Source: Anaerolineae bacterium
GTDB lineage: Bacteria > Chloroflexota > Anaerolineae > Promineifilales > Promineifilaceae
NCBI GenBank assembly: GCA_015486215.1
Contig: WFSA01000148.1
Coordinates: forward strand, 1-38,798
Reading direction: 5' to 3'
DNA length: 38,798 nt
The position numbers and the translations under genes were made by a program. The notes beneath the pieces were generated by a model. The model was given only the letters and a program-made list of their open reading frames with translations. It searched no databases and was not told where the DNA came from. Shown here piece by piece: positions 1 to 38,798 of the stretch. Position 1 is the first letter of the stretch. Each line of letters opens with the position of its first letter.

Positions 1-60
1 AAGTGCCTGTCCTCACGAAGGTGGGAATGGGGGCGGGAATGACAACTTTGGTAGTTAAAT
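1..60. repeat. Repeat family F, partial copy at window edge
   Basis: The text matches the right half of the family F element at 24956-25080 (a GCCTGTCCTCACGAAGG-type stretch, then GCGGGAATGACAACTTT). The left half lies before the window start. Non-coding. Confidence 0.6.
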
Positions 61-67
61 AAATCGA

Positions 68-213
68 CATGGTTCATTTTTGATGAAATGATCTTTACAC
101 TTTTTGGGCGACCCAGCGGGTCGCCCCTACGATTCCCTCCTGTAGGGGGCGATTCGCTGAATCGCCCAACACAAGATAAATTGTAAAGATGGTTTGCCCA
201 ATTTTGAACCATG
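68..213. mobile_element. MITE-like element, family G (CATGGTTCA ends)
   Basis: The element begins CATGGTTCATTTTTGA and ends TTTTGAACCATG, giving terminal inverted repeats. The inside carries smaller hairpins such as GGGCGACCC/GGGTCGCCC. A second copy is at 20497-20642, a third starts at 38611, and a right-end fragment is at 8039-8071. The left ends share a preceding CGA. There is no coding capacity and no clear target duplication. Confidence 0.65.
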
Positions 214-247
214 CCAATAAATCTTCGTTCCTTATATATTTTTTTGA

Positions 248-359
248 GTATCTTCTCAATAAATCGTGGACAAGACTTGACAAATTTCGTCAGCACTTTA
301 TTTTACACGAGTATCATTAGGAAAATTTGTCAAGTCTCCTCAGAATACTGAGAAGATAC
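248..359. mobile_element. MITE-like element, family A, copy A1
   Basis: A 112-bp element with ends GTATCTTCTCA / TGAGAAGATAC and an inner inverted repeat (TTGACAAATTT / AAATTTGTCAA). It is nearly identical to 8858-8969, 27439-27550 and 38493-38604. No exact target duplication is visible. Its right end abuts a family C fragment, so it may have inserted into that element. Confidence 0.8.
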
Positions 360-416
360 ATTTCGATCACGAAAACGATCACGATCACGAATTAAGGCGA
401 GGTTGCAATCGCCCTA
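360..416. repeat. Repeat family C, right-end fragment
   Basis: CGATCACGA-type short repeats are followed by GAGGTTGCAATCGCCCTA, the end of the family C element seen complete at 14768-14975. The left part is missing or was displaced by the family A element next to it. The fragment sits just upstream of the transporter gene. Confidence 0.7.
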
Positions 417-439
417 TTGTTTTGAGTGGAGGAACAACA

Positions 440-2812
440 ATGTTTAAAAATTATATAGACCCCATAGAAGGAGAAAAGGCTAAGAAGAAATTGCCGCAGC
501 TGATGGTAGAAGGGTTGCTGTTGGGCGGCACAGGGTTAGGCGTACTCGCCTTGATTTTTGAGATCGCTGCCGACGCATTCAGTGTCGCCGCTTATCAAAC
601 CTTACTCGCCATTCATGGTGCCGACGGACAGCATACTGTCGCCATCGCCGCTTTTATCGCCCTGTCTATAATGCTTTTTGTCGGCATCGTGCCTGCATAT
701 AAAGCGGGCGCGTATCTAAAGCCAAACGCAGGTGGTAGCGGCCCTTTGGTTGAGGCGATTGGCCCGCCCCAAATGAGATGGCTCTCATGGGTTGGCACGA
801 GTTTGTTCTTCCTTGACGCTGTTCTCACCATCATCATCAGCTCTATATCCGCTTCGGATGTGACGATGCTTGTTATGCCTCAATTAGCTTCTTATCGGCT
901 CATTCTCGCGGAAGTTTTTGCCTTTTTCATCATGGTCGTCCTTGTTTTGATGGGGCCGAAGAAGGCTGTCCCCCTATTTTTATTAGGTGGTGCTGCGTTT
1001 ACTATCTTTACAATCGCGGCTTTAGCAATGGTCAGTTTGACTGCCGCTGGCAACGCTGAATGGGCATTTTTAACAGATGGTATTGTCACCCGCCTACAGA
1101 TGGATGGGATTGTATCCGAAGTCGTTCGTGCAGAGACGGTTGTTCTTAGCACGGCACTTATTTTCAAACTGTTCTTCGCCTCTATGTCTAGCGCCATGCT
1201 TGGTTTTTCTGGATATGAGGTTATTCCTGCCAGTGGTAAACATGCGGCTCGCCCAAAATGGAAGGTGATTAATACCGCTTTGACATTGGCAGCGATCTTT
1301 TTGATCGGGACGGGTATGATGCAGTTGTACGCGGCCAAGCAGTGGGACATTCCAGCAACAGAGGGATATAGCACCTTACTGATTGAATATGAAATCGACG
1401 CGGTTCAATTGATGAGCAACGGCCGTTTAAATGCTGATTCTATCAAAGTGACGGGCGACGATACCGTTCATGCGCAAGAGTTCATCGCTGAACAAGAGGC
1501 GGAGCATGGAGCCGAACATGCGGAGGGGATGGCTCTGGATGAAGTCGCCTTTGATATAGCTGTTGCCCGTACCATCAAGGAAGTGATGCCTGATAATTCG
1601 GCAGGCGGGGTGTTCCTATTTGTTGCTGGTTCGTTGTTAGCTGTCATCTTGCTGTTGGCGCAGGGTGGTGGATATATTGGTGGAGCGGCCGTTGCCGCCA
1701 ACGCTTCCCGTTTAGGCCGCTTGCCCAAATTCTTCTTGAATGATCGGATCGGTATTGGGATTATTTGGGCTGTTTCGGCCACCCTTATTCCTATCATTCG
1801 TGAAGTTGTGGTTGTCGAGGCGTATTACGCCTTTGGCTTTGTCAGTGCCTTTGTGATTACCAGCACCACCGTCGTATTTGTGCGCGATGATGTGCTGATA
1901 AAGCGGGGAATCACCCCCGGCTCGGCCGAAGCGAAATCGCTCAAATTCGCAGGTGTGCGCGGCATGATCGCCAGCTACTTTATGATGATCGTTTTGGTGA
2001 CCCAAAAAACGAGCGCATTACCAGTTATTATCGTTGGTGGATTGCTCATCACTGTTTTTCAACTGTATTATGCTAATGGTGGTTTCAAACGTAAGACGGG
2101 AAAAACTGCACCGCATCTTGCTATTGTGCCGGGCGTTCTTCCTTCTCATGTGAATGGATTGCAACGCGCCCATGATAAAGCGCGGCAGCACGGTATTGTT
2201 GATGCATTGGAAGAGTTGCTGGCAGCACCCGGTTTTGTAGTGAAGTTTAATCTCGCCCCAGACCGTATTCGTAAATTAGTCGGCTATTTATACAATATCT
2301 CGCCTAAATTGCTCTTTCCAGAAGGGGATGATCATCACGGCCGTATAGAAGAGCCGAGCGTCGATTTGGAAGAGACGTATCGGAATGCGTATGATCACAA
2401 AGATGAGTTGGCACGGCGCATTGAGGAGTACTCTCATACGGGCATTTTTATGTTTATTCATAATTATCATGCCAATTTAATCAATGAAGAAAACGGCCGT
2501 GATGCCCGATTTGTGCAGCAAGCGATGATAAACGCGCTCTTCCCGCTGATCGATGATGCGATCATTTGGAAAGAGTACCGCGATTTTAAAGCAGAACGAC
2601 AGCCAGAAGAGGTGTGGCAATTCTGTCGGCAACGGTATTTATGGGCGAAAAATCAGTGGCCTAATCTGAGCGGTCGAATTGTCACTATCTGGACATTGCA
2701 AGATTTTGGCTTGATCCCGATGGATATTGATGTGACGACTGTTGTTACGGTGGAAGACGGCCGTGAGCGTATGGCGGTTAATTTTAGCGGCATATTGGAA
2801 GAGGACGAGTAA
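440..2812 (+). CDS. APC-superfamily-like amino acid/cation permease with a large cytosolic C-terminal domain
   Basis: A 790-residue integral membrane protein. I place the start at the ATG at 440 because GGAGGA lies just upstream; a TTG at 422 in frame is less likely. Residues from about 20 to 560 hold roughly ten to twelve hydrophobic helices. The stretch MLGFSGYEVIPASGKHAARP followed by a membrane helix resembles the APC-family G-E/Y-V region after TM6. An acidic, His/Glu-rich soluble loop (about residues 340-380) interrupts the membrane part. The last ~200 residues (from about KTGKTAPHLAIVPG) are soluble with no recognised domain. The substrate cannot be read from sequence. The gene is monocistronic and convergent with the macroglobulin gene. 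The superfamily is probable, the specificity unknown. Confidence 0.65.
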   Translation: MFKNYIDPIEGEKAKKKLPQLMVEGLLLGGTGLGVLALIFEIAADAFSVAAYQTLLAIHGADGQHTVAIAAFIALSIMLFVGIVPAYKAGAYLKPNAGGSGPLVEAIGPPQMRWLSWVGTSLFFLDAVLTIIISSISASDVTMLVMPQLASYRLILAEVFAFFIMVVLVLMGPKKAVPLFLLGGAAFTIFTIAALAMVSLTAAGNAEWAFLTDGIVTRLQMDGIVSEVVRAETVVLSTALIFKLFFASMSSAMLGFSGYEVIPASGKHAARPKWKVINTALTLAAIFLIGTGMMQLYAAKQWDIPATEGYSTLLIEYEIDAVQLMSNGRLNADSIKVTGDDTVHAQEFIAEQEAEHGAEHAEGMALDEVAFDIAVARTIKEVMPDNSAGGVFLFVAGSLLAVILLLAQGGGYIGGAAVAANASRLGRLPKFFLNDRIGIGIIWAVSATLIPIIREVVVVEAYYAFGFVSAFVITSTTVVFVRDDVLIKRGITPGSAEAKSLKFAGVRGMIASYFMMIVLVTQKTSALPVIIVGGLLITVFQLYYANGGFKRKTGKTAPHLAIVPGVLPSHVNGLQRAHDKARQHGIVDALEELLAAPGFVVKFNLAPDRIRKLVGYLYNISPKLLFPEGDDHHGRIEEPSVDLEETYRNAYDHKDELARRIEEYSHTGIFMFIHNYHANLINEENGRDARFVQQAMINALFPLIDDAIIWKEYRDFKAERQPEEVWQFCRQRYLWAKNQWPNLSGRIVTIWTLQDFGLIPMDIDVTTVVTVEDGRERMAVNFSGILEEDE

Positions 2813-2835
2813 GGTAGATAGAGAAAATTGTCGAT

Positions 2836-2872
2836 CAAGGTGACAGGCACTTACCAAGTGCCTGTCACCTTG
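2836..2872. repeat. Family H core hairpin between convergent genes
   Basis: Near-perfect palindrome CAAGGTGACAGGCACTT / AAGTGCCTGTCACCTTG with a short loop. The same hairpin forms the centre of the family H elements at 8579-8668 and 11970-12050 and stands alone at 30480-30513. Two of the four copies lie between convergent genes. There is no U-tract, so a classical terminator role is not supported. Confidence 0.75.
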
Positions 2873-2899
2873 AAGTCTGGCTATTTGCTTTTAAGTCAC

Positions 2900-5800
2900 T
2901 TATCCTTCTACGACCGTCAACAACAACGGCCGTTCCTCCCCATTAACGCCCGGATTATAATAATCATACGCACTGCTCGCGGGCGTTTGCGCCTTGAGCG
3001 GATATTTGGCCGTCATGCGATAGCTGAATTTGAACGGCTCCGTGCCGTTTAAACCGCCCAGATAGACGATGATCTGCCGTCCCGTCAGCTCATATTTTTC
3101 GATCGTTGTGCCGACATAATCGGCGGGCAGGTCGCTGGAGCGGGCGACGAGAGCGTTGAGGTCTTCCGCGTTGACCGTGAAGCCGGGCGGGATGCCCAAA
3201 TCAATGAGTGCCCAATCGGCCGTTCCCTCCGCCTCATTCATTTTTACCATCACATTCACCGTCACCGCATCATTCACCGCTAACTCCGTGCGGTCGTAAC
3301 TGACGGCGATTTCCACCAACTCCTTCTCGGTGAACAGATCGGGATGCGCGTCCAGCGCGTCGTAAGGCAGATAGTAGCTGCCCGTGACTTGGTACATCAA
3401 CTTCCCTTCCCCTTCCACATGGATGTCTATCACATTGTCGCCCAGCGCGATGTCGCTGAAGGTGACCATCTGCACCACGTCGAAATTGCTCTGGTTGACG
3501 GAGACGGTGCGCGTTTGGCCGTTGTTGAGGGTGACGGTGACCGTCGCATCCAGATTTTCGGACGCTTTTTCGGCGGCGGTGATGAACGCTTTTAACGATA
3601 AGATCGTCGTCTGCGTCGTGTGCCAATTGCCAAAACTGTCCTTGCTGGCGATGAGGCTGTTCAGCCCCGCTTGTGCCAAATCCATCCGATAGCTACTGCG
3701 GAGATATGCCAATGCGGCTAAGGCGGTCGTTTCGATGCTGCCCACGTCGCCATAACTGCCCATCACCGTTGCGTCCTGCGTCTCCCATCTCGCTGCGCCG
3801 TCGGTGATGGCGGCGAAATCGGCCAATCTATCAAGCGCAGTGCGCGTGCTGTCGTGCAATGTGCTCCCCTTCGCCTCATCATAGGCGACAAGCGCATTGG
3901 CGATGAGAGCCAACTCATACGGATCGCTGACGCTGCTCATGTTTTCGCGCAGATAGTTGACCCCGTTCTGCGTGCCAGATTCGTCGGCAAAGCCCGCATC
4001 GGACAAGCCCCAGACGACGTAGGCGGTGACAGGGATCGGTTTGATCTGCGTTGTCAATTGGCTTTCGCGGAAGCCCTCACTGCTTGACCATGAGCCGTCG
4101 CTCGCTTGAATGGAGAGCAGCCAGTAGCCGATGCGTTCGATGAGGGCGGGGTCTACATTGTATATTTGGCTCATGTCGAAGAACTCTTGTAAGCCGTAAG
4201 CGGTCAACATCGGGTCTGCGGGCGGCTCGCCAAAGAGACTGAATGAGCCGCTTTTGTTGCCGACCTCAAACGTCGTCAGCCGTTGGTAGCCGAGATTGAT
4301 GTACTCTTCCGCTTTGAACTGCACTTCGGGGGCGATTTGCCCCGTCGCTTGCAGATAGTTGAGGGCGAGGACGTTGGGGTAGGTGCTGGATGATGTTTGC
4401 TCAAAACAGCCAGACGGCATTTGGAACAAACTGTCCAATCCTTCGACTACTTGGCTGGCGAGACCGGGATACACTTTGACGGTCAGGTTTTGTGTGCCGG
4501 CAATCGCTTCGGCGGGGATGGGGATCGTTGTGTTGACATCTGTTTCTGCATCCATACGGTCAGATTCAGTGAAGAAAATCTCTTTGCCGTCGGGGTAAAC
4601 TTGCACCTGCTTGACGATGGCATCGCTCATCGTGTCGCCGATGGCGGTGATTTGGAACGGTTTTGCGCCAAATTGCACCGCTTTGATGCGGAAATAGACG
4701 ACGCTGATATCGTTTGGCGCGATGGTGATCGTCTTTTGTGCGTCGTCGAGCAGTTCAAACCAGCTTTCTTGCTGTAAGGTTAAGTCTACTTGCTGGCTGT
4801 CGGGCTGATAGTTGAACACGCCGACGGGGATGCTGACTTCATCCCCCACCGTGAGCGCGAGTGGCAGATCGAGGTCAATGAAAAACTCTTGGAAGACGCG
4901 CAGGGGGGCGGTGCTGCTACCTAAACGGCCGTTTTGCGTAGACGCTAACGCCGTCATGCGCCATGTGGTGATCGAGTCAGCGACGGGGATGTCAATTGTT
5001 ATATTGCCGTCCGCGTCCGTCTCGCTATCGGGTAGCCAGAGCATCGTTTCGGGGAAGTATTGACGCAGGCGGGGCGGTTCACTGCCCGTTTCCCCGCTTT
5101 GGGCGAGACTTTTGTCGGCGGCGGCATCAGCGGCGACAGGCATAGCCGTATCCATAGCCGCCCCCTCAAAAACCATATTATTTTCCATCAGCATCATATC
5201 ATTGCCGCCGCGCATTCCCATGCCGCCGCCTTGCGCCATCAAGCCTGCAAGGGGTATGGTTAATGTGCCTAATGCGACGAATAGAGCGGGAACTGCCGTT
5301 CCCCATCGCCGATCAAACATAAATCCAGCCGAGCGCATCAGATATGCGAGCGGCAGTAAGAACAAAGCCAGTGCGGCTGCGCCCATGTCGCTTAGATAGA
5401 AGTCGCTTATATCGTCAATCACCCCCATCCCGACCGCCAACAGGATAAAGAGCAGTGTTAAGCCCGTCACCCATCCCAACGCATTATCTCCTTTGCGCCG
5501 TGCAACGATGGCGAGAATGATGAAGCTGATCAGAACGATTGGTACGAGGACAGCGGTAATGGGATCGCCGTTGTACCAGAAAAATTCATTGATGAGGTAG
5601 AAGATGCCCGATATAAAGATAAATGATAAGAGGCCGAGCGCAATCGTTATCCCCACTTTTTTGAGAAAGCTGCCAGAACGCCAGACGGCGGTGACAGTGA
5701 ACCCTATTGCGGCCACAGGGATGAGTATCAATAGCCAAAAGAGGAGTTTGCTCAGATTGGTGAAGTAGATGCCTTGCTGATCGTAAGCGATTTGCATGTT

Positions 5801-7804
5801 TGCGTCATGGGAGTTGATGTTAAGGGTGTGATCGGTGGTCATCAACGCAGCTTCTGCCAGCGACGCTTTGGCCGCTCCTTCCTGTGCCTGCCGCAAAAGC
5901 GGGTCGCTGACCGGCTCGCCGCCGATTAGATCGCCGATTAGATCGCCGATTAGATCGGGGACAGAAAAGCCGTGCAGTTCATATTTGGGCTGCAAAAGTT
6001 CCTCTTCTAGCATGAAATACAGTTTGGCAAAGCCTGCGTCTTGCTCGGCAAGGGCGAAGACCGCTTCGTCCACGACGGCCAGCCCGATGGCTGAGGCCGC
6101 CCCTGTGCCGTCTTGATCGGTGACGTTGATGTTGAGAACGGCCGTGTTTCCCGGCCGATATGTTTCTTGGTCAGTCGTCAGCGTCACCGCTAATTCGTCG
6201 GCATTGTCCACCAATACGATGCGCGTGTCGCGTGCCATCAATCCTGAACGCAAAATTTTGTAAGCACGCAGTTCTAGCGTGCCGAAGAGGTCGGGGGTGA
6301 GGTCAATCGCTGCTTCCGCACGGCCGTTTTCCACCTTAATCGCGCGGGTGCTGACTGTCTGCCCCTCGCGGATGATGTCCAAATAAATTGTGCCAGAGGG
6401 GGCGGAGGTGAGTAAGGTCAGGTTCATCGTCCCGCCAACTTGGTACACGGGACGGTCGGGGCGCAGCAAGACGGACTCTTCTTGGTATACGCTGTCGAAG
6501 TAGAAGTATTGGTCGGCGCGATTGCCTTGTGGATCAACGGCCGTTATATTGACCTCTTGATACGAGTCTTCGGGGGTGAATGGGATTTCTGCTAGCCCGT
6601 ATTCGCCCGTTTCGACGGTGATTATCTCGTTTCCTATGGACATCTCGAGTGAGGCGGGGGCGGGACGGCCGTCGGGATAACTAATCAGCACATACAAAAT
6701 GTTTTCTACGCCGGGACGGAATTGGCCGCCTTCGGGGATGGCGTTGATGATCAAATTGCTGCCGGTGACGGGGAAGGTCAGCCCTTCGCTTTGGGTGTGG
6801 TTGGTCTGATCGGTGACATGTGCCTGCAAGTAGAATGTGCCTGTGCCGCCGTCTAAATCGGTGCCGACGATGTAGTCGGGCAAGGTGAAGGTGAAGGGAA
6901 AACGGCCGTTCTCATCCGTCGTCCCCTGCACGGTGAACACCCCCTGCCGCTCAAAATCAAAGGTGAACCCTTCGAGCGTGATCTCTGCGTTGCTGACTGC
7001 TTTGCCGAAGAAGTACGCCGCGTCAACTGTGCCGTTGACAAGTGCGCCAGGTTGGTAATACGGCCGCTCCGTCTCCACGCTAATGTTGAATTTTGGTAGC
7101 ACATACCGCTCCACCGTAACTGTTTTTTCTGAAGAGACCCCGTTCAGAATGGCGGTGATTTTATACGCGCCGCTGTTGACCTGATCGGCTAATTGGAAAT
7201 CGGTAAACGCCACACCAAAATCGCTTGTCGTCTGCGTTTCACGGAAAATAGTGTTCCCTTTGCCGTCGGCAATGATCAGTTCCATCTTCATCTTAGCGGC
7301 CGGAGCGAGGTCAAACGTGGAGAGAGCCAACGCCCGCAGATGGATGATTTGGCCGGGTTGGTAAAGCGGTTTGTCGGTACTCAACAGCACGCGGTAATCG
7401 CGGCTGATGGCGACGGTCTGCTCGATGCTGTCTTTGCCCAAGCGGGATTTTGTGTTAATGATGAGTGTATATCCCACATTTTCGTCATCAGGAACGGTGA
7501 AATTCAGTTCCGCGCCGCCGTTTTCGTCCGTTTTGCCGTCATAAATGACGATCTCATCGCCGCTGGGCGACTTCAAGATGGCTTCAACATCAGCATTGGG
7601 CAGCGGGGCGGCATCGCTACTGTCGCGCACGGCGACGCGCATGGCGGCTTGGCTGCCGGGTACAAGCTGGCTCTGTCCTAATAGGATGGTTTCGTGTTGG
7701 CTGAGGTGGTCGGGCAGATTGTAGTAGTAGATGGAAACGGCCGTTAAGCCCAGAATAAAAACGAGCGCGCCGAGTGCGCCCCATACTTTTCTTAATTTGA
7801 ACAT
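2900..7804 (-). CDS. Alpha-2-macroglobulin-like thioester protein with an inserted six-helix membrane domain
   Basis: A 1634-residue envelope protein of the bacterial alpha-2-macroglobulin family, expected to trap proteases or bind targets through a thioester. The ATG at 7804 has GGAGG upstream. Residues 8-30 form a signal anchor. Macroglobulin domains follow (TDKPLYQPGQ-type MG2 near 140; VLPKFNISVETERPYYQPG near 235). The A2M segment is near 910-1010, the thioester motif is C1133-F-E-Q1136 in a helical TED domain (about 1100-1430), and the C-terminus (about 1500-1634) resembles a receptor-binding MG domain. Unusually, residues about 685-857 hold six hydrophobic helices between the MG and A2M parts, preceded by a DLIG tandem repeat (near 615-629). 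An even helix number keeps both halves on the same, presumably outer, face. No penicillin-binding protein 1C neighbour is present. Confidence 0.85.
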   Translation of the reverse strand: MFKLRKVWGALGALVFILGLTAVSIYYYNLPDHLSQHETILLGQSQLVPGSQAAMRVAVRDSSDAAPLPNADVEAILKSPSGDEIVIYDGKTDENGGAELNFTVPDDENVGYTLIINTKSRLGKDSIEQTVAISRDYRVLLSTDKPLYQPGQIIHLRALALSTFDLAPAAKMKMELIIADGKGNTIFRETQTTSDFGVAFTDFQLADQVNSGAYKITAILNGVSSEKTVTVERYVLPKFNISVETERPYYQPGALVNGTVDAAYFFGKAVSNAEITLEGFTFDFERQGVFTVQGTTDENGRFPFTFTLPDYIVGTDLDGGTGTFYLQAHVTDQTNHTQSEGLTFPVTGSNLIINAIPEGGQFRPGVENILYVLISYPDGRPAPASLEMSIGNEIITVETGEYGLAEIPFTPEDSYQEVNITAVDPQGNRADQYFYFDSVYQEESVLLRPDRPVYQVGGTMNLTLLTSAPSGTIYLDIIREGQTVSTRAIKVENGRAEAAIDLTPDLFGTLELRAYKILRSGLMARDTRIVLVDNADELAVTLTTDQETYRPGNTAVLNINVTDQDGTGAASAIGLAVVDEAVFALAEQDAGFAKLYFMLEEELLQPKYELHGFSVPDLIGDLIGDLIGGEPVSDPLLRQAQEGAAKASLAEAALMTTDHTLNINSHDANMQIAYDQQGIYFTNLSKLLFWLLILIPVAAIGFTVTAVWRSGSFLKKVGITIALGLLSFIFISGIFYLINEFFWYNGDPITAVLVPIVLISFIILAIVARRKGDNALGWVTGLTLLFILLAVGMGVIDDISDFYLSDMGAAALALFLLPLAYLMRSAGFMFDRRWGTAVPALFVALGTLTIPLAGLMAQGGGMGMRGGNDMMLMENNMVFEGAAMDTAMPVAADAAADKSLAQSGETGSEPPRLRQYFPETMLWLPDSETDADGNITIDIPVADSITTWRMTALASTQNGRLGSSTAPLRVFQEFFIDLDLPLALTVGDEVSIPVGVFNYQPDSQQVDLTLQQESWFELLDDAQKTITIAPNDISVVYFRIKAVQFGAKPFQITAIGDTMSDAIVKQVQVYPDGKEIFFTESDRMDAETDVNTTIPIPAEAIAGTQNLTVKVYPGLASQVVEGLDSLFQMPSGCFEQTSSSTYPNVLALNYLQATGQIAPEVQFKAEEYINLGYQRLTTFEVGNKSGSFSLFGEPPADPMLTAYGLQEFFDMSQIYNVDPALIERIGYWLLSIQASDGSWSSSEGFRESQLTTQIKPIPVTAYVVWGLSDAGFADESGTQNGVNYLRENMSSVSDPYELALIANALVAYDEAKGSTLHDSTRTALDRLADFAAITDGAARWETQDATVMGSYGDVGSIETTALAALAYLRSSYRMDLAQAGLNSLIASKDSFGNWHTTQTTILSLKAFITAAEKASENLDATVTVTLNNGQTRTVSVNQSNFDVVQMVTFSDIALGDNVIDIHVEGEGKLMYQVTGSYYLPYDALDAHPDLFTEKELVEIAVSYDRTELAVNDAVTVNVMVKMNEAEGTADWALIDLGIPPGFTVNAEDLNALVARSSDLPADYVGTTIEKYELTGRQIIVYLGGLNGTEPFKFSYRMTAKYPLKAQTPASSAYDYYNPGVNGEERPLLLTVVEG

Positions 7805-7898
7805 ACTGTTGCCTCCGAATCAGGTATCGTTTACGGCAGATTGTACTGCCTTGTCTTTGTACAACGAAATGGGGGGCGGCTTTGTTCCATAATGCAGA

Positions 7899-7931
7899 AA
7901 AGCCGCGCTTTTGCTGAAAGCGCGGCTTTTT
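7899..7931. terminator. Strong hairpin with U-tract, no obvious owner gene
   Basis: AAAGCCGCGCTTT and AAAGCGCGGCTTT form a 13-bp perfect stem with a 5-nt loop, followed by T residues on the plus strand and A residues before it, so it could work both ways. It lies 95 bp upstream of the macroglobulin start. No intact gene ends into it, so it may be left from a lost gene or block read-through into the macroglobulin gene. Confidence 0.7.
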
Positions 7932-7933
7932 CG

Positions 7934-8037
7934 GTGTGACTACAGCAGATTATGGAAATAAACAGATGTTTTCTCGACTGCACCATCCGTTTATTTCTTT
8001 CATTTGTTGTTGTCACCCCAAAATATTGAAGGGTTAC
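7934..8037. mobile_element. MITE-like element, family B, truncated copy B1
   Basis: Matches the right two thirds of the family B element at 33065-33207 (GTGACTACAGC...; TTTATTTCTTTCAT; TTGTCACCCC; end GGGTTAC). The left end is missing where it meets the hairpin at 7899-7931. Confidence 0.75.
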
Positions 8038-8038
8038 A

Positions 8039-8071
8039 CTGTAAAGATGGTTTGTCCTGTTTTGAACCATG
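8039..8071. repeat. Family G right-end fragment
   Basis: TGTAAAGATGGTTTG followed by TTTTGAACCATG matches the right end of the element at 68-213. The remainder is absent. Confidence 0.6.
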
Positions 8072-8087
8072 CCCGGATTTCTTTGTT

Positions 8088-8226
8088 TTAGGCCATTTCT
8101 AAATTCAAATCACCCAAAACTTTGATTGTTATTCCCGCGTAGGCGGGAATCCACTCCTCGAAAACATATGGATTCCCATCTTCATGGGAATGACAAACGT
8201 ATAATTATTTTTCATAAATGGCCTAA
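8088..8226. mobile_element. MITE-like element, family F, copy F2
   Basis: Ends TTAGGCCATTT and AAATGGCCTAA form terminal inverted repeats. The middle carries TTATTCCCGCGTAGGCGGG and related hairpins. Other copies are at 11629-11891 and 24956-25080, with a partial copy at 1-60. Non-coding. Confidence 0.7.
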
Positions 8227-8290
8227 AGCAAAACTTTTGATTTATGAACCATATCGTTTGTCTTAATAATCTTAATACTCTGCGCCCCAT

Positions 8291-8472
8291 CCTCCAAACC
8301 GCACTGTTAAATTCCAAATTTACGCCGTTTTTAGCAGCTCCGCAATTGACATAACATGTGAATTGCGGGGAATTTATGCGTTATGATTGTCGTGATCGTA
8401 TTTCGTGATCGGGTTTTTCGATTTTCGATCACGATTACGATCACGAATTAAGGCGAGGTTGCAATCGCCCTA
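8291..8472. mobile_element. MITE-like element, family C, copy C2
   Basis: A copy of the element at 14768-14975 in opposite orientation, with the left end trimmed at CCTCCAAA. It contains the GCAATTGACATAACATGT stretch, several CGTGATCG-type short repeats and the terminal GAGGTTGCAATCGCCCTA. Confidence 0.75.
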
Positions 8473-8578
8473 AAAAATGTTGAAAAAAACTGCGATCAAA
8501 AAAATCTTGTGGTATACTTCGCCCGCATCCGCATAGCACGAACAAAAATTTAGGCACACCCCATGAACAAAATCCTTA

Positions 8579-8668
8579 GGGAAAACTCGTAAATAACTGT
8601 GGCCAAGGTGACAGGCACTTGGCAAGTGCTTGTCACCTGAAAGTCCAAAGTTAAAAACGAACCTTCCC
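8579..8668. mobile_element. MITE-like element, family H, copy H1
   Basis: Starts GGGAAAACTCGTAAATAACT and ends in the inverted counterpart AACGAACCTTCCC, with TTA on both sides. The core is the GGTGACAGGCACTT hairpin. It interrupts the protoglobin pseudogene about five codons after its start. Related elements: 11970-12050 and 25092-25207. Confidence 0.75.
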
Positions 8669-8857
8669 TTAACGACTTGATTGCTCTCGTCGGCTACACA
8701 GAGGTTGACGCACAAACTTTACGCATCGTTGCGGCTCAAACATAGCCGTGGGGGAAAGCGATAACGGCCGTTTTCTACGACACCGTTTATATACACGTAT
8801 GGCGGCCGTTTTTCGCAGAGGCGAACGCCCCGCTCGTGAAGAAATGTTCATGCAATG

Positions 8858-8969
8858 GTATCTTCTCAATAAATCGTGGACAAGAGTTGACAAATTTCAT
8901 CAGCACTTTATTTTACACGAGTACCATTAGGAAAATTTGTCAAGCCTCCCCAGAATACTGAGAAGATAC
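8858..8969. mobile_element. MITE-like element, family A, copy A2, with 8-bp target duplication
   Basis: A 112-bp element with GTATCTTCTCA ends. ATGCAATG occurs directly before (8850-8857) and directly after (8970-8977). Removing the element plus one copy restores continuous protoglobin-like coding (MQWYILLTSG), which proves insertion into a pre-existing gene. Confidence 0.92.
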
Positions 8970-9338
8970 ATGCAATGGTATATACTGCTCACATCAGGGT
9001 TGATTGACGATGATTTTTGGCAATGGCAATGGTATGCCGGCCTTATCCATATCCCGCGCGGTATTCGGAATGCGTACATGATGGGCATGATGAGCCGTGT
9101 GCAGCAACTATTCGGCCAACATTGTCTGCGTACCTTCGATGCCGATCAAGCACTCGTCGTTTATAACGCATTCAAGCGCGTCACCGATGTCGTCTCTGGT
9201 CTGATCGCTGAAAGTTATTTTCAAAGCTATATAGAAGCGGTCGAACGGGCGACCGCACAAACCAAAGAAAGTTTGGATCGGCGCGTAGATATCGCCATCG
9301 CTGAGATGGTTGCCAAAGCGCAGGGTGTTCGTCTATAA

Positions 9339-9583
9339 CCTTCCCTTTTTAAAAATAGAACTGGTTAAGTATTTTAAGGAATGATACTTGACCAAAACGA
9401 GCAATTGACAATTTGACATAGTTCATGCAGCTTGCGAAGAGGTATAGGACACAGATGGCAGGTTTCTAGGATAAATGCAGATAAATAACCTGCGTTTATC
9501 CTGAAAGTCTACGTCCCATTCTTGATGTGAACGATGCCGATAATATTTACAATTTCATTCCTACACATACGGAGGTCATATTC
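9339..9583. other. Gene-free spacer before the acyl-CoA synthetase gene
   Basis: Contains a short family E-like stretch (9470-9515, GATAAATGCAGATAAATAA with an inverted GCGTTTATCC). I see no convincing promoter. A GGAGG ribosome binding site at 9571-9575 sets the downstream start. Confidence 0.5.
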
Positions 9584-11491
9584 ATGACAAACACATATAT
9601 ACCCAAAAAATTGTACAATCCCAGCCCCGCCATCGTTGCGGCCGCCCATGTGCCGGATTATGAAAAGGTTCACGCCGAAGCGAGTGCCGATTTAGCCGCT
9701 TTTTGGGGCAAAATCGCCGCCGAGAATTACGAATGGTATGAGCCGTGGGAGATGGTGCTGGATGAGAGCAACGCCCCATTTTACAAATGGTTCGTGGGTG
9801 CAAAGACAAATATCATCCACAATGCCCTTGATCGTCACATGCGAACGGCCGTTCGCAACAAAGCCGCCCTCATTTTTGAAGGGGAGAAAGGGGACAAGCG
9901 CACCTACACCTACCAGCAGCTCAATCATGAAGTAAGCAAATTTGCCAGCGTTTTACGCTCAATGGGTGTGGAGAAGGGGGATCGGGTGACCATTTATATG
10001 GGACGCACCCCTGAATTGATGATTGCGATGTTGTCCTGTGCCAAAATTGGGGCGATGCACTCCGTTGTTTATGGCGGCTTTTCGACTGAGGCGTTACACG
10101 GCCGTATTGAAGACAGTAACTCCAAATTGCTCATCACCAGCGATGGCGCATGGTTGCGCGGCAATGTTATCGAACTCAAAAAAATCGCTAACGAAGCGGT
10201 AGACCGCGCTGGCTCCATCCAATCCGTCATTTGCATCAAGCGGGTGGGCAACGATGTAGAGATGGTTCCCGGCCGTGATTACTGGTATCACGATTTGATG
10301 CACCTGCCCATTGCCGACGCGAACGCCAAAACAGAAGTGATGGATGCCGAAGACCCGCTCTTCATTTTGTACACCTCTGGCACGACGGGTAAACCGAAAG
10401 CGATTTTGCACACACACGGCGGTTATATGGTGTGGACTTCGACCACGCTCAAATGGACATTTGACGTTAAGCCCGAAGATCTGTGGTGGTGCGCCGCCGA
10501 TCCCGGCTGGATTACCGGCCACAGTTACATTGTCTATGCGCCGCTGATTTTGGGCGCGACCAGCTTTATGTATGAAGGCGCACCGACCCATCCATACCCA
10601 GATCGTTGGTGGTCTTTAGTCGCCAAATACGGCATTTCGATTTTATACACCGCCCCGACCGCCATTCGCGGCCTCATGCGCTTTGGTGCAAGCTGGCCGA
10701 ATAAGCACGATCTTTCCAGCCTGCGCCTGCTCGGTTCCGTCGGCGAGCCGATCAATCCCAGTGCATGGGAATGGTATTATCGTGTCATCGGCAACGAACA
10801 ATGCCCGATTATGGATACATGGTGGCAGACAGAAACGGGCGGCTTTATGATCACGCCGTTGCCCAGTGTGCCGCTCAAACCCGGCTCTGCCACACGCGGT
10901 TTCCCCGGCATCCAAGTGGATGTTGTGGATGAGGAAGGGGATTCTGTGCCGCCAAATGAAGAAGGGTATTTGGTGGTGAAGGCACCGTGGCCGGGCATGT
11001 TACGCACGCTTTTCCAAGACCCAGATCGATATGTTTCTCAATATTGGGAACGGTTTGCCGAGCAGGGATGGTATTTGACGGGCGATAGTGCCAAGAAGGA
11101 TGAAGATGGCTATATCTGGGTTATTGGTCGTATTGATGATGTGATCAAGGTGTCAGGTTATCGGCTGGGAACGGCCGAAATTGAGAGCGCGTTGGTCAGC
11201 CATGCGGCCGTCGCTGAAGCGGCGTGCATCGGCGTGCCAGACCCGAACGAAATTCGCGGCAATATCGTCAAAGCGTATTGCATTTTGCGGCAAGGGTTTG
11301 AAGCGACGGATAAATTGTCGATGGAGTTGCGCGATCATGTCGGTCACGAGATGGGGCCGATTGCCAAACCGACGACGGTGGAGTTTGTGGAGAGTCTGCC
11401 CAAGACACGCTCAGGTAAAATCATGCGCCGCGTGCTGAAAGCGAAGGCAATGGGCAAGGAACTTGGCGACTTGTCTACGCTGGCGGATTAG
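9584..11491 (+). CDS. acs: Acetyl-CoA synthetase (AMP-forming) or close short-chain acyl-CoA synthetase
   Basis: A 635-residue ligase that activates acetate (or propionate) to its CoA thioester through an acyl-adenylate. The ATG at 9584 follows GGAGG by 8 nt; an upstream in-frame ATG at 9527 has no such site. An ACS N-terminal domain (WYEPWEMVLD, then NALDRH) precedes the AMP-binding core with YTSGTTGKPKAILHTHGG near residue 265, the TWWQTETGG motif near 415 and the YLTGDSAKKDEDGY/GRIDDVIKVSG hinge near 510. PKTRSGKIMRR carries Lys612, the conserved catalytic and acetylation-regulated lysine. Length is typical of Acs (~650). It is monocistronic, with a strong terminator 85 bp downstream. Acetate versus propionate preference cannot be settled by eye. 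Confidence 0.9.
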   Translation: MTNTYIPKKLYNPSPAIVAAAHVPDYEKVHAEASADLAAFWGKIAAENYEWYEPWEMVLDESNAPFYKWFVGAKTNIIHNALDRHMRTAVRNKAALIFEGEKGDKRTYTYQQLNHEVSKFASVLRSMGVEKGDRVTIYMGRTPELMIAMLSCAKIGAMHSVVYGGFSTEALHGRIEDSNSKLLITSDGAWLRGNVIELKKIANEAVDRAGSIQSVICIKRVGNDVEMVPGRDYWYHDLMHLPIADANAKTEVMDAEDPLFILYTSGTTGKPKAILHTHGGYMVWTSTTLKWTFDVKPEDLWWCAADPGWITGHSYIVYAPLILGATSFMYEGAPTHPYPDRWWSLVAKYGISILYTAPTAIRGLMRFGASWPNKHDLSSLRLLGSVGEPINPSAWEWYYRVIGNEQCPIMDTWWQTETGGFMITPLPSVPLKPGSATRGFPGIQVDVVDEEGDSVPPNEEGYLVVKAPWPGMLRTLFQDPDRYVSQYWERFAEQGWYLTGDSAKKDEDGYIWVIGRIDDVIKVSGYRLGTAEIESALVSHAAVAEAACIGVPDPNEIRGNIVKAYCILRQGFEATDKLSMELRDHVGHEMGPIAKPTTVEFVESLPKTRSGKIMRRVLKAKAMGKELGDLSTLAD

Positions 11492-11501
11492 GGAGGAGAT
11501 G

Positions 11502-11551
11502 AATAATGAATAATGAAGTGAGATCGTGATTCCATTTCATTATTCATTATT
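11502..11551. repeat. 16-bp perfect inverted repeat after acs
   Basis: AATAATGAATAATGAA (11502-11517) and TTCATTATTCATTATT (11536-11551) are exact inverted copies. Similar ATTATTCATTATT text occurs before fadN at 20643-20660. Function unknown; it could form a 3'-UTR stem. Confidence 0.7.
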
Positions 11552-11575
11552 CATTATTTTTAGGTTTGAAAATGA

Positions 11576-11604
11576 AAGGCCGCCTTAACAGGGCGGCCTT
11601 TTTT
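11576..11604 (+). terminator. Rho-independent terminator of acs
   Basis: Stem AAGGCCGCC / GGCGGCCTT, 7-nt loop, followed by TTTTTT. It lies about 85 bp after the acs stop codon on the plus strand. Confidence 0.88.
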
Positions 11605-11628
11605 GATCTTAGGAACGAAGATTTATTT

Positions 11629-11891
11629 AAGGCCATTCATGAAAAACAATTGGGTGTGTTTCAAATGAGTTGAACCAAAGTGATTGTCACGGGGCAAACG
11701 GACTTAATTTACCCGAAACTATGCGCCCCGTGACTATCACTTCTACTGAAATGAAACACACCCAAAACAATTACACGTTTGTCATTCCCCCATCCCCACC
11801 TTCGTGAGGACAGGCACTTCGTGAGGGCAGTCTCCGTGAAGACGGGAATGACAATCAAAATTTTGGGTGATTTAAATTTAGAAATGGCCTA
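11629..11891. mobile_element. MITE-like element, family F, copy F3, carrying a nested family D element
   Basis: Outer ends TAAGGCCATTC and AAATGGCCTAA. The internal text matches 24956-25080 and 8088-8226. It is interrupted at an AAAACAATT site by the family D element 11652-11763. Confidence 0.75.
11652..11763. mobile_element. MITE-like element, family D, copy D1, with 9-bp target duplication
   Basis: A 112-bp element GGGTGTGTTTCA...TGAAACACACCC with a strong inner hairpin (GTCACGGGGC / GCCCCGTGAC). AAAACAATT is present at 11643-11651 and 11764-11772. It sits inside a family F copy, so family D was active after family F. Confidence 0.92.
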
Positions 11892-11969
11892 ACTGTCTAT
11901 AAACAGTTTCCTTCTTTTACATGGGCAAAGCCCTTTGAAAAAGGGAGGTAATATATAGACAATCACTTA

Positions 11970-12050
11970 GGGAAGGTTCGTTTTTAACTTTGGACTTTCA
12001 GGTGACAGGCACTTGCCAAGTGCCTGTCACCTTGGCCACAGTTATTTACG
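11970..12050. mobile_element. MITE-like element, family H, copy H2, right end decayed
   Basis: TTA then GGGAAGGTTCG, CCAAAGT-type text in inverted order, the GGTGACAGGCACTTGCC hairpin and GGCCACAGTTATTTACG. It is the inverted equivalent of 8579-8668. The terminal TTCCC at the right is not recognisable. Confidence 0.65.
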
Positions 12051-12204
12051 ATAGGGGTGACTTGTGGGATTGATGAGGGGGATTTGTACGTTTTTGGCTT
12101 TTGATCACAAAAACGATCACGACAACCGTAACGCCTTTGGGTGATGACAGCGAATTTAGGAAGGAACGAATGGGTAAACGGCCGTTTTTTTCACAATAAT
12201 CGGA

Positions 12205-12257
12205 CAGTCACGGGGCGAATGGACTTGGTTTGTCCAAAACTATACGCCCCGTGACTG
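12205..12257. repeat. Family D core hairpin just downstream of ppk2
   Basis: CAGTCACGGGGCG (12205-12217) and CGCCCCGTGACTG (12245-12257) form a perfect 13-bp stem. The core resembles the centre of family D elements but the GGGTGTGTTTCA ends are missing. It starts 24 bp beyond the ppk2 stop. No U-tract, so a terminator role is only possible. The rest of 12051-12280 holds CGATCACGA-type fragments and one AACGGCCGTT. Confidence 0.6.
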
Positions 12258-12280
12258 CCACTTCCATCCTGCAGCTTTGC

Positions 12281-13159
12281 CTAATAAATACTTGGAATAA
12301 ATGTCTGATCACTCATCGGTGGACGAATATACCCTGTATTTTCTTCACGCGGCGGTAACTCGATAGGCGGCAATGAAACATCTTCATACGGAATTTGGCT
12401 CAAAATATGGGTAATCGTGTTCAAACGCGCCCGTTTCTTATCATCAGAATTAACAACATACCATGGGGCTTGCTTGATGTCTGTATGCTCAAACATACGA
12501 TCCTTTGCCTTAGAATATTCTACCCAGCGACGACGATCTTCTAAATCCATCGGGCTGAGCTTCCATCGTTTGTATGGGGTGTCCACCCGCGCCTGAAAGC
12601 GTTTCTCCTGCTCTTCATCACTAACAGAGAACCAGTATTTTAATAAAATGATGCCAGATCGTACCAACATGCGTTCAAATTGCGGGCATGAGCGCAAGAA
12701 CTCTTTGTACTGATCATCGGTGCAAAATCCCATTACAGGCTCAACCAAAGCGCGGTTGTACCAACTGCGATCAAGGAGGACAATTTCACCAGCGGCTGGT
12801 AAATGGGCAACATACTTTTGGAACCACCATTGTGTTTTTTCGCGGTCGCTTGGCTTGGGTAAGGCGGCAACGCGCACGGCCGTGTTGCTGGTACGCTCCA
12901 TTATCCGTTTGATAACTCCTCCCTTGCCTGCACCGCTGCGCCCCTCAAAAAGAATGACAACACGCAATCCTTCTTGTGCGACCCAGTATTGCAATTTGAC
13001 TAATTCAGTTTGCAAACGAATCAATTCAGCTTCGTAATACGCTGTTTTGAGCTTCCCATTTTTCTTTACTTCTGGTGGGCTGCTTGGCAAAAGATGTTTC
13101 GGAATACCAAGAGATTCATAACGATCAACTTTCGGTTTACCATCATTCTTCTTATTCAT
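12281..13159 (-). CDS. ppk2: Polyphosphate kinase 2 (PPK2 family)
   Basis: A 292-residue cytosolic enzyme that transfers phosphate between polyphosphate and nucleotides. The ATG at 13159 follows an AAGGAGA site. Walker A is G73-R-S-G-A-G-K79-G-G; most PPK2 proteins have G-R-D-A-A-G-K, so the two middle residues differ here. The Walker B-type LLDRSWYNRALVEPVMGF has Asp130. RVDTPYKRWKLSPMDLEDRRRW near residues 195-215 matches the lid region, and DKKRARLN is the usual C-terminal motif. Length is normal for a class I single-domain PPK2. It lies 62 bp downstream of the WS/DGAT gene on the same strand, so the two are probably co-transcribed. Direction (ADP/GDP synthesis versus AMP use) cannot be decided from sequence alone. 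Confidence 0.93.
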   Translation of the reverse strand: MNKKNDGKPKVDRYESLGIPKHLLPSSPPEVKKNGKLKTAYYEAELIRLQTELVKLQYWVAQEGLRVVILFEGRSGAGKGGVIKRIMERTSNTAVRVAALPKPSDREKTQWWFQKYVAHLPAAGEIVLLDRSWYNRALVEPVMGFCTDDQYKEFLRSCPQFERMLVRSGIILLKYWFSVSDEEQEKRFQARVDTPYKRWKLSPMDLEDRRRWVEYSKAKDRMFEHTDIKQAPWYVVNSDDKKRARLNTITHILSQIPYEDVSLPPIELPPREENTGYIRPPMSDQTFIPSIY

Positions 13160-13221
13160 AGGTGTATCTCCTTAATATGCGAGTTATGAACTGCAAGTGT
13201 GCATGTGTATGCCTGCCTGCA

Positions 13222-14646
13222 TCATTCCTCTTCTTGTGGACGGGTGATGTCTAATAAATAGGTATAGTCCACATTGAACCCATCCAAAATTTTATCGGGA
13301 TCTGCGATTAAGCCAGTGTCGGTGACGATGCCCATCATCACCTGACCAGCGTAGCTGATAATGCTAAGCCCTAGACTGACACGCCCAGCTTGCGGAACCC
13401 AGAACATGAGACTTTTGATTTTGCCGCCAGCCATATAAAGCGGGATGGGCGGGCCGGGAACATTGGTCATAACGGCCGTTGCTTTTGCCGCCACTTGCCC
13501 GACTATGCCCGCCTGCATCTCTTTGGGCGTAAGCCCTAATACAGACAATAGGCCTAATGCGGCCGTCGCTTCTGACGAATTTTTCAACTTTGCCATGCGT
13601 TTATGGACTTCTTGCAACCGTTCCAGCGGGTCTTCAATACCAATAGGCAAGGAGAGGAATACCAAACCAAACTTATTCCCTAACTCCTCCATTTCATCCG
13701 CTTTGCGTAAATTGACGGGTATAGCTGCCCGAAAATTCACTCCTTCAACCGACTCGCCCCGTTCGATCATATAATGACGCAACCCGCCAACCAATGCAGT
13801 CACCAGCACATCGTTGACCGTTGTCCCTGTCGCGTTTTTGATTGTTTTTACATCAGCTAACGGTATCGGATCAATCCAGATACCCTGTTTACGCACGCCC
13901 AATTTGCCGCGATAAATCGTTTGCGGGTCTGACGGACGGAGCAGTAAACGGCTGACAGCGATCGCCCCGTCAGCACCTGTCTTCGCTATATTGAATAGAT
14001 GCCCGCGATCGGCAAAGATCGCGTCACGCTCTTTTTTGATGAAGCGGGCGGTCGAACGGGTAAAATTGACCGTATTTACCGCCCGTTGCGCGATCACGCT
14101 GATACCGCCGCGCAATAATTTCCGTCTCTTTTTCTTCTTGGGGGTGGAGTCATCACTATATTTATGCAATGGTGCATCATCAGTGAAGTCAGCCATCGCC
14201 AATAGCAAAAACATTAACGCCATTCCGTCAGCGATGCAATGATGAAGCCGCACGATGATCGCGCTCCCTTCTTCATACTCTTCTATAAAATGGAATTGCC
14301 ATAACGGCTTGCTAAAATCAAGGGGGGTGCTGAGTAAATTGCTGGCGAGTTCTTGCAACGCGATCTTGCCGCCCGGTTTGGGCAATGCAGTACGAATCAG
14401 ATGGGAACGTATATCAAAATTTGCATCTTCTTCCCAATAAGGCGGGTTGAGCGGCACATGCGACTCGCGCACGCGCATACGAAAGCGATCAAATTTGAGC
14501 CAACGGACTTCCAAAAGTTCCTGAAACCGAGCGAAAGAAACTGGCCTGTCAAATGTTAGAACGCCAGTCACCATCATAAGATTGGTCGGGTCTTCCATTC
14601 CCAGCCATGCAGAGTCTACACTGGATAATGGTACGGTTTTACTCAT
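13222..14646 (-). CDS. Wax ester synthase/diacylglycerol acyltransferase (WS/DGAT)
   Basis: A 474-residue acyltransferase that makes wax esters or triacylglycerol from acyl-CoA, usually at the inner membrane face or lipid-body surface. The ATG at 14646 follows AAAGGAG. The condensing motif HHxxxDG is present as H135-H-C-I-A-D140-G141. The N-terminal LSSVDSAWLGMEDPTNLMMV is the family signature, and VTNVPGPPIPLYMAGG near residue 390 plus the following GLSIISYAGQVMMGI are the usual C-terminal motifs. Length is standard (450-480). It is the first gene of a probable two-gene unit with ppk2. The nearby acs and beta-oxidation genes fit acyl-CoA storage and turnover. Substrate preference is not readable. 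Confidence 0.93.
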   Translation of the reverse strand: MSKTVPLSSVDSAWLGMEDPTNLMMVTGVLTFDRPVSFARFQELLEVRWLKFDRFRMRVRESHVPLNPPYWEEDANFDIRSHLIRTALPKPGGKIALQELASNLLSTPLDFSKPLWQFHFIEEYEEGSAIIVRLHHCIADGMALMFLLLAMADFTDDAPLHKYSDDSTPKKKKRRKLLRGGISVIAQRAVNTVNFTRSTARFIKKERDAIFADRGHLFNIAKTGADGAIAVSRLLLRPSDPQTIYRGKLGVRKQGIWIDPIPLADVKTIKNATGTTVNDVLVTALVGGLRHYMIERGESVEGVNFRAAIPVNLRKADEMEELGNKFGLVFLSLPIGIEDPLERLQEVHKRMAKLKNSSEATAALGLLSVLGLTPKEMQAGIVGQVAAKATAVMTNVPGPPIPLYMAGGKIKSLMFWVPQAGRVSLGLSIISYAGQVMMGIVTDTGLIADPDKILDGFNVDYTYLLDITRPQEEE

Positions 14647-14767
14647 GAATTGCTCCTTTATTATGAAAATACGAAATTATAGCCCATTTTTTCTTATTTA
14701 TTAGGAATATATGGAGGATAGTATAACCTAATTTGGAAAGGTGTGGAAATTTGTCGATTATATGAAT

Positions 14768-14975
14768 TAGGGCGATTGCAACCTCGCCTTAATTCGTGAT
14801 CGTTTTCGTGATCGAAAATCGAAAAAACCGATCACGAAACCGATCACGAAATACGATCACGACAATCATAACGCATAAATTCTTCGTAATTCACATGTTA
14901 TGTCAATTGCGGAGCTGCTAAAAACGGTGTAAATTTGGAATTTAACAGTGCGATTTGGAGGTTGCAATCGCCCTA
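14768..14975. mobile_element. MITE-like element, family C, complete copy C3 with ~10-bp target duplication
   Basis: A 208-bp element from TAGGGCGATTGCAACCTC to GAGGTTGCAATCGCCCTA. It contains a run of CGTGATCG / CGATCACGAAA short repeats whose number differs between copies. TTATATGAAT occurs at 14758-14767 and 14976-14985. A second left-end fragment (TAGGGCGATTGCAAC) directly follows. Confidence 0.85.
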
Positions 14976-15006
14976 TTATATGAATTAGGGCGATTGCAAC
15001 ATTAAG

Positions 15007-15163
15007 AATTGGACACTGATTGCATAGATGAATACAGATAAAAAGGTATCTTCTCAATAAATCGTGGACAAGACTTGATAAATTTTAGGAAAATTTGTCA
15101 AGTCTCCCCAGAATACTGAGGAGATACATGAAAAGGTAAAATTAGTGTGATCAGTGTCCAATT
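15007..15163. mobile_element. MITE-like element, family J, copy J2, with a family A element inside
   Basis: Ends AATTGGACACTGAT and ATCAGTGTCCAATT are inverted copies. The family A element 15046-15127 lies within it. The complete uninterrupted relative is at 28285-28377. Confidence 0.7.
15046..15127. mobile_element. MITE-like element, family A, internally deleted copy A3
   Basis: An 82-bp version lacking the central loop of the 112-bp form. Ends GTATCTTCTCA / TGAGGAGATAC. Flanks ATAAAAAG (15038-15045) and ATGAAAAG (15128-15135) look like an 8-bp target duplication with one mismatch. Confidence 0.82.
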
Positions 15164-15175
15164 TCAAAACAAGAT

Positions 15176-15318
15176 GTATCTTCTCTATATTTCGGGGTGA
15201 CTACAATGGATGAAAGAAATAAACGGATAGCGCAGTCGAGAAAATATCCATTTATTTTCATAATCCGCTGTAGTCATATTAAAAATAAAATAATTTCCCC
15301 GCTTTTTTGAGAAGATAC
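15176..15318. mobile_element. MITE-like element, family B, copy B2
   Basis: A 143-bp element GTATCTTCTCTATATTTCGG...GAGAAGATAC with inner arms GGTGACTACA / TGTAGTCAT. Closely matches 28098-28240 and (inverted) 33065-33207. No exact target duplication at this copy. The rest of 14647-15499 shows no gene. Confidence 0.83.
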
Positions 15319-15499
15319 CCAATTTTCTATAAAAGACGAGTATGCAATCGTCCTAATTGTATGAATGTGTTGTCTGATTTGTGCAGGAATGACGTTTTCT
15401 GACAGCTTGTTTACGTTTTTCCTCTCTTGCAACCCATGACGCACTGTGTTATAAATATATTGATGACGCACTGCATCATAAGCATGGGAACGTATAAGA

Positions 15500-16846
15500 A
15501 TGAGCCGAATTTATTTGAGTTTAGGAACAAATCTAGGTGACCGTCACGCGAATTTGGAACACGCGATTGATGCACTGCGCGAGGGGACGGGTGTATCAAG
15601 CGACATTGAAATGGCGCGCGGTATTTTGATAACGCACATATCCCCTCTTTACCAAACAGCCCCATGGGGTGTGACTGATCAGCCTGATTTTCTCAACCTT
15701 TGTATTGCCGCTAAAACTGACCTTTCTCCGCATGATCTGCTCGCTTGTCTAAAAACAATTGAAACTGAATTGGGGCGCGAAACGGCCGTGCGCTGGGGAC
15801 CTCGCCTGATTGATATCGACATCCTCTTTTATGATGACTTAATAATGCAAAACGACAGGTTGACCATCCCCCATGTCAGCATCGTCGACCGTGCCTTTGT
15901 GCTTGCCCCGTTGGCAGATATTGCCCCCGATTTTATTCACCCGCAGACGAATCAATCCATCAAAATTATGCTCGATAAACTTGACCAAACGGCCGTTACC
16001 AAACTCCCCCATCCCTTCTTCGCTGATCACACCCGCATCATGGGCATCATTAACGCCACTCCCGACAGCTTTTCGGGTGACGGGCTGGACGGCAATATTG
16101 CCGCCGCCGTTGCCCAAGCAATCCAATTTGCCGCCGATGGCGCAGATATTTTAGACATCGGTGCCGAAAGCACACGGCCGGGAAGCAGACCGATTACCGC
16201 TGATGAAGAGATAGCGCGGTTGATCCCAGTGATAACGGCCGTTCGTGCCGCCACTGATCTACCCATCTCCGTAGACAGCTATCGCGCCCCCGTCGCCGAA
16301 GCCGCTTTGAACGCGGGGGCGGATTGGGTCAACGATGTGTGGGGACTGCGGATGGATGACGGGATGGCCGCTCTCGTTGCCCGTGCGGGCTGCCCTGTGG
16401 TGCTGATGCACAATCGCAGCCAGCCGAAAGAGGTGGCGCAAGAAGCGGCACTCGGCGGGCGGTATGTTGGCTCAACATATGACAACCTGCTGGCCGATGT
16501 GAAGTGTGAACTGGGCAAAAGTGTCACCCTCGCCCTTGCCGCAGGGGTGAAAAAAGAGCAGATTATTCTCGATCCGGGCATCGGCTTTGGTAAAACGGTC
16601 GCCCAGAATTTGGAACTGCTTAACCGCTTACCAGAGATAAAAGCGATGGGATACCCCATCTTATTAGGCACATCGCGCAAGTCGTTTATTGGCTACACGC
16701 TTGATCTGCCCCCCGATGAGCGGGTGGAAGGGACAGCCGCCACCGTTGCCATTGGCATTGAACGGGGCGCGGACATCATCCGCGTCCATGACGTAAAAGC
16801 GATGGCGCGTGTCGCCAAAATGACAGATGCGATAGTGAAAAGATAG
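15500..16846 (+). CDS. folKP: Bifunctional HPPK-DHPS, folate biosynthesis (FolK-FolP fusion)
   Basis: A 448-residue cytosolic fusion that catalyses two consecutive folate steps: pyrophosphorylation of 6-hydroxymethyl-dihydropterin, then condensation with p-aminobenzoate. Residues 1-~160 are HPPK: YLSLGTNLGDRHANL, then PWGVTDQPDFLNL and RWGPRLIDIDILFYDD with the Mg-binding D-x-D. Residues ~178-448 are DHPS: IMGIINATPDSFSGDG, DIGAESTRPGS, then DPGIGFGKT and LLGTSRKSFIG. A ~20-residue linker joins the domains. The ATG at 15500 has only a weak AAGA-type site. No folB or folE lies nearby. The gene leads the run of plus-strand genes, followed by acyl-CoA dehydrogenases that are functionally unrelated. 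Confidence 0.95.
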   Translation: MSRIYLSLGTNLGDRHANLEHAIDALREGTGVSSDIEMARGILITHISPLYQTAPWGVTDQPDFLNLCIAAKTDLSPHDLLACLKTIETELGRETAVRWGPRLIDIDILFYDDLIMQNDRLTIPHVSIVDRAFVLAPLADIAPDFIHPQTNQSIKIMLDKLDQTAVTKLPHPFFADHTRIMGIINATPDSFSGDGLDGNIAAAVAQAIQFAADGADILDIGAESTRPGSRPITADEEIARLIPVITAVRAATDLPISVDSYRAPVAEAALNAGADWVNDVWGLRMDDGMAALVARAGCPVVLMHNRSQPKEVAQEAALGGRYVGSTYDNLLADVKCELGKSVTLALAAGVKKEQIILDPGIGFGKTVAQNLELLNRLPEIKAMGYPILLGTSRKSFIGYTLDLPPDERVEGTAATVAIGIERGADIIRVHDVKAMARVAKMTDAIVKR

Positions 16847-16922
16847 AGTGTTGAGATAGAGATAGAGAGGGCGTACAAGACCATAATGTTCTCTCTATCT
16901 CTACACTCTATCTCTATCTTTT
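16846..16922. repeat. GAGATA/TATCTC intergenic hairpin 1
   Basis: Purine-rich GAGATAGAGATAGAGAGG and, after a short loop, pyrimidine-rich TCTCTATCTCTACACTC text form a long imperfect hairpin filling the gap between folKP and the next gene. Related hairpins fill 18037-18121 and 23045-23094. Confidence 0.75.
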
Positions 16923-16938
16923 CTCCGAAGGAGAAGAA

Positions 16939-18030
16939 ATGATAGATTTCCGATTAGATGAAGAGCAAAAAATGTTGACCGACGCGATTGCGCGGTATTC
17001 ACGGGAGATGGTTCGCCCTGTTCATCGTGATGCAGAGGAAAATCGAGCGATCCCGTCGGCCGTTGTGGAGGCGGGCTGGGAGATGGGGGTGTTGCCGAGC
17101 GGTATTCCAGAGGAGTACGGCGGCTTTGGCGAGTATTCGGCGGTGACGGGTGCGGTGGCGACAGAGGCGTTTGCATGGGGCGATCTGGCGGTGACGATGA
17201 GCTTGATGACCCCCAATTTAGTCGCCGTACCGTTGATGCTGTCGGGGACGGAAGCGCAGAAAAAACGGTATTTGCCCGCCTTTTGCGAAGAGCGGATGCC
17301 TGATATGACAGCGGCGATCACCGAACCTCGCATTCAATTTTCGCCTTATACATTGCAGACAACGGCCGTTTTCAAAAACGGCCTTTATTATCTCAACGGC
17401 GAAAAAACGATGGTTCCGCTGGCTGATTTAGCCCAAACGATCCTCGTTTACGCCAGCGAAGGGAGCAAAACGGAAGCGTTCCTTGTCCCAGCCGACACGG
17501 TCGGCCTCACCATTGGCGAACGGGATAAGTTGATGGGCGTGCAAGCGTTGCCCACTTTCAAAGTATCGCTCAACGATTGCGTCATTCCAGCTGCCAACAA
17601 ATTGGGCGGTGGTGATGGGATTGATTTTGACAAGATTATGAGTCATAGCCGTGTCGCCTTAGGTGCGGCGGCGGTCGGGATGGCACGCGCGGGGTTTGAA
17701 TACGCCCGCGATTACGCTAAAGAGCGGGTGCAGTTCGACGAACCTATCGCCCATCGTCAATCCATCGCCTTCATGTTGGCGGAGATGGCGACCGATGTGG
17801 ACGAAGCGCGGCTGATGGTATGGGAAGCGGCGTGGAAATTGGATCGAGGCGAGGATGCTGTGCGGGAAACGGCCGTTCTCAAGCGGCACATCGACGAAAT
17901 GGTCGTCCGCAACGCCGATCGTGCCCTGCAAATTCTCGGCGGCTACGGCTACATCCGCGAATATCCTGTTGAATTATGGCTGCGTAACGCACGCGGTTTT
18001 GCAACCTTTGATGGGTTAGCCATCATCTAA
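16939..18030 (+). CDS. Acyl-CoA dehydrogenase family protein with degenerate active-site motifs
   Basis: A 363-residue flavoprotein-fold member of the acyl-CoA dehydrogenase family (first step of beta-oxidation in canonical members). The ATG at 16939 has GAAGGAGAAG upstream. The N-terminal helical domain, a middle beta-domain and a C-terminal helical domain (RVALGAAAVGMARAGFEYARDYAKERVQF-type region; ILGGYGYIREYPVE) are visible. The usual TEP-G-A-G-S-D flavin/substrate loop reads TEPRIQFSPYT. The IYEGT motif with the catalytic glutamate is replaced by TFDGLAII at the very C-terminus, and the protein is ~15-20 residues short. It precedes a fully canonical paralogue by ~100 bp, so it may be a non-catalytic partner in a hetero-oligomer, or use another base. 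Family certain, activity uncertain. Confidence 0.85.
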   Translation: MIDFRLDEEQKMLTDAIARYSREMVRPVHRDAEENRAIPSAVVEAGWEMGVLPSGIPEEYGGFGEYSAVTGAVATEAFAWGDLAVTMSLMTPNLVAVPLMLSGTEAQKKRYLPAFCEERMPDMTAAITEPRIQFSPYTLQTTAVFKNGLYYLNGEKTMVPLADLAQTILVYASEGSKTEAFLVPADTVGLTIGERDKLMGVQALPTFKVSLNDCVIPAANKLGGGDGIDFDKIMSHSRVALGAAAVGMARAGFEYARDYAKERVQFDEPIAHRQSIAFMLAEMATDVDEARLMVWEAAWKLDRGEDAVRETAVLKRHIDEMVVRNADRALQILGGYGYIREYPVELWLRNARGFATFDGLAII

Positions 18031-18036
18031 AGAAGT

Positions 18037-18121
18037 GTAGAGATAGAGGGTAGAGACAGAGGGAAACGCGCAAAAGTGGCGTTGTGCGTGTCTCTCTATC
18101 TCTATCTCTCGTCTCTATACT
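18037..18121. repeat. GAGATA/TATCTC intergenic hairpin 2
   Basis: GTAGAGATAGAGGGTAGAGA and the inverted TCTCTCTATCTCTATCTCTC arms fill the gap between the two acyl-CoA dehydrogenase genes. Same sequence style as 16846-16922 and 23045-23094. Confidence 0.75.
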
Positions 18122-18134
18122 TTACGGAGTAATT

Positions 18135-19409
18135 ATGATTGATTTTGAACTACCCTCATTTATTCAAAACCAGAACCAACTGATTAAGATGGTTGCGGAA
18201 CAAGCAATGCGGCCGTTTTCGCGCGATTTGGATGAGAATGAGCATACACGCCCCGATGCGTTTGTTGATATGACATGGCCGTTTACAAAAGAGATGATGA
18301 AGCGTGATTTGAAACGGATACAAACGGCTATTGATGCGAACGGTGTATCTAAAAACGGCTCCGCGCCTAAAAAAGAGAAGAAGGTCAACATGGGCGCGTT
18401 GTCGCTGATTTTGATGATTGAGCAATTGAGCTGGGGCGACACAGGGCAATACCTTTGCCTGCCGCACCCGATGTTGGCTGGCGCAGCCGTTTCCTCATCT
18501 GGCACACCCGAACAGCAGATCAAATTCCTCAGCCGCTTCACCGAAGGAGACCCCAAATGGGGGGCGATGGCGATCACCGAGCCGGGAGCGGGGTCTGACA
18601 ATAGCTCGATGCGAACAACGGCCGTTCTCGACCCCGACACCAACGAATGGATTCTCAATGGCGAGAAAATCTTCATCACCAGCGGCGGCATGGCGTTGGA
18701 AGAGTCGGATGGCATCTGTATCGTCTGGGCGACAATTGATCCCGACGCGGGACGGGCGGGCATCAAATCATTTGTCGTCGAAGCGCATAATCCGGGCGTG
18801 ACTGTCGCTAAACCAGAGCATAAGCTCGGCATTCGCGCCAGCGATACGGTATCGCTCCATTTCAACAACGCTCGCGTGCCTTACGAAAATTTGCTCGGCA
18901 ATCCTGAAATCAAGCAGAAAAGCCGCAAAGGGTTCAAAGGGGCGATGAAGACATTCGACTCCTCCCGTCCGGCCGTCGCCGCCAGCGCGATGGGGACGGC
19001 TCGCGCCGCCCTTGAGTTCACGCTGGAAACGCTGGAAAAAGAGGGTGTTGTGATTGATTATCGCAAGAGCAAATTTGAGATGACGGCCGTTGAAGCCGAC
19101 CTCATGGAAATGGAAGCGCGATACAAAGGCGCGTGGCTGCTCACCCTCCGCGCCACCGCCCAAATCGCCCACAACGAGAGCAATCGCTTGGAAGCCAGCA
19201 TGTGCAAATTCCGCGCTGGCGAAGCCGTCACCTGGATCACCCAAAAAGCGGTCGAACTGCTCGGCCCGCTCGGCTACTCCCGCGACATGCTGGTCGAAAA
19301 ATGGATGCGCGATGCCAAAATCAACGACATCTATGAAGGCACGAAGCAGATCAATCAACTGATTGTCGCTCGCAGTATTCTTGGCTATACGCGCCGTGAA
19401 CTCAAATAG
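18135..19409 (+). CDS. Acyl-CoA dehydrogenase (FadE-like, canonical)
   Basis: A 424-residue FAD enzyme introducing the 2,3-trans double bond into acyl-CoA. I chose the ATG at 18135 because TTACGGAGTAA lies just upstream; the in-frame codon at 18084 falls in the preceding repeat. The flavin loop AITEPGAGSDNSSMRTTAV, the GEKIFITSGG motif and the C-terminal IYEGTKQINQ with the predicted catalytic base Glu401 are all present. An insertion near residues 65-85 (KNGSAPKKEKKVNMG) is longer than in short-chain enzymes. Together with the preceding degenerate paralogue and downstream FadN and FadA it completes a beta-oxidation cycle. Chain-length preference is unknown. Confidence 0.93.
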   Translation: MIDFELPSFIQNQNQLIKMVAEQAMRPFSRDLDENEHTRPDAFVDMTWPFTKEMMKRDLKRIQTAIDANGVSKNGSAPKKEKKVNMGALSLILMIEQLSWGDTGQYLCLPHPMLAGAAVSSSGTPEQQIKFLSRFTEGDPKWGAMAITEPGAGSDNSSMRTTAVLDPDTNEWILNGEKIFITSGGMALEESDGICIVWATIDPDAGRAGIKSFVVEAHNPGVTVAKPEHKLGIRASDTVSLHFNNARVPYENLLGNPEIKQKSRKGFKGAMKTFDSSRPAVAASAMGTARAALEFTLETLEKEGVVIDYRKSKFEMTAVEADLMEMEARYKGAWLLTLRATAQIAHNESNRLEASMCKFRAGEAVTWITQKAVELLGPLGYSRDMLVEKWMRDAKINDIYEGTKQINQLIVARSILGYTRRELK

Positions 19410-19422
19410 AACGCGGCATGTA

Positions 19423-19496
19423 AGGGCGGGATTGCGCGGAATGGCGTTGGTAGAAACAAAACCAGCTTGCCTCCGCGCAATCTCGCCCCTACGCAG
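19423..19496. repeat. REP-like hairpin after the acyl-CoA dehydrogenase
   Basis: GGCGGGATTGCGCGGA and TCCGCGCAATCTCGCCCC form a long near-perfect inverted repeat 14 bp after the stop codon. No clear U-tract. It may stabilise the 3' end of the upstream transcript. Confidence 0.65.
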
Positions 19497-19604
19497 ATAA
19501 ATATCATCATTAGAATCACTGTCTATTTGGTTCGCCGCTATCCTCTTGTTTTTATTTACGCTATACTATGGTCAATGTAATTCTGACAGCAAGAGGTGAA
19601 TGAA

Positions 19605-20018
19605 ATGGAATCTTTATCATTTGATTTGAGCGACGTTAAGACAGTCTACGACAGCTCTGGAAACCAAAAAGAGGTCATTCTTAGCTACCAAAAGTTTCGA
19701 CAAATCAAAGAATTCCTTTTTCAGTTCCGTTCTGATGATCGGGATGAATCTCGGCGTATAGTTGAGCAGGAAAAAGCGGTGATGGATCGAGAAGAATCCG
19801 CTTATCACAAATTACATCCTTCATTGTTAGAAAAGTATCCGAATCAATATGTGGCAATTTATGGCGGGGAGTTGGTTGACCACGATAGCGATCAAGTTGA
19901 CCTATATTTGCGCGTCAAATCTCGCTATCCAGATAGATTCGTTTGGATAGCACCCGTTCATGCAGAGCCAGAAGAGATTTATGTCACCCGTTCCCCTCGT
20001 TTTGATGGAGCGGGCTGA
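19605..20018 (+). CDS. Small DUF5678-like protein, first gene of a two-gene cassette
   Basis: 137 residues, soluble. The ATG at 19605 lies 8 nt after AGAGG; a GTG at 19596 overlaps that site and is less likely. The N-terminus (KEVILSYQKFRQIKEFL) resembles the operator-binding end of small antitoxins. The middle is charged and helical. The C-terminal part (LEKYPNQYVAIYGGELVDHD, then PDRFVWIAPV) fits the DUF5678 pattern of a short beta-rich domain. The stop codon overlaps the ATG of the downstream aspartic protease by one base, so the two are translationally coupled. Role unknown: it might be substrate, inhibitor or partner of that protease. Recognition of DUF5678 is by pattern only. Confidence 0.7.
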   Translation: MESLSFDLSDVKTVYDSSGNQKEVILSYQKFRQIKEFLFQFRSDDRDESRRIVEQEKAVMDREESAYHKLHPSLLEKYPNQYVAIYGGELVDHDSDQVDLYLRVKSRYPDRFVWIAPVHAEPEEIYVTRSPRFDGAG

Positions 20019-20410
20019 TGATTTATACGCATGAATATGATACAGAGTACGCCTTCGGCCCCGCATTACCCATCATTGACATAACTATCTCGTCTATTGA
20101 TGGCGCATATGACAGCGAAGAGATGCGAGCGTTAATTGATTCTGGAGCCGATGCCACCATAATTCCCCTGAATGTATTGAGTAGTGTTAACGCAGATAAA
20201 GTTAGGCGAGCGCGAATGCGTTGGGGATCGCACCACAGTCGTACTTATGATGTTTATCTGGTCATGTTGCAAATTGGACAGTTTCAAATACGCGGTGTGC
20301 GTGTTTTGGCAGATAAATTCAGCGACGAAATTATATTAGGACGTAACGCGCTGAATCAGATGATTGTGACATTAAATGGTTTAGCTAATGTCGTAGAAAT
20401 TTCACAATAA
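20018..20410 (+). CDS. Retropepsin-like (clan AA) aspartic protease
   Basis: A 130-residue predicted single-lobe aspartic protease, which would act as a homodimer. The catalytic motif is ALI-D41-S-G-A-D-A-T-I-I-P, a D-S-G variant of D-T-G, followed by the alpha/beta core and EIILGRNALNQMIV, matching the conserved I-L-G-R-(D/N) flap partner near the C-terminus. No signal peptide or membrane segment, so it should be cytosolic. It starts inside the stop codon of the preceding DUF5678-like gene (TGATG). The pair interrupts the beta-oxidation cluster and has no evident metabolic link to it. Substrate unknown. Confidence 0.82.
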   Translation: MIYTHEYDTEYAFGPALPIIDITISSIDGAYDSEEMRALIDSGADATIIPLNVLSSVNADKVRRARMRWGSHHSRTYDVYLVMLQIGQFQIRGVRVLADKFSDEIILGRNALNQMIVTLNGLANVVEISQ

Positions 20411-20496
20411 ATGAATAATTAGTGATGAATTAGGGCAACCCAACCCCCTGATAGGCGCGACCATCAATAATTCATGATTAACAATTCATTATTCGA

Positions 20497-20642
20497 CATG
20501 GTTCAAATTAGGGTAAATCATCTTTACAGTGTTGGGCATGGCGACACCATGCCCGTACCATGATCACTCGTGTAGGGGCTTGGCGTTGCCATGCCCAATG
20601 CCACAAACAGTGTAAAGATGAAATGTTCATTATTGAACCATG
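20497..20642. mobile_element. MITE-like element, family G, copy G2
   Basis: CATGGTTCAAATTAGGG... to ATTGAACCATG, with inner hairpins GGGCATGGCGA / TTGCCATGCCC and an AGTGTAAAGATG motif shared with 68-213. It ends 30 bp upstream of the fadN start and so forms part of its leader or promoter region. Confidence 0.75.
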
Positions 20643-20672
20643 TCCATTATTCATTATTACCAAGGAGACCAC

Positions 20673-23045
20673 ATGAGTTATCGCATTGATAAAGTCGCCA
20701 TTATTGGCGCAGGAACGATGGGGGGCGGCATTGCTGCTCACCTTGCCAACATTGGCATTCCCGTCGTTCTGTTAGACATTGTTCCCCCCAATTTGACCGA
20801 TGAAGAGAAGAATGATCCAGCCGCGCGCAATCGTATTGTGCAGAGTTTGTTTACGCGCATGGCGAAGGCGAAACCCGCCAATTTGGCGCGGAAAGATCGG
20901 GCTGACCTCATCAGTATCGGCAATACCGAAGATGATTTTGACAAAATCGCGGATGCGGATTGGATTATTGAGGTGATTATCGAACAGTTGGCTCCAAAAC
21001 AGGCGTTGATGGAGCGGATTGAGGCGGTTCGCAAGCCAGGTAGCTTTGTGACTTCCAATACGTCGGGTATTCCGATCAATGAGATTGCAAACGGCCGTTC
21101 TTCCGATTTCAAAGCGCACTTCCTCGGCACCCATTTCTTCAATCCCCCCCGTTACCTCAAACTGCTGGAACTCATCCCCACCGCCGACACCGATCCCGCC
21201 GCGCTGGAGTTCTTCAAAGCATTCGGGACTGACGTGCTGGGCAAAGGCGTGGTCGTTTGCAAAGATACCCCCAACTTCATCGGCAACCGCTTCTTCGCCA
21301 TCGCCGCCAGTTATGCGATTGAGAAAGCGTTGGTCGGCGGCTTCTCCGTCACCGACACCGACATGATCACTGGGCCGCTGATTGGCCGCCCGAAAACGGC
21401 CACCTTCCGCCTGATGGATTTGGTCGGGCTGGACATTATGGGGCATGTGATCAGCAATCTGTACGCCGCCACTCCCGATGATGCGTACCGCGACATTTTA
21501 GTCGCCGAGAAAAGCCATACCTTAGTCAACACAATGATCAAAAATGGCTGGCTGGGGAACAAAAGCAAGCAAGGGTTCTCCAAAAAAGTTTTTGTAGACG
21601 GCAAACGGGAATTCCATACGCTGAATTTAGCCACGCTGGAGTATGAACCATCTGGCAAGACGCGGTACGAATCGGTGGGCAAGGTTCGTAAAGTTGAGGA
21701 TTTGGGCGAACGTCTGCGCGGTTTGCTGGCATTTGACGATGCGGCCGCCAATTATGCCCGAGACGTGCTGTTCTATGGCTTCGCCTACGCCGCTTATGTT
21801 GCGCCTGAAATCGCGTACAAATTGAGCGATGTGGATGACGCGATGCGCTGGGGCTTTGCCCATGAAGCTGGCCCGTTTGAAATGTGGGATATGCTCGGCG
21901 TGGCCGAAACGGCCGAAAAGATGGAAGCGGCCGGTTTACAGGTCGCCGATTGGGTGAAGGAGATGTTGGCGAGCGGCCGCACCTCCTTCTACAGTGACGA
22001 AGATGTGTATGATTGGGATAGCAAAACGGCCGTCACCCTCCCCATCGACAAAAATATCATCCACCTTGAAGGGTTGAACAAAGTCGAAAGCAACATGAGC
22101 GCAAATTTGCGCGATATGGGCGACGGCATCGCCCTGTTGGAGTTCACCTCCAAGATGAACGCCATCGACGCGGACATTATCGAGATGACGCATAAAGCGT
22201 TAGCGCGGCTAGACAGCGATTTTGACGGGCTGGTCATCGGTAACGAGGGCGCGAATTTCAGCGTCGGGGCGAATATTTTCGCCGTCGCCGTCTCTGCTCA
22301 GCAAGGGATGTGGGATCAGTTGGACGCGATGATTCACGGCTTGCAGGATGCGACCTTTAAGCTACAACATGCACCAAAACCAGTGGTAACGGCCGTTCAC
22401 CAAATGGCACTCGGCGGCGGCAACGAGTACGCGATGGCTGGCTGGGAAGCGGTCGTCGCCCATGAGTCATACATGGGATTGGTCGAGTTCGGCGTGGGTC
22501 TCATCCCCGCTGGCGGTGGCTGTAAGGAGACGTTACGCCGTCGCCTCAACCCCGTCATGGCCGACGCAAACGCCGACGTATTGCCGACGATGCAATCCGT
22601 CTTTGAACAAATCGCCCTTGCAAAGGTTGCCACCAGCGCATGGGAAGCGCGGACGATGGGATACGTTCACAATGACGACACCATCGTGATGAATAGTGAC
22701 CATCGCTTTGCCAAAGCGAAACAACGCGCCATGCAGCTTGTCGCTGCTGGCACGCGCCCGCCAGAGGTTGAAAAAATCTATGCGGCTGGGCGTGATGTGT
22801 ATTACGCTTTGCAAATGGGGATCAAAGGGTTGCAATGGGGCAATTATGCTAGTGAGCATGACGCACTCGTCGCTAAAAAGCTGGCGTACATCCTCTGCGG
22901 TGGTGACAGCAGCGCGGCGGGATGGGTTGACCCATGGGTCATCCTCGATTTGGAACGGCAGATGTTCATGGAATTGCTGCACGAGCAAAAGACGATTGAT
23001 CGGATGATGCACATGCTGCAAACGGGCAAACCGTTACGGAATTAG
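20673..23045 (+). CDS. fadN: 3-hydroxyacyl-CoA dehydrogenase/enoyl-CoA hydratase, FadN type
   Basis: A 790-residue bifunctional beta-oxidation enzyme, almost exactly the length of Bacillus FadN. The ATG at 20673 follows AAGGAGA. The dehydrogenase comes first: VAIIGAGTMGGGIAAHLAN (NAD-binding, Gly12/14/17), then GTHFFNPPRYLKLLELIP and the second HCDH domain to about residue 420. The hydratase/isomerase domain (about 475-700) follows, with NFSVGANIF, ALGGGNEYAMAG and GLVEFGVGLIPAGGG holding the acidic residues expected in FadN. The reversed domain order relative to E. coli FadB is characteristic. FadN normally works with FadA, here 730 bp downstream beyond the VapBC-like pair, and with FadE-type dehydrogenases, here upstream. 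Confidence 0.95.
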   Translation: MSYRIDKVAIIGAGTMGGGIAAHLANIGIPVVLLDIVPPNLTDEEKNDPAARNRIVQSLFTRMAKAKPANLARKDRADLISIGNTEDDFDKIADADWIIEVIIEQLAPKQALMERIEAVRKPGSFVTSNTSGIPINEIANGRSSDFKAHFLGTHFFNPPRYLKLLELIPTADTDPAALEFFKAFGTDVLGKGVVVCKDTPNFIGNRFFAIAASYAIEKALVGGFSVTDTDMITGPLIGRPKTATFRLMDLVGLDIMGHVISNLYAATPDDAYRDILVAEKSHTLVNTMIKNGWLGNKSKQGFSKKVFVDGKREFHTLNLATLEYEPSGKTRYESVGKVRKVEDLGERLRGLLAFDDAAANYARDVLFYGFAYAAYVAPEIAYKLSDVDDAMRWGFAHEAGPFEMWDMLGVAETAEKMEAAGLQVADWVKEMLASGRTSFYSDEDVYDWDSKTAVTLPIDKNIIHLEGLNKVESNMSANLRDMGDGIALLEFTSKMNAIDADIIEMTHKALARLDSDFDGLVIGNEGANFSVGANIFAVAVSAQQGMWDQLDAMIHGLQDATFKLQHAPKPVVTAVHQMALGGGNEYAMAGWEAVVAHESYMGLVEFGVGLIPAGGGCKETLRRRLNPVMADANADVLPTMQSVFEQIALAKVATSAWEARTMGYVHNDDTIVMNSDHRFAKAKQRAMQLVAAGTRPPEVEKIYAAGRDVYYALQMGIKGLQWGNYASEHDALVAKKLAYILCGGDSSAAGWVDPWVILDLERQMFMELLHEQKTIDRMMHMLQTGKPLRN

Positions 23046-23094
23046 ATAGAGGGTAGAGATAGAGGAATTAACGGCCTCAGTCTCTATCTTTCCT
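23045..23094. repeat. GAGATA/TATCTC intergenic hairpin 3
   Basis: AGATAGAGGGTAGAGATAGAGG and TCTCTATCTTTCC arms occupy the gap between fadN and the antitoxin-like gene. Shorter than the copies at 16846 and 18037. Confidence 0.65.
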
Positions 23095-23110
23095 TATAGA
23101 ATGAGGTGGA

Positions 23111-23359
23111 ATGATGATTGAGATGGATTATGAGACAACATTACAAGGGGTTCGGCAGTGGTCGTTGCCTATGCGTGTAAATTTTATGCAAGATATGTTA
23201 TCAATGATTTCATCAGAAGTAACATTACCACGTCAAAAAAGAGACACCTATTCCCAAGCTTTGGGATTAGCCGCTTCGGATGACATTATATGGACAGATG
23301 AAATGGTTGATCTCGTGATTCAAGAAGAGAGAATGAAAAAATATGGGCTTGGGGAATAA
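23111..23359 (+). CDS. Antitoxin-like small protein of a PIN-domain toxin
   Basis: 82 residues. GAGGTGGA precedes two consecutive ATGs (23111 and 23114). The protein has an N-terminal helix (LQGVRQWSLPMRVNFMQDML) and a C-terminal tail (DEMVDLVIQEERMKKYGLGE) like the toxin-wrapping tails of PIN antitoxins, commonly DEEV...W..ERR..KYG. No clear DNA-binding fold can be named. The stop is 5 bp before the PIN gene, and antitoxin-first order is typical. Codon use is more AT-rich than the adjacent fad genes and the gene has no ACGGCCGT palindrome, suggesting acquisition. Confidence 0.7.
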   Translation: MMIEMDYETTLQGVRQWSLPMRVNFMQDMLSMISSEVTLPRQKRDTYSQALGLAASDDIIWTDEMVDLVIQEERMKKYGLGE

Positions 23360-23364
23360 TAATC

Positions 23365-23784
23365 ATGCATATTTTGCTTGATACCAATGTGGTGTTGGAT
23401 GTTTTGTTGGCACGACAGAAATGGCTTGAAAGTTCTGGAGCCATATGGCGTAAATCTGACGAAGGCGTACTTACTGCCTATCTCGGAGCTACTACATTTA
23501 CAGATATATTTTATATTGTGCGACGGTCTAAAGATATTGAGATCGCCCGCCAGTCTGTAGAAATCTGTCTCAATGCTTTTACTATTTGCGAAGTTAATCG
23601 CGGGATATTAGAAGCCGCGCAAGCAAAATCAGGCAGCGATTTTGAAGATAATATCTTAATTGCTTGTGCTGGGATGTACAATTTAGATGGCATCGTGACA
23701 CGAGATAAAAAGGGATTCAAAGATGCAACGATTCCAGTCTACACACCAGAAGAATTACTGCAGGAGATAACTAAAAATGAGTAG
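23365..23784 (+). CDS. PIN-domain ribonuclease toxin, VapC-like
   Basis: A 139-residue PIN domain, the metal-dependent RNase fold of VapC toxins. The acidic set is visible: Asp6 in LLDTNVVLDVLL, Asp47 in TFTDIFYIVRR, the DFEDN cluster (Asp92, Glu94, Asp95) and Asp114 in VTRDKKGF. Length is standard. The ATG at 23365 follows a GGGGAATAA context with only a modest ribosome binding site, as expected for a toxin translated in step with the upstream antitoxin. Its last 8 bp overlap the start of fadA in another frame, so toxin translation reaches the thiolase start. AT-rich codon use differs from fadN and fadA. Confidence 0.88.
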   Translation: MHILLDTNVVLDVLLARQKWLESSGAIWRKSDEGVLTAYLGATTFTDIFYIVRRSKDIEIARQSVEICLNAFTICEVNRGILEAAQAKSGSDFEDNILIACAGMYNLDGIVTRDKKGFKDATIPVYTPEELLQEITKNE

Positions 23785-24955
23785 AGAAGCAGTCATTGTA
23801 GCGGCGAGCAGAACGGCCGTTGGCAAATCAAGAAAAGGGACAACCCGCAACTGGCGGTCGGACGATATGGCCGCGGCGGTTATTCAAGAGTTGATGAAAC
23901 AGGCAGAAGGGTTAGACCCCTACGCCATCGACGACGTAATTATCGGCTGTGCGATGCCTGAAGGGGCGCAAGGGCTGAACTTTGCCCGCGGCATTGTGCT
24001 GCGGGCGGGATTGCCCGTTGATATTCCGGGCATGACGGTGAACCGCTTCTGCTCCAGCGGCCTGCAAACCATCGCCATTGCCGCCGAGCGGATTATTGCC
24101 GACGGCGCAGATTGCATCATCGCTGGCGGGGCGGAGACGATGAGCATGGTTCCCATGACTGGTTTCCGCATCAATCCCAACCCGTACATGGTCGAGAATA
24201 TGCCCGAAGTGTACATGGGGATGGGGTTCACGGCCGAGCGGGTGGCGGACGAGTACAATGTGACCCGTGAAGAGATGGATGAGTTTGCGTACCGCAGTCA
24301 CATGCGGGCGATGGATGCGATGAAAAACGGCCGTTTTGCCGAAGAAATCCTACCCATCGAAGTTGAAGAGGTGACAGTGGGGAAAAACGGCCGTGAGAGC
24401 CGCACCATCATCTTCGATCAAGATGAACACATTCGCCCCAGCACGACGGTTGCCGGGCTGAACAAATTGCGCCCCGTTTTCAAACAGGGCGGGCGCGTCA
24501 CCGCTGGCAACTCGTCGCCGTTGAGCGACGGCGCGGCGGGCGTTATCGTCATGGAGCGCAAAATGGCGGAGTCGATGGGGTTGACCCCGTTGGTGAAGTA
24601 CACGGGCTTCAATGTCGCTGGTGTGCGGCCGGAAGTGATGGGGATTGGGCCGATTGCGGCCGTGCCGCGTTTGCTCAAACGGAGCGGCATCAGCCTGAGC
24701 GACATCGGCCTGATCGAGTTGAACGAGGCGTTCGCGGCGCAAGCGGTCGCTGTCATTCGTGAGTTGGGATTGGACGAGGAGATTACCAATGTCAACGGCG
24801 GCGCGATTGCGTTAGGCCATCCGCTGGGCGCGACGGGGGCGAAGTTGACGGTGCAGATCATCCACGAGATGAAGCGTCGCGGCACGGCGTTGGGCATGGT
24901 GACGATGTGTATCGGCGGCGGGATGGGTGCGGCCGGGATTTTTGAGAATATATAA
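23777..24955 (+). CDS. fadA: Acetyl-CoA C-acyltransferase (3-ketoacyl-CoA thiolase)
   Basis: A 392-residue thiolase that cleaves 3-ketoacyl-CoA in the last step of beta-oxidation. The catalytic residues are Cys92 (VNRFCSSGLQ), His348 (GGAIALGHPLGATG) and Cys378 (CIGGGMGAAG), at the normal spacing for the family. The ATG at 23777 lies inside the VapC-like gene with an 8-bp overlap; the upstream CAGGAGATAAC gives a good ribosome binding site. It is the natural partner of FadN. Repeats follow within a few bases of the stop codon. A biosynthetic thiolase role is less likely in this context. Confidence 0.95.
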   Translation: MSREAVIVAASRTAVGKSRKGTTRNWRSDDMAAAVIQELMKQAEGLDPYAIDDVIIGCAMPEGAQGLNFARGIVLRAGLPVDIPGMTVNRFCSSGLQTIAIAAERIIADGADCIIAGGAETMSMVPMTGFRINPNPYMVENMPEVYMGMGFTAERVADEYNVTREEMDEFAYRSHMRAMDAMKNGRFAEEILPIEVEEVTVGKNGRESRTIIFDQDEHIRPSTTVAGLNKLRPVFKQGGRVTAGNSSPLSDGAAGVIVMERKMAESMGLTPLVKYTGFNVAGVRPEVMGIGPIAAVPRLLKRSGISLSDIGLIELNEAFAAQAVAVIRELGLDEEITNVNGGAIALGHPLGATGAKLTVQIIHEMKRRGTALGMVTMCIGGGMGAAGIFENI

Positions 24956-25080
24956 GGCCATTTATGAAAAATAATTATACGTTTGTCATTCCCCCATCCC
25001 CATCTTCACGAAGTGCCTGTCCTCACGAAGGTGGGGATGGGATGGGGGCGGGAATGACAACTTTCGTAGTTAGATAAATC
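24956..25080. mobile_element. MITE-like element, family F, copy F4
   Basis: TAAGGCCATTTATGAAAAAT, TTTGTCATTCCC, hairpins and GCGGGAATGACAAC. Matches 11629-11891 without its nested insert, which confirms the empty-site sequence there. It starts right after the fadA stop. Confidence 0.75.
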
Positions 25081-25091
25081 CTTGTTCCTTA

Positions 25092-25207
25092 GGGAAGGTT
25101 CGTAAACAACTTTGGAATTTCGTCATCGCCCCCCCACCCTAACCCTCCCCCTTTAGGGGGAGGGTTAGGGTGGGGGTAAAACGCCAAAGTTAAAAACGAG
25201 TGTTCCC
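25092..25207. mobile_element. MITE-like element, family H, copy H3, with a different core
   Basis: Ends GGGAAGGTTCGTAAACAAC and inverted AACGAGTGTTCCC, flanked by TTA on both sides (25089-25091 and 25208-25210). The core hairpin is CCCACCCTAACCCTCCCCC / GGGGGAGGGTTAGGGTGGG rather than the GGTGACAGGC hairpin of the other copies, so the ends are conserved while the cargo hairpin changes. No gene is seen in 24956-25408. Confidence 0.75.
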
Positions 25208-25324
25208 TTAGCAATTAACAATGAACTGTCGCGTCCGACGATCTGTTTGAATTCGATCATGGAGTTGATGGGGCGCAACAGGACGATGTTGCGGACGTTG
25301 CGGGTATCGACTCCGGGGGAATGG

Positions 25325-25398
25325 GGGCGTATAAACGCGGATCAAAGAAAGAAAACCCGCGTTTATACGCATTATCTACGTGCAAAACATCTGCGTTC
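25325..25398 (-). repeat. Family E hairpin at the 3' end of htpG
   Basis: Contains TATAAACGCGG and CCGCGTTTATA as inverted arms, then CTACGTGCAAAACATCTGCG. A near-identical arrangement follows pyrB (30525-30600). Both lie just beyond minus-strand stop codons, so they may act as 3'-end structures. Confidence 0.6.
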
Positions 25399-25408
25399 TA
25401 TTTTTTAA

Positions 25409-27319
25409 TCAACTAGCGGCTAACTCCATCAACTCCTGAATACGGGGCAGCATATCGGCTGGATTGGGATGCAGCCCTTCCTGAATCAGCGCACTTTCAT
25501 ACAATTGCTCCACCAATAACAGCAGAAGACGGTTGTCCGCATCATTGACCGCCATCTCCGCCAAATTGGCGATGAGCGGATGATGGTTATTCACTTCCAT
25601 CACCTTCTTTGGTATTTCATACTCTTGTCCCATCAGTCGGGCAATACGCAGCATCTCTTGTTGGCTTTCCCCTTCGGGGGAGACTAAGCGGACGGGGCTG
25701 CTCTTCAAGATTTTTGATTCGCGTACCTCTGTGACTTTTTCACCCAAAACGGCCGTGCATTTTTCCATAAACGACTCAAAGTTGGCCGCTGGAATCTCAA
25801 CCGTCTCACCTTTATCATCGCTCGCTTCTTTGACATCAACGTCAGGTAGTTCCAATGAGTTGTCATCCACATTACGGAATTTTTTGCCCTTGTATTCGCC
25901 CAGCGACGGTGCGATCAGCACATCCAGCGGGTCAGTCCAATATAGCACATTGAGATCGCGCTCTTTGAACGGGTCAAGATGGGGGCTGTTAGCGACAGAG
26001 GTTTGGTCGCTGCCCATCACATAATAAATTTCCTCTTGCTCCTCAGCCATCCCTTCCACATACTCATCAAGACTGATCAATTTGCCATCAGAGTGGGCGG
26101 CGGTGTAGCGCAGCATCGGCATGATGTCACCTTTGGCTTCGTAATCAGTGGCGATCCCTTCTTTGAGAGCGCGGCTGTACTCGTCCCAGAATTTTTTGTA
26201 CTGTTCGGGGTCTTTCTTGCCCATCTTTTTTAGTTCGCGGATAACACGGCTTTTGAGTGTTTTTGCCAAATGACGGATGATACGGTTGCTCTGCACTGTC
26301 TCGCGGCTGACATTAAGCGTGATCTCTTCAGAATCGACGACACCATCAATAAAATTGAGCCAATGGGGCAGCAAATCGTTGTTATACTCTTCAATCAGAA
26401 CATTATGAGAGTAGAGCATAACGCCCGGCTCTTTCCGTTTGGCGAGGACTCCTTTTTCCAACTTGGCTGGCACAAAGAGCATGGCACGCACATTGACGGG
26501 CGCGTCAGCCGCAAAATGAATGGTGCGAAGCGGTTCTTCAAAATCCATCGTCATCTCTTGATAGAAATTTTTGTACTGTTCTGGCTCAACGTCTGACGGC
26601 CGTTTGCGCCACAATGATTCCTGCTGATTGATCTGCTCTTCGCCCAAATAGACGGGATAGCGGACAAAATCAGAATGTTTCTTTAACACCTGTTTTAATT
26701 TCCACGCGTTGGCAAACTCCTCTGCATCTTTCTTTAAGGTGATATGCAACTCCGTGCCGCGATCCTCTTTCTCTGCATCCTCAACACGGAAGCTGGCATC
26801 GCCAGTGGAAATCCAAACGGCCGCTTTCTCGTCCTTCTTATAACTGCGTGACAACACGCGAACCTCATCGGCCACCATAAACAGCGCGTAGAAACCGACA
26901 CCAAATTGCCCAATCACATCAGCTATATCAACATCATTGTTTTCGCCGACCTCTTTGATAAATGACCGCGCTCCTGATTGAGCGATGGTGCCAAGATTGG
27001 TGATTAACTCTTCCTTCGTCATCCCAATCCCGCTATCTTTGATGATGAGTACCTTAGGCGCATCATCGGCAGCTACCTCGCCATCCTCATCTGCCTTTGG
27101 CTCTTCTGGCAGAATGACGTGAATGGCTAACTCCGCATCCGCGTCAAGCACATCACGGTTGGTCAATGATTCAAAGTGCATCCGTGTCAGCGCGTCAGAT
27201 GCGTTAGAGATCGCCTCACGCAAGAAAATATCTTGCTCTTTATAAAGTGAGTGGGTCAAAATATGCAATAATTGGGAGACTTCCGTCTTAAAGCCGTACT
27301 GTTTTGTTTCTTCTGTCAT
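25409..27319 (-). CDS. htpG: Molecular chaperone HtpG (Hsp90 family)
   Basis: A 636-residue cytosolic ATP-dependent chaperone. I start it at the ATG at 27319 because AAGGAAGGA lies just upstream; a frame extension to 27367 has no such site. The GHKL ATPase domain shows LREAISNASDALTR (Mg-binding Asn), IKDSGIGMTKEEL, IAQSGARSFIK and IGQFGVGFYALFMVADEV. The middle domain has DFVRYPVYL and GVVDSEEITLNVSRETVQ, followed by the C-terminal dimerisation domain to the LMELAAS end. Length matches typical HtpG. An acidic insert (PEEPKADEDGEVAADDAPK) near residue 65-85 lies in the N-domain. Monocistronic; no CIRCE-like inverted repeat was noticed upstream. Confidence 0.97.
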   Translation of the reverse strand: MTEETKQYGFKTEVSQLLHILTHSLYKEQDIFLREAISNASDALTRMHFESLTNRDVLDADAELAIHVILPEEPKADEDGEVAADDAPKVLIIKDSGIGMTKEELITNLGTIAQSGARSFIKEVGENNDVDIADVIGQFGVGFYALFMVADEVRVLSRSYKKDEKAAVWISTGDASFRVEDAEKEDRGTELHITLKKDAEEFANAWKLKQVLKKHSDFVRYPVYLGEEQINQQESLWRKRPSDVEPEQYKNFYQEMTMDFEEPLRTIHFAADAPVNVRAMLFVPAKLEKGVLAKRKEPGVMLYSHNVLIEEYNNDLLPHWLNFIDGVVDSEEITLNVSRETVQSNRIIRHLAKTLKSRVIRELKKMGKKDPEQYKKFWDEYSRALKEGIATDYEAKGDIMPMLRYTAAHSDGKLISLDEYVEGMAEEQEEIYYVMGSDQTSVANSPHLDPFKERDLNVLYWTDPLDVLIAPSLGEYKGKKFRNVDDNSLELPDVDVKEASDDKGETVEIPAANFESFMEKCTAVLGEKVTEVRESKILKSSPVRLVSPEGESQQEMLRIARLMGQEYEIPKKVMEVNNHHPLIANLAEMAVNDADNRLLLLLVEQLYESALIQEGLHPNPADMLPRIQELMELAAS

Positions 27320-27438
27320 TTGTCCTTCCTTAAACCATTGGTTCAAATATCCCGTATGGTTTTTCAACTGATAATGTTTAGAGAAGCAGATTCCCGTCTA
27401 TACGGGTTACCTATATGCTTTTATGTAATCAATACATG

Positions 27439-27550
27439 GTATCTTCTCAATAAATCGTGGACAAGAGTTGACAAATTTCATCAGCACTTTATTTTACACG
27501 AGTACCATTAGAAAAATTTGTCAAGTCTCCCCAGAATACTGAGAAGATAC
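27439..27550. mobile_element. MITE-like element, family A, copy A4
   Basis: A 112-bp full-length copy. Flanks AATACATG (27431-27438) and AATACACG (27551-27558) match at 7 of 8 positions, consistent with an aged 8-bp target duplication. It lies 120 bp upstream of htpG. Confidence 0.88.
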
Positions 27551-27609
27551 AATACACGCTTCATAAATCAAAAGTTTTGCTTTACAGGTCGTATTTACAG
27601 GTCATAGAA

Positions 27610-27732
27610 GTATCTTCTCAGTATTTCGGGGTGATTGCAACCAATTAAGAAAGGAACAAATTATGTCAGTCGAGTAAATTCGTTCCTTTCCTAATTAGCT
27701 GTACTCATGCCCCCAATTTTTTGAGAAGTTAC
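27610..27732. mobile_element. MITE-like element, family B-related, copy B3, with 8-bp target duplication
   Basis: A 123-bp element GTATCTTCTCAGTATTTCGG to TTTTTTGAGAAGTTAC with a different inner hairpin (AGGAACAAATT / AATTCGTTCCT) from other family B copies. TCATAGAA is exact on both sides (27602-27609, 27733-27740). Confidence 0.9.
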
Positions 27733-27740
27733 TCATAGAA

Positions 27741-27866
27741 GATAATAGAACGCAGATAAAAACATTCAACCTGTGCTAATCTGCGAAATCTGTGGACAAT
27801 TTCTTGTACATGGTACAAGAATATCACTGATAAGGTACTAATAATCCTGAAAATCTGCGTCCTATT
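27741..27866. repeat. Repeat family E, copy E1
   Basis: GAACGCAGATAAAAACATTC, TGCTAATCTGCGAAATCTG, then ATCACTGATAAGGTACTAAT. The same order is seen upstream of pucR (36376-36640) and partly at 33334-33430. Non-coding. The remaining stretch 27867-28009 shows no feature I can support. Confidence 0.7.
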
Positions 27867-28009
27867 AAACAGTAAAGTCCTACTTGAAGCATGTCAAAAA
27901 TTGTCATTCCGACGGGTAAGGTATTAAAGCCTCATTCTATAGAGTGCCCGTTACGATTGATAATTCTTTTAGATCATACAGTGATTATGTTAGATTACCA
28001 TTAGTATTT

Positions 28010-28032
28010 TTAGGGTGATTGCAACCTCGGCT
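28010..28032. repeat. Family C left-end fragment
   Basis: TAGGGTGATTGCAACCTCGG matches the left terminus of the family C element with one or two changes. The rest is absent. Confidence 0.5.
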
Positions 28033-28047
28033 TTTATAGAAAATTGA

Positions 28048-28284
28048 GTATCTTCTCAATATTCTGGGGAGACTTGACAAATTTTCCTGATGATACTGTA
28101 ACTTCTCAATATTTCGGGGTGACTACAACAGATGAAAGAAATAAACGGATAGTGCAGTCGAGAAAATATCCGTTCATTTTCATAATCCGCTGTAGCCATA
28201 CTAAAAATAAAATAATTTCTCCGCTTTTTTGAGAGGATACATGATACTCGTGTAAAATAAAGTGCTGATGAAATTTGTCAAGTC
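28048..28284. mobile_element. MITE-like element, family A, copy A5, split by a family B element and missing its right end
   Basis: GTATCTTCTCAATATTCTGG to CCTGATGATACT, then family B copy 28098-28240, then ATGATACTCGTG to TTTGTCAAGTC. The expected right terminus (TTTTTGAGAAGATAC) is replaced by the family J element at 28285, so it has been recombined or overwritten. Confidence 0.82.
28098..28240. mobile_element. MITE-like element, family B, copy B4, nested in family A with 8-bp target duplication
   Basis: A 143-bp element GTAACTTCTCAATATTTCGG...GAGAGGATAC. ATGATACT flanks it exactly (28090-28097 and 28241-28248), and this octamer is part of the host family A sequence. This gives a clear relative age: A first, then B. 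Confidence 0.93.
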
Positions 28285-28377
28285 TTTTCCAAAATTGGAC
28301 ACTGATCACGCTGATTTCACTGGTTCTGATCTTTCTATCTGTGTGCATCTGTGCAATCAGTGTCCAATTTTGGAAAA
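28285..28377. mobile_element. MITE-like element, family J, copy J1
   Basis: TTTTCCAAAATTGGACACTG to CAGTGTCCAATTTTGGAAAA: a long perfect terminal inverted repeat around a short middle. A second copy is at 15007-15163. Confidence 0.78.
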
Positions 28378-28440
28378 GACCTGACAGGTTTCATCAGAAC
28401 CTCTCGTTTTATATGAGTATCACAAGAAACCTGTCAGGTC
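28378..28440. repeat. Diverged family A inner hairpin
   Basis: GACCTGACAGGTTT and AAACCTGTCAGGTC enclose TCATCAG...TATGAGTATCAC, which parallels the inner stem-loop of family A (GACTTGACAAATTT / AAATTTGTCAAGTC) with many paired substitutions. Both arms changed together while pairing was kept. Confidence 0.65.
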
Positions 28441-28453
28441 TGCCCTAGAAAAT

Positions 28454-28668
28454 TAGGGCGATTGCAACCTCGCCTTAATTCGTGATCGTGATCGTTTTCG
28501 TGATCGAAAATTGAAAAAACCGATCACAAAATACGATCACAAAATACGATCACGACAATCATAATGTATAAATTCCCCGCAATTTACATGTTATGTCAAT
28601 TGCGGAGATGCTAAAAACGGTGTAAATTTGGAATTTAACAGTGCGATTTGGAGGTTGTAATCGCCCTA
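28454..28668. mobile_element. MITE-like element, family C, copy C4
   Basis: TAGGGCGATTGCAACCTCGC to GGAGGTTGTAATCGCCCTA, 215 bp, same internal order as 14768-14975 with extra CGTGATCG / ATACGATCACAAA short repeats. Only an imperfect flanking match is visible. Confidence 0.82.
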
Positions 28669-28683
28669 CTATAATAATTAAAT

Positions 28684-28795
28684 GGGTGTGTTTCATTTCA
28701 GTAGAAGTGATAGTCACGGGGCGCATAGTTTCGGGTAAATTAAGTCCGTTTGCCCCGTGACAATCACTTTGGTTCAACTCATTTGAAACACACCC
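28684..28795. mobile_element. MITE-like element, family D, copy D2, with 9-bp target duplication
   Basis: A 112-bp element GGGTGTGTTTCA...TGAAACACACCC in the opposite orientation to 11652-11763. TAATTAAAT flanks it exactly (28675-28683, 28796-28804). It ends 47 bp before the ubiB-like start. Confidence 0.92.
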
Positions 28796-28829
28796 TAATT
28801 AAATAATATGCTCTCCTCAATCGGAGTGT

Positions 28830-28835
28830 TATACT
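28830..28835 (+). promoter_or_regulatory. Possible -10 box of the UbiB-like gene
   Basis: TATACT ends 7 bp before the ATG at 28843, and no purine-rich ribosome binding site lies between. If real, the transcript would be leaderless or nearly so. No good -35 box is seen; that region abuts the duplicated target site of the family D element. Confidence 0.35.
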
Positions 28836-28842
28836 ACGCCGC

Positions 28843-30474
28843 ATGGGATTAGATTTGTCAACAACGTCAAAAAAACTGTCGCTTAACGGCCGTTCTCAAC
28901 ACATACTCCGTTTTTTCGGCTTCACCATAATACAGACCATTATTTTGGATCTGTTTTTGACACGAATTCCGATTCTTGGCGGGCAGATTCGTGCCACCCG
29001 TCCCCATCGTTTACGCAATTTTGCCCATAATTTCCGCGTATTAGCCATCGAAATGGGCGGCGTGATGATCAAACTAGGACAATTCCTAAGCTCCCGCGTG
29101 GATGTGCTTCCATCCGAAATTACAGAGGAACTGCTTGGCTTGCAAGATGAGGTGCCGCCCGTCCCTACCCCGCTTATATTTGGCATTTTGGCGCAAGAGT
29201 TAGGCGATTGGCGTGCCAAATTTGCCGCCATTGACGAGACTCCGTTAGCCGCTGCTTCATTGGGGCAGGCGTACCGCGCGTGGCTTTTTGCGGCTGATGG
29301 CACACGAGGCGATACGGTTATTATTAAGGTGCAACGGCCGCAGATCGAGGAGATCGTCCGTGTAGATATGTCGGCACTGCAACAGGTTGCACAATGGTTG
29401 ATGCGCTATCGCCCCATCGCCCGCCGTGCAGACATCCCTGCCCTGATGGATGAGTTTGCTGTCACTCTTTGGGAAGAGTTGGATTATGAGTCAGAAGCAG
29501 AAAATGCGGAGCGATTCCAAGTGATGTATGCGGAAAATCCAGCCGTGCAAATCCCGCATGTTTATCGCGCTCTTTCTACCAAGCGGGTTATTGTACTAGA
29601 GGATGTGACAGCGATAAAGTTGAGTAATTTAGAGGAGTTAGAAGCGGCAGGAATAGACCCGCATCTAGTCGCTGACCGATTATTAGATGTGTATTTTCGA
29701 CAGGTTTTTATTGAGGCATTCTTTCATGCGGATCCGCACCCGGGCAACCTTTTTGTCAAGCCGATGGGTGAGAAGCGAGAGGGGGGACAACGGCCGTTTC
29801 GCTTAGTTTTCATTGATTTTGGCATGGTCGGCCATGTACCAGACCTTGTTGGCGAAAACCTCAGCAAGGTATTAGTCAGTGTCACCCAACGAGACGCTGA
29901 CGCATTGACAGAGGCGTATCAAAATCTTGGCTTTTTCCTGCCCGGTGCCGACTTAGATCGTATTGCAGAGGCGCAAGCGACATTGCTTGACCGTATTTGG
30001 GGGCGCAGCCTGCTTGAACTAGCTAACCCAGACCCCGACGAGTTGCATGAATTGGGCAAAGAGTTCCGCGACGTTTTCTATGAATTCCCTTTTCAAATTC
30101 CGCAGGATTTTGTCTATCTGGGGCGGGCGATGGGAATGGTGTCGGGATTGGTCTCGCAACTGAATCCAGAAATTAACCCATGGTATCATCTGGAAAAATT
30201 CGGTGAAGAGCTGGTAAAAAGTCAAGGAGGGCGGGCGTGGAGCAAGACGCTTGTATTGGAATTGTTGCGCCCATATCTGCAAGTTCCAGCTCAATTGCGC
30301 TCACTATTAACTGATTTGGAACGCGGCCGTTTGCAAGTTCGCACCTTACCTGACCGTGAAACAAGCCGCCGTCTGAACCGAATGGACAAGAAGATCGGCC
30401 AATTAAGTTGGAGTATTTTGGGTGCAGCCAGCATTATCTCAGCAACATTGCTTTATTTGAAGCGCAAAGAGTAA
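28843..30474 (+). CDS. ABC1/AarF/UbiB-family atypical kinase-like protein
   Basis: A 543-residue membrane-associated ATPase/kinase-like protein; relatives support ubiquinone, other quinone or prenyl-lipid metabolism. Motifs include the KxGQ region (MIKLGQFLSSRVDVLPSEI, near residue 75), the Ala-rich nucleotide loop AAASLGQAYRA near 140, VIIKVQRP with the ATP-binding Lys, EELDYESEAENAERF, then FHADPHPGNLF and FIDFGMVG as catalytic and metal-binding motifs near 305-330. A C-terminal hydrophobic helix (SILGAASIISATLLYL) is the likely membrane anchor. Length is normal. No quinone gene lies nearby, so the target lipid is open. It is convergent with pyrB, and the start has an atypical leader. Confidence 0.92.
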   Translation: MGLDLSTTSKKLSLNGRSQHILRFFGFTIIQTIILDLFLTRIPILGGQIRATRPHRLRNFAHNFRVLAIEMGGVMIKLGQFLSSRVDVLPSEITEELLGLQDEVPPVPTPLIFGILAQELGDWRAKFAAIDETPLAAASLGQAYRAWLFAADGTRGDTVIIKVQRPQIEEIVRVDMSALQQVAQWLMRYRPIARRADIPALMDEFAVTLWEELDYESEAENAERFQVMYAENPAVQIPHVYRALSTKRVIVLEDVTAIKLSNLEELEAAGIDPHLVADRLLDVYFRQVFIEAFFHADPHPGNLFVKPMGEKREGGQRPFRLVFIDFGMVGHVPDLVGENLSKVLVSVTQRDADALTEAYQNLGFFLPGADLDRIAEAQATLLDRIWGRSLLELANPDPDELHELGKEFRDVFYEFPFQIPQDFVYLGRAMGMVSGLVSQLNPEINPWYHLEKFGEELVKSQGGRAWSKTLVLELLRPYLQVPAQLRSLLTDLERGRLQVRTLPDRETSRRLNRMDKKIGQLSWSILGAASIISATLLYLKRKE

Positions 30475-30479
30475 AAATC

Positions 30480-30513
30480 AAGGTGACTGGCACTTGCCGA
30501 GTGCCTGTCACCT
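30480..30513. repeat. Family H core hairpin between convergent ubiB-like and pyrB genes
   Basis: AAGGTGACTGGCACTTGCC / GAGTGCCTGTCACCT palindrome, the same core as 2836-2872. It begins 6 bp after the stop codon. Confidence 0.7.
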
Positions 30514-30524
30514 GAAAGATATGA

Positions 30525-30600
30525 GATAAACGCGGATCAAAAAGAGAAAATCCGCGTTTATCCGCCGCATCCGCGTGCGAAGCATCCGCATTCTATTTTT
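30525..30600 (-). repeat. Family E hairpin at the 3' end of pyrB
   Basis: GATAAACGCGGAT and ATCCGCGTTTATC are inverted arms, followed by GCATCCGCATTCTATTTTT. Closely parallels 25325-25398 after htpG. On the minus strand this is the 3' end of the pyrCB transcript. Confidence 0.6.
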
Positions 30601-30608
30601 ATATTAAG

Positions 30609-31592
30609 TTACGCTTCTCCCAAAACGGCCGCTAACAACGCCATTCGAATGTACATCCCATTCTTAACTTGACGGAAATACGCCGCGCGGGGATCGTTAT
30701 CTACAGCGTAATGAATTTCGCCGACGCGGGGCAGCGGGTGCATGATGATCATCTTCTCTTTGGCACGTTCTATCAATTCAGAGGTGATCACATAATGGTC
30801 TTTTACCTCTTCATATTGTGCCAAATCCCCGAAACGCTCCTTTTGCACACGGGTGACATACAACACATCGGCGTTTTCAATCACGTCAGCAACATCATGC
30901 GTTTCACGAATATTTACGCCCGCATCAATCACCTTGTTCATAATTTTTAGCGGCATACGCAAAATTTCTGGCGAGACAAAGCGGAGGCTGACATTGTAAT
31001 GCAGCAGCAATTTGGTGAGGGAGTGGACGGTACGGCCGTTTTTTAGATCGCCGATCATCGCCACTTTCAACCCGTTTAGCGTGCCAAGCTCTTCCCGAAT
31101 GGTGAACAGGTCGAGCAACGCTTGGGTGGGATGCTCGCCCGCGCCATCGCCCGCGTTGAGAACGGGAATATGAGCGTAATCGCCCGCCAAATTCGCCGCC
31201 CCAACTTGGGGGTGACGCAATACGATGGCATCAGCGTACTGCTCCAGCGTGCGAACGGTGTCGGCCAATGTCTCCCCTTTGCTGACCGAACTGAACTTCA
31301 CCCCTTGCGTAATCGGAATGACCGACCCGCCTAATCGCTCCATCGCTGCGATGAAGGATGAACTGGTGCGCGTGCTGGGTTCATAAAAGAGAGCGGCCAA
31401 CACCCGCCCTTTGAGCAGATCAACGCCGCCGACAGTGTTTACCATCGCCCGCATTTCACGCGCACGGTCAAAAATTTTGCTAATCAACTCAGTATCAAAT
31501 TGATCCACAGACAGGATGTTTTTACCCGTCAGGCCAATCGTATCAACGGCCGTTTTCCGATCAAGCTCTTCTAAATTAAATAAAGGATTCAT
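30609..31592 (-). CDS. pyrB: Aspartate carbamoyltransferase catalytic subunit
   Basis: A 327-residue enzyme forming N-carbamoyl-aspartate, the committed step of pyrimidine synthesis. I start it at the ATG at 31592, preceded by TGGAGAAAAA; the frame runs on to 31652 but that would overlap pyrC. Carbamoyl-phosphate and aspartate binding motifs are present: [21 protein letters not shown] near residue 70-90, [24 protein letters not shown] near 155, and [10 protein letters not shown] near 285. No pyrI regulatory subunit gene follows. It lies 56 bp downstream of pyrC, so the two form an operon, transcribed pyrC then pyrB. Confidence 0.96.
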
Positions 31593-31623
31593 TTTTTCTC
31601 CATAACTAAACCTTGTAAAGTTG

Positions 31624-31647
31624 CATGTTTGCCCACTTGCAAACATG
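31624..31647. repeat. Hairpin between pyrC and pyrB
   Basis: CATGTTTGC / GCAAACATG perfect 9-bp inverted repeat with a 6-nt loop in the 56-bp intercistronic gap. Similar GCAAGTGTGCA text fills the gap 34281-34341 between the two-component genes. Possibly an mRNA-stability or processing stem. Confidence 0.6.
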
Positions 31648-31648
31648 T

Positions 31649-32698
31649 TCACATGCCTACTCGCCCGCTCCCTTTCTCTGCCAGCACACGGCCGTTCTCA
31701 AACACAATATCACCGCGCAGCGTAACCCTCATCACGCGGGCGGCAGCGTCCATGCCGTCGAAGGGTGTCCAGCCGCATTTGCTGTGCATATCGCTGTTGC
31801 GGATGATGGACGGGCGCATTTCAATGTCAACGGCCGTTTCTGGCTGCTCTGGTAAGCTGTAAATGCGGCGCGGATTATCGTGCATGAGGGTGATAAGACG
31901 GTCGAGAGTGAGGCGGTTTTGGGATACGGCCGTCAATATCAACGGTAACGACGTTTCCAACCCAGCCACGCCGGGCGGCGGATTGTCGGCACGCTTTTCG
32001 GCCAATGTGTGCGGCGCGTGATCGGTGGCGATGCAATCAATCGTATCATTTATATGCGCCCAAAGCGCGTCCACATCCTTTTGCGTGCCAAGTAACGGGC
32101 GCATGTCGCCTAACGCGCCCAGCCGCGTCGCGTCCGCTTCATTCAAAAAGAGATGGTGCGGCGTAACTTCGCAAGTGACAGGCAGCCCGCGCCCCTTCGC
32201 ATCGGCGATGAGATCAATCTCCTCCGCGCGGCTGATATGGCAAAAGTGGACAGAGCGATTGTATGTGGCCGCCAAGCCGATCCCGACCGCCACGCTCTGC
32301 TTTTCGGCGTGCATGGCGATCAGTTTATGACGCGGCCAGTCGCGGAAGCAGGTCGCCAGATCGGGCATTTTATCGACGCGCAAGCGGCCAAAGGTATCGT
32401 TGAGGTAAATTTTGAGGGCAACGGCCGTTTCTGCCAACGTGGGCAAATGGTGTAATTGACCGGGTTCTGCCGCCGCAAATAAGCCGACATCACAACGGGC
32501 ATCCCGCTCCGCCATCGCCATTGCCGCTGTCAACCTGCTGGGCGTGCTGAGCGGCGGGCTCGTGTTCGGCATTCCCAATACCATCGTGATCCCGCCAGCA
32601 AGCGCGGCCGCTGTCGCTGTAGCAAAATCTTCCTTATGCTCACCGCCGGGCACACGCAGATGGGTATGCACGTCAATGAGGCCGGGTAATGTAATCAT
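31649..32698 (-). CDS. pyrC: Dihydroorotase
   Basis: A 349-residue metal-dependent hydrolase converting carbamoyl-aspartate to dihydroorotate. The ATG at 32698 has GGGAGA just upstream; an in-frame extension to 32797 runs through the predicted attenuator and is rejected. Metal ligands: DVHTHLR (His11, His13), a likely carboxylated lysine in [11 protein letters not shown] near residue 100, then [21 protein letters not shown] and the catalytic Asp in [10 protein letters not shown] near 255. The C-terminal part has [19 protein letters not shown]. Length is at the short end of the family (~350-430). First gene of the pyrC-pyrB unit. Confidence 0.95.
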
Positions 32699-32765
32699 TA
32701 TTTCTCCCGTGAAACTCGAACCACCTTTTTTAGCATTGGCTCTTCGCTTCAACTTTTCAGCAGGC

Positions 32766-32793
32766 AAAAAAAAACTCAATCCAAAGGATCGAG
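32766..32793 (-). terminator. Attenuator-like intrinsic terminator in the pyrCB leader
   Basis: On the minus strand: CTCGATCC, loop TTT, GGATTGAG (one G-U pair), then nine T residues. It ends 68 bp upstream of the pyrC start and has no gene of its own, so it most probably stops transcription in the pyrCB leader under some condition. No PyrR-binding consensus was recognised. Confidence 0.65.
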
Positions 32794-32966
32794 CCATTAT
32801 TTTCTATCTGTTCTATTTGAGCCGCGCAAACGGCCGTTGTCGTTTCCAATAACTATCTTCATTTTCTTACCCTCGCGCAATATCACTTACTGGAAAAGTA
32901 TATTAGCAGAACATGATATGATTGGCTAGTATAAATTGAACATCGCTTGGAATCGGTGCCTGATAT

Positions 32967-32988
32967 AAAAAATCCCGCTGAAAGCGGG
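32967..32988 (-). terminator. Second minus-strand terminator-like hairpin further upstream
   Basis: CCCGCT / AGCGGG stem followed on the minus strand by ATTTTTT. It lies about 270 bp upstream of pyrC and has no visible gene feeding it. An upstream AAGCTGTTTTGGCAGCTG hairpin on the same strand may belong to the same lost or unrecognised transcript. The remaining bases 32794-33030 show nothing else I can support. Confidence 0.5.
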
Positions 32989-33038
32989 CTGATTCCTCTG
33001 TCAGCTGCCAAAACAGCTTGCCCTAACCTTGTCCTAAT

Positions 33039-33309
33039 GTAACTACTCAACCTATCAATTATTTGTATCCTCTCAAAAAAGCGGGGAAATTATTTTGTTT
33101 TTAGTATGACTACAGCGGATTATGAAAATGAACGGATATTCTCTCAACTGCACCATCCGTTTATTTCTTTCATCCGTTGTAGTCACCCCGAAATATTGAG
33201 AAGTTACAATTATTTCACCACAAAGAAGCAAAGATCACAAAGAAAATCTTAAAAAACTTTGTATTCTTCGTGTCTTTGTGGATAATTTGGACAAGGGCTG
33301 AGTAGTTAC
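33039..33309. mobile_element. MITE-like element, family I, with 8-bp target duplication and a nested family B element
   Basis: GTAACTACTCAACC to GGCTGAGTAGTTAC, flanked exactly by GTCCTAAT (33031-33038, 33310-33317). Without the nested 143-bp element and its duplication it would be 120 bp. Its inner arms are the CACAAAG / CTTTGTG type. The ends resemble families A and B (GTAACTNCTCA). Confidence 0.88.
33065..33207. mobile_element. MITE-like element, family B, copy B5, with 8-bp target duplication
   Basis: GTATCCTCTCAAAAAAGCGG...AAATATTGAGAAGTTAC, 143 bp, inverted relative to 28098-28240. AATTATTT occurs exactly at 33057-33064 and 33208-33215. Nested in the family I element. Confidence 0.93.
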
Positions 33310-33333
33310 GTCCTAATTTGGATAAACCAGAAA

Positions 33334-33430
33334 AGAATGATCCGCATATTTTGCAGATTGATGCAGATAAAAACATTCAATCTGCGCTAATCAGCGAAAT
33401 CTGTGGACAATTTTTTACACAGGGTAGAAA
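33334..33430. repeat. Repeat family E, copy E2
   Basis: GAATGATCCGCATATTTTGC, GATAAAAACATTCAATCTGC and TCAGCGAAATCTGTGGACAA correspond to the text before pucR (36380-36600). Non-coding, upstream of the response-regulator gene. Between 33431 and 33568 a TTGACG (33452) and TATACA (33481) are seen, but their spacing is too long for a confident promoter. Confidence 0.65.
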
Positions 33431-33568
33431 TATATCCATAATCGCTAATTGTTGACGGTTATCACTTAATTGTTTACCATTATACATGTTCACATAACGT
33501 AAGCGAAGAAGCCCTTGGGAATGGGACTATATTTCATCCTTATTCCTTACTAGACTGGAGAAGTACCT

Positions 33569-34270
33569 ATGGCTACCATACTTGTTATTGATGATGATGA
33601 ACTTGTTTCCCGCACATTGCAGCGCACCCTGAAAATCTACGGACATCAGGTGATGGTTGCGAATAGCGGCACAGAAGGATTGCAACTTGCCCGCCGTCAC
33701 CCGCCAGAATTATTCATATTGGATATTATGATGCCCGGCATGGATGGGTATCAGGTGTGCCGTCAAATTCGGGGCGATCCATTGCTCAGCGAGTTGCCAG
33801 TGCTGTTTCTCACCGCCAAAATTAAAGATGAGGATAAAATAGAAGGGTTCCGTGCTGGTGCTGACGATTATTTGAGCAAACCATTCAATATGGAAGAGTT
33901 GCAATTGCGCGTGCAAGCAATTTTGCGCCGCACGCAGCCCATCGAGAGCATCGCTCCGCTCACAGAAGTCGTTGTCGGTGATGTGACATTGGATTGCCGT
34001 TCGTTTAAAGTGACCACGCCTAATCATGCCGTATTATTGACCAATGTGCAGTTTGATTTGCTCTATCATCTGATGAGCAATGCCGAACAGGTGTACAACA
34101 GCCAGCAATTATTACAAGATGTATGGGATTATCCGCGTGATACGGGCAGTCCCGAACTTGTGCGGGCGCATATCAAAAACCTGCGCGAAAAAATCGAACC
34201 AATCCCCAGTCGCCCCGTCTATATCCGCACAATTCAGGGGCATGGATATACGTTTTCAAGTAATGTGTAG
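33569..34270 (+). CDS. OmpR/PhoB-type response regulator
   Basis: A 233-residue DNA-binding response regulator. The ATG at 33569 follows TGGAGAAG. Receiver domain, residues 1-120: VIDDDEL acidic pair, phospho-acceptor Asp52 in LFILDIMMPGMDGYQ, the conserved Thr in LFLTAKIKDEDK and Lys in DYLSKPFNMEEL. Winged-helix domain, about 140-230: LLTNVQFDLLYHLMSNAEQVYNSQQLLQDVW, then ELVRAHIKNLREKIEP and IRTIQGHGYTF. The hybrid histidine kinase begins 86 bp downstream and is the probable cognate sensor. Target genes are unknown. Confidence 0.95.
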   Translation: MATILVIDDDELVSRTLQRTLKIYGHQVMVANSGTEGLQLARRHPPELFILDIMMPGMDGYQVCRQIRGDPLLSELPVLFLTAKIKDEDKIEGFRAGADDYLSKPFNMEELQLRVQAILRRTQPIESIAPLTEVVVGDVTLDCRSFKVTTPNHAVLLTNVQFDLLYHLMSNAEQVYNSQQLLQDVWDYPRDTGSPELVRAHIKNLREKIEPIPSRPVYIRTIQGHGYTFSSNV

Positions 34271-34281
34271 GTAATCGGCAA

Positions 34282-34327
34282 GTTTGCAAGTGTGCAAGCA
34301 GTAAGTAAAACCTGCACACTTGCAAAC
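34282..34327. repeat. 15-bp perfect inverted repeat between the two-component genes
   Basis: GTTTGCAAGTGTGCA (34282-34296) and TGCACACTTGCAAAC (34313-34327), followed by a further CTGCACACTTGCA. Very strong hairpin potential in a co-directional gap; it may attenuate kinase expression relative to the regulator. Confidence 0.7.
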
Positions 34328-34356
34328 CTGCACACTTGCACGCTCGCCTTTTCCCC

Positions 34357-36363
34357 ATGTCCTACTTCCCCTCCGCACATATTTTAGTAGTTGATGATGA
34401 ACCAGAAATTCTGGAATCGTTGGTTGATTATTTGACCAAGAAGGCTGATTACCAACTCTCCCAAGCAGAAAATGGGCGTGAGGCGATCCGTTTTTTGAAG
34501 CAATCGGTGGAGGACGGCGTTGAGGTTGATTTAGTTCTCCTTGATATGCGAATGCCGATTATGTCAGGGTTGCAAGTGCTGGCGTGGATTCGCAAACATC
34601 CGTTGTTGCGCTATATGCGGGTGGTGCTGCTGACGGCCGCTGCTGGCAGTAATGAGAAGGTGGACGCGCTGGCGGCGGGGGCGGATGATTACATCACCAA
34701 GCCGTATTATCCGCAGGAGTTGCTGGCACGGGTGCAGACGATTTTACGCACCCAACAGTTAGAAAAACAGTTGCAGCGGCAAGGGCAGCAGTTGGAGTCG
34801 CTGAATAAGGTGGGAAGATCGGTGGCGGCTCATTTGGAATCGGGGAAGGTGTTGCAAACGGCCGTTTCCGAATTTCATTCCATTATCCCCATTAGTTGCG
34901 CCACCATCTCCCTGTTAGAAAAGGGAAAATTACGGCGCAAAGCGGCGGTCACGTATGGGGAACTGTTCGATGATCTGCCTTTGCAAACGACAGATGATGG
35001 CATTACGGGTGAAGTGTTCAATAGCAAAACGGCCGTTTTCCTCAATGATCCCAATAGCGACAGTCGTTTTACCGCTAACGATCACCCGCTCTCCTCTCCC
35101 GTTGACGATCTCATCATGGCTCCGCTCATCATGCGTAACAAAGTGGTCGGGATCATCAGCGGCTATAACAAAGCTAAAGAGCCGTTCACCCCCTTCGATT
35201 TAGAGCTGATCACCTCTTTTGCCAGCTCGATTAGTGATTCGCTGTCCAATGCGTGGCAATTCCAAAAAGGGCGGCAGCGGCAGCAGGAGCTGTTAAAAAG
35301 CCGTAACACATTGCAAGCGTTGATCGACGGTATCCCTCATCCGATTTATACGATTAACGATAAGTGGGAGTTGCTTTCAGTAAATAAAAGCAAGATCGAT
35401 CAGTATGATTTGCAGTTAGATAAACAGCCCGGACGGCCGTGTTACGCTGTGTTTTATGATCGTCAAGAGCCATGCACCCATTGCCGCGCGGCCGAGACAC
35501 TCCTTCAACAAAAAAGCCCAAAATGGGTGGTCAAATGGCAGGCGGATGACCATCTCTTCCGCGAGTGGGAGGTGGAAGCGTATCCAATTCCGATGTGGTC
35601 GCCCCCGCGTGCCGTTGTGCTATGGCAAGATCGCACCGAAAGACGGCGGCTGGAAACATCGTTACTGCAAGCTGGCAAATTGGCCGCGATTGGGCAACTA
35701 GCGGCAGGAGTGGCGCATGAGATCAATAATCCATTAACGGCCGTCAACGCCAATGCCCAACTGCTCAAGATGACCATCCCCCGTGATGATGAAAATTACG
35801 AATCCGTAGAGTTAATCGCGCTCGGTGGCGAACGTGCCGCCAAAGTGGTGCGCGGTCTGCTCGATTTTGCCCGCCAAGAAGAGTACCGTCTGGACAGAGG
35901 GGATATTAACAAAAGCCTGCAAGGGACGCTTTCCCTCGTTCAATATCAGATGAACTCGGCCAAAATCGAAGTCAGCCAACAATTAGACGAAGGATTACCT
36001 TTTATCGCCGCCAGTTGGGAACATCTAAAAAGTGTATGGATCAATCTCTTTCTTAATGCCCGTGATGCGTTGCAAAATGCGCCCGCTCCTCGTCGGATAG
36101 AGGTTATAACCCGTCTTGCCCCTGACGATGAGGATGAGATTCAAATTTTGGTTCGGGATAATGGCGGCGGTATTCCTGCGGCCAAACTCGCTCATATTTT
36201 TGAGCCATTTTACACGACAAAAGAACCCGGCCGCGGGACGGGGCTGGGCTTGGCGACCAGTCACCGCATCATTCAACAGCACGGCGGCAGTATCAACGTC
36301 ATCAGTGCGCTAAACGAAGGGACGACTTTTATCATTCAATTGATAATTGATAAGCAGGAATGA
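34357..36363 (+). CDS. Hybrid sensor histidine kinase, REC-GAF-PAS-HisKA-HATPase
   Basis: 668 residues, no membrane segment, so a cytosolic sensor. The ATG at 34357 is the first in frame; an earlier TTG lacks support. Domains: receiver (residues 5-130; HILVVDDEPEI, phospho-acceptor Asp63, DDYITKPYYPQELLARV), coiled coil, GAF (about 155-300), PAS (about 320-430) with a three-Cys signature RPCYAVFYDRQEPCTHC, HisKA with His454 in AAGVAHEINNPLTA, and HATPase with NLFLNARDAL, VRDNGGGIP and GRGTGLGLATSHRII. It lies directly downstream of the response regulator. The N-terminal receiver may take part in cross-regulation or phosphate shuttling. The signal is unknown; the Cys cluster could bind metal or sense redox. 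Confidence 0.93.
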   Translation: MSYFPSAHILVVDDEPEILESLVDYLTKKADYQLSQAENGREAIRFLKQSVEDGVEVDLVLLDMRMPIMSGLQVLAWIRKHPLLRYMRVVLLTAAAGSNEKVDALAAGADDYITKPYYPQELLARVQTILRTQQLEKQLQRQGQQLESLNKVGRSVAAHLESGKVLQTAVSEFHSIIPISCATISLLEKGKLRRKAAVTYGELFDDLPLQTTDDGITGEVFNSKTAVFLNDPNSDSRFTANDHPLSSPVDDLIMAPLIMRNKVVGIISGYNKAKEPFTPFDLELITSFASSISDSLSNAWQFQKGRQRQQELLKSRNTLQALIDGIPHPIYTINDKWELLSVNKSKIDQYDLQLDKQPGRPCYAVFYDRQEPCTHCRAAETLLQQKSPKWVVKWQADDHLFREWEVEAYPIPMWSPPRAVVLWQDRTERRRLETSLLQAGKLAAIGQLAAGVAHEINNPLTAVNANAQLLKMTIPRDDENYESVELIALGGERAAKVVRGLLDFARQEEYRLDRGDINKSLQGTLSLVQYQMNSAKIEVSQQLDEGLPFIAASWEHLKSVWINLFLNARDALQNAPAPRRIEVITRLAPDDEDEIQILVRDNGGGIPAAKLAHIFEPFYTTKEPGRGTGLGLATSHRIIQQHGGSINVISALNEGTTFIIQLIIDKQE

Positions 36364-36375
36364 GAATTAAATAGA

Positions 36376-36640
36376 AATGGAAAAGAATGATTCGCAGAGT
36401 TCGCAGATTGACACAGATAAAAACATTCAATCTGCGGTATCTTCTCAAAAAACTGGGGCAAGAGTACAACAGATTAGAAAAAAACAGATTTTTTCGACTG
36501 ACGAAATCTGTTCCTTTCTTCATCTATTGTACTCACCCCAAAATATTGAGAAGTTGCAATCTGCGCTAATCTGCAGAATCTGCGGACAATTTCTCGTACA
36601 TGGTATAAGAGTATCACTGATAAGGTACTAATAACGCGAC
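36376..36640. repeat. Repeat family E, copy E3, upstream of pucR and split by a family B element
   Basis: GAATGATTCGCAGAGTTCGC, GATAAAAACATTCAATCTGC, [family B insertion 36437-36557], CTAATCTGCAGAATCTGCGG, TATCACTGATAAGGTACTAA. It corresponds to 27741-27866 and supplies the sequence immediately upstream of the pucR start codon. Confidence 0.75.
36437..36557. mobile_element. MITE-like element, family B-related, copy B6, with 8-bp target duplication
   Basis: A 121-bp element GTATCTTCTCAAAAAACTGG to AATATTGAGAAGTTGC with inner arms AACAGATTTTTTCG-type. AATCTGCG is exact on both sides (36429-36436, 36558-36565). The host is a family E repeat, so the empty site can be compared with 33370 and 27760. 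Confidence 0.92.
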
Positions 36641-36645
36641 TAATT

Positions 36646-38301
36646 ATGCTTACCCCACCTGTTACCCTTGCTGATATTTTGCGATTGACATTGCCGTTGA
36701 AAACGGCCGTGATCGCCGCATCCCACGATTTGCGGACGGAAGTACGCTGGGCAGTTTGGCTGGCAAGCTGGGAGAAACTGCCCGATCAAGCACATGCGGC
36801 CGATTTAACGCTCATCCCCACCGCTTTGCAGCGAAAATCATCAACCAGCATATTGGTAGAACAGGTCAAGGCGTTATCCCTGTTATCAGTAACGGGATTG
36901 CTCTTTTTTGCGCCTGTGCCTGACAAAGTGACAGCGACGGCACGTCAACATAATCTCCCTCTATTGATTGTGCCAAATGGGTATGAAGTGCGTGATATTC
37001 ATCGTACTATTTTGGGGTTGTTGGTGGACAGGCAAACGGCCGTTCGTGAGCGTGGTTTGCAGTTGTACCGACGATTGTCAGAGATGTCGCGGGAGGAGAA
37101 AGGGCTGGATGAGATGACGGCCGTTATCTCCAATCTCATCGGTAAAATCGTCGTCGTGCAGGATAAACGCTTGACGATTCAGGCGAGTTGTGTGCCGCAG
37201 ACGGCCGTCATTTCCCTTGAGACCATCATCCCCGCCCTGCATCAACAGGAGATGCTACCCGCCACTTTGCAAAATCGGAAAGCGGCCGCTCGCAGCACAA
37301 AATCCCATTGGCAGCAACTACTGCCCGTCACCGATGACGGGGGTGATGTTGGCCGTATCATCTGCCCTATCGTCGTTGGTGATCGCGCACGGGGCTATCT
37401 TTCTGTCATTGGCAACGCTGACGATTTGGATTTACTTGATAGCTTGGTTGCCGAACAAGGGGCGGCGGCTTGTGCGCTGGAAATGGCAAAGACGAAAGCG
37501 ATCAATGTCGCCCGAAAGGAGCTGCGCGGCAACTTTTTGGAAGGAGTGCTGACTGGCACATTGCCAGCCGATGAAATCGAACGCCTTTCTGGGCGACTAG
37601 ACCACAATACAGATCCGCCCCACGCCGCCTTGACTTTCAAATGGAGTGATGATAGCAATCTCTCCCCCCGTTATTTGGAAACGATGATGTTATGGTTGCT
37701 CAATAATCATCATCGTGCGGCGTTGACCCATCTGTATGGCGGGCGGGTACTTTGTGTGTTCCAAGCGGTAAACGGCCGTGATGATATGGATTCCGTCGTC
37801 AAATTGGGACAGCGATTGCGTAAACAGGCAGAAAAAGAGCATCCTGATGCGTTGCTTCTTGGCGGAATCAGCGATTTGGCTGAGGGGTTGACCGCATGGC
37901 CGCGAGCGTATATAGAAGCGATGCAGGCGATGGAACTGGGCGAGCGGCTCAATCTTGAGCGCACTGTCAAGTTCAGTAGCATGGGTGTATATCGTCTGCT
38001 CATCATTTTAGAAGATATTCCTGACGTGCGTCTGTTTATGCAACAGACCATCGGCGCGTTGGTCACATACGATGCCAAACATCGCAGCAGTTTGATGGAA
38101 ACTTTGGATGCGTACTTTAATTATCACGGGAATATCAGCAAAACGGCCGAATCTCTCTTCATCCACCGCAATACGCTGCTCTATCGTCTGGATCGTATTC
38201 AAGATTTGACGGATCATGATTTGGGGCAGGCAAATATGCGGCTGGCGTTGCAACTGGCGTTGAAATTACATCAATTACGGCCGTTGGAAGTGGATGATTG
38301 A
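36646..38301 (+). CDS. PucR-family transcriptional regulator
   Basis: 551 residues. The N-terminal PucR-type domain (VTLADILRLTLPLKTAVIA, to about 130) is followed by a GAF-like middle region (about 150-290), the GGDEF-like/CdaR linker region (about 320-450) and a C-terminal PucR helix-turn-helix: LMETLDAYFNYHGNISKTAESLFIHRNTLLYRLDRIQDLT near 480-520. Relatives control purine, sugar-acid or amino-acid catabolism. The ATG at 36646 directly follows a family E repeat ending ACTAATT, with no clear ribosome binding site. The regulated genes are not evident; nothing nearby is a typical purine-degradation gene. The coding region is rich in the ACGGCCGT palindrome. Confidence 0.9.
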   Translation: MLTPPVTLADILRLTLPLKTAVIAASHDLRTEVRWAVWLASWEKLPDQAHAADLTLIPTALQRKSSTSILVEQVKALSLLSVTGLLFFAPVPDKVTATARQHNLPLLIVPNGYEVRDIHRTILGLLVDRQTAVRERGLQLYRRLSEMSREEKGLDEMTAVISNLIGKIVVVQDKRLTIQASCVPQTAVISLETIIPALHQQEMLPATLQNRKAAARSTKSHWQQLLPVTDDGGDVGRIICPIVVGDRARGYLSVIGNADDLDLLDSLVAEQGAAACALEMAKTKAINVARKELRGNFLEGVLTGTLPADEIERLSGRLDHNTDPPHAALTFKWSDDSNLSPRYLETMMLWLLNNHHRAALTHLYGGRVLCVFQAVNGRDDMDSVVKLGQRLRKQAEKEHPDALLLGGISDLAEGLTAWPRAYIEAMQAMELGERLNLERTVKFSSMGVYRLLIILEDIPDVRLFMQQTIGALVTYDAKHRSSLMETLDAYFNYHGNISKTAESLFIHRNTLLYRLDRIQDLTDHDLGQANMRLALQLALKLHQLRPLEVDD

Positions 38302-38432
38302 TTGCGCCGCATCACCTTGTTGTGCAAATTGTCTAATCTGCGCCTGTTATATTGTGATAAATTGTGGATAGTTGCCTGAACGAGAGCGCGTATACTTCGC
38401 TTATTGATTTGTGCTTACAAGGCATGGTTCAG

Positions 38433-38452
38433 TGGGAAATAGTGGGAATAAG
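38433..38452 (+). promoter_or_regulatory. MraZ-box-like tandem repeats
   Basis: Two direct repeats TGGGAAATAG and TGGGAATAAG with a 10-bp period, preceded by a possible TATACT -10 box (about 38390) and followed by AAGGAGG. The TGGGN-N5 spacing is that of MraZ operators at the head of division/cell-wall clusters. No mraZ gene is in the window; repeat elements follow, so the gene could lie beyond the edge. Confidence 0.4.
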
Positions 38453-38457
38453 AAGGA

Positions 38458-38484
38458 GGCGGCCTAACGGCCGTCTTTTTTGTT
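38458..38484 (+). terminator. Terminator-like hairpin containing the ACGGCCGT word
   Basis: GGCGGCC, loop TAAC, GGCCGTC (one G-U pair), then TTTTTTG TTTTT. Could end the pucR transcript or attenuate a transcript starting near 38395. Confidence 0.6.
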
Positions 38485-38492
38485 TTTCGACA

Positions 38493-38604
38493 GTATCTTC
38501 TCAGTATTCTGGGGAGACTTGACAAATTTTCCTAATGATACTCGTGTAAAATAAAGTGCTGATGAAATTTGTCAAGTCTTGCCCCCAACTTTTTGAGAAG
38601 ATAC
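38493..38604. mobile_element. MITE-like element, family A, copy A6, with 8-bp target duplication
   Basis: 112 bp, GTATCTTCTCAGTATTCTGG...TTTTTGAGAAGATAC. TTTCGACA occurs exactly at 38485-38492 and 38605-38612. Its second duplication overlaps the CATGG start of the family G element, so it inserted at or into that element. Confidence 0.93.
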
Positions 38605-38610
38605 TTTCGA

Positions 38611-38798
38611 CATGGTTCAAAGTGGTGAAAATCATCTGGGTGTGTTTCAAATGAGTTGAACCAAAGTGATTGTCACGGGGCAAACGGACTTAATTTACCC
38701 GAAACTATGCGCCCCGTGACTATCACTTCTACTGAAATGAAACACACCCAAATCATCTTTGCAGTTGTTGCGTGATTGGGCGACCATAAAGGTCGCCC
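38611..38798. mobile_element. MITE-like element, family G, copy G3, cut by the window end
   Basis: CATGGTTCAAAGTGG, ATCTTTGCAGTTG and GGGCGACC/GGTCGCCC text match 68-213. It is interrupted by the family D element 38638-38749. The right end is outside the window. Confidence 0.7.
38638..38749. mobile_element. MITE-like element, family D, copy D3, with 9-bp target duplication
   Basis: 112 bp, essentially identical to 11652-11763. AAATCATCT flanks it exactly (38629-38637, 38750-38758). Nested in family G. Removing it restores AAATCATCTTTGCAG, matching the ATCATCTTTACA of copy G2. Confidence 0.94.

What the first reader, a model, noticed from the sequence alone, without database searches (positions are those of the whole stretch)
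2900..7804. Alpha-2-macroglobulin with a six-helix membrane domain inserted mid-protein
Bacterial macroglobulins are normally lipoproteins or signal-anchored with soluble domains throughout. Here residues ~685-857 form six hydrophobic helices between the macroglobulin-domain block and the A2M/thioester block. The N-terminal anchor plus an even number of helices predicts both blocks outside the cell, tethered at two places. A DLIG repeat and Met/Gly-rich linkers flank the insert. This could couple thioester capture to a membrane event, in a cell that may lack a periplasm.
Basis: partly seen in the sequence, partly recalled or inferred. Interest (0 to 1): 0.66.

Follow-up and report, generated by a model that had tools for sequence, protein, structure and literature searches.

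The report
Membrane-embedded protease-trap protein with selenocysteine sisters
A bacterial relative of our blood's protease-trapping and complement proteins carries a six-helix membrane module exactly where a protease is supposed to cut it; close relatives in other bacteria are wired to a gene-control switch or very probably replace the sulphur of the reactive bond with selenium, neither of which is reported in the papers I could search.

Summary
Window 2900-7804 (-) encodes one 1634-aa alpha-2-macroglobulin with six transmembrane helices (about residues 679-859). It is no assembly fusion: about 50 homologues in Anaerolineae and a few other phyla keep the bundle in one reading frame. Positive-inside charge holds in 49/49, and AlphaFold models the bundle at pLDDT 91. 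The insert splits MG6 at the slot that holds the bait region in A2M and the anaphylatoxin domain in C3. A disordered, variable ~50-aa linker follows, probably the real bait. Most likely it is a membrane-embedded thioester trap; that function is inferred.

The homologues revealed two further things. (1) In 20 of 396 Anaerolineae genomes the thioester Cys codon is an in-frame UGA, always followed by a bacterial SECIS-like hairpin. Most of the 15 genomes tested carry selA, selB and tRNA-Sec, and the sequence after the UGA is under purifying selection. These are very probably selenocysteine A2Ms, possibly making a selenoester. The window copy has Cys. (2) In eight Anaerolineae genomes the protein begins with an anti-sigma domain beside an ECF sigma gene; Omnitrophota and Verrucomicrobiota members look similar. 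The architecture is therefore also used as a receptor.

Papers I could search mention none of this. Biochemistry is untested.

The parts
2900..7804 (-). whole gene: membrane-embedded alpha-2-macroglobulin, 1634 aa
   Evidence: ORF and Pfam
7721..7789 (-). N-terminal signal anchor, residues 6-28; tail before it is MFKLR
   Evidence: hydropathy 2.18
6050..7687 (-). MG1 to MG6beta, residues 40-585
   Evidence: Pfam MG2, MG3, A2M_BRD; model strands
5813..6049 (-). linker before the bundle, residues 586-664
   Evidence: partly low pLDDT
5921..5956 (-). DLIG x3 repeat, residues 617-628; not conserved
   Evidence: sequence; alignment
5228..5812 (-). stalk plus six transmembrane helices, residues 665-859, inserted in the MG6 bait slot
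5078..5224 (-). disordered, variable linker, residues 861-909; candidate bait
   Evidence: pLDDT under 50 at 861-909; low conservation
4565..5077 (-). MG6alpha and MG7, residues 910-1080
   Evidence: Pfam A2M; superposition on C3 and CD109
3584..4456 (-). thioester domain TED, residues 1117-1407
   Evidence: Pfam 2.8e-40
4397..4411 (-). thioester motif GCFEQ, residues 1132-1136; the Cys codon here is TGT, in 20 sister genomes it is TGA
2948..3214 (-). C-terminal MG / receptor-binding domain, residues 1531-1619
   Evidence: Pfam A2M_recep 6.2e-10

Best explanation
The gene encodes a membrane-embedded, thioester-containing alpha-2-macroglobulin. A signal anchor puts MG1-MG6 outside the cell. Between the two halves of MG6, where A2M has its bait region and C3 its anaphylatoxin domain, the chain crosses the membrane six times and returns outside. 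It then runs through a disordered, variable ~50-residue linker into MG6alpha, MG7, TED and the C-terminal MG domain. Proposed working (inferred): an external protease cuts the exposed linker beside the membrane; the halves of MG6 come apart, the contact that protects the thioester is lost, and the Cys1133-Gln1136 thioester captures the protease covalently on the membrane-anchored protein. In sister lineages the same body carries an N-terminal anti-sigma domain beside an ECF sigma gene, so there cleavage or capture is probably read across the membrane as a transcriptional signal. Another set of sisters very probably carries selenocysteine instead of the thioester cysteine. Shown by sequence: domain order, slot, topology signal, conservation, sigma linkage, UGA plus hairpin plus machinery. 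Inferred: bait cleavage, capture, signalling, selenoester formation.
For: Domain order and thioester motif. Slot: MG6beta before and MG6alpha after the insert; C3 aligns to model residues 21-562 at rmsd 2.8 over 216 residues (8oq3) and CD109 at 2.9 over 203 (9fx2). Six confident helices. Positive-inside in 49/49. Insert in about 50 homologues. Other members fill the slot with two membrane helices (L045/L106, L102, L046, L126) or a soluble T2SSG-type domain (L127); an even helix number fits a need to keep both blocks outside. Linker and bundle are the least conserved regions (mean column identity 0.41 against 0.61-0.72 elsewhere). Anti-sigma fusion with adjacent ECF gene. Selenocysteine sisters. 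Cleavage-triggered activation of the homologous E. coli protein: PMC4498604.
Against: No cleavage site, protease target or thioester reactivity has been measured. The bundle has no near-invariant residue, so it could be a passive anchor. The window copy has no anti-sigma domain or sigma neighbour. In five f22 genomes and G187 the protein ends after MG7 with no TED found downstream, so part of the family cannot work by covalent capture.
Confidence: 0.6

Rival explanations
1. The bundle is a passive extra anchor: it only holds the trap close to the membrane and takes no part in activation or signalling.
For: Low conservation and no near-invariant residue in the bundle; the short-tailed lineage, which includes the window protein, has no sigma partner.
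Against: It sits in the one place where A2M/C3 proteins are triggered and has been kept across phyla; an anchor could sit at either end, and the protein already has one.
Confidence: 0.3
2. The protein is a precursor: a signal peptidase cuts near the end of helix 6, giving two chains as in mature C3. In many members a lipobox-like Cys there would become the lipid anchor of the TED half.
For: Lipobox-like Cys (LTGCA, LLGCA, LSSCA, LVGCA) after helix 6 in 15 of 49 aligned bundles and in L047-L052. Two-helix variants L046 and L126 end in textbook lipoprotein signals (RRRWMLIGLALALVSVILSAC; RRRRHMVIALLVLSLGAFFWGAC). Signal peptidase II is present in all 12 genomes tested.
Against: The Cys is absent from the window protein and its closest relatives; in many members a Pro-containing stretch separates helix 6 from the Cys; processing inside a polytopic protein is unproven here.
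Confidence: 0.3
3. The in-frame UGA sisters are pseudogenes, sequencing errors or proteins truncated at the thioester, not selenoproteins.
For: All come from metagenome assemblies (one a single-contig chromosome, CP070811.1) and no protein evidence exists; two Sec genomes lack a confident tRNA-Sec hit and one lacks selA.
Against: Same codon in 20 genomes of nine families; 20/20 have the 5-bp hairpin against 0/67 Cys copies, where synonymous codon choice predicts about 2% each; dN/dS after the UGA is 0.14-0.29, about the same as or lower than before it; TGA also ends some of these same genes.
Confidence: 0.07
4. Assembly chimera of an A2M gene and a membrane-protein gene.
For: The bundle matches no known family.
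Against: Same fusion in about 50 independent homologues, including an isolate genome.
Confidence: 0.01

Closest known systems
Bacterial type I alpha-2-macroglobulin (E. coli ECAM/YfhM; S. enterica SaA2M)
   Same: MG domains, CXEQ thioester in TED, C-terminal MG domain, membrane anchored at the N-terminus; YfhM is matched at residues 932-1224
   Different: YfhM has a soluble disordered bait region; here a six-helix bundle plus linker fills that slot. By sequence the window protein is closer to CD109, insect TEP1 and human A2M than to YfhM
CD109 / A2ML1 / human A2M
   Same: Best sequence matches in the PDB (CD109 1.1e-65); same MG6 split and thioester domain
   Different: Bait region is a short soluble loop; no membrane helices in it (own knowledge)
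Complement C3/C4/C5
   Same: A whole extra domain (anaphylatoxin) is inserted in the same MG6 slot; MG6/MG7 superpose at rmsd 2.8 (8oq3)
   Different: The anaphylatoxin is a small soluble domain released by a convertase; here the insert is a membrane bundle
Single-pass ECF anti-sigma receptors (RsiV/SigV type; zinc-finger anti-sigma factors)
   Same: Sister proteins carry a cytoplasmic zf-HC2/anti-sigma domain, a TM helix and a large outer domain beside an ECF sigma gene
   Different: The outer domain is an A2M with a second, six-helix membrane module. The window protein itself lacks the anti-sigma part
Bacterial selenoproteins with bSECIS (E. coli FdhF type)
   Same: UGA at a reactive Cys, hairpin with G-starting loop about 17 nt downstream, SelA/SelB/tRNA-Sec
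   Different: Most characterised ones have a thioredoxin-like fold with a redox motif (PMC13188914); here the residue is the acyl-bond nucleophile of a protease trap. Applies to sisters, not to the window copy

Membership tests
Alpha-2-macroglobulin / thioester-containing protein (type I) | MG domains, A2M, TED and receptor-binding domain in that order | tested here: met
   Pfam MG2, MG3, A2M_BRD, A2M, TED_complement, A2M_recep all above cut-off
Alpha-2-macroglobulin / thioester-containing protein (type I) | CXEQ thioester motif in TED | tested here: met
   GCFEQ at 1132-1136; F, E, Q invariant in 22 homologues
Alpha-2-macroglobulin / thioester-containing protein (type I) | soluble bait region inside MG6, cleaved to trigger trapping | tested here: inconclusive
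   The MG6 slot is there, but a six-helix bundle plus a disordered ~50-aa linker fills it; cleavage not tested
Alpha-2-macroglobulin / thioester-containing protein (type I) | covalent protease capture | not testable with these tools
   needs biochemistry
Selenoprotein (sister A2Ms) | in-frame UGA aligned with a functional Cys of homologues | tested here: met
   20 genomes
Selenoprotein (window copy) | in-frame UGA at the thioester position | tested here: not met
   codon is TGT
Selenoprotein (sister A2Ms) | bSECIS hairpin just downstream of the UGA | tested here: met
   20/20 against 0/67 Cys copies; one further pair U-A/G-U changes on both sides
Selenoprotein (sister A2Ms) | selA, selB and tRNA-Sec in the genome | tested here: met
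   15 genomes: selB over cut-off in 13 (other two partial), tRNA-Sec clear in 13, selA in 14; at least two of the three clear in every genome except G012, which has selA plus split selB hits
Selenoprotein (sister A2Ms) | Sec found in the protein | not testable with these tools
   needs mass spectrometry or 75Se labelling
ECF anti-sigma receptor (window protein) | cytoplasmic anti-sigma domain before the TM helix | tested here: not met
   N-terminal tail is MFKLRK
ECF anti-sigma receptor (window protein) | adjacent ECF sigma gene | tested here: not met
   no ECF homologue within 700 nt of the window gene
ECF anti-sigma receptor (sisters L016, L025, L047-L052) | zf-HC2 anti-sigma domain and adjacent ECF gene | tested here: met
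   zf-HC2 4e-11 (L016) and 1.5e-10 (L047); zf-like N-terminus and ECF homologue directly upstream in 8 of 8 genomes

The most novel reading that the evidence does not exclude
A lineage of membrane-embedded bacterial alpha-2-macroglobulins, sisters of the window protein, replaces the thioester cysteine with selenocysteine and so forms an intramolecular selenoester. That would be a more reactive covalent trap and the first natural protein selenoester I know of, on a protein body that relatives use as an ECF anti-sigma receptor.
Probability: 0.55. Interest if true: 0.92.

Novelty: new variant of a known kind. Interest (0 to 1): 0.8.

Why it matters
It shows that the trigger slot of the A2M/complement family also accepts membrane modules (two or six helices) and a pseudopilin-like domain, so it behaves as a socket for plug-in domains, of which the anaphylatoxins are one case. 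It gives concrete candidates for a bacterial A2M that senses rather than merely traps, because the anti-sigma/ECF partner is encoded next door. If the selenocysteine reading holds, it adds a non-redox, acyl-transfer role for selenocysteine and offers natural Cys/Sec pairs in which thioester and selenoester chemistry can be compared on one scaffold.

Tried and rejected
Enzymatic role for the bundle: no near-invariant residues; no Pfam match; a PDB sequence profile search gave only weak, scattered hits (best E 0.0046); Foldseek and VIA-align gave nothing convincing (best E about 1, best Z 7.8, a range common for helical bundles), so a known fold is not excluded. Conserved neighbours of the window gene: no recurrent gene family close to short-tailed members. 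Split TED downstream of the TED-less forms: not found in the flanks held. A longer lower stem of the SECIS hairpin: its register differs between sequences, so only the inner stem is claimed. Sec variant elsewhere in Chloroflexota: 0 of 400 genomes, 345 of them outside the class. Eight of the 28 UGA-pattern hits in the class were chance, without A2M context or hairpin. Literature searches found no A2M in prokaryotic selenoproteome papers PMC13188914, PMC12013277 and PMC9312934 and no A2M-anti-sigma link; two relevant papers (PMC12013261, PMC9879109) were not held. Residue numbers in alignment A1 are one lower than here, because its window row lacks Met1.

Full report
1. What is there. The gene at 2900-7804 (-) codes for 1634 residues. 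Pfam finds MG2, MG3, A2M_BRD (447-585), A2M (920-1010), TED (1117-1407) and A2M_recep (1531-1619), all above cut-off. The closest solved structures are CD109, insect TEP1, A2ML1 and human A2M; E. coli YfhM is far weaker. The thioester motif GCFEQ is at 1132-1136. An N-terminal anchor lies at 6-28 and six hydrophobic segments at 679-858.

2. The insert is at the trigger slot. The chain leaves the fold after the MG6 strand '...AVVDEAVFAL' and re-enters at 'RQYFPETMLW', the start of MG6alpha. The model of residues 515-1083 superposes on methylamine-treated C3 (216 residues, rmsd 2.8) and CD109 (203 residues, rmsd 2.9) across the split MG6 and MG7. From established knowledge of the family, this is the place of the A2M bait region and of the C3 linker/anaphylatoxin/alpha'NT segment. 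The bundle folded alone scores pLDDT 91.3 and pTM 0.83. Inside loops carry 17-29 K+R per 100 residues and outside loops about 5; all 49 homologues have more K+R in the inside loops. The linker after helix 6 is predicted disordered. With the bundle it is the least conserved part of the protein (0.41 mean column identity, against 0.61-0.72 elsewhere; linker length 31-57), as expected of a bait.

3. Distribution. Homologues with the insert occur across the window's class, which named records show to be Anaerolineae (Chloroflexota), including the isolate Longilinea arvoryzae KOME-1. Six-helix homologues also occur in records labelled Omnitrophota (L093), Verrucomicrobiota (L113, L115), Deltaproteobacteria (L104) and Patescibacteria (L105). 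Other slot fillings: two helices (L045/L106, L102, L046, L126), a T2SSG-type domain in a clade of Armatimonadota and other phyla (L127, Pfam 4.7e-8), and a short linker in L053-L058. A tree of the C-terminal block (86 rows, quick method) needs three changes for the insert and three for UGA/Cys.

4. Selenocysteine sisters. In 15 genomes of the first class search the match held exactly one stop, always TGA. Reading the DNA put it at the thioester Cys codon: G-TGA-FEQ. A pattern scan of 396 class genomes gave 28 hits; 20 lie in A2M genes and all 20 have the hairpin, while the other 8 have neither. Over 20 distinct sequences, ACGUC-NNN-GACGU starts 13 nt after the UGA with a G-starting three-base loop. 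It is complete in 20/20 Sec copies and 0/67 Cys copies. Random synonymous codons would give it about 2% of the time per sequence. Four third-codon positions in the hairpin are 100% G in Sec copies, whereas in Cys copies C is the commonest base there at 36-51%. An outer pair changes from U-A to G-U in seven sequences. Of 15 Sec genomes, selB is over cut-off in 13, tRNA-Sec clear in 13 and selA in 14. Cys members of family f51 (G219, G158, G174) have none of the three over cut-off, while G000 has all three but a Cys copy. dN/dS after the UGA is 0.14-0.29, about the same as or lower than before it. TGA also terminates some of these genes (L017, L018, L035), so it is not a reassigned sense codon throughout. 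That the Sec makes a selenoester with the conserved Gln is inference.

5. Sensor sisters. L016 and L025 (f11), L047-L050 and L052 (f22) and L051 (f51) begin with a zf-HC2-like domain before the first TM helix; Pfam confirms it for L016 and L047. An ECF sigma homologue lies directly upstream in 8 of 8 genomes. L093 has the same Pfam domain (1.3e-7) and an overlapping upstream ECF gene. L112 has an unassigned cytoplasmic N-domain and an overlapping upstream ECF gene. L113 and L115 have unassigned N-domains and an ECF gene just downstream. Of 66 distinct loci with enough upstream sequence, 59 had no ECF homologue within 700 nt; most of the seven that did are long-tailed members. The f22/f51 forms stop after MG7 and have no TED.

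6. Mechanism. In the cleaved E. coli protein the freed bait competes with the TED-protecting contact (PMC4498604). The same logic fits here with the linker as bait and the bundle holding the N-terminal half in the membrane. In sisters, displacement across the membrane could free the sigma factor. These steps are inferred.

7. Novelty. I found no A2M in the prokaryotic selenoproteome papers held and no A2M-anti-sigma report; two relevant papers were not held, so prior mention is not excluded. The window protein itself is an A2M with a new slot filling: a new variant of a known kind.

Noticed in passing
L013, L017-L020, L022, L024, L028, L030, L033-L035, L039-L041, L077, L078, L080, L083, L090 and others: Thioester Cys codon of homologues is an in-frame UGA followed by a bSECIS-like hairpin: probable selenocysteine A2Ms.
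   Followed up: yes
L016:291-6357, L025, L047-L052 with L168-L171, L173 and L174: A2M fused to an N-terminal anti-sigma domain, directly downstream of an ECF sigma gene; several of these lack the TED.
   Followed up: yes
L127 and related loci (Armatimonadota and other phyla): A type II secretion protein G (pseudopilin-like) domain occupies the bait slot instead of the membrane bundle.
   Followed up: partly
L046, L126; L011, L012, L016, L018 and others: Lipobox-like cysteine in the middle of the protein after the last membrane helix, suggesting internal signal-peptidase II processing.
   Followed up: partly
G000 (window genome): selA, selB and tRNA-Sec are all present although the A2M here has Cys; its own selenoproteins were not looked for.
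   Followed up: no
window 422-2812 (+): 796-aa multi-helix protein that looks like an amino acid permease by eye but matches no Pfam family at 1e-5.
   Followed up: no
window 12281-24955: Lipid-metabolism genes: wax ester synthase, PPK2, two acyl-CoA dehydrogenases, 3-hydroxyacyl-CoA dehydrogenase and thiolase, with a PIN-domain gene among them.
   Followed up: no
G000:C246:7732-7812: Short stretch 85% identical to 27 residues near the C-terminus of the A2M in a 40-aa frame on another contig: probably a fragment of a second copy.
   Followed up: no
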